Shown here one piece after another: positions 1-34,499 of a stretch of DNA of 34,499 nt. Source of the stretch: Candidatus Gastranaerophilales bacterium (GTDB lineage: Bacteria; Cyanobacteriota; Vampirovibrionia; Gastranaerophilales; Gastranaerophilaceae); contig JAEEHV010000039.1 in NCBI GenBank assembly GCA_016280955.1, positions 1 to 34,499 on the forward strand. Direction: 5' to 3'. The notes under the pieces were generated by a model. That model saw only the letters and a list, made by a program, of their open reading frames with translations. It was not told the DNA's origin and made no database searches. Made by a program: the position numbers and the translations under genes. The first letter of the stretch is position 1, and the number at the start of each line of letters is the position of its first letter.

Positions 1-212
1 TTGCCAAAAACAATTTATTAAAAGGAATTGAACAAGTTAAATCTGCCCTAAAAGATAGCTGTACGATTGCGATTTGCAAAAACTGCGAAAATGCCATTAG
101 AGAGTTTAATGAATATAAAATAGATTCATTAACTCATAAACCAATCAGAGAAAACGACCATGCAATGGACGATATTAGATATTTTGTGTCAGTAATGGAA
201 AAATTGAAATAA
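1..212 (+). CDS. Terminase large subunit, C-terminal fragment (gene begins outside the window)
   Basis: Only the last ~69 residues are present, read from base 3 to the TAA at 210-212. The sequence contains ICKNCENAIREF followed by ENDHAMDDIRYF. This Cys-x-x-Cys, REF and ND-HAMDD-RYF arrangement is typical of the C-terminal end of the RNase H-like nuclease domain of phage terminase large subunits, where the DDxRYF acidic residues belong to the metal site. The enzyme cuts and packages concatemeric phage DNA. A related segment occurs in the chimeric gene at 27123-28019. The family is recognised from memory. The rest of the gene lies upstream, so I cannot say whether this is a full terminase or another isolated nuclease domain. 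Confidence 0.7.
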   Translation, partial: AKNNLLKGIEQVKSALKDSCTIAICKNCENAIREFNEYKIDSLTHKPIRENDHAMDDIRYFVSVMEKLK

Positions 213-228
213 ACATGGAGGATAAAAA

Positions 229-723
229 ATGGGAATACTAATTTTTTGTATTGTCGCAGCGATTATTACACTTTGCATTATTTTTGGAAAAGATGATACA
301 CTTGACGCAGGTGGATTCTGCGCCGCAGTTATACTTGGATTGATGATGGGTGGCGTTATAGGTTTGTTTTGTGGTTGTATTCCGTCAATGATAATTAATA
401 ATAACTTGGATTATTATTCGTTGGAATCCAGAAGTAACTATGAATTAATCCAACAAACAGTTGACGATAAAATTTACTATGTTAAAGAAACAACAAGGCA
501 TAAAATTTGCTATAAATTTGAATATGCAATATCCGATAATACCAAGATTGTTAAGACTTATGATGATGTTTTAATTGAATACGGCAGAGCGGAGAAGCCG
601 AGAGTTACCGTTGAACATTATGAGCCTAATATCTGGCTTAGACTATTTACTTTTTGTCAGGCAGAAGATTATTATTATATCACATTACCCGACCAAAATT
701 ACTTATCAATGAGTTTTGATTAA
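229..723 (+). CDS. Small membrane protein, paralogue of 1531-2040
   Basis: A 164-residue protein with two hydrophobic segments (about residues 3-20 and 31-56) followed by a soluble charged domain. The start is supported by GGAGG seven bases upstream. The soluble part contains YELIQQTVDDKIYYVKETT, a KPRVTVEHYEP motif and a C-terminal YYYITLP. The same order is found in the protein at 1531-2040 (YNLVQQ, YFLKETT, KPKVVVEHYEP, CYYITL), so the two are paralogues flanking two other small genes. I do not recognise the family. Topology suggests a membrane-anchored protein with a small beta-rich domain. It could act at the host envelope, but nothing shows its role. Confidence 0.7.
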   Translation: MGILIFCIVAAIITLCIIFGKDDTLDAGGFCAAVILGLMMGGVIGLFCGCIPSMIINNNLDYYSLESRSNYELIQQTVDDKIYYVKETTRHKICYKFEYAISDNTKIVKTYDDVLIEYGRAEKPRVTVEHYEPNIWLRLFTFCQAEDYYYITLPDQNYLSMSFD

Positions 724-741
724 CTAAAACGGAGGTATAAA

Positions 742-1227
742 ATGCTTATTTTATTGTTAGCAATTAGCATTGCAATTTTGGTAGTTGGTACAATCCGATA
801 TATGAAAGTTGGAAAATTTAATACAGATTGTGGTTGGGACGATTTCAAAGAAGGACAGCTCCTTCAGATATTGGGTGTTATATGTATCATTATAACAACT
901 ATAGCAATAGCTACTATAACTGTTATTACCATAAATGGAATGACTATCAATGATAAAATTGCTTTATATGAAAAGGAAAACGCAAAGATTGATTCACAGA
1001 TTTGTGAAATCGTTGAGGGCTACAAAACATACGAAAAGGAAACTTTTGAAAACATTTCCAACAAAAGTGCAAATGTTCTTGTTGAGCTTTATCCTGATTT
1101 GAAATCTAACGAGCTTGTACAAAAGCAAATGGAAATTTATATGGACAACAAAAAACAGGTTGTATCACTACAGGAAGATTTGATTAACCAAAAGCCGCTA
1201 CGTTGGTGGTTATACTTCGGAGGTTGA
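742..1227 (+). CDS. Membrane protein with C-terminal coiled-coil, LemA-like in outline
   Basis: A 161-residue protein with one hydrophobic segment at the N-terminus (about 1-17) and a second at about 43-67, followed by a long amphipathic helical region. The region contains LYPDLKSNELVQKQMEIY, which resembles the YPDL-(K/R)-(A/S)-NE stretch of LemA-family proteins. Unlike typical LemA proteins it has two membrane segments and a short helical body, so this is only a resemblance. An AAAACGGAGG ribosome site precedes the ATG. It lies between two paralogous membrane-protein genes and ends two bases before the next gene. The likely location is the cell membrane; function is unknown. Confidence 0.6.
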   Translation: MLILLLAISIAILVVGTIRYMKVGKFNTDCGWDDFKEGQLLQILGVICIIITTIAIATITVITINGMTINDKIALYEKENAKIDSQICEIVEGYKTYEKETFENISNKSANVLVELYPDLKSNELVQKQMEIYMDNKKQVVSLQEDLINQKPLRWWLYFGG

Positions 1228-1228
1228 T

Positions 1229-1534
1229 ATGCCTGAAGCAATAAGTTCAAAGAAAACATATATTATCCTTGCTCATTCGCTTAACACAGGAAAATCTGTA
1301 TATCGTGAAAATGCCATAACAAAAGCTGAAGCTATCGAGCGTGGGGTAGAATTAAGTATAAAGAACGATTTATTTTACTACTTAATATTTGAAAGTAGCC
1401 AAACTGTTACATACAATGATAGTTTATTCAAGGAGAATAAAGTCCTTGTACCGATTCAGAAATCAACTAAATCAACACTGATTGCGGAGTGCCGTTTTGG
1501 TGTTGTTCTTAATTACACGGAGGCAAACAGATGA
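1229..1534 (+). CDS. Hypothetical protein, 101 aa
   Basis: A soluble 101-residue protein with no membrane segment or recognised motif. It starts with CGGAGG six bases before the ATG and overlaps the next gene by four bases (ATGA), so the two are translationally coupled. The text is a mixture of short beta-like segments (TYIILAHSL, FYYLIFE, VLVPIQK) and a single helix near residues 27-43. I do not recognise a family. Its position between two related membrane proteins suggests membership of the same small operon. Confidence 0.6.
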   Translation: MPEAISSKKTYIILAHSLNTGKSVYRENAITKAEAIERGVELSIKNDLFYYLIFESSQTVTYNDSLFKENKVLVPIQKSTKSTLIAECRFGVVLNYTEANR

Positions 1535-2040
1535 TTTTTTCAATTATTTTTCTTATTCTTGCAATTACTGTGGCAATTATTATCATCAGCAAATCTTTAG
1601 ATGAATTTTGTATAGAATCCTTTTTGTTAGGTACAATGCTTGGCACAATGGTTACAATTTTAGTTGGGATAGTTGTAACTTCAATTTTTACAGTTAATTT
1701 TGCTTATAGCAAAGATGAATACAAGATTGTAAGTCAAAGTACATATAACCTTGTGCAGCAGAATTTTGATAACGAAGAATACTTCCTTAAAGAAACAACG
1801 TCTGATGTTATTCGTTACGAATTTGAATATGCCATTGCCGAAACAGGTAAAAGAATCAATACAAATAAAAATATAGTGGTTAATTACGATAAGAGCGAAA
1901 AGCCAAAGGTTGTTGTAGAACACTATGAACCAAGTGGATTTTTACGATTCTTCACTTTTGCAGGAGATAAGGATTGTTATTATATAACGCTAAATAACAC
2001 AGATAATCTTTATATGTTAATGGAATGGGATAATAAGTAA
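1531..2040 (+). CDS. Small membrane protein, paralogue of 229-723
   Basis: A 169-residue protein with hydrophobic segments at about residues 2-18 and 31-56 and a soluble C-terminal domain. The order of motifs matches the protein at 229-723: YNLVQQN, YFLKETTSDVIRYEFEYAI, KPKVVVEHYEP and CYYITL. The paralogues are divergent at the nucleotide level, so the duplication is not recent. It overlaps the upstream gene by four bases. Function is unknown. Membrane location is inferred from the hydrophobic segments. Confidence 0.7.
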   Translation: MIFSIIFLILAITVAIIIISKSLDEFCIESFLLGTMLGTMVTILVGIVVTSIFTVNFAYSKDEYKIVSQSTYNLVQQNFDNEEYFLKETTSDVIRYEFEYAIAETGKRINTNKNIVVNYDKSEKPKVVVEHYEPSGFLRFFTFAGDKDCYYITLNNTDNLYMLMEWDNK

Positions 2041-2063
2041 TGTATAATAAGGCAGGAACATAA

Positions 2064-2459
2064 ATGGGAACAATTAACATTGAGCGATATAAAGAAATTC
2101 TAAAACTTCGTGATGAAGGAAACAGTTATCAGAAAATCGCAGACAAATACGGTATCACAAGACAAGCAGTATATGAATATATAGTTACACATAAAAATCG
2201 AAAAGCCAAAAGAGCAAAAGAATTTGACGGCATTGTTTATAGCGGAATCTATGATATGTTTATGGCTGATGAAAACCTATCTATACTAAAGCTATGTGAT
2301 ATAATGGGTTATTGTAAGTGTACAACTAATATGAAAAAGATTAAGAGATTTATTTACGGCGAAGATATTAAAATAAGAGAATCCGCAATATGCAATTTGC
2401 TAAAATATCTAAACAAACCATATAAAGAAGTGTTTTCGTTAAGGAATCCTAAAAAATAA
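2064..2459 (+). CDS. Helix-turn-helix DNA-binding protein
   Basis: A 131-residue protein whose first 45 residues read as a classic helix-turn-helix: EILKLRDEGNSYQKIADKYG followed by ITRQAVYEYI. This resembles the HTH of resolvase and transposase-type proteins. The second half holds another possible DNA-binding helix pair (LSILKLCDIMGYCKCTTNMKKI) with a basic character. Such proteins act as transcriptional regulators in phages. The gene ends just before a strong promoter for the recombinase gene, so it could regulate that promoter, but no binding data can be seen. Confidence 0.65.
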   Translation: MGTINIERYKEILKLRDEGNSYQKIADKYGITRQAVYEYIVTHKNRKAKRAKEFDGIVYSGIYDMFMADENLSILKLCDIMGYCKCTTNMKKIKRFIYGEDIKIRESAICNLLKYLNKPYKEVFSLRNPKK

Positions 2460-2470
2460 TTTCAAAAAAT

Positions 2471-2521
2471 CTAAAACTTATTACAATTCTTCTTGACATT
2501 CTTCTTTTTATGTGTTATAAT
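2471..2521 (+). promoter_or_regulatory. Promoter with upstream TTAGAA-type box for the recombinase gene
   Basis: TTGACA (2493-2498) and TATAAT (2516-2521) are separated by 17 bp, with TG one base before the -10 (extended -10). Immediately upstream is CTAAAACTTATTACAATTCT, a variant of the direct-repeat box found at other promoters in this window. Both hexamers match the sigma-70/sigma-A consensus exactly. It sits 42 bases upstream of the recombinase start. Confidence 0.8.
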
Positions 2522-2563
2522 ATAGATAGTGAAAAACGATATGACACATAAGGAGGAATAAAA

Positions 2564-3571
2564 ATGGCTAATACTTGTACAGTAACAATGTTCGGAACAC
2601 GGTTTATCAATGTGGAACAACCTATTGAGAAGCCTATCGAGCAGGAAGTTAAAAAACCTGTTGTGAAAAATCCCGAACAGACAAATAACCTTGCTCCGAA
2701 TCAGGAGTACAGTAAAGACAAATTCAAAAAAGACGGAACGCCTAAAATTATCACACATAATAAACGTAAAGGTGTAAAATCCGAGGCTTATGACCTGTCA
2801 TTAGCTGATATGAATAAGCTCTTGACTTGGTTAGAGCAAAATGAAAAATGGTTAGTCCGTTTTCTCTGTATCATCAGCTTTAACCTTGCAAGACGTAAGG
2901 GTGATATTCTTTCTCTGACTTGGGCGCATTTCTACGACCCTAAAACGGGCGATTTTAGAAAGAGATTAAAGGATATTTCCGAGGAAAAGACAGACAAGTT
3001 AGCTTCTCCCTACATCAATGATGTGGTTAAGAACGCAATCAAAGAATACTGTGAAAAGGTTGGCTGTAATCCTGCGGATAATGGGTTTACGCGCCCTATC
3101 GCCTATCAGTACACCTCAAATTATCGCGGTAGAGTATTATCCGATTCTTCGTTTTATAAGACAGTAAAGAAGGCTGCACAAGAATGTAATATTGAATATA
3201 ATGTAGCACTTCACAGCTTGCGTAAGGGCTTCGGTGCTGTATCTTATGAAACACACAAGAACGAAGGAAATGCACTTGAAACCTTGCAGAGTATTTTCAA
3301 CCATAATTCAACACGAATCACGGAAAGATATATTTCACGTGAGGATAAACGAATCAAGAAATATTATGATGATTTGTCGGATATTTTCACTCGCTGCGCT
3401 ATTAACGGTGAGGCTGCTGAATTTGAGGGTGAACAGATTGAAATTTCGCCCGAAAAGATTAAGCGTTTAATTGCTACAGCTTATCAGGCAGGAATGAAGA
3501 ACGCTAACGAAACCGATATGTCGGTACACGTTGAAGCAATCAATGAGATTAACGGTATGATAAATGATTAA
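2564..3571 (+). CDS. Tyrosine recombinase / phage integrase
   Basis: A 335-residue site-specific recombinase that would integrate or excise phage DNA through a covalent 3'-phosphotyrosine intermediate. All catalytic residues are visible: Arg111 in ARRKGDIL, Lys142 in EEKT, His217-x-x-Arg220 in HSLRKGFG, His247 in FNHNST and the nucleophile Tyr256 in TERYIS. The first 65 residues are Pro/Glu/Lys-rich and look disordered. The core-binding domain seems short, and the C-terminal ~70 residues after the catalytic domain are an extra tail. AAGGAGG lies seven to eight bases before the ATG. It has its own promoter and overlaps the next small gene. No att site could be identified nearby. Confidence 0.88.
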   Translation: MANTCTVTMFGTRFINVEQPIEKPIEQEVKKPVVKNPEQTNNLAPNQEYSKDKFKKDGTPKIITHNKRKGVKSEAYDLSLADMNKLLTWLEQNEKWLVRFLCIISFNLARRKGDILSLTWAHFYDPKTGDFRKRLKDISEEKTDKLASPYINDVVKNAIKEYCEKVGCNPADNGFTRPIAYQYTSNYRGRVLSDSSFYKTVKKAAQECNIEYNVALHSLRKGFGAVSYETHKNEGNALETLQSIFNHNSTRITERYISREDKRIKKYYDDLSDIFTRCAINGEAAEFEGEQIEISPEKIKRLIATAYQAGMKNANETDMSVHVEAINEINGMIND

Positions 3572-3773
3572 ACAAGGTAAACCCATTAAGGGTATTTCAA
3601 GAAGTGAGATAGTGTGGACACAGGTTATCGGATATGATAACACCACCTATTATGTGACCTCAAAACCAGTTAGAGATGTCTACTATCTTTACAAAATGGT
3701 TGACGGTAAAGCTGAAAGGTTAGGACAATCCAAATCCCCTATCTCACTTGAAAAGAAATTTATTACAAAATAA
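3564..3773 (+). CDS. Hypothetical protein, 69 aa, coupled to the recombinase gene
   Basis: A 69-residue basic protein overlapping the end of the recombinase gene by eight bases, so it is probably translated by coupling. It has a beta-rich pattern (EIVWTQVIGYDNTTYYVTSK, YYLYKMVDGKAERLGQ) but no recognised motif. The small size and position suggest an accessory of the recombinase unit, perhaps a directionality or regulatory factor. That is a guess from context only. Confidence 0.5.
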   Translation: MIKQGKPIKGISRSEIVWTQVIGYDNTTYYVTSKPVRDVYYLYKMVDGKAERLGQSKSPISLEKKFITK

Positions 3774-3774
3774 T

Positions 3775-3825
3775 TAAAAATCTATTACAATTTTACTTGA
3801 CATTTCTATTTGTTTGTGGTACATT
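3775..3825 (+). promoter_or_regulatory. Promoter for the toxin unit, with upstream box
   Basis: TTGACA (3797-3802), a 17-bp spacer, then TACATT (3820-3825) preceded by TGG, giving an extended -10. The -10 matches less well than at the other promoters. TCTATTACAATTTTAC directly upstream is the same half-site type as at the other promoters. It lies about 130 bases before the PemK/MazF-like gene. Confidence 0.65.
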
Positions 3826-3830
3826 ATACT

Positions 3831-3952
3831 TACAGAACGAATGAATAGATTGGAGGTAATGTTGAGCATTATTATTAACTGAATATCATAATACTACAAG
3901 CATAGAATCCCATCTATTTTGTTACATACCAATCAGAAAGTAGGTGCGATTT
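3831..3952 (+). promoter_or_regulatory. Long 5' leader of the toxin gene with a short possible leader peptide
   Basis: About 120 bases separate the promoter from the toxin start. A GGAGG at 3852-3856 is followed by a very short frame (TTG at 3862 or ATG at 3859, ending TGA 3880-3882) that would encode only 6-8 residues rich in Ile. AATAGAT near 3844 can pair with ATCTATT near 3913, which would hide this ribosome site. No antitoxin-sized gene is present. A regulatory leader is an inference from spacing and pairing. Confidence 0.35.
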
Positions 3953-4342
3953 ATGCTAACCAGAACAAAGGTCATTCCTCGCTGCTTTGACATTTGGATG
4001 TGCAATATGGCTAATTCTGAAGGTAGTGTTCAAGGTGGCTATCGTCCTGCTTTGGTGCTATCTAACGACAGAAATAATACATATAGCCCAACGGTAAACG
4101 TTATCCCGATTACGTCCAAAATGAATAAGAGGAACTTACCAATTCACGTTGAGATTTGGAATCATAGTCGATTTGGTTTGAAAACACCGAGTACGTTAAT
4201 GGTAGAACAGATTAGAACAATCCCGATTGAAGCACTTGATAAGTGTATCGGACGCATTGACGATAAAGGGCTTTTGAACAAGATTAAAAATGCTATGGCT
4301 ATTCAATTCCCAATTTTAGCATTGGTATCACAACTCTCTTAA
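3953..4342 (+). CDS. PemK/MazF-family endoribonuclease toxin
   Basis: About 129 residues, using the ATG at 3953. It is preceded by TAGGTG six bases upstream, better than the GTG at 3944, which overlaps that ribosome site. Family hallmarks are YRPALVLSND near residue 31, VIPITSK, a basic stretch before PIHVEI, PSTLMVEQIRTI and IGRI. These match the MazF/PemK fold, which cleaves mRNA at short sequences and is usually paired with an upstream antitoxin. None is seen here; the upstream interval holds only a very short frame. It may be a solitary toxin used against the host, or the antitoxin may be encoded elsewhere. Confidence 0.8.
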   Translation: MLTRTKVIPRCFDIWMCNMANSEGSVQGGYRPALVLSNDRNNTYSPTVNVIPITSKMNKRNLPIHVEIWNHSRFGLKTPSTLMVEQIRTIPIEALDKCIGRIDDKGLLNKIKNAMAIQFPILALVSQLS

Positions 4343-4350
4343 ACTTTTGT

Positions 4351-4379
4351 TTGACAAATCTGGAATAGTTTGCTATAAT
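4351..4379 (+). promoter_or_regulatory. Promoter of the recombinase-like gene
   Basis: TTGACA (4351-4356), 17-bp spacer, TATAAT (4374-4379) with TGC before the -10. The -10 overlaps the ATG at 4378, so translation must begin downstream, at the ATG at 4399. Unlike the other promoters in the window it has only a weak TTAAACTTTTG-like sequence upstream. Confidence 0.75.
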
Positions 4380-4398
4380 GAAAGCGAGGTGTAGTGTT

Positions 4399-5370
4399 AT
4401 GGCTAAAATTACAACAAAAGAACTATTAGACAAATATTTTGATGAAGTTGCTCCAAAATCATATCATACTTGGAGAAAAGCACTTGATAAGCCTGAAATG
4501 TACAATTACATTGACAAAATCGGTGTTGAATTAGTTGATATGGACGTTGAGCAAATGATAGGGCTGATAAAAGCGTTAAATCCTTCATCAACAACTGTGC
4601 AACACTTTAGAACGGTGTTACAACAAATAATCGTTTACTATATTGACAATATCGAGCTTGTTAGAAATCCTTTTACCAATCCAAAATTAAAAGGAACACA
4701 ATTACAGAATCTTTTGATTGAGGAAAAGGCTGTATTAACTTGGGATATGGTTAAAAAGGCAATAGCAAAGTTAAAAGCGCAGACAAACACACAGAAATCT
4801 GAATATGTTGAACTGATTGCAGAATTGTTCCATTGCGGATTTTGTGACGCAGATGAAATAATGCAAATCAGAGAGAAAAACATTGATTTTCAGGATATGT
4901 CTATTGGAATTATCGGAAAGACAATTAAGTTGTCACAAAGATGTGCCGAGCTGTTACCTAAAGTCCATAATTATCATTTATCTTCACACAAAAGGTATGT
5001 ATATGCGATTTATCGTGATAATTATATCCCTATGTACATTACGGCTGAAAAGGAAGATTCTATCAACGAATACACTCCTGATGTGTATAAGACAAGGCTA
5101 TACAAACAGTTGACAAACAATTTATTTGATTCAAACGGTGATTACATCAATTATTCTTCCCTTTATTGGCTTGGATTCTATGATTATCTCGTTGAAAATA
5201 CAAGTAAAGAGTTTGTAGATGAATTTGTCAATACAGAATGTGTCAAAGTCGGCAAATCAAAGAACAAAGACAACGATTTGCAGACAATATTGAATTATGC
5301 GAAGTTGTATGGTGTAAAAACTGAATCAATTACTGTCATTAAGCGGTTTTTGAAGCGATTTGCAAGGTAA
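4399..5370 (+). CDS. Recombinase-fold protein lacking catalytic residues
   Basis: About 323 residues from the ATG at 4399. This start has GAGGTG eight bases upstream; the in-frame ATG at 4378 is inside the -10 box. The N-terminal part (about 1-105) resembles the helical core-binding domain of tyrosine recombinases. The segment ELFHCGFCDADEIMQIREKN aligns in outline with the first catalytic-domain helix pair (x-TGLR-x-x-EL-x-x-L), but the catalytic Arg is replaced. No HxxR, second His or RY nucleophile follows. I infer a degenerate recombinase kept for DNA binding, perhaps as an architectural or regulatory partner of the intact recombinase. It ends at a hairpin terminator. Confidence 0.55.
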   Translation: MAKITTKELLDKYFDEVAPKSYHTWRKALDKPEMYNYIDKIGVELVDMDVEQMIGLIKALNPSSTTVQHFRTVLQQIIVYYIDNIELVRNPFTNPKLKGTQLQNLLIEEKAVLTWDMVKKAIAKLKAQTNTQKSEYVELIAELFHCGFCDADEIMQIREKNIDFQDMSIGIIGKTIKLSQRCAELLPKVHNYHLSSHKRYVYAIYRDNYIPMYITAEKEDSINEYTPDVYKTRLYKQLTNNLFDSNGDYINYSSLYWLGFYDYLVENTSKEFVDEFVNTECVKVGKSKNKDNDLQTILNYAKLYGVKTESITVIKRFLKRFAR

Positions 5371-5374
5371 ACAA

Positions 5375-5399
5375 ATGGGCTACTTTTGCGGTAGCCCAT
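5375..5399 (+). terminator. Hairpin terminator
   Basis: A perfect 9-bp stem, ATGGGCTAC (5375-5383) with GTAGCCCAT (5391-5399), and a seven-base loop, five bases after the stop of the recombinase-like gene. It is followed by A/T-rich sequence but not a clean T-run, so termination efficiency is uncertain. Confidence 0.55.
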
Positions 5400-5410
5400 A
5401 TAAATAAAAA

Positions 5411-5433
5411 TTTAGGAATGTATTAGAATTTTG
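5411..5433 (+). promoter_or_regulatory. TTAGAA direct-repeat box upstream of the radical SAM operon
   Basis: TTTAGGAATGTATTAGAATT followed by TTG. Two TTAG(G/A)A half-sites lie 11 bp apart. The same sequence occurs at promoters and leaders elsewhere, for example 13091, 16633 and 32611. Here no -35/-10 pair follows before the gene at 5448, so it may act in the RNA leader or as an operator. Confidence 0.5.
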
Positions 5434-5447
5434 TTAGAGGTGTGCTT

Positions 5448-6071
5448 GTGAGCTATTATGTTATAACGGACGGACAAGGTGCATATATCCGTCACGACAA
5501 AACAACAGGAAAATATGTACCAATTAAAACATCAAAGAAAGCCGAACGGTGGGATAGTTATGTTAAAGCCGTTGGTGTTCTGAATAATTCTCTGTCTAAA
5601 GCAATCAGAGGTAGATATAGTGTCGAAGTCCGAGGGACAGATGAATTAGTTGATAAGCAATCCGATAAGTTGTCTGAACTTTGCAAAGAAGTTACACCGA
5701 CAACACAAATAGACAGTTGGTTGCCACAAATTCAAGAGTTTGTATCTGTTATCAAATCAAGTGATAAACGCCTAAAGGAACTTACAAGCCAATTAAGCAC
5801 ACTCGATAAAAAGAAAAGTGATATGGAACACTTTATTGAGTTTGGAAGTTTTAACGCATTTGAAGGTTGGAAATGCTGTAAGGCTTTACAGAAGATTCTT
5901 CAAGATAGGCGTAAATGCAAAGACGAAATTTACATATTAACAAAGATAAAATCCTGCAAATTTAATCCTGACGATATTAACAGCTTATCACAGGTTATTC
6001 AATCTGTAAGGAGTCAAGAATACACTCCGAGGGTATTACACGAATTATTTAAGGAAAATGGAGTTGACTAA
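5448..6071 (+). CDS. Coiled-coil phage protein, unknown function
   Basis: About 207 residues from a GTG at 5448, chosen because AGAGG lies seven bases upstream; the GTG at 5442 is too close. The protein has a short N-terminal beta segment (YYVITDGQGAYIR) and then is mostly helical, with a coiled-coil around residues 100-130. The stretch HFIEFGSFNAFEGWKCCKAL followed by RRKCKDEIYIL is a pattern I remember from uncharacterised proteins of Clostridial phages and prophages. No enzymatic motif is visible. It is the first gene of the operon leading to the radical SAM gene and the TNSSSSSF array; whether it belongs to that system is unknown. Confidence 0.65.
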   Translation: MSYYVITDGQGAYIRHDKTTGKYVPIKTSKKAERWDSYVKAVGVLNNSLSKAIRGRYSVEVRGTDELVDKQSDKLSELCKEVTPTTQIDSWLPQIQEFVSVIKSSDKRLKELTSQLSTLDKKKSDMEHFIEFGSFNAFEGWKCCKALQKILQDRRKCKDEIYILTKIKSCKFNPDDINSLSQVIQSVRSQEYTPRVLHELFKENGVD

Positions 6072-6073
6072 TA

Positions 6074-6778
6074 GTGTTTGGTAAAAAGAAAAAAGAAACA
6101 GTTGAAGAAATGAAACCCAAAAAATATAAATGTCCATTCAAAACAGGGGATAAAATAACGATTGCTTCAGCAGACCTAACAGATTTTCCAATAGGGCAAG
6201 TCGGTAGGAAAGATTTTTATGGGTGGTATTTCATCTTGTGGGATTGCGACAATATACAACGTTATAGATATTTTTTACCAAGTGAAATTCCAGAAACATC
6301 AGACAGTAAAACCAAATGGGACGGCTTAACTTTTGTTTCCGATTACATAAATAAAAAGACAAAAGAAGAAGGTTATCTAATTGCTAAAGTAGCTCCGATT
6401 AACGGATATATAGTTACAGATAATGAGGCTGATATGTATTATGCAGCGTTGTTTGATTTTACAATCAAAGAATGGAACACACCTTCTGTTTTAGTCAGAG
6501 ATAATAGACTTGGCACTTCTACGCTTGAAATCTGTGCAATCAAAGAGATTTTGTCCCGAAAAGAATATCAAAAACGGGTCAAAGCGGAAATTGTTTGTGC
6601 GGTAGACGCTGAACCTTATCATCATAGAGTGCGTGTTAGAGAGGAAAATTCCAAACTACGCAAAACCCTTATTTATGAATACGGTGTTGACCCACAGCAG
6701 TTAAAGAATTTTGAAATGCAAGAAAACTGCAAACCATTATTAAAGCAGTATCAAGAAACTTCAAAATACAAATTTTAA
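6074..6778 (+). CDS. Hypothetical protein, 234 aa
   Basis: A soluble protein starting with GTG at 6074, two bases after the previous stop, with GGAG upstream. The N-terminus is very basic (KKKKETVEEMKPKKYKC) and is followed by a small beta-rich domain (TGDKITIASADLTDFPIGQVG, GWYFILWDCDN) that may be an SH3-like barrel. The C-terminal half is charged and helical. I do not recognise the family. It ends nine bases before the radical SAM gene, whose ribosome site AAGGAGATATA directly follows its stop, so the two are co-transcribed. Confidence 0.6.
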   Translation: MFGKKKKETVEEMKPKKYKCPFKTGDKITIASADLTDFPIGQVGRKDFYGWYFILWDCDNIQRYRYFLPSEIPETSDSKTKWDGLTFVSDYINKKTKEEGYLIAKVAPINGYIVTDNEADMYYAALFDFTIKEWNTPSVLVRDNRLGTSTLEICAIKEILSRKEYQKRVKAEIVCAVDAEPYHHRVRVREENSKLRKTLIYEYGVDPQQLKNFEMQENCKPLLKQYQETSKYKF

Positions 6779-6787
6779 GGAGATATA

Positions 6788-7852
6788 ATGATTAAGTATT
6801 ACGACAAGGAAAACAAATTTGTTGAGATTTTCAATCCGCAGACAGGCTTTTATCTGCGTAGCGGTATTCTTGACGAAAACGGCAAAGACACAGGCGTTGA
6901 CCCGTTTATGAGGAACTTTCCGCAACTTATTGATGTTGGCATTATGGAAAGATGTGTTTGCGCTCATAAATGCAAGGTAGATTGTTACCAAAAGGCGGTT
7001 TGCAGAACAGGCGAAAATATGTCTTTGGAAAATTACAAGAAAATTTTAGAACAATGCAAAGGCAAAACCTTTCAGTATGCCCTCGGCGGTGCTGGCGACC
7101 CTGATACTCACGAGAATTTTGAGGAAATTCTCAAATTAAGCCGTGAGTATGGTATTGTTCCTAACTTTACCACATCAGGTATTACAATGACAGAGGAAAA
7201 GGCTAAACTTTGCAAGGAATATTGCGGCGCAGTTGCAGTAAGTTATCACGGTGAACCTTATACACAGAGAGCTATCGGAATGCTGATTGACGCTGGCGTT
7301 AAGACTAATATTCATTATGTTCTCGGTAAAAACTCTATCGACCACGCAATTAAAACGCTTAAAGACGGTGGATTTGGTGAGGATATCAACGCTGTAGTAT
7401 TTCTTCTTTACAAGCCTATCGGACTTGGCAAAATGGGAAACATCTTAACCGTTGACAATCCAAAGGTGAATGAATTTTTCAACGTCATTGACAACGGAAA
7501 TTTTCATCATAAGATTGGTTTTGATTCTTGTACTTGTGCAGGAATTGTCAACTACACAAAGCAAATCAATATGGATAGCATTGATTATTGCGAGGGCGGC
7601 AGATATTCAATGTATATTGACGCGCAGATGAACGCCATGCCGTGTTCTTTTGGTAATCAGAATCCGAAGTATTTTGTTAGTCTGAACGACCATACGATTG
7701 AAGAAGCGTGGAATAGCTCTGTTTTTGAGGAATTTAGAGATTCATTCCGCAATTCTTGTAAAGGTTGCAAAAATCGTTCTATGTGTGGCGGTGGTTGTCC
7801 TATTTGCCGTGATATTGTTCTTTGCAACAGAAAGGAAAAAGATTTAGTATGA
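6788..7852 (+). CDS. Radical SAM enzyme with SPASM-like C-terminal cysteine cluster, probable maturase of the TNSSSSSF proteins
   Basis: A 354-residue protein with a strong AAGGAG site. Cysteines 56, 58, 62, 66 and 72 lie in ERCVCAHKCKVDCYQKAVC; C58-x3-C62-x3-C66 probably supplies the Fe-S cluster that cleaves S-adenosylmethionine, with spacing unlike the usual C-x3-C-x2-C. Downstream come the radical SAM barrel elements ALGGAGDPD, FTTSGI, VAVSYHG and NIHYVLG. The C-terminus has Cys 324, 327, 333, 337, 340 and 346 (CKGCKNRSMCGGGCPIC), typical of SPASM or related domains that bind auxiliary Fe-S clusters in peptide-modifying enzymes. I recall this subfamily from Firmicutes and their phages as unnamed. 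Ten proteins with one shared N-terminus follow it, so a post-translational modification of those is the natural inference. Confidence 0.87.
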   Translation: MIKYYDKENKFVEIFNPQTGFYLRSGILDENGKDTGVDPFMRNFPQLIDVGIMERCVCAHKCKVDCYQKAVCRTGENMSLENYKKILEQCKGKTFQYALGGAGDPDTHENFEEILKLSREYGIVPNFTTSGITMTEEKAKLCKEYCGAVAVSYHGEPYTQRAIGMLIDAGVKTNIHYVLGKNSIDHAIKTLKDGGFGEDINAVVFLLYKPIGLGKMGNILTVDNPKVNEFFNVIDNGNFHHKIGFDSCTCAGIVNYTKQINMDSIDYCEGGRYSMYIDAQMNAMPCSFGNQNPKYFVSLNDHTIEEAWNSSVFEEFRDSFRNSCKGCKNRSMCGGGCPICRDIVLCNRKEKDLV

Positions 7853-8322
7853 GCGAATTTAATGTAAATGAGTATCTACAGACTTATGTTTCTTCCACTC
7901 CGCAGGAAATGAAAAGCAATACAATGGTTTTGTTCTTTGCTTTTCGTGACGGTGAAGGAATCAAAGAAACGGTATTAAAGAATTTTCATAAAGATATTTA
8001 CACCGACAAGGTTTTTGAAAATGTTGTTTCTGTAATCTCGGAAGGCAAACATCACTGTGAAGCTGAAACTATCGACGGCTCTATTTACAAATTTCTAAAA
8101 AAATCTTGGGAATTTTGTCTGGAATCTGATGATATTGTTAAGAGGCTTGTTAATGTTGAAGCCAATTTCATCAAAAAAGAAAACTATACGAACTTTTATA
8201 TTGTTAAATACAAGGTGACAAATGACGAAATGAATAAGGTTGTTTTGGATATTCTTATGGATTTAGATTGTTGCTTACTTGGCGGTTATGTGCTTAAATC
8301 TGCGGAGAGGACTGTGCTATGA
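7849..8322 (+). CDS. Hypothetical partner between the radical SAM gene and the array, 157 aa
   Basis: Starts at the ATG at 7849, overlapping the radical SAM stop by four bases (ATGA), and overlaps the first array gene the same way at its end, so the three are coupled. It lacks the TNSSSSSF N-terminus. The protein is soluble, with an N-terminal FNVNEYLQTYVSSTPQEM helix, a central beta region and several cysteines (for example WEFCLE and LDCCLLGG). The tight coupling suggests a role with the enzyme, such as substrate presentation or regulation. No domain is recognised, and this role is inference only. Confidence 0.6.
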   Translation: MSEFNVNEYLQTYVSSTPQEMKSNTMVLFFAFRDGEGIKETVLKNFHKDIYTDKVFENVVSVISEGKHHCEAETIDGSIYKFLKKSWEFCLESDDIVKRLVNVEANFIKKENYTNFYIVKYKVTNDEMNKVVLDILMDLDCCLLGGYVLKSAERTVL

Positions 8323-8783
8323 AAATCAGAACAGACTTTGTAACCAATTCAAGCAGTAGCAGTTTTATTTGTGAAATCTGCAAGTACGAAACAAGCGGTT
8401 ATGATATGTCATTATCTGAAGCAGGAATGGTTTGTTGCGAAAACGGTCATATATTCTGCGAAGAACATTTATTATTGCCGAGCAGAGATGAACTAATTAA
8501 AAGAGCTAAAAAGCGTAATAAAATTGACAATTCACACGTTAGGTTTTTGAGTGATTTGGATATTCTTTATACGTGGATTATTGAAAATGGAAGTCATTAT
8601 GATATTCCGCAAGAATATTGTCCAATTTGCCAAATGACCTGTTGCACCGAAACTGATATGTTAAAATATTTGCTAAAAGAAGCTCATTTAGATGAAGAAG
8701 CAATTTTGAAAACTTGGAAGAAACGCTTTGGAAATTATGATAAACTAAAGGAATATTTATTGGAGAAGAAAGATGAAAGTTAG
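8319..8783 (+). CDS. TNSSSSSF array member 1, zinc-finger-like body
   Basis: Begins MKIRTDFVTNSSSSSF, the shared tag. The body carries clustered metal-ligand residues: Cys18-x2-Cys21, Cys39-Cys40, His44, Cys47 and His50, then Cys101-x2-Cys104 (YCPIC) and a Cys pair shortly after, suggesting two zinc-binding knuckles. A basic helical tail follows (ILKTWKKRFGNYDKLKEYL). It may bind nucleic acid or protein. The ATG overlaps the upstream stop (ATGA) and its own end overlaps member 2 by eleven bases. It is the only member with such a cysteine-rich body. Confidence 0.8.
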   Translation: MKIRTDFVTNSSSSSFICEICKYETSGYDMSLSEAGMVCCENGHIFCEEHLLLPSRDELIKRAKKRNKIDNSHVRFLSDLDILYTWIIENGSHYDIPQEYCPICQMTCCTETDMLKYLLKEAHLDEEAILKTWKKRFGNYDKLKEYLLEKKDES

Positions 8784-9288
8784 AACTGATTTTGTAACAA
8801 ATTCAAGCAGTAGTAGTTTTATTCTTGCATTTAATTCTAATGATGATATAGACAAGATAATTCAAGATAGCGTTGAATGTTATAGTCTTTTAGATTCAGT
8901 TAGAGAATACAAAAAGTACAAACAAGCTATAATTGACTTGCTAAAATCAAGTTTAAGGACACAAGTTGATGTTAGTAAAATAGAAGATATTGTAAGAGAA
9001 GAATATCATTTTATTGCTGAATATACTGTTATGGATAAATACGAAAGAGCGAACCGATACGAAGATAATGTGTATACTAAATCTTGGAATTACGCAAAAT
9101 CAGAGCAAGGGCAAAAAGAGATTGAAAATCTTATACAAAAAGCTATCCAAAGAGTAAAAGACGCAATAACAGACAAAGATTTAGTTTATCTTGTGTCTTT
9201 TAGTGATGATGATATTATCGGTCAGCAGTTGGAACATTATATTTTGCCTCATTGTGAATTTACAAAAGGTGTTTATAGCCACCATTAA
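8773..9288 (+). CDS. TNSSSSSF array member 2
   Basis: Begins MKVRTDFVTNSSSSSF followed by ILAFNSNDD. The 171-residue body is soluble, charged and mainly helical, and ends YILPHCEFTKGVYSHH. Member 3 ends with a similar TRYSHH, and the segment before it is also related (SFSDDDIIGQQLEHY in this protein, SIADDTEVESFLEHD in member 3), so these two are sisters. The gene starts inside the end of member 1, with GGAGAAG as ribosome site. No enzymatic motif is seen. Confidence 0.8.
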   Translation: MKVRTDFVTNSSSSSFILAFNSNDDIDKIIQDSVECYSLLDSVREYKKYKQAIIDLLKSSLRTQVDVSKIEDIVREEYHFIAEYTVMDKYERANRYEDNVYTKSWNYAKSEQGQKEIENLIQKAIQRVKDAITDKDLVYLVSFSDDDIIGQQLEHYILPHCEFTKGVYSHH

Positions 9289-9297
9289 GGAGAGAAT

Positions 9298-9672
9298 ATG
9301 AAAGTTAGGACAGACTTTGTAACCAACAGCAGTTCAAGTAGCTTTATCATTGGTTACAATTCAAGTGAATATGATAATGCTTTTGATGTAATCAGAGGAA
9401 ACATTGACGATTATTTCACCGATAAATTAGTAGATGATTTGCTTGAATATGCTCACGGCGTTGTTGATGTAGATGACGTTGGCAAAATTATTGAAAGTGA
9501 TAGAGCGCATATTAATAAAGAAGTAAACCGTATAAAGGATATTGCTAAAGAAAAGGGATTTGATAAACTTTTCAAAATTAGTATTGCAGATGATACAGAA
9601 GTTGAATCCTTTTTAGAGCACGATTATTTCCCTTATTTGGATTGTACTGTAACACGTTATAGTCATCATTAA
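9298..9672 (+). CDS. TNSSSSSF array member 3
   Basis: Begins MKVRTDFVTNSSSSSF then IIGYNSSEYDNAFDVI. The 124-residue body is acidic and helical and closely parallels member 2 at its C-terminus, ending TVTRYSHH. AAGGAGAG precedes the ATG. The serine codons are AGC-AGT-TCA-AGT-AGC, different in order from member 2, although the proteins are related. Function unknown; likely a substrate of the operon's radical SAM enzyme. Confidence 0.8.
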   Translation: MKVRTDFVTNSSSSSFIIGYNSSEYDNAFDVIRGNIDDYFTDKLVDDLLEYAHGVVDVDDVGKIIESDRAHINKEVNRIKDIAKEKGFDKLFKISIADDTEVESFLEHDYFPYLDCTVTRYSHH

Positions 9673-9681
9673 GGAGTAATT

Positions 9682-9846
9682 ATGCTTTGGTTTGGTGAAA
9701 GAAAAGAGTTAGAAAACAAATACTATGAATGGGTTGAAAAGGAATCAGTAAACGATTGTCCGTTCAATGTGATTTGTTTCTTGCAAATTAACAGTTTAAT
9801 TGACGTTGAAAAGGCTCGGAAGTTTATCAGAGGTGATAGCAAATGA
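9682..9846 (+). CDS. Small protein between array members, 54 aa
   Basis: An ATG at 9682 with AAGGAGTAATT upstream opens a 54-codon frame that ends TGA at 9844-9846, overlapping member 4 by four bases. It begins MLWFGERKELENKYYEWVEK and ends LIDVEKARKFIRGDSK. It has no TNSSSSSF tag. The DCPFNVICFLQINSLIDVEK region is a pattern I recall from small proteins in related phages. The good ribosome site and coupled overlap support it as a real gene. Confidence 0.6.
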   Translation: MLWFGERKELENKYYEWVEKESVNDCPFNVICFLQINSLIDVEKARKFIRGDSK

Positions 9847-10256
9847 AATTTCGCAGCGATTTTGTAACAAATAGTTCATCATCAAGTTTTGTAGTTGATA
9901 AACGCGGTATATCAGCAACACAATTAAGGGCTATTGAGAATCATATTGAGGTTGGAAAGAAACTTGACAGACTTGGTTATGGCGATTTTGGTTCTTATGA
10001 TAAGACAGATGAATGGTATGTGCGTGACGGCGAAAACAATTCAGTTATATTAAGCACATATATGGATAACTTTAATATGTATAGTTTTCTAAAAGCTATT
10101 GGCGTATCTGAAAATAACATTTACAATTCCGCTGATGAAATCACATATAGACAAACGGAAATGAATGATAGTCTTTTAGGTGACATATTAACCGATTTAG
10201 AAGATGAAGATTCCGAGCCTGATGATTCAAGAAATAATGAATGGTGGGGATTTTAA
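9843..10256 (+). CDS. TNSSSSSF array member 4
   Basis: Begins MKFRSDFVTNSSSSSF followed by VVDKRGISATQLRAIENHIE. The 137-residue body is acidic, with a very acidic C-terminal stretch (TDLEDEDSEPDDS) and the end NNEWWGF. Serine codons are AGT-TCA-TCA-TCA-AGT. The start overlaps the small upstream gene (ATGA), and its stop overlaps the next start (TAATG). The KRG-IS-x-x-Q-x-x-x-IENH region resembles a stretch in member 9 (DIDAEKVKYIENHF), hinting at a common ancestor for parts of the bodies. Confidence 0.78.
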   Translation: MKFRSDFVTNSSSSSFVVDKRGISATQLRAIENHIEVGKKLDRLGYGDFGSYDKTDEWYVRDGENNSVILSTYMDNFNMYSFLKAIGVSENNIYNSADEITYRQTEMNDSLLGDILTDLEDEDSEPDDSRNNEWWGF

Positions 10257-10633
10257 TGAAAATTCGTTGTGATTTTGTGACTAATAGTAGTTCAAGTTCT
10301 TATATTATTGCAAGACGAAAAGATTTCAAGCGAGATGATATATTACAGTTTTTGAAGGAAAATTCTGATTGGTATGAAAAGATTATAGCAGACAGGTTGA
10401 AATGTTGGAGCTATTATTATAAGAGCCGTGAAGATGTTGTGGCTGAAATCGGTGATAAAGAATCTTGCATTGAGAATGTCGCAACAGATATTATTAGTTT
10501 GGGCGATATGGAAATAGGTGATTATCTGGTTTCTACCATTAGAGTTTGTTCGGAAGATATTGATTTGTTTGGCGAGTTTATTGAATATGCTCCAACAAAT
10601 GATAACTTCAAGAAGAAATGCGTAGGTGACTAA
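10256..10633 (+). CDS. TNSSSSSF array member 5
   Basis: Begins MKIRCDFVTNSSSSSY from the ATG at 10256, which overlaps the preceding stop by one base. An upstream in-frame start at 10241 lies inside the previous gene and would bury the tag, so it is rejected. This member has Cys at position 5 and Tyr instead of Phe after the serines. The 125-residue body has RRKDFKRDDILQFL and an acidic, aromatic remainder. Function unknown. Confidence 0.78.
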   Translation: MKIRCDFVTNSSSSSYIIARRKDFKRDDILQFLKENSDWYEKIIADRLKCWSYYYKSREDVVAEIGDKESCIENVATDIISLGDMEIGDYLVSTIRVCSEDIDLFGEFIEYAPTNDNFKKKCVGD

Positions 10634-10638
10634 TAAAT

Positions 10639-10830
10639 ATGAAAATGGTTCAAGTTGAGTGTATATATGCAGGAACAGATATTGAATTACAAAAAAGAAT
10701 AAATAATCTTTGTGAAACGCTTGCTATTAATGGTGATGATGTTATCAATGTTTCTTATGCAATACATTCAGGTAGAGTATTTCCTATGTACGCTATGGTT
10801 GTATATAAAACAGATAGAGGTGAATTATGA
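10639..10830 (+). CDS. Cse60-like small protein
   Basis: A 63-residue protein (MKMVQVECIYAGTDIELQKR..., ending YAMVVYKTDRGEL). The pattern of VQV-x-x-x at the start, a central helix with IN-x-L, VI-(D/N)-V-x-(Y/F)-S and a final (A/T)-MI-VYK resembles the Cse60 family of small sporulation-associated proteins. A paralogue lies at 20602-20799. In Bacillus Cse60 is sigma-E controlled with unclear function; here it is a phage gene. It lacks the TNSSSSSF tag and sits inside the array, overlapping member 6 by four bases. Confidence 0.6.
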   Translation: MKMVQVECIYAGTDIELQKRINNLCETLAINGDDVINVSYAIHSGRVFPMYAMVVYKTDRGEL

Positions 10831-11249
10831 AATTAAGAAATGATTTCGTAACTAATAGTTCAAGTAGTAGTTTCGTAGTTGCATACCGTGATTTTAACGA
10901 ACAAGAGTGTAAAAATGATTGGGTTCTTGACGCATATAAAACGATTATTAACGGAATCCTTGACATTAGCGGTAATGATGATTATTCTGATACCGAAAAG
11001 GCTATAAAGATTTCAACCAAAGAAGAGTTTGATAATCATTTGCTCGAATATTTCTATACCGATAATATTGAAGAATTATTTGAAGATGAAGAATATAGTC
11101 GTGAAAAGTATAATGAGGTTCTTGATTACTTAAACAAAGGGTTTTCAATATTTGTAAAACGCATTGATTATAGTGATGAAATACTTGAAAAACTATTTAA
11201 GATAATCGCACATTCCAATGATAATTTTGTTATTTTAGAGGACGAATAA
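10827..11249 (+). CDS. TNSSSSSF array member 6
   Basis: Begins MKLRNDFVTNSSSSSF then VVAYRDFNEQE. The 140-residue acidic body ends with RIDYSDEILEKLFKII and NDNFVILEDE. Member 8 has the matching SVDYSDDALEDMIREL and DDFILVKTEY, and both have a GN-x-x-(Y/F)-x-x-T-x-(A/P) region and a (G/C)-x-(S/T)-x-x-x-K-x-x-DYSD arrangement, so these two are paralogues over their full length. The gene starts by ATGA overlap with the Cse60-like gene. Confidence 0.8.
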   Translation: MKLRNDFVTNSSSSSFVVAYRDFNEQECKNDWVLDAYKTIINGILDISGNDDYSDTEKAIKISTKEEFDNHLLEYFYTDNIEELFEDEEYSREKYNEVLDYLNKGFSIFVKRIDYSDEILEKLFKIIAHSNDNFVILEDE

Positions 11250-11250
11250 A

Positions 11251-11871
11251 ATGAAATTTAGAAACGATTTCGTGACAAATAGTAGCAGTTCATCTTATAT
11301 CATCAGCAAGGAAACTGGTGGACTTCAAACTAAAGAGCAAATCTATCAGTATATAAGAGATTTGTTTCTTGAATGGCAGCGGAAGAAAAAGCTGATATGT
11401 GAGTTTTACAATTTTGCTATTCCGTTGGAAAAGTTAAAGTGGAACGAAATGAAAGAAATCGAAAAGACCGTTGAGAATGTTTTTGGTTTCGATATTTGGG
11501 ATTCACACTGTTTTGATACTGATTGGGCTAAATGCTCAACGTATTTAGAGTTTGAAAACTATTGGAACAAAAAGACAGAAGGAAAGAAATATCCTGATTG
11601 GATTTTTAGAATAATAGACGCTGACGAGTTTAATAAATACGGTGTCCCTTCGTGGTATTTTCCTTGTTTGGAGGATAATTGGGAAGGACTTGATTGTGAA
11701 ACTTATTGCGATTATTATAACACAGATAAATGCGTTTCAGGGATTGCAAAAGAGCCTATAGAAAACATTTTGGGGAAATACTGTGTATACAGTGAAAGTG
11801 GCTATCTTCCGTTCTATGTTGTTGAAAAACTGTCGATAAAATGTAAATTCTATTGTCACCATATGGGTTAA
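11251..11871 (+). CDS. TNSSSSSF array member 7, longest body
   Basis: Begins MKFRNDFVTNSSSSSY, with Tyr after the serines as in member 5. At 206 residues it is the longest of the ten. The body is rich in Trp and Tyr (for example FLEWQRKKKLICEFYNF, YWNKKTEGKKYPDWIF) and has several cysteines near the C-terminus (CETYCDYYNTDKC). It ends KCKFYCHHMG, recalling the His-His ends of members 2 and 3. No family is recognised. The start is one base after the previous stop. Confidence 0.78.
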   Translation: MKFRNDFVTNSSSSSYIISKETGGLQTKEQIYQYIRDLFLEWQRKKKLICEFYNFAIPLEKLKWNEMKEIEKTVENVFGFDIWDSHCFDTDWAKCSTYLEFENYWNKKTEGKKYPDWIFRIIDADEFNKYGVPSWYFPCLEDNWEGLDCETYCDYYNTDKCVSGIAKEPIENILGKYCVYSESGYLPFYVVEKLSIKCKFYCHHMG

Positions 11872-11880
11872 AGGAGATTT

Positions 11881-12312
11881 ATGAAATTAAGAAGCGATTT
11901 TGTTACGAATAGTAGCAGTAGCAGTTTTATTGTCGGGTTTAAGTGTTATCCAGAGGACACTGACGATAAGTACAGCAAGTTCTTTTCAAAGATTATCAGT
12001 ATGATTTTAGATTCAGAGGGTAATTGTTTTAAAACATCACCCGCGAAAATCTATAACAATCTGCACGAGCTACGCAAGGGATTCTATAAAGACTATAAGA
12101 ATTGGTGCGGAAACGAACACGATAGTCTTGATGATATGCTTGCTAATAACGAGTGGATTAAAAAAGAATACGACGCTTGTGTAGAAACTTTGGAAAGAGG
12201 ATATTCAGTTGCTATTAAGTCTGTTGACTACAGCGACGACGCATTAGAAGATATGATTAGGGAATTACCGTATATTACCGACGATTTCATTCTTGTAAAG
12301 ACGGAGTATTGA
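11881..12312 (+). CDS. TNSSSSSF array member 8, paralogue of member 6
   Basis: Begins MKLRSDFVTNSSSSSF then IVGFKCYPEDTDDKY. The 143-residue body parallels member 6, with the conserved DYSDDALE near residue 120 and a final DDFILVKTEY. AAGGAG precedes the ATG by six bases. The serine codons are AGT-AGC-AGT-AGC-AGT, whereas member 6 uses AGT-TCA-AGT-AGT-AGT, so even close paralogues differ in the tag at the DNA level while the protein tag is unchanged. Confidence 0.8.
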   Translation: MKLRSDFVTNSSSSSFIVGFKCYPEDTDDKYSKFFSKIISMILDSEGNCFKTSPAKIYNNLHELRKGFYKDYKNWCGNEHDSLDDMLANNEWIKKEYDACVETLERGYSVAIKSVDYSDDALEDMIRELPYITDDFILVKTEY

Positions 12313-12313
12313 T

Positions 12314-12631
12314 ATGAAAGTAAGAACAGATTTTGTCACCAATTCAAGTAGCAGTAGCTTTGTTATTTGCAAGAAAGATATTGACGCAGAAAAAGTTAAA
12401 TACATAGAAAATCACTTTGTACACGTCACATCAGAGGAATTATTAAGAGATATTCAAGACTTCGATATTTATTATGCCGTATACTTCCTTGTTGACTATC
12501 AGCCAGAAGATGAATATATGCACATTTGGGTAAGGCGTGATGAAGCTATGGACGATGATAATATTGACGATGTATTATGGGATAATGACGTGTCAGACGA
12601 AGTAAGCCCTAAATTCTATTATCATTTTTGA
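12314..12631 (+). CDS. TNSSSSSF array member 9
   Basis: Begins MKVRTDFVTNSSSSSF then VICKKDIDAEKVKYIENHFV. At 105 residues it is the shortest member, so its body is about 85 residues. It is acidic and ends SPKFYYHF, another aromatic-His C-terminus. The start is one base after the previous stop, with GGAG upstream. Function unknown. Confidence 0.78.
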   Translation: MKVRTDFVTNSSSSSFVICKKDIDAEKVKYIENHFVHVTSEELLRDIQDFDIYYAVYFLVDYQPEDEYMHIWVRRDEAMDDDNIDDVLWDNDVSDEVSPKFYYHF

Positions 12632-12645
12632 TTGAGGTAAACATT

Positions 12646-13080
12646 ATGAAGATTAGAACAGATTTTGTAACCAACAGTTCATCATCAAGTTTCATTATAG
12701 TTACTAAAGTAAATGTTACAGATGAATTAAAAGAATATATGAAAACGGAATATGGCAAGTATGGAGAAAAGTTAATTACCACCATTCCACAAAAAGGTAC
12801 AGATATTATAAAAGGATTCGAGTATGATGAAACCGAGGGTATATATTTTGAGGAGGGTTTTGGTGTCATTGAAAATTTATGCGATATTTATTTTGGCGAA
12901 AGCGACGCAGCGGATATAATTAAAAAAATTGCCAAAGACCCCGAAGCGTGGTATCTCTTCTCACGTGTTTATACTCAAGATACAGAAGGTGGCGTTTATC
13001 CCGAAGATAATTTGTGGCTTCAATGCCATTTACCAAACGGTTATTCTGAAGAAGTCTATGAAACTTCCCCCGATTGGTAA
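12646..13080 (+). CDS. TNSSSSSF array member 10, last of the array
   Basis: Begins MKIRTDFVTNSSSSSF from the ATG at 12646, which has GAGG ten bases upstream. A TTG at 12628 would overlap the previous gene and is rejected. The 144-residue body has a helical segment near 25-40, a glycine-rich aromatic stretch (EGIYFEEGFGVIENL) and a Trp-containing end (DNLWLQCHLPNGY, SPDW). Its stop is followed directly by the promoter of the tRNA region, so it is the end of the operon. Confidence 0.78.
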   Translation: MKIRTDFVTNSSSSSFIIVTKVNVTDELKEYMKTEYGKYGEKLITTIPQKGTDIIKGFEYDETEGIYFEEGFGVIENLCDIYFGESDAADIIKKIAKDPEAWYLFSRVYTQDTEGGVYPEDNLWLQCHLPNGYSEEVYETSPDW

Positions 13081-13090
13081 ATAAAAATAA

Positions 13091-13142
13091 TTAGAAATTT
13101 ATTAGAATTTGTATTGACATTCTTAATTGTATGTGCTATAAT
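13091..13142 (+). promoter_or_regulatory. Promoter of the tRNA region with upstream direct-repeat box
   Basis: TTGACA (13114-13119), 17-bp spacer, TATAAT (13137-13142), with TGC as extended -10. Upstream is TTAGAAATTTATTAGAATTT (13091-13110), two TTAGAA half-sites 11 bp apart. Both promoter hexamers are exact consensus. It directs transcription toward the structured leader and tRNA-Gln. Confidence 0.85.
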
Positions 13143-13161
13143 ATAAGAGTAGTCAAGAGAA

Positions 13162-13216
13162 CACCGATTAAGAGTCGGTGATTTTCAAAAAGATTTAGAA
13201 ACTTGTTAGACTTTTG
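13162..13216 (+). promoter_or_regulatory. Leader hairpin followed by a second TTAGAA box
   Basis: CACCGA (13162-13167) pairs with TCGGTG (13175-13180) around a seven-base loop, followed by ATTTTCAAA. At 13194-13216 the sequence TTTAGAAACTTGTTAGACTT repeats the box found before the promoter. The same order (promoter, hairpin, TTCAAA, box) occurs at 16656-16768. The hairpin may be an attenuator or a pause site. Confidence 0.5.
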
Positions 13217-13221
13217 TTTTT

Positions 13222-13530
13222 AGTTGAGTGGTGAGTATAGAGCCATAAGAAGTGTGCCGCGACGTACAACCGTTAGCTGAATCCGTACAAATTCGCTATC
13301 GGGCGGCAGAGATTAGAAGTCTGGTGTAGTCTTGGTATTAGCATAGCTGGTGAAGGCAGAATGTGGGTTCTATTCCTGCGGGCTTCGACCGAGAAGAAAA
13401 TCTCTTAAAAGCACAGATTATGAAAAAGTAGTGACAGGAAAATGAGATTAGAAGAAAACCGTTGATGATATTACGCGCGGGTTGAATCAACCTCTACTCC
13501 CATAGGTGTAAGTCCTATGGCTCAATTAAA
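13222..13530 (+). ncRNA. Structured 300-nt interval of unknown function, with tRNA-like segments
   Basis: No gene is supported here. TTGAGT (13222-13227) can pair with GCTCAA near 13520, bringing the ends of the interval together. TGCCGC near 13255 can pair with GCGGCA near 13303. CCATAGG (13500-13506) and CCTATGG (13514-13520) form a 7-bp stem with a seven-base loop TGTAAGT that looks like a T-arm. The interval follows the promoter at 13114 directly. It could be a structured phage RNA or a set of decayed tRNAs; I cannot match it to a named RNA. Confidence 0.35.
13316..13387 (+). pseudogene. Degenerate tRNA-like sequence, possibly tRNA-Phe (GAA)
   Basis: GAAGTCT (13316-13322) pairs with GGGCTTC (13380-13386) including G-U pairs. 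A good T-arm, GTGGG-TTCTATT-CCTGC, lies at 13363-13379. The D-arm is weak and the anticodon arm is shortened, with only CTG/CAG pairing around GTGAAGG. If read as an anticodon loop this would be GAA. No CCA is encoded. The missing anticodon-arm and variable-loop bases suggest a decayed or non-standard tRNA. Confidence 0.3.
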
Positions 13531-13535
13531 TATAT

Positions 13536-13611
13536 TGGGATGTAGCCAAGCGGTTAAGGCAACGGTCTTTGACACCGTGATTCATAGGTTCAATCCCTAT
13601 CATCCCAGCCA
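13536..13611 (+). tRNA. tRNA-Gln (TTG)
   Basis: Acceptor TGGGATG (13536-13542) pairs with CATCCCA (13601-13607), followed by discriminator G and an encoded CCA. The anticodon loop CTTTGAC gives anticodon TTG. The D-arm AGCCAAGCGGTTAAGGC and T-arm ATAGG-TTCAATC-CCTAT are canonical. Confidence 0.92.
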
Positions 13612-13845
13612 GACGGGTCAAACTGCCCGTAGCCAAAAAGAGTTTGGGTTTGCGGTTTGTTTTAGAGAAATCGTGGTTTTACCATTTTTACCAATATAGC
13701 TATTGCAAAAAAGGCGTTTGACAAGCGGTGGAATTATACCACAACATTTAAGATTTCGTGTGGCAACGGATATTAAAAAATGTAAGAGTTATGTTGGCAA
13801 CATTTTGTTTGGATTTTCGCGGAATCACAAACAATAATAGCCGAA

Positions 13846-13901
13846 GCGTGTCTTGTAGTTAAAGACGCATACAGCAATTTTCTATTAATTTATGAAAATT
13901 G
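13846..13901 (+). repeat. CAGCAA element E1 (permuted form)
   Basis: GCGTGTCTT (13846-13854) pairs with AAAGACGC (13861-13868), allowing one bulged G, followed directly by ATACAGCAATTTT. CAATTTTC (13875-13882) pairs perfectly with GAAAATTG (13894-13901). The order of stem halves is the permuted one seen in the tRNA insertion at 17695-17741. No flanking tRNA halves are recognisable. Confidence 0.45.
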
Positions 13902-13963
13902 TAAAAAAGATGGTCTGCACACACCTTGTACGCTTTCGGGCGCATTAAAGTAGTGTATAGGTC

Positions 13964-14005
13964 GGCGGCTACCTGTTATCAAGGGGCGCAATGATAGAAG
14001 CCGCC
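13964..14005 (+). ncRNA. Stem-loop GGCGGCT/AGCCGCC
   Basis: A perfect 7-bp stem, GGCGGCT (13964-13970) with AGCCGCC (13999-14005), encloses a second stem TATCA (13977-13981) with TGATA (13992-13996) and a ten-base loop AGGGGCGCAA. This two-part hairpin is GC-rich for its surroundings. The purine-rich loop could be a pairing or protein-binding site. Identity unknown. Confidence 0.4.
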
Positions 14006-14020
14006 AGATTAAATTAGAAC

Positions 14021-14070
14021 GTGTCTTGTGGAGTAAGACACACAACAGCAAATTTACTATAATGAATTAA
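14021..14070 (+). repeat. CAGCAA element E2 (permuted form)
   Basis: GTGTCTT (14021-14027) pairs perfectly with AAGACAC (14035-14041), followed by ACAACAGCAAATTTAC. The layout (stem, short loop, stem, CAGCAAATT) matches E1 and the tRNA insertion. No recognisable tRNA halves flank it. Confidence 0.45.
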
Positions 14071-14166
14071 GACGAAAAAGAAGGTTTCCTGATTTCTCCT
14101 TGCGGCGTGTCATTCGTGCCGCGCCGTGAAAAATCATTATCTATTTACTTGTTGACAAATTTTAAG

Positions 14167-14248
14167 GAGAGGGCATTTTGTGGCGGTTCGCAAAAGCTCA
14201 ACCATTGTATATCATAATTTCTTTTTGTGCAACCGTCATTGCCCTCTC
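14167..14248 (+). ncRNA. Long bipartite hairpin upstream of tRNA-Leu
   Basis: GAGAGGGCA (14167-14175) pairs with TGCCCTCTC (14240-14248), and inside it TGGCGGTT (14181-14188) pairs with AACCGTCA (14231-14238). GCAAAAG and CTTTTTGTGC can extend the helix toward the apex. An 82-nt hairpin of this quality only 14 bases before a tRNA suggests a structured RNA or processing signal. Function unknown. Confidence 0.5.
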
Positions 14249-14262
14249 TGAAAACTAAATAC

Positions 14263-14351
14263 GGGGAAGTAAGCAAGTGGTTAAAGCAAGGTATAGCAAA
14301 AGTACCGCCCGTTAGCGTTGGGCTTCGTTGGTTCAAATCCAACCTTCCCCA
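14263..14351 (+). tRNA. tRNA-Leu, probably (CAA), with unusual anticodon loop
   Basis: Acceptor GGGGAAG (14263-14269) pairs with CTTCCCC (14344-14350), discriminator A, no encoded CCA. A long variable arm (GCCC/GGGC) makes it a class II tRNA. The T-arm GTTGG-TTCAAAT-CCAAC is perfect. The anticodon stem GGTAT/GTACC leaves the loop AGCAAAA, so the anticodon would be CAA, but position 33 is G instead of the near-universal U. The discriminator A favours Leu over Ser. Confidence 0.75.
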
Positions 14352-14382
14352 TACCTTTCCCTCTAAACAAAAATACTCAAAT

Positions 14383-14457
14383 GCAGATATGATGTAGCTG
14401 GTAGCATATCAGCCTTCCAAGCTGAATGGGCGAGTTCAAATCTCGTTATCTGCTCCA
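14383..14457 (+). tRNA. tRNA-Gly (TCC)
   Basis: Acceptor GCAGATA (14383-14389) pairs with TATCTGC (14447-14453), discriminator T, encoded CCA. The anticodon loop CTTCCAA gives TCC. The T-arm CGAG-TTCAAAT-CTCG is canonical. Confidence 0.92.
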
Positions 14458-14460
14458 ATA

Positions 14461-14625
14461 CTGATTGAGCTGGTGAAAGACCCCACCAACTATAAGGTGT
14501 GAACTGTTCGGCTCGTATAATCAGCAGCGTAGTCGATAGCACTACGGTCAAGAAGCTATCCGCGATTGATAGTTGACGTAGGGATTTGACAACCAATAAC
14601 CATCTGACACTTTGGAAAGACAAGG
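14461..14625 (+). ncRNA. Structured spacer between tRNA-Gly and tRNA-Glu
   Basis: CTGATT-GAGC (14461-14470) pairs with GCTC and AATCAG (14511-14524), forming a closed 64-nt structure that encloses TGGTG/CACCA. Two further hairpins follow: CGTAGT/ACTACG and AGCTATC/GATAGTT, each with a seven-base loop. At 14610-14625 CTTTG-GAAAGA-CAAGG is one of the GGA-x-AGAC hairpins that precede tRNAs in this region. The first structure could be a very degenerate tRNA. Confidence 0.4.
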
Positions 14626-14633
14626 GTGTACAC

Positions 14634-14709
14634 GGCGGGTTAGGCGAGCGGTGAAGCCACCACCCTTTCAAGGTGGTAATCATGAGTTCAAATCTCATAC
14701 CCGTCACCA
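14634..14709 (+). tRNA. tRNA-Glu (TTC)
   Basis: Acceptor GGCGGGT (14634-14640) pairs with ACCCGTC (14699-14705) with one G-U, discriminator A, encoded CCA. The anticodon stem CCACC/GGTGG holds loop CTTTCAA, anticodon TTC. The T-arm ATGAG-TTCAAAT-CTCAT is perfect. Confidence 0.92.
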
Positions 14710-14846
14710 ATAGTGGTATTTTGTTAAAGTTCTGCACTGTTATGTTCTAAATAGCGCTTATGGAATAATAACGATAATATGAACTGAATCCCATCTGATA
14801 TATGTGGGTAAACGCGAATTAGCTGTTCGTATATATCAATGTATAT

Positions 14847-14923
14847 GTGCTATTAACTCAGTTTGGTAGAGTAAACGACTTTTAATCGTTAAGCCCGGAG
14901 TTCGAGCCTCCGATAGCACACCA
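14847..14923 (+). tRNA. tRNA-Lys (TTT)
   Basis: Acceptor GTGCTAT (14847-14853) pairs with ATAGCAC (14913-14919), discriminator A, encoded CCA. The anticodon stem ACGA/TCGT holds loop CTTTTAA, anticodon TTT. The T-loop TTCGAGC is canonical. The same CTTTTAA loop occurs in the hairpin element E6 at 17829-17835. Confidence 0.92.
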
Positions 14924-14936
14924 TGAAGTTATAAAT

Positions 14937-14997
14937 AAGGCGCACACAGCAATTATAAAAGGGATAAACTGATAATTTATTAACCTATATGCGCCTT
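14937..14997 (+). ncRNA. Anticodon-loop-bearing element E3 (loop CTGATAA)
   Basis: AAGGCGCA (14937-14944) pairs perfectly with TGCGCCTT (14990-14997). CACAGCAATTATAAAAGGG follows the first strand. Inside, ATAAA (14964-14968) and TTTAT (14976-14980) form a 5-bp stem around CTGATAA, exactly the form of a tRNA-Ile (GAT) anticodon loop. It lacks D and T arms. It is the first of two tandem elements ahead of the DUF2828 gene. Confidence 0.55.
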
Positions 14998-15007
14998 GAA
15001 AAACCAA

Positions 15008-15067
15008 AGGCACTTTCAGCAAATTTTCATACATAAAAGTCTTGAAACTTTACACCTCAAAGTGTCT
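15008..15067 (+). ncRNA. Anticodon-loop-bearing element E4 (loop CTTGAA)
   Basis: AGGCACTTT (15008-15016) pairs with AAAGTGTCT (15059-15067) with one G-U. CAGCAAATTTTC follows the first strand. AAAGT (15036-15040) and ACTTT (15047-15051) enclose CTTGAA; with the next A this reads CTTGAAA, the loop of the tRNA-Ser (TGA) at 17101. It lies 28 bases before the DUF2828 start and so could also act as its 5' leader. Confidence 0.5.
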
Positions 15068-15095
15068 TGCAACAAAAAAGAAATGAGGTATTGAA

Positions 15096-16628
15096 ATGAC
15101 ATTTTTTGATGAATTGCAAAAGAACTTAAACGACATTAACAACCTTCAGCTCACCGAAAATGGTGCTATTGGTTACAAATCAACAGGTAAAACTCTGCTT
15201 GATATGAATTTCTCAATTCCTAAATATCGCAATACAAGTGACGCTGAGATTGCTGAAATCTATAATAAGGCGTATAGTGAGAATCCTTTGTACGCTATTC
15301 TATGGGCTTTCTTTGCGCGTGATATTCGTGGCGGTTTGGGCGAAAGAAGATTATTTAGGATTTTGTTCCGTAGTCTTTGTGTGAACAATCCTGATGTAGC
15401 AAGACAGCTTGTCAAGCTCGTTTCAGAATACGGTCGTTGGGACGATTTGGTTTATTCCACCGAGAATACCGCTGTTTGGAATGACGCTGTTAATGTTATC
15501 AAGGAGCAACTCTTGACCGACACGGCTAATATGAAGAGCGGAAAGCCTATCACACTTCTTGGTAAGTGGTTGCCGAGTGAGCGCACATCAAGCCAAAAAA
15601 CAAGGAAAATGGCGCGTAAATTGGCAAGAGCAATGGGTATTCCTTTCAAAAGCTACAACAAAATGCTTGTTGCACTTCGCGGATATTCCAATGTTGTTGA
15701 GGTTAAAATGAGCGCAAAGGAATGGAAAGCTATTGACTATTCTGCCGTTCCGTCCTATGCTAACCTCCGATACAATAACGCTTTTCTCCGCAATGACGAG
15801 GAAAGGCGTAGAGCGTATCTGAACGCGCTTACCAAAGGCGAAACCAAAATCAATGCTTCAACTGCATTTCCTCACGATATTGTTAGGAAATATGCAAATA
15901 ACTATGCGGTTGATACCACACTTGAAGAAATGTGGAAAGCGTTGCCTGATATGGGCGGTTTGGACAACGTGATTGTAGTTTCGGACGGTTCAGCCTCTAT
16001 GACTTGGAGTGGAAACAATAACGCTCGTCCTCTTGATATTGCTTATGCCCTATCAATTTACTGTTCGGAGCATTGTAAAGGTGAGTTCAAATATAAGTAT
16101 ATCACCTTCTCTACCAATCCGAAGTTAGTTGACTTAACCAAGTGCAACACACTCCACGATAAGTTAAGGGTTGCAAGAAGCCACTCCGATTGTAGTAATA
16201 CCAATATTGAAGCGGTATTCGATATTATCCTTGATACTGCTGTTGAATCAAAGGCTACGCAAGAGGATATTCCCGAAACTGTGCTTATCATTTCCGATAT
16301 GGAATTTGATAATTGTGTTGGTTCTTATCGCAGCGGTTATGTCAAAGACGATTCAGCTTTGTTTAATGTGATTGCAAAGCGTTTTGAAAAGGCTGGATAT
16401 AAAATGCCGAGAATCGTTTTTTGGAATGTTTCTTCACGCACGGGTACAATCCCTATGAAGGAAAATGAACTTGGTGTAACGCTTGTCAGTGGCTATTCGG
16501 TGTCTATCTTCAAAATGGTAGCCAACGGAGAAACTGACCCATACAAGAATCTTGTCAAGACTATCACTTCGGAGAGGTATCAGCCTGTTCTTGAAGCGGT
16601 TAAGCCAGTGCTTGATTGGTGTAACTAA
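15096..16628 (+). CDS. DUF2828-family protein with VWA domain, Ro60/TROVE-like
   Basis: A 510-residue protein. The N-terminal part is helical with AFFARDIRGGLGERRLFR near residues 70-86, a hallmark I associate with DUF2828. The C-terminal part is a von Willebrand A domain: VVSDGSASM near residue 297 is the metal-binding DxSxS motif, followed by YITFSTNP, a TNIEAVFDIIL segment, LIISDMEFDN and RIVFWNVSSRTG. This two-part architecture resembles TROVE/Ro60 proteins, which bind Y RNAs and misfolded RNAs. The gene lies inside the tRNA region, after two structured elements. A role in RNA binding or quality control is inferred. A clear AATGAGG site precedes the ATG. Confidence 0.82.
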   Translation: MTFFDELQKNLNDINNLQLTENGAIGYKSTGKTLLDMNFSIPKYRNTSDAEIAEIYNKAYSENPLYAILWAFFARDIRGGLGERRLFRILFRSLCVNNPDVARQLVKLVSEYGRWDDLVYSTENTAVWNDAVNVIKEQLLTDTANMKSGKPITLLGKWLPSERTSSQKTRKMARKLARAMGIPFKSYNKMLVALRGYSNVVEVKMSAKEWKAIDYSAVPSYANLRYNNAFLRNDEERRRAYLNALTKGETKINASTAFPHDIVRKYANNYAVDTTLEEMWKALPDMGGLDNVIVVSDGSASMTWSGNNNARPLDIAYALSIYCSEHCKGEFKYKYITFSTNPKLVDLTKCNTLHDKLRVARSHSDCSNTNIEAVFDIILDTAVESKATQEDIPETVLIISDMEFDNCVGSYRSGYVKDDSALFNVIAKRFEKAGYKMPRIVFWNVSSRTGTIPMKENELGVTLVSGYSVSIFKMVANGETDPYKNLVKTITSERYQPVLEAVKPVLDWCN

Positions 16629-16632
16629 AAAT

Positions 16633-16684
16633 TCTAAAACTTATTAGAATTTAGCTTGACATTTATGCTTGTGTGTGCTATAAT
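16633..16684 (+). promoter_or_regulatory. Second tRNA-region promoter with upstream box
   Basis: TTGACA (16656-16661), 17-bp spacer, TATAAT (16679-16684) with TGC as extended -10. TCTAAAACTTATTAGAATTT (16633-16652) lies directly upstream and matches the box at 2471 almost exactly. It drives the second group of tRNAs. Confidence 0.85.
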
Positions 16685-16706
16685 AAGTATTGTAAGGTAA
16701 TAAGAG

Positions 16707-16768
16707 GAAATCGGCTCGGATTCAATGAGCCATTTCTTCAAACCTTGCAAGAGCTTATTAGAATTTTA
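16707..16768 (+). promoter_or_regulatory. Leader hairpin and downstream TTAGAA box
   Basis: GAAAT and GGCTC (16707-16717, one bulged C) pair with GAGCC-ATTTC (16727-16736), a 10-bp stem. It is followed by TTCAAA and the box AGAGCTTATTAGAATTTT (about 16750-16767). The order is the same as at 13162-13216. Confidence 0.5.
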
Positions 16769-16931
16769 TAAAAAATCAATAACTAAATCCTAATCTACCA
16801 AATCACCTCTTTGTTTCTGTTTTGTGTGTCCTTTGTTGTTTTTTCATTTTTTCTCCTTTCTTTATATATAGGTAGATTGAAACCTTGTAAAAGGGCGTAA
16901 AGTTAAGCGAAACGGTCTTTACGATATATAT
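16769..16931 (+). other. Pyrimidine-rich spacer flanked by an inverted repeat
   Basis: AATCTACC (16792-16799) and GGTAGATT (16871-16878) form a perfect 8-bp inverted repeat around a ~65-base tract that is nearly free of A and rich in T and C. On the minus strand the tract contains AAAGGAG, five A and ATG, opening a 14-codon basic frame (16847 to 16803). No larger gene is visible. The tract could be a binding site or a loop of the RNA leader. Confidence 0.35.
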
Positions 16932-17017
16932 GCGGATATGGCGAAATTGGAATACGCGCAAGATTTAGGTTCTTGTATCTTTATGATGTGTGGGTTCAAC
17001 CCCCACTATCCGTACCA
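16932..17017 (+). tRNA. tRNA-Leu (TAG)
   Basis: Acceptor GCGGATA (16932-16938) pairs with TATCCGT (17007-17013) with a terminal G-U, discriminator A, encoded CCA. The stem CAAGA/TCTTG holds loop TTTAGGT, anticodon TAG. A class II variable arm is present. The T-arm GTGGG-TTCAACC-CCCAC is canonical. Confidence 0.9.
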
Positions 17018-17050
17018 GAGCGAAATGCTCAACGTGCAATACAAAATATG

Positions 17051-17094
17051 ATTGACAAATCGGAACAGACGATTGACACCTCGGACAGACGAGG
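17051..17094 (+). repeat. Tandem GGA-x-AGAC hairpins before tRNA-Ser
   Basis: ATTGACA is followed by AATCG-GAACAGA-CGATT (17058-17074), then GACAC overlapping into CCTCG-GACAGA-CGAGG (17079-17094). Both stems are perfect 5-bp helices with related loops. The second hairpin ends six bases before the tRNA-Ser acceptor. Similar pairs precede the tRNA at 17666 and, in weaker form, tRNA-Glu. Confidence 0.6.
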
Positions 17095-17100
17095 AAATTT

Positions 17101-17193
17101 GGCAGCTTAATCCTAATTGGTAAGGAAATAGTCTTGAAAACTATTAGTAGCCGTGCAAGCGGTGTTTCGGTTCGAGTCCGAAAGCTGTCGCCA
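17101..17193 (+). tRNA. tRNA-Ser (TGA)
   Basis: Acceptor GGCAGCT (17101-17107) pairs with AGCTGTC (17183-17189) with one G-U, discriminator G, encoded CCA. The stem ATAGT/ACTAT holds loop CTTGAAA, anticodon TGA. A long variable arm and T-arm TTCGG-TTCGAGT-CCGAA are present. Discriminator G fits serine. Confidence 0.93.
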
Positions 17194-17206
17194 TTAGGAG
17201 TATCAA

Positions 17207-17497
17207 ATGAAACATAAAGTAGGAATCATAGTCACAATTTCAACAGCAATCACAATACCGTTATTCTTTATTTCACGAATATTAGGAATAGCAGAAAGAG
17301 GAAATCAATCAATGGGTGCAGAAATGTTGATGATTTTAATTCCAATCATTGTATGGTTGTTTATGAAGAATTGGGATTTGATGAAAAATACTTTGCGTGA
17401 TTTTGACCTATCAGACGAAGCGGGTAGAACACCGATTATTCGTCACAAAGAAAACGGCGGTTCAATTCAGATTGTGGGTTACGAACATAATAAGTGA
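17207..17497 (+). CDS. Small membrane protein inside the tRNA cluster, 96 aa
   Basis: Starts 13 bases after tRNA-Ser with TAGGAG as ribosome site. Two hydrophobic segments (about residues 5-26 and 40-56) are followed by a charged cytoplasmic-type tail with GRTPIIRHKENGGSIQIVG. It ends 14 bases before tRNA-Leu (TAA), so it must be translated from the tRNA precursor transcript or a processed piece. No family is recognised. It may be a small host-membrane effector, but that is speculation. Confidence 0.6.
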   Translation: MKHKVGIIVTISTAITIPLFFISRILGIAERGNQSMGAEMLMILIPIIVWLFMKNWDLMKNTLRDFDLSDEAGRTPIIRHKENGGSIQIVGYEHNK

Positions 17498-17511
17498 TTG
17501 GGCTGTTATAT

Positions 17512-17601
17512 GCGGGTGTGGTGAAATAGGCATACACAAGGGACTTAAAATCCCTCGGCTGGAATAATGCCGTGCAGGTTCAAGTCCTGTCACCCGCACC
17601 A
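17512..17601 (+). tRNA. tRNA-Leu (TAA)
   Basis: Acceptor GCGGGTG (17512-17518) pairs perfectly with CACCCGC (17591-17597), discriminator A, encoded CCA. The stem AGGGA/TCCCT holds loop CTTAAAA, anticodon TAA. A long variable arm and T-arm GCAGG-TTCAAGT-CCTGT are present. Confidence 0.93.
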
Positions 17602-17612
17602 CCTTTCGTAAA

Positions 17613-17653
17613 TTGGCAAATCGGAATAGACGGTTGACGGTTGGACAGACAAC
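17613..17653 (+). repeat. Tandem GGA-x-AGAC hairpins before the interrupted tRNA
   Basis: TTGGCA is followed by AATCG-GAATAGA-CGGTT (17619-17635, with one G-U) and then GTTG-GACAGA-CAAC (17640-17653). The layout is the same as at 17051-17094, with different stem sequences but the same loop consensus. The second hairpin ends 12 bases before the tRNA start. Confidence 0.6.
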
Positions 17654-17665
17654 ACTTAATTATAT

Positions 17666-17788
17666 GGGGATATAGTTCAGTTGGCAGAACGACTTACCTA
17701 AATGTGTTTTGTTATTAAAACACTAACAGCAAATTGGTTTTGCTTTTGGAGCAGTATGTCGGAGGTTCGAGTCCTTCTATCCCCACCA
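17666..17788 (+). tRNA. Interrupted tRNA, probably Gln (TTG), with a 47-nt insertion in the anticodon stem
   Basis: Acceptor GGGGATA (17666-17672) pairs with TATCCCC (17778-17784), discriminator A, encoded CCA. The D-arm GTTC-AGTTGGCA-GAAC and T-arm GGAGG-TTCGAGT-CCTTC are canonical. The gene is 123 nt long. If 17695-17741 is removed, exactly 76 nt remain and a perfect anticodon stem ACTGC/GCAGT forms around the loop TTTTGGA, giving anticodon TTG with G37. Without removal no acceptable anticodon arm forms. Anticodon identity depends on the junction chosen, which is ambiguous by one base. Confidence 0.75.
17695..17741 (+). other. 47-nt intron-like insertion, permuted CAGCAA element E5
   Basis: The insertion contains TACCTAAAT, then GTGTTTT (17704-17710) and AAAACAC (17717-17723) forming a perfect 7-bp stem with loop GTTATT, then TAACAGCAAATTGG. 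Its first part resembles the 3' part of elements E3 and E6 (ACCTA or CCCTAAA before the closing stem) and its second part the 5' part of those elements, so it is a circular permutation of them. It is far too short for a group I or II intron. Confidence 0.6.
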
Positions 17789-17796
17789 AAAAAAAA

Positions 17797-17858
17797 CATA
17801 CGCTTACAGCAATTTTAACAGGAATAAACTTTTAATTTATCACCCTAAACTGCGTATG
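17797..17858 (+). ncRNA. Anticodon-loop-bearing element E6 (loop CTTTTAA)
   Basis: CATACGC (17797-17803) pairs perfectly with GCGTATG (17852-17858). TTACAGCAATTTTAACAGG follows the first strand. ATAAA (17824-17828) and TTTAT (17836-17840) enclose CTTTTAA, identical to the tRNA-Lys (TTT) anticodon loop at 14847. AGG and CCCT can extend the inner stem as in E3. It starts nine bases after the interrupted tRNA. Confidence 0.58.
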
Positions 17859-17867
17859 GAAATAATA

Positions 17868-17924
17868 AAGACACTTACAGCAATTTTGAAAAAGTCTGCA
17901 AAACTTTAGGATTTTATGTGTCTT
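17868..17924 (+). ncRNA. Anticodon-loop-bearing element E7 (loop CTGCAAA)
   Basis: AAGACAC (17868-17874) pairs perfectly with GTGTCTT (17918-17924). TTACAGCAATTTTG follows the first strand. AAAGT (17891-17895) and ACTTT (17903-17907) enclose CTGCAAA, the form of a tRNA-Cys (GCA) anticodon loop. It is the second of a tandem pair and lies 33 bases before the gene at 17958, the same arrangement as E3-E4 before the DUF2828 gene. Confidence 0.58.
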
Positions 17925-17957
17925 GTAAATTATTTATTAACTAATTGAGGTACGAAA

Positions 17958-18266
17958 ATGAAATCAGAAAGTGTAAAAATCAAATCAACAGTTTATGATT
18001 TACTTGTTAAAGATAAAAGAACGCGTATTGATGATATTTACCTTTACAAAATGGTAATATCTATCCTTACACCAAACTTATTATCAAAATCTTTTGATGA
18101 TGTGTTGAGCAATCATATGACAAATGGTTTCATAAATATTGATACGATTAGGCGTATCAGAGCGAAAATACAAGAATCTCACCCAGAATTGGTGGACGAA
18201 AAAGCAGATAACGCAAGAAGAAAAAGACAATTCCTATTTTTAAGAGCGTTACAATCTGTAAATTAA
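17958..18266 (+). CDS. Small helical phage protein, 102 aa
   Basis: A 102-residue basic protein between the E6-E7 elements and tRNA-Pro, ending three bases before the tRNA. The segment FDDVLSNHMTNGFINIDTIRRIRAKIQESHPEL resembles a pattern (FE-x-VL ... P-x-x-ES-(V/I)-RR-x-R-x-K-(V/I)-Q-x-x-HPEL) I recall from small uncharacterised proteins of Firmicutes phages. The C-terminal RRKRQF is strongly basic. It may bind nucleic acid. AATTGAGG precedes the ATG. Confidence 0.65.
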   Translation: MKSESVKIKSTVYDLLVKDKRTRIDDIYLYKMVISILTPNLLSKSFDDVLSNHMTNGFINIDTIRRIRAKIQESHPELVDEKADNARRKRQFLFLRALQSVN

Positions 18267-18269
18267 CAT

Positions 18270-18346
18270 CTGGGCGTAGCGCAGTTTGGTAGCGCACTTG
18301 TTTTGGGAACAAGGTGTCGGGGGTTCAAATCCCTTCGCTCAGACCA
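18270..18346 (+). tRNA. tRNA-Pro (TGG)
   Basis: Acceptor CTGGGCG (18270-18276) pairs with CGCTCAG (18336-18342) with one G-U, discriminator A, encoded CCA. The stem CTTGT/ACAAG holds loop TTTGGGA, anticodon TGG. The D-arm GCGC-AGTTTGGTA-GCGC and T-loop TTCAAAT are canonical. Confidence 0.93.
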
Positions 18347-18359
18347 TATAGAGGTTATA

Positions 18360-19052
18360 ATGAGTAAAAAGCGTTTAATAAAAGCAACGAGCCTTATTGA
18401 TAGGTTAGTTCAAAAATATTTTCAAAATAAAGGAGATTTTATTATGAACGGTGATTTTATAATTACTGCGTGTAACGGTGAGCCAGCGCGAATTACGGCA
18501 GAAATCAACGGAATTACAAAAGATATATCGGTAGATAATTTTGTCAATGATATTCTTACAACAGCAATCAAACAAGGTGATTACTGTGTAGCTTCTACGG
18601 CTATTCCATCTTATTTTGGAGTACCTAATTTCGTAGCAAAAGAAATTATCCCCGAAGTCACCGATGTTGAGGTTATCAACGACTGTGTAACTATCTTGAC
18701 ATTCGCTGACGGTACGAAAGAAAAGGCTGTCCTCGATAAACAAGACACATTTAATCTTGAACAGGGAATTTCAATTTGCCTGACAAAGAAACTCATGTCA
18801 CAGCTTACTTTTGGCAACGGCAATAAGACCTATAACAAGCTGATTAAAAGCACAATTAAAAAGTATTTTGCCAAGTTGGACACTATCGAGGAACAAAAGA
18901 AAACCGAGGAACAAAAGAAAAAGAAATACGCTAAAATTGCTGCAAAGAAAGCAAAGCGCAAGGAAAAGCAGAAAGAAGCGAGAATCAACGAACAAGCGGA
19001 GGCATATCGTCGCGCATTACAATCTATAAGCACTTCAAATTCTGTGGAATGA
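18360..19052 (+). CDS. Hypothetical protein with basic coiled-coil tail, 230 aa
   Basis: The ATG at 18360 has GAGG nine bases upstream; an earlier in-frame start lies inside tRNA-Pro and is rejected. The central region (DVEVINDCVTILTFADGTKEKAV, then DTFNLEQGISICLTKKLM, then GNKTYNKLIKSTI) is a divergent copy of a domain common in Firmicutes phage proteins (x-FxDGTK-x-x-V, D-x-F-x-x-E-G-x-x-x-A-I-x-KK, N-x-Y-x-x-x-I). The last ~65 residues form a highly charged Lys/Glu helix. Function is not known to me. It is followed by a strong hairpin terminator. Confidence 0.65.
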   Translation: MSKKRLIKATSLIDRLVQKYFQNKGDFIMNGDFIITACNGEPARITAEINGITKDISVDNFVNDILTTAIKQGDYCVASTAIPSYFGVPNFVAKEIIPEVTDVEVINDCVTILTFADGTKEKAVLDKQDTFNLEQGISICLTKKLMSQLTFGNGNKTYNKLIKSTIKKYFAKLDTIEEQKKTEEQKKKKYAKIAAKKAKRKEKQKEARINEQAEAYRRALQSISTSNSVE

Positions 19053-19073
19053 AAATGCTGAATGTTGCGGAAT

Positions 19074-19098
19074 AAGGGGAGTGTCAATCACTTCCCTT
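19074..19098 (+). terminator. Rho-independent terminator after the tRNA region
   Basis: AAGGGGAGTG (19074-19083) pairs with CACTTCCCTT (19089-19098), ten pairs with one G-U and a five-base loop TCAAT, followed by TATTTACTTT. It closes the unit that begins with the tRNAs. Confidence 0.7.
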
Positions 19099-19118
19099 TA
19101 TTTACTTTGGAGGGTAAT

Positions 19119-19232
19119 ATGGCAAATATACTTTTAATAATTGTAGCTGTTGTGGCAAGTGCTTATGTGGTTTGGGCTTTAGTTACAGAAAAACCGCCCG
19201 AAGAAACAGACGAAAGCGGTGATAAAGATTAG
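19119..19232 (+). CDS. Single-span membrane micro-protein, 37 aa
   Basis: ATG at 19119 with GGAGG seven bases upstream. It encodes MANILLIIVAVVASAYVVWA, a single membrane segment, then a hydrophilic Glu/Asp-rich tail (PPEETDESGDKD). Its end overlaps the phosphoesterase gene by 14 bases. A similar micro-protein precedes the second phosphoesterase at 25369-25512, so the pairing of a one-span protein with a phosphoesterase is repeated. Confidence 0.6.
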   Translation: MANILLIIVAVVASAYVVWALVTEKPPEETDESGDKD

Positions 19233-19998
19233 CTATATTTATTTAACAGGCGACACACACGCAAAGTTTAATAGATTCACAACTGATAATTTCCCAGAAC
19301 AGAAGAATTTAACTAAAGATGATTACGTTATTATCTGTGGTGATTTCGGCGGTGTTTGGAATTATCTTGGCGAAACTAACGAAGAAAAGTATTGGCTTGA
19401 TTGGTTAAACAAAAAGCCATTTACAACATTATTTGTGGATGGAAACCACGAGAACTTTGAAAGGCTAAATAAATATCCACGTATGAAATATCACGGTGGT
19501 ATGGTACATAGAATCCGTGATAGCGTTTTACATTTAATGCGCGGGTATGTGTTTGATTTTGACGGCAAAAAATTCTTTACTTTTGGTGGAGCTAAAAGCC
19601 ACGATATTCAAGACGGAATTTTAGACCCAAAAGATTATCCAACACTTTCAGAGTTGGTTAAGGTCTATAATATAAGAACGAGATTTGGTGAAATGTTAAG
19701 AATCAAAGGTATTTCGTGGTGGAAAGAAGAATTACCGACGAAGGCAGAAATGGACAGAGGTATTAGGAATCTTGAAAAAGTTAATTGGAAAGTTGACTAT
19801 GTGATTTCACATTGCGCTCCATTGTCTATTAGCTCAAAGATGTACTCTGATGATTCAGACAAGCTAACGGTTTACTTTGATGATTTGATTAAACGCGGTT
19901 TGCTCTTTAGAGATTGGTACTTCGGGCATTACCACAACAACAGAACTTTTGATTATAAATATCATATGATTTTTCAGGATATTGAAAGGTTATTATAA
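19219..19998 (+). CDS. Calcineurin-like metallophosphoesterase
   Basis: A 259-residue enzyme of the dinuclear-metal phosphoesterase family. Motifs in order: GDTHAKF (Asp12, His14), ICGDFGG near residue 40, VDGNHENF near 74, VISHCAP near 193 and FGHYHNN near 234. These supply the full set of metal ligands, so the protein is probably active. The substrate cannot be told; family members hydrolyse phosphomonoesters, diesters or nucleotides. The start is a GTG inside the preceding micro-gene, so translation is probably coupled. A phage role in RNA end processing or nucleotide-signal hydrolysis is possible. Confidence 0.85.
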   Translation: MIKISYIYLTGDTHAKFNRFTTDNFPEQKNLTKDDYVIICGDFGGVWNYLGETNEEKYWLDWLNKKPFTTLFVDGNHENFERLNKYPRMKYHGGMVHRIRDSVLHLMRGYVFDFDGKKFFTFGGAKSHDIQDGILDPKDYPTLSELVKVYNIRTRFGEMLRIKGISWWKEELPTKAEMDRGIRNLEKVNWKVDYVISHCAPLSISSKMYSDDSDKLTVYFDDLIKRGLLFRDWYFGHYHNNRTFDYKYHMIFQDIERLL

Positions 19999-20252
19999 TG
20001 TTGGTATTTTTGACAATGTTAGGAATGAGAATGTTGGAAAATGAAAAATATAAAAATTTGATGGTTAATGATGGAATTGTAATCACCATTGGAAATAAAG
20101 CCTTGTTTGTAAACGGAGAGAGATTTCCTTTACCGAACGGAAAATGCTCGTCAAGCACAATAATTAATAATCACATATTCATTGACGGGTATGAGTTGAA
20201 AAATGGCAAATGGAAGAAAACACCAAGAGCAATTTTTCATAAATATTTTTGA
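19998..20252 (+). CDS. Small phage protein, 84 aa
   Basis: Starts by TAATG overlap with the phosphoesterase stop. The order VITIGNKALFVNGERFPLP, IINNHIFIDGYELKNGKWK and a final hydrophobic FHKYF resembles a family I recall from Clostridial phages (INGK-x-x-P-x-P-x-G-x-x-x-x-x-x-I-x-NN-x-(V/I)-x-(I/V)-DGYE-(F/L)-KNGKWK), where it is unnamed. It appears to be a small beta-rich domain with a C-terminal hydrophobic tail. Confidence 0.65.
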   Translation: MLVFLTMLGMRMLENEKYKNLMVNDGIVITIGNKALFVNGERFPLPNGKCSSSTIINNHIFIDGYELKNGKWKKTPRAIFHKYF

Positions 20253-20262
20253 GAGGTATTCA

Positions 20263-20589
20263 ATGGCAAGTAAACTAAAAATTGGTTATATTGCAAAATA
20301 TGATTTGGATTTAAACCCACACTTGAAAGGAAGGTTTGAGTTCAAGGAAGCAACTTATACGCGAAAAATTAATTCTCGCGGTGATAAGATTTATTCAAAA
20401 TTATTAGCTTATCCATTCGATTATGAAGAAGTAGCGGATAATGCCAATATAATGAAGAAAAACGACAGTATAATTCTTGTGCGAGAACCGTTCTTACTTG
20501 ATGATGAATTGAGAGAAAAGGTCACGAAATGGGTTGAATGGGCAAATCAAGCAGACCCGAAAGAATATGACCCGTGGGCGCAAATTTAG
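20263..20589 (+). CDS. Hypothetical protein, 108 aa
   Basis: The ATG at 20263 has GAGAGG upstream; an earlier in-frame start lies inside the previous gene and lacks a ribosome site. The protein begins MASKLKIGYIAKYDLDLNP, is acidic toward the end (EWANQADPKEYDPWAQI) and has no membrane segment. No family is recognised. Confidence 0.6.
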   Translation: MASKLKIGYIAKYDLDLNPHLKGRFEFKEATYTRKINSRGDKIYSKLLAYPFDYEEVADNANIMKKNDSIILVREPFLLDDELREKVTKWVEWANQADPKEYDPWAQI

Positions 20590-20601
20590 AGATGGATAAT
20601 T

Positions 20602-20799
20602 ATGTTACAAGTTGAAATGATAGATGAATGTCACTTCCCTGGCACATTACAAATTCATATTAACAACAAGATAAGAGAATTACATAAAAGCGGCTGTGAA
20701 GTTATTGACGTAAAATATTCATTTATTGGTGATGAAACCCAACAATACTTTACTTATACCGCAATGATTGTTTACAAAACACGAAATTCTGAACAGTGA
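20602..20799 (+). CDS. Cse60-like small protein, paralogue of 10639-10830
   Basis: A 65-residue protein with the pattern MLQVEMIDE..., a helix with INNKIREL, VIDVKYSFIG and a final TYTAMIVYKTRNSEQ. This matches the small Cse60 sporulation-protein family better than the copy in the TNSSSSSF array. The Cse60 family is known from Bacillus mother-cell expression; phage copies have no known function. It is the last gene before two weak hairpins. Confidence 0.65.
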   Translation: MLQVEMIDECHFPGTLQIHINNKIRELHKSGCEVIDVKYSFIGDETQQYFTYTAMIVYKTRNSEQ

Positions 20800-20860
20800 C
20801 AATAAAATTACTGTTTTATCGTCAAATTTTAAGAAGTAAACCTCGATACTATCGAAGTTT
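20797..20860 (+). terminator. Two AT-rich hairpins after the Cse60-like gene
   Basis: ATAAAA/TTTTAT with GAC/GTC at its base (about 20797-20822) is followed by AAAC-C-TCGAT with ATCGA-A-GTTT (20838-20860). No strong T-run follows. They may reduce read-through into the gene at 20907. Confidence 0.35.
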
Positions 20861-20906
20861 AGATTTTACAATTTAACTTTACAAAATGCAGATTTGGGGG
20901 AAAATT

Positions 20907-21206
20907 ATGCTTCATACGTTAAATAAGGCTTGGGCTAAGATTTTGGCTCGGCGTGTTAATGACCATATATTGTTTGTTTATACTACTCTGCAAGAGCAGG
21001 ATATGCTTATTGATGTATTCAATGAAGTAGACAAAGAACTTGGAGATTTGTGTTTTATGTGGGTAATTAATGAGGACGATATTAGGGAAATAATGAATGA
21101 CGGTATTGATGTTTCAATGTATGATGATATTTTAGTATCTCACAACATTCACGATTGTATGTTGCTCGACTATCTTGGAAGGCATTGTAGAAGGAAGTGT
21201 TGTTAA
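20907..21206 (+). CDS. Hypothetical protein, 99 aa
   Basis: The ATG at 20907 has GGGGGA upstream; the ATG at 20886 precedes that site. The protein starts MLHTLNKAWAKILARR, has an acidic middle (NEDDIREIMNDGIDVSMYDD) and ends with a basic Cys-rich GRHCRRKCC. No motif is recognised. Its stop overlaps the next start (TAATG). Confidence 0.55.
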   Translation: MLHTLNKAWAKILARRVNDHILFVYTTLQEQDMLIDVFNEVDKELGDLCFMWVINEDDIREIMNDGIDVSMYDDILVSHNIHDCMLLDYLGRHCRRKCC

Positions 21207-21463
21207 TGCGGAATAAACCAGAAGATTTGTTATGGTCTTTGAAAATGATTAAAAGGGCTTCTGAATCACATAGAGGTTGTATAATTCATAAAACTGGCGG
21301 CTTTATAGCTGACGGACAAGTTGATGATTTAATTGAATTAGTTGAACAACAATTCGGTAAAAGCGATATAACAGAAAGGGTAAACAAAGCAATCAGTAAA
21401 GAACAAAAACCAGTTTGGTTTCAAAAATATTGGAGTGAAAAAGGCTTAAAGAAAAACGAATAA
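21206..21463 (+). CDS. Hypothetical protein, 85 aa
   Basis: Starts at the ATG at 21206, overlapping the previous stop by one base, with GGAAG upstream. The protein is soluble, with helix MRNKPEDLLWSLKMIKRASE and another near VDDLIELVEQQFG, then a basic C-terminus (WSEKGLKKNE). No family is recognised. Confidence 0.55.
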   Translation: MRNKPEDLLWSLKMIKRASESHRGCIIHKTGGFIADGQVDDLIELVEQQFGKSDITERVNKAISKEQKPVWFQKYWSEKGLKKNE

Positions 21464-21475
21464 AGGGGAAATTAT

Positions 21476-22255
21476 TTGAGGATAACTATAGCGAAAATAA
21501 TAATATGTGCAATTTTAGTTGTAACAATAGCAGGAACGGCAATGATAACAATGCCTAATCACGATTTGGTGAATCATAATTCAATGAAGCAAGATTCAGT
21601 AAAATCAACTATTGATGAAGCAACTAAAAGCGAAGCAACTTCAACGGCTATTACCACGCAGCCGACCTCAAAAGTGTCAAACAAAACACCTCAAAATACT
21701 CAACCGACAACAGAAAAGGTTATTGAAAAGCCAACGGAAAGCTCTAATAGTATCGTTGAAACGTCAGAAGATAATGATAATTATGTTGAGAAATCGGAAA
21801 ATGAACAACCCGAAGAACCCGAAAACGATAATGATTCAGATTCTAATGAGGAAGATACATATTATGATACGCTTTTAGATATTGACAATCCTGATTCTGA
21901 CTATTCACCGAAAGCAATAGATATTTCTGACGGAGAACGTGAAGAAATTGCAAGAATTGTAATGGGTGAATTTGGCGGTGGAGGTTTCACAGGTTGCGCT
22001 TTACTTGCACAATGTATTCGTGACGCTATGGCTCAATATGGATATAACGGTTATGAAATACGCTCGGCAATGCAATACTATGGATATAATTCAAATCCAA
22101 GTAGCACCGCTTATGAAGCTGTAGACTGGATTTTTGTGGGAAATGCTGCTGTTCAGCATAGGATTTTGGTGATGAACAATTCCTCTGGCGGTTGGCACGG
22201 AACACAGAATTTTGTAGTACATTATCAGGGCGTATGGTTTTATGATTTATGGTGA
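21476..22255 (+). CDS. Secreted or anchored SleB-like cell wall hydrolase
   Basis: A 259-residue protein from a TTG with AAAGGGGA upstream. Residues 1-26 are an N-terminal signal or anchor segment. Residues 30-150 form a low-complexity Thr/Ser/Pro/Glu/Asp linker. The C-terminal domain begins SDGEREEIARIVMGEFGG and includes GCALLAQCIRDAM and a final (D/N)-x-x-WHGTQNFVVHYQGVWFYDLW. This matches the SleB/cell-wall-hydrolase fold in outline, with the Glu of the MGEFGG segment as the probable catalytic acid. It would cut peptidoglycan outside the membrane. In a phage this could aid lysis or superinfection functions. Confidence 0.75.
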   Translation: MRITIAKIIICAILVVTIAGTAMITMPNHDLVNHNSMKQDSVKSTIDEATKSEATSTAITTQPTSKVSNKTPQNTQPTTEKVIEKPTESSNSIVETSEDNDNYVEKSENEQPEEPENDNDSDSNEEDTYYDTLLDIDNPDSDYSPKAIDISDGEREEIARIVMGEFGGGGFTGCALLAQCIRDAMAQYGYNGYEIRSAMQYYGYNSNPSSTAYEAVDWIFVGNAAVQHRILVMNNSSGGWHGTQNFVVHYQGVWFYDLW

Positions 22256-22260
22256 CAATT

Positions 22261-22860
22261 ATGATTAAGGTATATAAAAAGATATGCGCAGTATATTGCG
22301 ATTCTAAAGAAACGAATTTAAAAAAATCAAATATTATAATTTCTGATGAAAAATTGATTCCAACAAAACCAAGAAAATCAACATTCGGCGACGTTGATTT
22401 ATTTGAAAAATCACTAATTGATTTATTTTCTGATGTTAGCGATATTAGTTTTCTATCTAATAAAATTGAAACACTGAAAAAATTATTCTCGCAATGTGAC
22501 ATTTGGATTGAAATAAGATATGAAGAATTAGACGAGTGTTCGGGCTATTCCATAAATGATATTTTGAATTACCCAAATCATAAGGTTGCGTTAGAGTTTT
22601 TAGAGCAATTTAGAAATAATCAGCAACCAAAAGAAGAACTCAATAATGGATTTAATTTTAATTTATCTGACAACCAATTAAAAAAGTATAAGTCTTGGCG
22701 TAAAACACATAATTGTCATATTCGGAATCAATATGGTTTGAGATATGCTGGAGCTGTTGGCGGTGCAGACACATTTCATATCACGGGAACAGGAATAGGT
22801 TATATTGTTGAAGTTGAATGTTGTTGTGGCGCGGTATTGGATTTGACGGAGGATTTTTAA
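22261..22860 (+). CDS. Hypothetical protein, 199 aa
   Basis: Start uncertain: ATG at 22261 (preceded by GGTGA) or 22249, which overlaps the hydrolase end. The protein is soluble with an acidic helical middle (FEKSLIDLFSDVSDISFLSNK) and ends with a Gly-rich segment YAGAVGGADTFHITGTGIGYIVEVECCCGAVLDLT, which looks like the C-terminal zinc- or nucleotide-related loop of an unidentified family. I do not recognise it. Confidence 0.55.
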   Translation: MIKVYKKICAVYCDSKETNLKKSNIIISDEKLIPTKPRKSTFGDVDLFEKSLIDLFSDVSDISFLSNKIETLKKLFSQCDIWIEIRYEELDECSGYSINDILNYPNHKVALEFLEQFRNNQQPKEELNNGFNFNLSDNQLKKYKSWRKTHNCHIRNQYGLRYAGAVGGADTFHITGTGIGYIVEVECCCGAVLDLTEDF

Positions 22861-23144
22861 TGAAAAAGATTATTGTTTTAGTTTTATCATTGATTATGTG
22901 CGCCTTTGTTTTTACTGGTTGTGGAGGCACAAAAGAAAATAGTAGATTTGTTATTATTGATTCTGATGTAGAATCAGAAGATAGAATATCGAGCGCATTG
23001 TATGCAGATAAACAGACTAATGTTGTATATTGGTTTACTAAAAGTGGCTACGGTCAAACTATGACGGTTTTATTAAATTCTGATGGCACTCCAGTTTTAT
23101 ATGATTTTGAAAAAGAGATAATTATAGAGAAGGACAGAAAATAA
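22860..23144 (+). CDS. Lipoprotein, DUF6440-like
   Basis: The ATG at 22860 overlaps the previous stop (TAATG) and has GGAGG upstream. The protein begins with a lipoprotein signal: basic MKK, a hydrophobic core and the lipobox FTGC with Cys21. The mature part has NVVYWFTKSGYGQTMTVLLNSDGTPVLYD, a pattern resembling DUF6440 (TGV-x-Y-x-x-x-x-GY-x-x-GxTxLLNxDGxP). It would be anchored to the outer face of the host membrane. Phage lipoproteins of this size often block superinfection, which is one possible role. Confidence 0.7.
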   Translation: MKKIIVLVLSLIMCAFVFTGCGGTKENSRFVIIDSDVESEDRISSALYADKQTNVVYWFTKSGYGQTMTVLLNSDGTPVLYDFEKEIIIEKDRK

Positions 23145-23242
23145 TGCTAATTGTTAATAACAATTCTGTTAGTGCAAGCGTCCTTATTAATGTAAAGATT
23201 ATGCTTGACAGATTTACGGAATCGACTAAACAAAACAATTAA
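23144..23242 (+). CDS. Possible micro-protein, 32 aa
   Basis: An ATG at 23144 overlaps the lipoprotein stop (TAATG) and opens a 32-codon frame MLIVNNNSVSASVLINVKIM... ending TESTKQNN. A weak GGAC lies upstream. Stop-start coupling is the main support; no similarity is recognised. Confidence 0.35.
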   Translation: MLIVNNNSVSASVLINVKIMLDRFTESTKQNN

Positions 23243-23255
23243 GAGGAGTATTTTA

Positions 23256-24086
23256 ATGTATATGCCTTATCGCCCGAATTGGGCTTTTGAAGAAGCAACT
23301 GGCAGAACAAAAGAGGAAAACGCTCAACTTCTTTTGAAGAAAGCTGCAACGAATCGAAATCTGCCCATTGGAACTATTGCGTATTATATTGAAAAACACG
23401 GTGATAGTGATTGGCGAATTAGTTGGGGTAAAATTATAGACCACTATCCATCTGTTGTGGTTTTAGAATTGTACGATAGATTTGATACAAGACAGGTAAA
23501 TGGAATACCTTTTGATGATTTTCCGTGGCGTACACCGTTTAAGAAATTGCCTAAAGGTTGGTCTTACGATACTAAATTATATGAAATAACCTATGCGGAA
23601 TATCCAAAAGAAATTAAAAACGAAATGAATAGTCTTAATTTTTCAAATCCGCAGGATATTCAAAAAGCAATAGATAAGAGATATATTGTTCCAAGAAGTG
23701 AAATCGACTATTCACACATAGAAGTGGAATTTAAGACAAACGAAGGCTATCGTTTATATAAAACCACATATCGTGACGATTATCACCCTGCAACAACCAC
23801 AGAAAATATTTGGGAAATATTCACTGATTATGCTGACGCACAGAAATATTGCGATGAACATTATGCGGAAATAAAAATTGAAGCAAATATGACCGATTAT
23901 GAGTGGTCTGTATATCAAATTGACCGCACACTTTCGACTTGTTTATATGATGAAACAAGAAGAATGGCAGCTCGTAAGATTCTTCTCGAAATGGATAGAA
24001 TAGAAGATATTGAAACGAAATCTTCCTTTGGTGGAATCCAATGGAGATATTGTAACAAAGTACGTTGGAATGATATAAATGTTTGA
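23256..24086 (+). CDS. Conserved Clostridial phage protein, 276 aa
   Basis: Uses the ATG at 23256, with AGAGGAG upstream. I recognise the arrangement from uncharacterised Firmicutes and phage proteins: AYYIEKHG-D-DWRI, VLELYD, NGIPFDDF, LPKGWSYDTKL-EITY, PQDIQKAID, DYEWSVYQIDRTL and a C-terminal DRIEDIETK...GGIQW-YC-x-K-RWNDI. It is soluble and seems to contain several small domains. No catalytic motif is identified. The family has no name that I know. Confidence 0.7.
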   Translation: MYMPYRPNWAFEEATGRTKEENAQLLLKKAATNRNLPIGTIAYYIEKHGDSDWRISWGKIIDHYPSVVVLELYDRFDTRQVNGIPFDDFPWRTPFKKLPKGWSYDTKLYEITYAEYPKEIKNEMNSLNFSNPQDIQKAIDKRYIVPRSEIDYSHIEVEFKTNEGYRLYKTTYRDDYHPATTTENIWEIFTDYADAQKYCDEHYAEIKIEANMTDYEWSVYQIDRTLSTCLYDETRRMAARKILLEMDRIEDIETKSSFGGIQWRYCNKVRWNDINV

Positions 24087-24115
24087 TAATAAAAAGTTGG
24101 AAAAGAGGATGTAAT

Positions 24116-24406
24116 ATGGCTAAATATTTTGAAACTGATAATTTTGTAGATTTTATTAAATCTATACTTGTAGAATATGTAAATAATCATTGTGATAAAA
24201 CCGATAATGTGGAAATCACAAAGGATGATGTGTACATCGTTTGGTATTCAAAAGTGTTACAAAACAATAAGGCACTTGCAAGCACAACACTCCCCGATGG
24301 AATGTATTATGAAATTACTTTTAATGGCGATAAAAACCAGTGTTATATTGATGTATATAAAAAGTGGGAGAATATTTGTATTGAAGATGTGCAAGACGAA
24401 GAGTGA
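24116..24406 (+). CDS. DUF6275-like protein
   Basis: Uses the ATG at 24116, with GAGGATG upstream. The sequence DVYIVWYSKVLQNNKALAS-TLPDGMYYEITFNGDK with an ending KKWEN matches what I recall of DUF6275 (V-(W/F)-x-(C/S)-K-x-LQN-KALL-T-x-x-DGMYYE-T-NGDK-E-Y-D-Y-KW-N). The protein is 96 residues, probably full length. Function is unknown. Such genes are common in Clostridial phages. Confidence 0.7.
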   Translation: MAKYFETDNFVDFIKSILVEYVNNHCDKTDNVEITKDDVYIVWYSKVLQNNKALASTTLPDGMYYEITFNGDKNQCYIDVYKKWENICIEDVQDEE

Positions 24407-24424
24407 AGGAGTTAAATAACGGGT

Positions 24425-25366
24425 ATGATTTGTTTTTATCACGCTGACAATGACGGTAAATGCGCAGGATTTTGGGTTAAAAAGTTAGGAAAACGCGACA
24501 ACTTTGAGGATAGCTTTATTAAAATCAATTACGATATAGATTTTCCATTCGAGAAGATACACAAAAATGAAGTAGTTTACATTGTTGATTACTCAATCCA
24601 AACGGATGAAATGGATAGGCTTCTTGAAATTACGCCAAATGTTATTTGGATAGACCACCATAAATCATCTATTGAAAAATATGCGAATTATGATAAGAAG
24701 ATTGAGGGTCTACGTTATGACGGAATCGCTGGTTGTATGCTTACCTATATTTATCTTGGTTGTATGTGTCATTGCGATACAAAAGAAGTTATAAGCGAGT
24801 TTGACCCACAAGACGCTGATTCTGCTCCATTGTTTACCAAATTAATAGCTGATTATGACGTTTGGACATTTGAATATGGTGATTATACAAGGCGTTTTGA
24901 AAAAGGATTTACAATTTATCCACACGAGCCAACCGATACAATATGGGAAGAACTTTTAAGCGAGGAAGATTGGTATATTCTTGTAAACGAAACTACTGAC
25001 TCTGCCGACAAAGATATTATGGATATGCCATTGTTATATTCCATTTGTCAAAGTGGCAATAATATTATTGAGCACCGAAAAAGTCTAATGAAAACTATTT
25101 GTGATAAAAAAGGGTTTGAAACCAATCTTGATGGTTATAAATGTTTTGCAGTTAATATGCCTTTAATGTCAAGTGATGATTTTATTATTAGCAATGCAAA
25201 GATATATGATTTGCTTATTAGTTTTTCATTCAATGGTAAATTATGGAGTTATTCCATTCGTTCTGAAACCGTTGATTGTTCGGAACTTGCGGCAAAATAT
25301 GGTGGTGGCGGTCATAAAGGAGCGGCTGGATTTGTTCTTGATTCTTTGATTTTAGAGGAGAAATAA
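24425..25366 (+). CDS. DHH-family phosphoesterase
   Basis: A 313-residue enzyme with HADNDG at residues 6-11, VDYS near 51, IDHHKS near 77 (the DHH motif) and a C-terminal DHHA1-type GGGGHKGAAGF. All metal ligands seem present. Relatives include nanoRNases, oligoribonucleases and cyclic-dinucleotide phosphodiesterases. A phage enzyme of this type may degrade small RNAs for nucleotide recovery, or cyclic-nucleotide signals used by host defence; that choice cannot be made from sequence. AAGGAG precedes the ATG. It is the largest soluble enzyme in this operon apart from the phosphoesterases. Confidence 0.85.
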   Translation: MICFYHADNDGKCAGFWVKKLGKRDNFEDSFIKINYDIDFPFEKIHKNEVVYIVDYSIQTDEMDRLLEITPNVIWIDHHKSSIEKYANYDKKIEGLRYDGIAGCMLTYIYLGCMCHCDTKEVISEFDPQDADSAPLFTKLIADYDVWTFEYGDYTRRFEKGFTIYPHEPTDTIWEELLSEEDWYILVNETTDSADKDIMDMPLLYSICQSGNNIIEHRKSLMKTICDKKGFETNLDGYKCFAVNMPLMSSDDFIISNAKIYDLLISFSFNGKLWSYSIRSETVDCSELAAKYGGGGHKGAAGFVLDSLILEEK

Positions 25367-25368
25367 TT

Positions 25369-25512
25369 ATGCTGTTAGGTATTATTATTGGTATATTTAT
25401 AGGTGGATTTATCGGCGTTTCTTCAATGTGTTTAATGTTCTATTCAAGCAGCAGCGATAAACACATTGAGCCACCTACGGAAAGCAACACGGAAACAGGT
25501 GAAAATGAATGA
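25369..25512 (+). CDS. Single-span membrane micro-protein, 47 aa
   Basis: ATG at 25369 with GAGGAG eight bases upstream. It encodes MLLGIIIGIFIGGFIGVSSM, one membrane segment, and a polar tail (SSSDKHIEPPTESNTE). It overlaps the phosphoesterase gene by four bases (ATGA), the same layout as the micro-protein and phosphoesterase pair at 19119-19998. Confidence 0.6.
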   Translation: MLLGIIIGIFIGGFIGVSSMCLMFYSSSSDKHIEPPTESNTETGENE

Positions 25513-26216
25513 ATTTTTATATTGCAGACCTCCATTTAGGGCATAAAAATTGTCTTGCATTTGACAACAGACCGTATATTACAGTTGAGCAACACGATAA
25601 CGCTTTAATCAAGAATTGGAATAATGCTGTTGGTTACTATGATGATGTTTGGATTCTCGGTGATTTCAGTTGGCACAACACTACGAAAACACTTGACATA
25701 TTCAGACAGCTAAACGGTATTAAGCATTTGTGTGTTGGAAATCACGACCATAAATTATTACGGAACAAAGATATTCGCAATTTGTTTGTTGAAATAGTTG
25801 AATATAAAGAAATCAAGGATAATAACCAAGATGTTGTTCTTTGCCATTACCCTATTCCCTGTTTTAATAGACATTATTATGGTGCGTATCATTTCTACGG
25901 TCACGTTCATAATTCATTTGAATGGAATCTAATGGAGCGTATGAAATATGAAATGGTAGAGCTGTTTGATAAGCCGTGTAATATGTTTAATGTTGGTTGT
26001 ATGATTTCATATATGGATTTCACACCGAGGACTTTTGAACAAATCATAGATTCAAATGTAGGGCTTACAGAAAGACTAAATGACGAATATCTAATTAGTT
26101 GGATTTCAAAAATGCGTCCATTATCCAAAGTAGAAAACGAGAAGAAAGCAGAAATGTATCGTGAAATGTCAACTAAAATTGAAGGTGAAAGTTTTGAGCA
26201 AAGTAAGGTTAATTGA
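25509..26216 (+). CDS. Second calcineurin-like metallophosphoesterase
   Basis: A 235-residue enzyme with IADLHLGHKN at residues 5-14, ILGDFSWHN near 49, CVGNHDHK near 77, LCHYPIP near 116 and FYGHVHNS near 133. The metal ligands are complete. It is distinct in sequence from the phosphoesterase at 19219, resembling bacterial and phage GDP/UDP-type hydrolases and RNA-related phosphoesterases in outline. The C-terminal 40 residues form an acidic helix. ATGA coupling to the micro-protein suggests co-regulation. Confidence 0.85.
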   Translation: MNFYIADLHLGHKNCLAFDNRPYITVEQHDNALIKNWNNAVGYYDDVWILGDFSWHNTTKTLDIFRQLNGIKHLCVGNHDHKLLRNKDIRNLFVEIVEYKEIKDNNQDVVLCHYPIPCFNRHYYGAYHFYGHVHNSFEWNLMERMKYEMVELFDKPCNMFNVGCMISYMDFTPRTFEQIIDSNVGLTERLNDEYLISWISKMRPLSKVENEKKAEMYREMSTKIEGESFEQSKVN

Positions 26217-26511
26217 TTTAGACGAATTGTTGGAACGGATAAGTATTAATTATACGCCTTATGAATATGCTATGACATTTGCAAAAAAACCCTCTACGGC
26301 AGCATATCAGGCTGCTCGTGATGTATTAAAGGAAATAAAAAAAGAAATAGAAAAATCACCAATTATTGAGCAAAGAGAATCGGATAATAGCATAAAAACT
26401 GTTGAAACTAATATTTTTGATAAAGAAAAGATTATTGAGAACTGCACCGTTCAGATATTAGAAAATTCAATTACAGGCGAAGTGTCTGTTGGTTGGTGGC
26501 GAAATGATTGA
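26194..26511 (+). CDS. Hypothetical phage protein with RLID motif, 105 aa
   Basis: Probable TTG start at 26194, with AGGTGAAAG upstream, overlapping the phosphoesterase end. The text RLIDLDELLERI with a later helix and KSPIIE resembles a domain found in many phage proteins (RLIDADxL-x-x ... AP-x-I). The chimeric gene at 27123 contains the same domain. The C-terminus ends GEVSVGWWRND. No function is known. Confidence 0.5.
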   Translation: MSKVRLIDLDELLERISINYTPYEYAMTFAKKPSTAAYQAARDVLKEIKKEIEKSPIIEQRESDNSIKTVETNIFDKEKIIENCTVQILENSITGEVSVGWWRND

Positions 26512-26902
26512 TAAATATTATTGGCGAGGAACAAGCGCAGAAAGGGCAGCTTTGAGCAACTATAAATTTCATCTTAATCTTTTCGGAGAACCAACAGAAA
26601 ATCAACCAAAAAGCAGTAGTGAATCAAACAAGATAAAACGAAATTGGGAGAATAGGTTTCAGCGTTGGTGTAACAGAGAATCACAAGATGAAGTAACAAG
26701 TATGGGAATTTGTGGTTTTGGCGAAATGTGCGATTATTGTAAAGATAATTCATACGGCAGACCGTGTGTCAGAGCATTAAATGAAATGCTGCGAGAACGC
26801 AATTTGACTATTGATTATGAAAGGGCTGATTTCTATTCCGTTTGGTTTGGTGGTTATTGGCGAATTAATGAGGTAAAAGCAAAAAATGCGAGAGGTTTTT
26901 GA
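26504..26902 (+). CDS. Small Cys-containing phage protein
   Basis: ATG at 26504 overlaps the previous gene, with GGTGGCGA upstream. The segment SMGICGFGEMCDYCKDNSYG, then RPCVRALNEM, contains four cysteines in a CGFG-x-x-CDYC-x-DNS arrangement. I recall this from many Clostridial phage and prophage proteins with no assigned function. A zinc-binding knuckle is likely. A DYERADFYSVWFGGYW ending follows. Confidence 0.65.
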   Translation: MIDKYYWRGTSAERAALSNYKFHLNLFGEPTENQPKSSSESNKIKRNWENRFQRWCNRESQDEVTSMGICGFGEMCDYCKDNSYGRPCVRALNEMLRERNLTIDYERADFYSVWFGGYWRINEVKAKNARGF

Positions 26903-26907
26903 TTGAT

Positions 26908-27126
26908 ATGGATTATATTAAATGGTCTGAAGAATATGCTGAAACCGCAGCCCAATGTGAGAAAATGGTTAATATGCTTATTCAGAGAAAAAATGAAATT
27001 AATAATATAAAAGTTCAAGAATCAATAGATACTAAAATTCAAATGTATCGAGCACTAACAAGGATGTGTACAAATATTTCTTCACAGTTGAAATGTCGGG
27101 TGAGAAGGAGCGAGGTGCAAGAGTGA
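26908..27126 (+). CDS. Small helical protein, 72 aa
   Basis: Start at ATG 26908 or the TTG at 26899; AGAGG at 26891-26895 fits the ATG loosely and is too close to the TTG. The protein is mostly one helix: MDYIKWSEEYAETAAQCEKM, then IQMYRALTRMCTNISSQLKCR. I recall comparable short coiled-coil proteins in Clostridial phages. It overlaps the next gene by four bases (GTGA). Confidence 0.55.
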   Translation: MDYIKWSEEYAETAAQCEKMVNMLIQRKNEINNIKVQESIDTKIQMYRALTRMCTNISSQLKCRVRRSEVQE

Positions 27127-28019
27127 GTCTTTTGGTTAAGGGTATGAATATGCCAAAATATAATGGTGAACACAAAGAATTTGATAGATATGGTTGTTAT
27201 TTAACCGTTTATAAGAATGGTAAAGTTGAACTTCATATCTGTGATTCTGATTATAATGTTATTGAAATCCCCACTCCTCACGGAAGATTAATTGATTCTG
27301 ATAAATTTCTTGAAATAAATAAAGAATTTGCTGATAGGGATTTTATTCATCCTAAATATGAAGCCACGCTCCGAGAGCTAATTGATGAAGCACCAACAAT
27401 ATTATCAGAAGAGAAACCATCATACAAAGATAAATTAGTAAATGAAAATGAATTAGTTTATCCATTTATGGCAAACGAGGACAGCTTTGTTAAAATACCA
27501 CCGTGTTTTTTAGAATATGCTGTTTCTGTTGATTACGGAACTGTCAATCCTTGCTCTGCTGGGCTTTGGGGATATTATAAAGATAGTTGGTATCGAATTG
27601 ACGAATACTTTTTTGATTCAAGAGTTGAAGGTTATCAAAGAACAGACGAAGAACATTATAACGCAATTTGTCAAATGATTGGCGACCGTGAAATAAAAGA
27701 ATTTATTATTGACCCATCTGCTGCAAGTTTTATTGAAATTGTTAAGAGAAAACAAAAATTTAATGTTGTTGTAGCTACCATTGGTAATATACATAGCAAT
27801 ATTAAGTTTGTTTATGATTCACTTAAAAACGGCAAAATTAAAATCTGCAAAAGTTGTAAAAATGCAAAACGTGAGTTTAGTCTATACAAATGGGAAACCA
27901 ACAGATACGGTGTTAAAGTGCCTGTAAAAGCGAACGACCATACAATAGACGATATACATTATTTTACAGCCACCGTGAGCAATTTACATTTGGTAAGGAT
28001 ATTGAACAATAAAAAATAA
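27123..28019 (+). CDS. Chimera: phage RLID domain fused to a terminase nuclease domain
   Basis: About 298 residues, starting at GTG 27123, which overlaps the previous stop (GTGA) and has GAGGTG upstream. Residues 1-100 contain LLVKGMNMPKY, CYLTVYKNGKVEL, PTPHGRLIDSD and DEAPTIL, a small phage domain. Residues ~130-298 are a terminase large-subunit nuclease domain: AVSVDYGTVNPCSAGLWGY, IDPSAASFIE, IKICKSCKNAKREFSLYKWE and KANDHTIDDIHYF, with acidic residues at the expected places. The ATPase domain is missing, so it cannot translocate DNA. It might be a decayed relic, a nuclease recruited for another role, or an accessory packaging nuclease. Confidence 0.7.
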   Translation: MSLLVKGMNMPKYNGEHKEFDRYGCYLTVYKNGKVELHICDSDYNVIEIPTPHGRLIDSDKFLEINKEFADRDFIHPKYEATLRELIDEAPTILSEEKPSYKDKLVNENELVYPFMANEDSFVKIPPCFLEYAVSVDYGTVNPCSAGLWGYYKDSWYRIDEYFFDSRVEGYQRTDEEHYNAICQMIGDREIKEFIIDPSAASFIEIVKRKQKFNVVVATIGNIHSNIKFVYDSLKNGKIKICKSCKNAKREFSLYKWETNRYGVKVPVKANDHTIDDIHYFTATVSNLHLVRILNNKK

Positions 28020-28029
28020 TTGCTAATTC

Positions 28030-28069
28030 GTCAATACCATAGTACAAATATTCTGTGCGGTGTATTGAC
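28030..28069 (+). promoter_or_regulatory. Inverted repeat upstream of a small gene
   Basis: GTCAATAC (28030-28037) and GTATTGAC (28062-28069) are perfectly complementary and end just before the AAAGGAGG ribosome site of the gene at 28083. It could be an operator or RNA hairpin. TATTGACA looks like a -35, but no -10 follows. Confidence 0.35.
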
Positions 28070-28082
28070 AAAGGAGGCAATT

Positions 28083-28265
28083 ATGGACGATTGTATTATA
28101 ACTCTGCTATATAGTGATTTAACAACTGATGAATTATATATGCTGTTAGAGTATAACAAATATAGGAAAAGGACTACACAAAACAGATATAAGCGCGGTG
28201 AATTGCAGCGCAGAATTGAAACGATAATTGATATGATTGATTTTCGTGATGATTTAGCAGAATAA
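28083..28265 (+). CDS. Hypothetical protein, 60 aa
   Basis: The ATG at 28083 has a perfect AAAGGAGG site. The protein (MDDCIITLLYSDLTTDELYM..., ending MIDFRDDLAE) is charged with two helices (ELYMLLEYNKYRKR, RRIETIIDMI). No motif is known to me. It is directly upstream of the Acb2-like gene. Confidence 0.55.
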   Translation: MDDCIITLLYSDLTTDELYMLLEYNKYRKRTTQNRYKRGELQRRIETIIDMIDFRDDLAE

Positions 28266-28305
28266 AAGCGCAAATGCACCGCACATTTATTGATAGGAGT
28301 AAATA

Positions 28306-28503
28306 ATGAAACTAAATAGCAAGGCTGCGGCTGTTGCTCTTGATGAAGAACAACAAGAGAAAATGCAAAATTTAAGAGAAAGATTTTCAGAAATGTATGA
28401 TTATATCGAAAAAGAATTAATGAATAGGAAAGAAAAGGAAATGGCTTTAACAAGGTTACAAGAAGCGCAGTTTTGGGCTGCAAGAGCCATTAGTCTGGGG
28501 TAG
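28306..28503 (+). CDS. Acb2/Tad1-like anti-defence protein
   Basis: A 65-residue helical protein with GGAGTAAAT upstream. The C-terminal half reads NLRERFSEMYDYIEKEL followed by KEKEMALTRLQEAQFWAARAI. The L-x-(R/K)-L-(E/Q)-EA-x-x-WA-x-x-AI pattern is the hallmark I associate with Acb2, a phage protein that sequesters cyclic nucleotides and so blocks CBASS and related signalling. The name Acb2/Tad1 domain is used in databases for such proteins. Assignment is from pattern memory only; residues for ligand binding cannot be checked here. It fits the many small anti-host genes in this operon. Confidence 0.6.
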   Translation: MKLNSKAAAVALDEEQQEKMQNLRERFSEMYDYIEKELMNRKEKEMALTRLQEAQFWAARAISLG

Positions 28504-28507
28504 TCAA

Positions 28508-28660
28508 ATGACATCAAGAGAAGCCATCATAGAATTAAATCGTTATATTGGTACTGAAAGGGTATCAATAAATGAAGATAAGATGAAACAAGCACTTCGA
28601 TTAGCTATAAAAGCGTTAAAACTAATGATTGAAATTGAGGAGAAGGGAAACAATGTGTGA
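28508..28660 (+). CDS. Small helical protein, 50 aa
   Basis: ATG at 28508, five bases after the Acb2-like stop; the ribosome site is weak (CTGGGG within the previous gene). The frame MTSREAIIELNRYIGTERVS..., then KMKQALRLAIKALKLMIEIE, ends by overlap with the next gene. The amphipathic helix ALRLAIKALKLMIE is typical of short phage proteins. The tight fit between two genes supports it. Confidence 0.5.
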   Translation: MTSREAIIELNRYIGTERVSINEDKMKQALRLAIKALKLMIEIEEKGNNV

Positions 28661-29336
28661 AATAGAAAAAATAGCAGTTAATGCTAAAATTACTTCCGTC
28701 CAAAAGGAAATGATTAAGCGTTTCCTACCACACGAACACAATGACTACATAAACTGGAAAGATTATTATGTATTCAAAATAATTCTTTGCAACAATGATG
28801 TAGATAAAGACCACGACAAGTTTTCTATACAAGCACTATATCAAATTAGAGATATGGCTATCGGAAAGAATGGTATTCTTGATACTATGCCGAATAACAA
28901 ATCTAATATTGCAAGAATTTTTGATTGTAGTGTTGAGTATGATAAAGGTAAAACTACAATAGACGGTGAACCTTTGCTTTACGTTCAGGCATACGCATTT
29001 TTAGATAAGCGTATTTCTGATGGTTGTGGTGCTATTGCTCAAAAAATCAAAGAAGGATTTTATAATGAGGTAAGTGTTGGTTGTTCAATATACGAAAGTC
29101 ATAAAGAAAGTTTCTTTGATTCTGAATTTGCACCAGAATATGAGATTACTGTGATTGATTCAATAACCGATTTATATGAGTGGTCTATTGTCCAAAAGCC
29201 TGATGTATTAAATTGTCCACTAAAAAGAAAAGACGGTAGATGTTCATTAGAAAATATGCTCTGCTATTTTGTTGAGAAAAACCAATGTAACAAATTAAAA
29301 TCCGCTTACAATGTTGGCAGAGGTGTAAACCAATGA
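28653..29336 (+). CDS. Prohead-protease-like protein with altered active site
   Basis: The ATG at 28653 overlaps the previous gene and has GAGGAGAAGGG upstream. The 227-residue protein parallels phage prohead protease and scaffold-type proteins: LCNNDVDKDHDKFSIQAL, then GKNGILDT-x-x-x-NKSNIARIFDCSVE, GEPLLYVQAYAFLDK, GFYNEVSVGCSIYES and SITDLYEWSIVQKP. In family members I remember, the DH pair after GIxD (GIFDHSM) carries the catalytic His; here it is LDT, so the His is absent. This suggests an inactive relative kept for another purpose. It is not near capsid genes. Confidence 0.55.
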   Translation: MCEIEKIAVNAKITSVQKEMIKRFLPHEHNDYINWKDYYVFKIILCNNDVDKDHDKFSIQALYQIRDMAIGKNGILDTMPNNKSNIARIFDCSVEYDKGKTTIDGEPLLYVQAYAFLDKRISDGCGAIAQKIKEGFYNEVSVGCSIYESHKESFFDSEFAPEYEITVIDSITDLYEWSIVQKPDVLNCPLKRKDGRCSLENMLCYFVEKNQCNKLKSAYNVGRGVNQ

Positions 29337-29560
29337 TATTTGAAATTAGAAATAACCGTGATAAATTTGGAGAGCGAAAACCTTGCGCTAATGCGGTTTT
29401 AGATGGTGTATATTTTATTGGCGAAAAAGATGTAAACCGCTATGCTGTTGAGATTAACACAATGCAAGAATTAACCGATTTAGCAAAGGAGTTATGTTTA
29501 GCAAGTGTTAAAATCAGTTTTCCACTTAATAACAAGCCGTTGATTGAGGTAGACGTTTAA
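29333..29560 (+). CDS. Hypothetical protein, 75 aa
   Basis: Overlaps the previous gene by four bases (ATGA) and the next by one (TAATG). The protein is a mixed alpha/beta fragment with YFIGEKDVNRYAVEIN, then ELTDLAKEL and a final PLIEVDV. I do not recognise a family. The tight overlaps indicate that it is translated with its neighbours. Confidence 0.5.
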   Translation: MIFEIRNNRDKFGERKPCANAVLDGVYFIGEKDVNRYAVEINTMQELTDLAKELCLASVKISFPLNNKPLIEVDV

Positions 29561-30015
29561 TGATACATAATCTTTCAAAATTCACATTAAAAAATGGGAA
29601 TACAATTATTCCTCTTGAATCAATAGAAGTATACCGTGACAAAAACGTTTTTGCAAACGACATTGGTTTCCCCCGAACAAATATTGATTTTTTGAGTAGC
29701 TTTTCTATTGAATGTAAGTCAGAAGAAGTAATTGATTTCTTTTCAAGCTGTTATAATGGCGAATTAAAATGCGGTGATTCTATTGATATTTACCATTTAA
29801 CACCAGACGGATATGTGCAAGCCCGAAAACACAAGAAGAAACGCATAAATAAAAAATGGCTTAAAAGATACGGTTATAAACCAAAATACAAAAAGGTTAA
29901 AACCAAAACTAAATTTGTAGAATCAACTCCGACATTTTCACAAAATAAAACGGGTGAGAAATTGATTACAGGAATTGATATGACTTTAGATATTATTGGA
30001 GATAAAGATGAATAG
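29560..30015 (+). CDS. Hypothetical protein with basic C-terminal tail, 151 aa
   Basis: Starts by TAATG overlap. The N-terminal ~95 residues look globular and acidic (IDFLSSFSIECKSEEVIDFF). A strongly basic segment follows (KHKKKRINKKWLKRYGYKPK, then KKVKTKTK), typical of nucleic-acid contact, and the end is acidic again. No family is known to me. It might be a DNA- or RNA-binding protein. Confidence 0.5.
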   Translation: MIHNLSKFTLKNGNTIIPLESIEVYRDKNVFANDIGFPRTNIDFLSSFSIECKSEEVIDFFSSCYNGELKCGDSIDIYHLTPDGYVQARKHKKKRINKKWLKRYGYKPKYKKVKTKTKFVESTPTFSQNKTGEKLITGIDMTLDIIGDKDE

Positions 30016-30340
30016 TAACACAATTAGTAACTCTATTGATAAATACGGAAATGTAATTCAAATCGAATATGCTGACGGTAATACAGTAAGTTCAAGAGCG
30101 TTTGTTGAGCCGTTGAGATATAGGCACAAAATGTATATCGGCGGTAAAGAACGTGACCTTGATTCACTGAAACACATAAAGAAAAAGTATCTATATATTG
30201 GGCAGCCTAATGCGGAGCTGCATAAAGGTGATACTGTTATTCAGCGGGATTTTGAATTTAGCGTTGAAACCGTTGAAAAGTACATATACAAAGATAAAGT
30301 AATGTATATTTGGGCGATATTAAGTTTGAAAAATTATTAG
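30008..30340 (+). CDS. Head-completion-like phage protein, 110 aa
   Basis: The ATG at 30008 has GGAGATAAAG upstream and lies inside the previous gene. The C-terminal part KYLYIGQPNAELHKGDTVIQ, then SVETVEKYIY-KDKVMYIWAILS, resembles a small prophage protein family (YIGPADxxL-x-x-G-x-x-V-x-x-G-x-x-Y-x-V-x-x-(A/E)-(E/Q)-x-(V/I)-x-x-x-x-x-P-(V/I)-Y-x-WA(I/V)L) often found near head-tail connector genes. Here it is isolated among accessory genes. Assignment is tentative. Confidence 0.45.
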   Translation: MNSNTISNSIDKYGNVIQIEYADGNTVSSRAFVEPLRYRHKMYIGGKERDLDSLKHIKKKYLYIGQPNAELHKGDTVIQRDFEFSVETVEKYIYKDKVMYIWAILSLKNY

Positions 30341-30353
30341 GTGGTGATAATCA

Positions 30354-30767
30354 ATGACAAATAATTTATCTATTGTTATTCTATTACTTCCGCTAATGAT
30401 ATTCTGCCATATTGTTGATGATTATTATTTGCAGGGTTGGCTTGCTTCGGCTAAACAAAAGAAATGGTGGATTGAAAATGCGCCGAACGAACTGTATAAG
30501 AATGATTATAAGGCGGCTTTGTTAGTACATTCATTTTCGTGGGCTTTCTCAATTAACCTTCCTGTTTTGGTTTATGCTTTATTCTTTCAAATACTGCCGA
30601 CAATTATATTACCTTATTTTGTTTTGTTGGTTGTTAATATGATTATTCATTGCATTGTTGATAATTTGAAAGCTAATAAATTGGAAATAAATCTGATTGC
30701 AGACCAAAGTATTCATTTGTGCCAGATTTTGATTTCGTGGGTTGTTTATATATTTGTGATTCTTTGA
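30354..30767 (+). CDS. DUF3307-family membrane protein
   Basis: A 137-residue integral membrane protein with hydrophobic segments at about residues 5-22, 55-85, 90-110 and 118-137. The family signature is visible: HIVDDYYLQGWLA near residue 19, LLVHSFSW near 56, HCIVDNLKANKLEI near 101 and LIADQSIHLCQI near 116, with the conserved His/Asp/Gln set. DUF3307 proteins are of unknown function in bacteria and phages. AGGTGGTGA precedes the ATG. Confidence 0.7.
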   Translation: MTNNLSIVILLLPLMIFCHIVDDYYLQGWLASAKQKKWWIENAPNELYKNDYKAALLVHSFSWAFSINLPVLVYALFFQILPTIILPYFVLLVVNMIIHCIVDNLKANKLEINLIADQSIHLCQILISWVVYIFVIL

Positions 30768-30775
30768 GGTAAATA

Positions 30776-31068
30776 ATGAAAAGGTTTACAGTGAAAATTG
30801 CTTCAACTACCGATAATTTAACTGAGGACAGTTTGAATTATCTTCTTGAAAATGTAAAAGGCACTCCTTTTAAGAATGAAAAGGTAAACATATTGGCGTG
30901 TTTACAAAAGGATATATTTCTGAAAGTTGTGGCAAAAAGACTTTATATGGCGAAGGGTATTTATTTGATGGTTTCAATAACCCACCTGAAATAACAAAAA
31001 ATACTTCTACATCTTTTTCTATTTATTGTTCTAATGGAAAGTTAGCAGAAGTATGTACTGAAAGATAG
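30776..31068 (+). pseudogene. Small gene apparently broken by a -1 frameshift
   Basis: The ATG at 30776 opens a frame to TGA at 30992-30994 (72 aa) that begins MKRFTVKIASTTDNLTEDSL and changes character after about residue 40. From about 30889 the -1 frame reads a protein-like sequence (HIGVFTKGYISESCGKKTLY..., FDGFNNPPEITKN, SIYCSNGKLAEVCTER) to TAG at 31066-31068, while frame-0 ends in a basic low-quality tail. The switch falls near GAAAAGG, not a canonical slippery heptamer. Either the gene is disrupted or the region has an indel. Confidence 0.4.
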
Positions 31069-31078
31069 GTGAAATTAA

Positions 31079-31561
31079 ATGAGAATTTATAATATAGACA
31101 ATATTTCAATAGGTGTTCTCAGTAGATTTGACGCTTCACAATATTGTAAAGAACCGCACAAAACCGATTCTGCAATCATTTCAATTTCTACGCCCAATTT
31201 TAACTATTCTGATTTAGCGATTGAACCAACTGATGAAAATAGAGTTGTAGCTATTCTGTGCCTTGAATTTATGGACGCTGACCGTCCAGGTGATAATGAT
31301 GTTTATGGGAATCTCACAACAATCAGCGACCTTATGAGTGACGAGGACGCTAAAACAGTTGTTGACTTTGTTGAGCAGTACAAGGATAAAAGGATATTAG
31401 TTCATTGTGACGCTGGCATTTCACGTTCATCAGCGGTAGCAGCGGCGATACTCAAACATTACACAGGTGATGACAGTATGATTTTTGATAGTCGTTGGTA
31501 TAATCCAAACAGATGGGTTTATCGCAAGGTATTAGAAGCCTTTGAGAATAAAGATGAATAG
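31079..31561 (+). CDS. Dual-specificity/tyrosine protein phosphatase-like protein
   Basis: A 160-residue protein with the signature HCDAGISRSSAV: His109, nucleophile Cys110 and Arg116 of the HCx5R(S/T) loop. The Ser after the Arg follows the same rule. The N-terminal part contains beta strands and acidic residues (LEFMDADRPGDND) that can carry the general acid Asp. It would dephosphorylate tyrosine or other phosphorylated targets in the host cytoplasm. Such phosphatases occur in Firmicutes phages. A weak AGGTGAA precedes the ATG. Confidence 0.8.
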   Translation: MRIYNIDNISIGVLSRFDASQYCKEPHKTDSAIISISTPNFNYSDLAIEPTDENRVVAILCLEFMDADRPGDNDVYGNLTTISDLMSDEDAKTVVDFVEQYKDKRILVHCDAGISRSSAVAAAILKHYTGDDSMIFDSRWYNPNRWVYRKVLEAFENKDE

Positions 31562-31573
31562 GGGGCTGATTGA

Positions 31574-31900
31574 ATGATTAATGCAGAAGAAGCATATAAA
31601 ATGACAAATGATTTAGTGCAAAAGAGATTCAAAAGAATACAAAATAAAATCAACAGAAAGATTAAACGCCAAATCAGGTGTGGAAAATATAGCCTTAGTT
31701 TGTGTTACGAATGTTTTACTGATTGTGAGATACGCAAGTCGTTATTAAAATATTACAGAAATATGAATTACAAGGCAAAAATGGAACTTGTACGTTATGA
31801 TATTTATTTCCGACGCTATGAGTTGTTTATTTCTTGGCAAAATCTGCAAAATGCAGAAGGTACAAAGGAGAAATCAAATGATTATATCAAAATGGATTGA
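31574..31900 (+). CDS. Hypothetical basic protein, 108 aa
   Basis: Starts with GGGGGCTGATTGA before the ATG. Very basic and helical (KRFKRIQNKINRKIKRQIRC), with a cysteine-containing stretch (LSLCYECFTDCEIRK) that may bind a metal, then a long helical tail. No family is recognised. It overlaps the next gene by 23 bases. A nucleic-acid-binding role is possible. Confidence 0.5.
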   Translation: MINAEEAYKMTNDLVQKRFKRIQNKINRKIKRQIRCGKYSLSLCYECFTDCEIRKSLLKYYRNMNYKAKMELVRYDIYFRRYELFISWQNLQNAEGTKEKSNDYIKMD

Positions 31901-32378
31901 TATTAAAAAGCAAGAGCCACAAGATAAACAAGAATGTTTGATTTATAGCAAATACGGTAAAATATCAAAAGCACAATGGATAAAAGGTGAAGGCTATTCT
32001 GATGAAACGCAAAACGGGCATTGGAAAACATCTGGTGGAAGTCATAACAGTGCTACATATTGGACACCTCTCCCCTCTCCACCACACAAGGTTTATGACA
32101 AATACTATTTTGATGATGATAATTTTGGAGCTGTAATCAACTGCGCTATTCGTTATGCTTGTGGTAGACAAACGTATATGCCGAGTTTGGTTATCGGCGT
32201 AGTTAGACCAATGTTACCGTTACTAACACCAAAGACTATTGCTTGTATGGAACGTGACATTAGAGAAGCCGATAAGTTTGGCGGCTATGGTGATGAAACG
32301 ATTGATAAACCGTTATGGATTAAATTTTTATCCGAACTTCAAGACATAATGAAAGAAAGAGGAATTGAACCGTGGTAG
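31878..32378 (+). CDS. DUF551 domain fused to a second phage domain
   Basis: The ATG at 31878 has AAAGGAGAAAT upstream, inside the end of the previous gene; the earlier in-frame start lacks this. Residues 1-75 match DUF551: KWIDIKKQEPQDKQECLIYS, then ISKAQW and YWTPLPSPP. Residues 80-166 (YYFDDDNFGAVINCAIRYAC, RQTYMPSLVIGVVRPML, MERDIREADKFGGYGDETID, WIKFL) are another pattern I recall in phage proteins. The fusion links two domains usually seen apart. Function unknown. Confidence 0.65.
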   Translation: MIISKWIDIKKQEPQDKQECLIYSKYGKISKAQWIKGEGYSDETQNGHWKTSGGSHNSATYWTPLPSPPHKVYDKYYFDDDNFGAVINCAIRYACGRQTYMPSLVIGVVRPMLPLLTPKTIACMERDIREADKFGGYGDETIDKPLWIKFLSELQDIMKERGIEPW

Positions 32379-32512
32379 ATTCAAACAAAGAAAAACAAAA
32401 CGACCAAGAATCCAATAAGCAAAAAGATAGTGTAGATAATAATAAGATTTACGGAAGTTTTCATTCTGCAAAAGACCAAAAGAGTGAAACTGTATTTTTT
32501 CAAGATTTGTAA
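32372..32512 (+). CDS. Short Asn/Lys/Asp-rich protein, 46 aa
   Basis: A GTG at 32372 overlaps the previous stop, with AGAGGAATTG upstream. It encodes MVDSNKEKQNDQESNKQKDS..., ending KSETVFFQDL. The composition is low-complexity and disordered. It is the last gene before a strong promoter. Confidence 0.45.
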   Translation: MVDSNKEKQNDQESNKQKDSVDNNKIYGSFHSAKDQKSETVFFQDL

Positions 32513-32519
32513 AATAATT

Positions 32520-32571
32520 ATATATGCTTATTAAACTTTTGCTTGACATTTCTTATAAAATATGTTATACT
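32520..32571 (+). promoter_or_regulatory. Promoter of the right-end unit
   Basis: TTGACA (32543-32548), 17-bp spacer, TATACT (32566-32571) with TGT as extended -10. ATGCTTATTAAACTTTTG lies directly upstream, a variant of the TTAGAA box. The leader that follows can pair AAACAAA (about 32577) with TTTGTTT (about 32631). Confidence 0.75.
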
Positions 32572-32610
32572 AATTAAAACAAACAGAATCAAACATTTAT
32601 TTTTTTTGTG

Positions 32611-32635
32611 CAGTAGAAATGTATTAGAATTTTGT
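32611..32635 (+). promoter_or_regulatory. TTAGAA box in the leader
   Basis: GTAGAAATGTATTAGAATTT followed by TGT. It nearly repeats the box at 5411-5433 and lies ~30 bases before the HPr-like gene. Its 3' end overlaps TTTGTTT, which can pair with the leader start, so the box may sit in a hairpin. Confidence 0.5.
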
Positions 32636-32663
32636 TTGTAATCTATATTAAGGAGTTTTTATT

Positions 32664-32945
32664 ATGATGAAGGCGAAAATTGAGCTAACCAATATCGAAG
32701 ATGTTGAGAAGTTCACAACTGCGGTATCACAAGTCAAGGATTGTGATGTGCGGCTAATTGGTAGGGACGAAAACGGAGAGCCGTGGAATATCTCGGCTAA
32801 ATCAATTCTGTGTTCACTGATTATGTCACAAAAGGCGCAGAATAGACCTCACACGGCGCACGAAGTCGATTGGAATACAATTTGGGTTGAGTGTGAAAGG
32901 GATATTTATTATCTTATTAAGGATTTTGTGGTTGTTGATAAATGA
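32664..32945 (+). CDS. HPr-like fold protein, 93 aa
   Basis: ATG at 32664 (or 32667), with AAGGAG upstream. The segment MKAKIELTNIEDVEKFTTAV, then CDVRLIGRDENGEPWNISAKSILCSLIMS resembles the HPr/phosphocarrier fold as found in Firmicutes phages (x-x-x-(V/I)-(D/N)-(A/G)-KS-(I/L)-(L/M)-x-x-(L/F)-x-(L/M)). The N-terminal active-site His of HPr is not seen, so phosphocarrier activity is unlikely. The C-terminal third does not match. Probable role: binding, not phosphotransfer. It overlaps the next gene by four bases. Confidence 0.5.
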   Translation: MMKAKIELTNIEDVEKFTTAVSQVKDCDVRLIGRDENGEPWNISAKSILCSLIMSQKAQNRPHTAHEVDWNTIWVECERDIYYLIKDFVVVDK

Positions 32946-33445
32946 TTCCAAAAATTGAAGGCAAAGTTGTAGTTGGATTTCCAGCAGTAGGAAAATCGGC
33001 ATTATCTTTTAACTATCCTCATGTTATTGACCTTGAAAGTAGTAATTTCTATTTAGATAGTGAGAGATATAAAGATTGGTATAAGGTTTACTGTAATCTT
33101 GCGAGGGATTTATGCCAACAAGGATTTTATGTAATGGTTTCATCACATAAGGAAGTCCGTGACGAATTATGTAAACACCCAGCTTCAAGACAATGTATCG
33201 TTTATCCCTCTCTAAATTTAGAGAAGCAATGGATAACAAAATTAAAAAGCAGATACCTATTCAATATGACAGAAAAGAATAAGAAGGCTGCTGATTATGT
33301 TTCAGAACACTATATTGATAGCATAAACGATATGATGAATCAACAAGGATTTGAACACGTTGTAATTGATGATATGGGTTATGAATTAGCAGAGATAATT
33401 GGATATAAAACCGATGAACTTAATGGATATAAAGAAGGATTTTAA
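32942..33445 (+). CDS. P-loop nucleotide-binding protein
   Basis: A 167-residue protein with the Walker A motif GFPAVGKS (residues 12-19) directly after the first strand. It is followed by VIDLESSNFYLD, then VMVSSHKEVRDELC and VYPSLNLEKQWI, an order typical of small phage nucleoside or nucleotide kinase-like proteins. VIDDMG near the C-terminus lacks a classical Walker B setting. Substrate unknown. It starts by ATGA overlap with the HPr-like gene. Confidence 0.65.
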   Translation: MIPKIEGKVVVGFPAVGKSALSFNYPHVIDLESSNFYLDSERYKDWYKVYCNLARDLCQQGFYVMVSSHKEVRDELCKHPASRQCIVYPSLNLEKQWITKLKSRYLFNMTEKNKKAADYVSEHYIDSINDMMNQQGFEHVVIDDMGYELAEIIGYKTDELNGYKEGF

Positions 33446-33450
33446 TATAA

Positions 33451-33675
33451 ATGAAGTTATTGAATAAGATTACCGAGCGCGTTGGAAGTATTATAATCGG
33501 TGCTTTAATTTTCGTAGCTATCCTTGCGATAAGTTGGGGATTCACGATTGGTATAATTGCTCTCATTTGTCTGTGTTTTGGTTGGCAATTCAATTTACTA
33601 ATCGCAACTGGTGTTTGGTTAGTAATTATACTTTTACGCGGTATCATTAGTGCTGCGAAATCCGATAGCAAATGA
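33451..33675 (+). CDS. Small membrane protein, 74 aa
   Basis: Two or three hydrophobic segments (about residues 12-31, 33-48 and 50-65: SIIIGALIFVAILAISW and LLIATGVWLVIILL) after a basic N-terminus. AAGGA precedes the ATG. Its stop overlaps the methyltransferase start by four bases. It could be a holin-like protein, but no family signature is seen. Confidence 0.55.
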   Translation: MKLLNKITERVGSIIIGALIFVAILAISWGFTIGIIALICLCFGWQFNLLIATGVWLVIILLRGIISAAKSDSK

Positions 33676-34184
33676 TTATAAATAGAATTTGGGCTATGCC
33701 AAACAGTAGGACTTTTACCATTAAACCGATTAAGGAATTACTCAATCGCTACATAACAAACGGCATGGTTGTGGTTGACCCATTTGCCAATGAGAGTAAA
33801 TTTGGAACAATCACAAATGACCTAAATCCAAAGTTTGATACTAATTATCATTTAGACGCTTTAGATTTTCTCAAACAGATAAATGATAATTGTACCGATA
33901 TTGTTTTATACGACCCACCTTACAGCCCGCGTCAGATTAAGGAATGTTATGACGGTATCGGTATTACTGTTACGGCTGATGATACAAAAGCCTCGTGGAG
34001 AGCAAAACACCTTGATGAAATCCAAAGAATATTAAAGCCAAACGGTATATGTATTTCTTTTGGTTGGAATACAAATGGCGTTGGTAAGAAACGCGGATTT
34101 GAAATCATTGAAATTCTGATTGTTCCTCACGGTGGAAGTAAGAATGATACATTATGTACTGTTGAGAGGAAAGTTGGTGATTGA
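33672..34184 (+). CDS. DPPY-type DNA methyltransferase-like protein
   Basis: A 170-residue class I SAM-dependent methyltransferase-like protein. VVVDPFANESKFG (residues 33-45) corresponds to the SAM-binding motif I and LYDPPYSPRQ (DPPY at 81-84) to catalytic motif IV of N6-adenine or N4-cytosine DNA methyltransferases. LKPNGICISFGWNT is a further conserved strand. It is smaller than most such enzymes and has no obvious target-recognition domain. It may protect phage DNA from host restriction. GTTTG-type spacing is tight with its neighbours. Confidence 0.75.
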   Translation: MIINRIWAMPNSRTFTIKPIKELLNRYITNGMVVVDPFANESKFGTITNDLNPKFDTNYHLDALDFLKQINDNCTDIVLYDPPYSPRQIKECYDGIGITVTADDTKASWRAKHLDEIQRILKPNGICISFGWNTNGVGKKRGFEIIEILIVPHGGSKNDTLCTVERKVGD

Positions 34185-34356
34185 AATGGGAATTTGGCAA
34201 ATTGTATGGATTTGCATAATGGCTATTAGTCTTGGAATAAATTTAGCCTTGCACGGTAAACCGAAACAGGGTAATAATAATTTCTTTATTGCCTTGATTT
34301 CATTTGGGATTCAGTTAGTACCTTTGATTTTTGGTGGATTCTTTACGGCAGGGTAA
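34177..34356 (+). CDS. Small two-span membrane protein, 59 aa
   Basis: GTG at 34177 is preferred because GAGAGGA lies six bases upstream; ATG at 34186 is the alternative. The protein has two membrane segments (WQIVWICIMAISLGINLA and ALISFGIQLVPLIFGGFF) separated by a short polar loop HGKPKQGNNNF. I recall this pattern (LG-x-x-x-x-x-HG-x-P-(K/R)-x-x-x-(Y/F)-x-(F/W)-x-x-x-L-x-x) from small phage membrane proteins. Function unknown. Confidence 0.6.
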   Translation: MIEMGIWQIVWICIMAISLGINLALHGKPKQGNNNFFIALISFGIQLVPLIFGGFFTAG

Positions 34357-34378
34357 CAAAATAATGTTTTTATTGTCA

Positions 34379-34425
34379 TTTTAGGGAACAAAAACGGCTA
34401 TTTTACTGGCTTATGTTCCCTAAAA
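34379..34425 (+). terminator. Perfect 12-bp inverted repeat at the end of the operon
   Basis: TTTTAGGGAACA (34379-34390) pairs with TGTTCCCTAAAA (34414-34425) around a 23-base loop that contains GGCTATTTTACTGGCT. It lies 23 bases after the last stop. The A- and T-runs inside the stem would allow termination on either strand. A regulatory structure is also possible. Confidence 0.5.
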
Positions 34426-34499
34426 ACGATAAATTATAAAGAAATAGGAATTTCTAAACATCGAAAGTATGGTGGTTTATTATAGAAAAAGTAAATAAA

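Follow-up and report, generated by a model that had tools for sequence, protein, structure and literature searches.

Gene layout of the window

The window is the whole stretch of DNA that was analysed (34,499 nucleotides). It carries a terminase large subunit gene, and the contig was therefore assigned to a phage. The strict tag MK[I/V/L/F]R[T/S/N/C]DFVTNSSSSS[F/Y] opens ten ORFs between 8319 and 13080, and the shared N-termini given in a preliminary description of the locus were confirmed from the ORF translations. A pattern scan found the strict tag nowhere else in the genome. A radical SAM/SPASM gene (6788–7852) lies directly upstream of the tagged block, with a coupled ORF between. The features are as follows.

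6788..7852, +, radical SAM/SPASM enzyme, type A, 354 aa; presumed tag-modifying (Pfam, AF2, folds)
7849..8322, +, 157-aa ORF, translationally coupled, without family (ATGA overlap; Pfam and NCBIfam negative)
8319..8783, +, tagged protein 1, 154 aa, putative RING-like Cys/His zinc-binding body; 33-member family
8773..9288, +, tagged protein 2, 171 aa; 33-member family that includes tagged protein 3
9298..9672, +, tagged protein 3, 124 aa; paralogous to protein 2
9843..10256, +, tagged protein 4, 137 aa; 23-member family
10256..10633, +, tagged protein 5, 125 aa counted from the ATG at 10256
10639..10830, +, untagged 63-aa ORF within the array
10827..11249, +, tagged protein 6, 140 aa; 26-member family
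11251..11871, +, tagged protein 7, 206 aa; 5-member family
11881..12312, +, tagged protein 8, 143 aa; paralogous to protein 6
12314..12631, +, tagged protein 9, 105 aa; 3-member family
12646..13080, +, tagged protein 10, 144 aa; 8-member family
27066..28019, +, terminase large subunit, nuclease region (PHROG match for this subunit at 2.4e-17)

The mechanically called starts at 10241 and 12628 were corrected to the internal ATGs at 10256 and 12646. Purine-rich ribosome-binding sites lie ahead of most genes. The array has a single wide gap of 170 bp (9673–9842); the remaining gaps range from −11 to +14 bp. The preliminary description had listed ten consecutive genes; the number stood, but the genes are not strictly consecutive, the untagged ORF lying between the fifth and the sixth. 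Its ATGA overlaps upstream were found at 7849 and 8319, and the paralogous bodies that it mentioned are the pairs 8773/9298 and 10827/11881. The 157-aa ORF belongs to no Pfam or NCBIfam family and has no clear counterpart beside the enzyme relatives in loci L129–L132, and was therefore excluded from the mechanism proposed below.

Tagged bodies

The 377 bodies in the fetched viral loci fell into 144 unrelated families, and no clear untagged homologue of any of them was found. Tagged protein 2 is distant kin of phrog_7397. The tagged proteins gave no sequence match in the PDB. The body of tagged protein 1 is RING-like and putatively zinc-binding; a fold search with this protein returned no convincing match, so that the zinc pattern has a sequence basis only.

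Domains and predicted fold of the enzyme

The window enzyme scored 3.3e-8 (34.1 bits, cut-off 21.5) against Pfam SPASM and 2.7e-6 (28.1 bits, slightly below the cut-off of 29.5) against Pfam Radical_SAM. It was placed in the radical SAM superfamily by the Pfam score together with fold matches to many radical SAM structures, and among SPASM proteins by the Pfam score together with the seven-Cys pattern. SPASM is a C-terminal seven-Cys domain that binds auxiliary clusters. The AF2 model (pLDDT 92.9) has a predicted fold of the peptide-maturase type, with Z scores of 26.4 for SuiB, 22.9 for SkfB, 21.5 for CteB, 21.4 for anSME, 20.8 for ChlB and 20.4 for PqqE. At the profile level the enzyme is weakly similar to PqqE and mycofactocin maturases; none of the NCBIfam equivalog models scored above its cut-off.

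Two types of enzyme were distinguished. The residues C268, C286, C324-X2-C327-X5-C333-X3-C337 and C346 are invariant in 16 type-A enzymes, and most of the last SPASM ligands are lost from type B. The radical SAM [4Fe-4S] motif is usually CX3CX2C. Type A has an enlarged version of it (C-x5-7-C-x3-8-C), and the enzymes of the NACHT cassettes described below have the canonical one. The approximately 40 residues ahead of the barrel form a beta-hairpin in the model, and the SuiB alignment covers this hairpin. As judged from length and model, no full-length RiPP recognition element is visible in the 354-aa enzyme.

Sequence and codon usage of the tag

The wider tag consensus is MK-x-R-x-[D/G]-F-V-[T/S]-N-S-S-S-x-S-[F/Y], with a near-invariant core [F/Y/H]7-V-[T/S]9-N-S-S-S. 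The tag stood at the N-terminal start in 354 of 360 cases and was never internal, and its residues 1–10 are flexible in the structure model (pLDDT 52). TCN and AGY serine codons are mixed in the ten tags of the window; at every one of the five serine positions TCN accounts for 37–45% and AGY for 55–63% of 177 different viral tag DNAs, so that the constraint acts on the protein level. A chance or low-complexity serine run was rejected, the reversed control pattern giving no match in 50 viral records and 2 in 386 genomes. A tblastn search with the bare 20-residue tag gave no match, an outcome that carries no information because of the low-complexity filter. No paper containing the motif string was found, a weak negative, as the search reached few subscription journals.

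Enzyme–tag neighbourhood survey

The preliminary description had made a neighbourhood association its own test, and the association proved strong in phages, chromosomes and plasmids. The viral scan yielded at least 120 tag stretches, 59 of which contained the enzyme within the stretch itself. Fifty further viral records were searched, and the enzyme was present elsewhere in the record in 28 (E<1e-50). It was at most 6 kb from a tag in 23 of these 28 (chance expectation 4.0; highest value 12 over 20,000 random draws) and 15–376 kb away in the other 5. No other neighbour family recurred in more than 6 of the viral tag loci. Within the phage collection, 175 records had a tagged protein and 171–172 the enzyme, in the same genera.

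The genome scan retrieved 117 cellular tag stretches, approximately 94 with the enzyme. Enzyme and tag were on the same strand in all 90 loci measured and at most 300 bp apart in 83. The enzyme was found in 3 of 386 genomes surveyed from one phylum, adjoining a tag in all 3, and in 6 of 250 genomes from one family, adjoining a tag in 5; together, a tagged gene adjoins the enzyme in 8 of the 9 enzyme-bearing genomes of these random surveys. Enzyme and tag occur together in phages, bacterial chromosomes, plasmids and archaea, and are neighbours in most of the viral and cellular tag loci retrieved. In a few records a tag was found but the enzyme was not; most of these are fragments, but G635 is a genome assembly. 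One enzyme (G750) is truncated and has no recognisable tag nearby.

The cultured coliphages RB43 and Lw1 carry the pair in its smallest form, a single enzyme and a single tagged protein (in phage Lw1 these are Lw1_gp161 and Lw1_gp116), and the system can therefore be tested directly. In coliphages the enzyme lies approximately 20 kb from the tag. The KP15-type coliphages also carry a tagged protein, in which Ser9 is AGY-coded. The coliphage member of the enzyme family is PHROG 7293 (KP15, 3e-270) and the coliphage tagged protein is PHROG 7397 (9e-118); both are filed as of unknown function and are unlinked in the library. Lw1 is virulent on E. coli BL21(DE3) (PMC3861415).

In chromosomes and plasmids the pair is also part of a cassette, absent from the window, with Avs2-like NACHT/STAND NTPases, which matched the PADLOC Avs2 models at 1e-15 to 5e-29; Chryseobacterium and Arenibacter have a cassette of four genes. 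Their N-termini are SMEK, trypsin-like, PNP or DUF4062, and the Avs-type arrangement of a large STAND NTPase with a variable N-terminal effector was seen in the cellular cassettes only. In these cassettes the protein presumed to carry the mark probably belongs to an immunity sensor or switch. No literature joining SMEK with radical SAM was found, again a weak negative given the few subscription journals reached.

Covariation of tag residue 9 with enzyme type

Residue 9 was Thr in 140 of 140 tags beside type-A enzymes and Ser in 134 of 134 beside type-B enzymes. It changes 3 times on the enzyme tree compared with 7, 4 and 9 times on three body trees, two of which are poorly resolved, and thus tracks the enzyme rather than the bodies. 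Shared ancestry of enzyme and tags would likewise produce a perfect T/S split; the mixing of T and S on the body trees argues against shared ancestry as its sole cause. The enzyme column that best followed residue 9 was F11 of the window enzyme, in the N-terminal hairpin (F with T9, Y with S9), although the signal is weak.

Proposed mechanism and alternatives

Adjacency and the covariation of residue 9 support a functional link between enzyme and tag, and with it the suggestion in the preliminary description that one modification system serves several substrates and that the tag is either recognised or itself modified. They also give the locus the makeup of a RiPP-type pair, in which a dedicated substrate with a conserved recognition segment lies near its enzyme. 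We consider it probable that the system is one of tag-directed post-translational modification, in which one enzyme modifies the common tag of many unrelated proteins. The enzyme would recognise the flexible N-terminal segment and modify it, and could in this way serve many unrelated folded proteins, ten of them in the window. We infer that the tag is bound by the enzyme and is itself the site of a covalent change; the tagged proteins would be the substrates. The likeliest region to be modified would be the tag core, and residue 9 or residues next to it would sit in the active site. As the tag contains no Cys, a thioether would not be expected; oxidation, epimerisation or a C-C/C-O crosslink is put forward tentatively, as a possible rather than a likely chemistry. 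Counted against the mechanism are the genomes with enzyme and tag far apart, the records with a tag only, the tagless G750 and the missing full-length recognition element.

Covariation of tag and enzyme could be explained by docking alone, and it is common for RiPP enzymes to bind a leader and modify another site. This habit favours a tag that is a docking site only, the enzyme modifying the bodies or a third molecule, or being delivered or regulated by the tagged proteins. A common modified site within bodies of 144 unrelated families is, however, hard to see, and we hold this reading to be improbable. The modified tag could also be cut off to give a small modified peptide or cofactor, with the bodies as carriers; PQQ and mycofactocin are made from a precursor, and the weak similarity to their maturases and the PqqE-like fold agree with such a route. 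It has a slim chance, considering that the bodies are conserved families in their own right, that ten different carriers would be pointless and that neither a protease nor any other family recurs beside the tag arrays.

Short N-terminal segments common to different proteins are typical sorting signals, and the tag has this appearance; it could direct localisation, virion packaging or degradation and neighbour the enzyme fortuitously. The enzyme is nevertheless the one recurrent neighbour in phages, chromosomes, plasmids and archaea, and residue 9 follows its subtype; with the survey already unfavourable, a sorting signal is very unlikely. Similar 48-base stretches do recur within one operon, as would a recombination or regulatory site in DNA or RNA that encodes a peptide by accident. 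Such an element was ruled out by serine codon use, with TCN/AGY switching at about 40/60 at all five serines while the peptide stays constant, and by the segment being always in frame and at a start codon; we give it virtually no credence.

Tag-directed modification could be part of a general protein-marking system, an extension that we regard as rather unlikely. The enzyme would write the same mark on the N-terminal tag of more than 100 unrelated families, and the mark would be read by other components, including the Avs2-like immune NTPases in cells; large phages would carry their own writer and tagged arrays to use or counter the reading.

Comparison with known systems

If correct, tag-directed modification would be an undescribed post-translational modification by way of a transferable N-terminal tag on folded proteins, in a system common to phages, bacteria, archaea and immunity-like operons. 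Hundreds of unnamed hypothetical proteins would become likely substrates of one enzyme family, and a tag able to bring a radical SAM enzyme to any protein could be of use as a tool.

Radical SAM/SPASM maturases of RiPPs, namely SuiB (the streptide cyclase), SkfB, CteB, ChlB and TigE, have a fold in common with the window enzyme over approximately 280–318 residues. Like RiPP maturases, type A retains the seven-Cys SPASM pattern, and the enzyme adjoins short genes with a common N-terminal segment. Unlike in RiPP systems, the putative substrates are proteins of 105–206 aa from many unrelated families, with the tag retained as the N-terminus, and the window enzyme lacks both a full recognition domain and an above-cut-off NCBIfam equivalog. 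The SPASM fold is also shared with anSME, whose target is a Ser or Cys residue in a protein. Its recognition motif inside sulfatases, C/S-x-P/A-x-R, is absent from the tag.

FxSxx-COOH/rSAM-SPASM/STAND systems are known from VMAP-type conflict systems, mostly in actinobacteria, where a C-terminal peptide is released by a metallopeptidase (PMC7159879). Both they and the cassettes encode a radical SAM/SPASM enzyme and a small motif protein with STAND-type NTPases in predicted immunity operons. Here, in contrast, the tag is N-terminal and the NTPase is an Avs2-like NACHT protein; the FxSxx/FxsB combination of C-terminal motif and metallopeptidase was not found, no peptidase recurring among the neighbours. 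In prochlorosin biosynthesis the LanM lanthipeptide synthetase ProcM acts on many small ProcA precursors. There, too, a single enzyme serves many substrates that are alike in an N-terminal segment and unlike in the rest, but a LanM enzyme and small peptides take the place of the radical SAM enzyme and folded proteins proposed here.

Phage contig and tagged array

The window, a complete contig (C54) of a 2.78-Mb assembly, is phage DNA, as shown by a gene for the nuclease part of a terminase large subunit, by integrase-like recombinases and by several tRNA genes in a row. The features used below are:

6788-7852, + strand: radical SAM/SPASM gene (354 aa; with its relatives elsewhere, the enzyme)
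8319-13080: ten ORFs with a common N-terminal segment (the tag, numbered from Met1)
8319-8783: the first of these, tagged protein 1
27066-28019: terminase large subunit nuclease

The radical SAM/SPASM gene is followed by a 157-aa ORF with an ATGA overlap and then by the tagged ORFs, all of which start MK[IVLF]R[TSNC]DFVTNSSSSS[FY]; one 63-aa ORF without the tag interrupts them. Gaps are -11 to +14 bp, with a single exception of 170 bp, purine-rich sites precede most starts, and the array looks like one operon.

Elsewhere on the contig, a DUF2828/DUF7788 RNA-binding (TROVE/vWA-like) protein (15096-16628) lies within a tRNA array of nine or more genes (13536-18346). A 120-base tRNA match by Rfam (17666-17785), absent from the ARAGORN output, may carry an insert. 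A PemK/MazF-like gene (3944-4342) lies between two integrase-like proteins (2564-3571 and 4378-5370), and a similar order was seen at locus L129 and at L131, a related phage locus.

Conservation of the tag

TCN and AGY codons were mixed at the five tag serines, both in the window and across 177 viral tags, where the TCN share was 37-45% at each position. Since a switch between TCN and AGY needs two base changes, selection acts on the tag peptide. Recurrence of the tag is more than chance. The tag core started exactly at the N-terminus in 354 of 360 cases from viral loci and had a Met at most 9 residues away in the remaining 6; none of the 360 was internal. In a relaxed logo (377 viral and 156 cellular tags) K2, R4, [F/Y/H]7, V8, [S/T]9, S11-S13 and [F/Y]16 were nearly invariant and position 14 was the loosest; the constancy of N10 there is imposed by the search pattern. 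Residues 1-10 were flexible in the AlphaFold model of tagged protein 1 (pLDDT 52), and the first strand of the body, as the part after the tag is called, spanned residues 13-17.

Bodies of the tagged proteins

A viral scan with a strict DNA pattern for the tag matched at least 120 stretches, on contigs of 5 to 504 kb. The tagged proteins in the stretches listed had 377 distinct bodies in 144 families. Most of the 23 untagged matches to these families ended at a stretch edge or bore a variant tag; body families therefore practically always carry the tag. Several were common to very different phages, for example the 33-member RING-like zinc family to which tagged protein 1 belongs. In its alignment (A3), a conserved C-X2-C ... 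C-X3-H ... CP-x-C, RING- or zinc-ribbon-like, immediately follows the tag; a PDB fold search with tagged protein 1 gave no match.

Association of enzyme and tag

A profile built from the window enzyme and four relatives matched 59 of the 120 viral tag stretches directly, among the matches listed. A wider profile (alignment A1, 37 rows), run on 50 further viral records in full length, detected the enzyme at E<1e-50 in 28, and in 23 of these it lay within 6 kb of a tag (4.0 expected from random placement). In the neighbour search of viral tag loci, no family other than the enzyme occurred in more than six loci.

Among named cellular genomes, at least 117 stretches of up to 8 kb each matched the tag pattern; they came from Bacillota, Bacteroidota, Myxococcota, Spirochaetes, Cyanobacteriota, archaea and others. 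The enzyme was present in about 94 of the 117 listed; where both were measured, enzyme and tag shared a strand in 90/90 and were at most 300 bp apart in 83. Two surveys sampled independently of the tag agreed with the tag-based scans: the enzyme was found in 3 of 386 genomes of the window's phylum, adjoined by a tagged gene in all three, and in 6 of 250 genomes of a second family, adjoined in five, the sixth enzyme being truncated.

Viral enzymes were of two subtypes, type A (full SPASM, window-like) and type B (with most of the last cluster ligands lost). Among cultured phages, the RB43/KP15 groups of Straboviridae carried a type-B enzyme (171-172 records) together with a single tagged protein, MKIRSGFVSNSSSSSFIV... 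(175 records); record counts were equal for most host genera. The pairs are RB43ORF169c (enzyme) with RB43ORF121c (tagged protein), and Lw1_gp161 (enzyme) with Lw1_gp116 (tagged protein) in Lw1, a virulent phage infecting E. coli BL21(DE3) (PMC3861415). Enzyme and tagged gene are about 20 kb apart in RB43 and Lw1, so the pairing is not merely an effect of adjacency.

Covariation of tag residue 9 with enzyme type

Beside type A, residue 9 was Thr in 140/140 tags; beside type B it was Ser in 134/134. These counts come from related sequences and are not independent events; by locus, again with related sequences, they were 42/0 and 0/38. Residue 6 was mostly Asp with type A and mostly Gly with type B. 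Residue 9 required 3 changes on a tree of 167 enzymes; for three shared body families the trees required 7, 4 and 9, two of these trees being poorly resolved. On two of the body trees its clustering did not exceed, or just slightly exceeded, that of shuffled labels. In body family 1, three Thr tags fell inside a well-supported Ser clade, in records with type-A enzymes. The fit to the enzyme tree and the mixing on body trees indicate that the tag letter tracks the enzyme, over many unrelated proteins per genome at once. A shared partner would produce this pattern.

Structure of the enzyme

The window enzyme was predicted with high confidence (pLDDT 92.9), and the top structural matches were peptide or protein maturases. 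SuiB fitted best (Z 26.4; 317 residues, rmsd 3.3), followed by SkfB (22.9), CteB (21.5), anSME (21.4), ChlB (20.8), PqqE (20.4) and TigE (19.4). SkfB was also the best PDB match by sequence (5e-8); no NCBIfam equivalog model matched at its cut-off. A conserved hairpin lies N-terminal to the barrel and contains the enzyme column that best tracks T9/S9 (F11/Y11), which hints weakly at contact between hairpin and tag.

The radical SAM cysteine loop is enlarged in type A to C-x5-7-C-x3-8-C (window C56/C58/C62/C66, within residues 56-66). At L131:6438-8774 (IMGVR 3300032038_000305) an intein with a LAGLIDADG domain splits the enzyme.

Cellular NTPase cassettes

Many Lachnospiraceae chromosomes carried the enzyme and a single tagged protein without an NTPase. 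At about 20 cellular loci the enzyme/tagged-protein pair came after genes for a large NTPase and for a small protein of roughly 140 aa. The NTPases matched Avs2 models (1e-15 to 5e-29) and had varied N-termini (SMEK, trypsin-like, PNP, DUF4062); STAND NTPases with variable effectors are a typical feature of immunity systems. Annotated cassettes were found on plasmids pAt15955 and pAt2 and in Rhodobacter and Rhizobium, others in Chryseobacterium sp. ZHDP1, Arenibacter troitsensis, Sporomusa sp. KB1 and Acetatifactor muris. A four-gene form (loci L183, L298, L299, L331, L333-L335 and L340-L343) comprises an Avs2-like NACHT/STAND NTPase, a protein of about 120-150 aa, a tagged protein of about 130-140 aa and the enzyme, preceded in some cases by a metallo-beta-lactamase-fold gene; it is apparently undescribed.

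NACHT-cassette enzymes retain CX3CX2C, unlike type A. At L185, L226, L267 and L240, tagged proteins lie near MoxR-like ATPase and DUF2201/vWA-like genes (domains named by eye, without a profile).

Comparison with known systems

A functional link between enzyme and tag is well supported, and the simplest reading, modification of the tag by the enzyme, is probably correct. The FxSxx system is a precedent for joining a radical SAM enzyme, a motif peptide and STAND NTPases (PMC7159879), although its motif is C-terminal and accompanied by a metallopeptidase, whereas the tag is N-terminal. In mode of working the enzyme and tag resemble RiPP maturases with a shared leader; here, in contrast, the leader would stay in place as the N-terminal tag of the presumed substrates, a large set of unrelated folded proteins.
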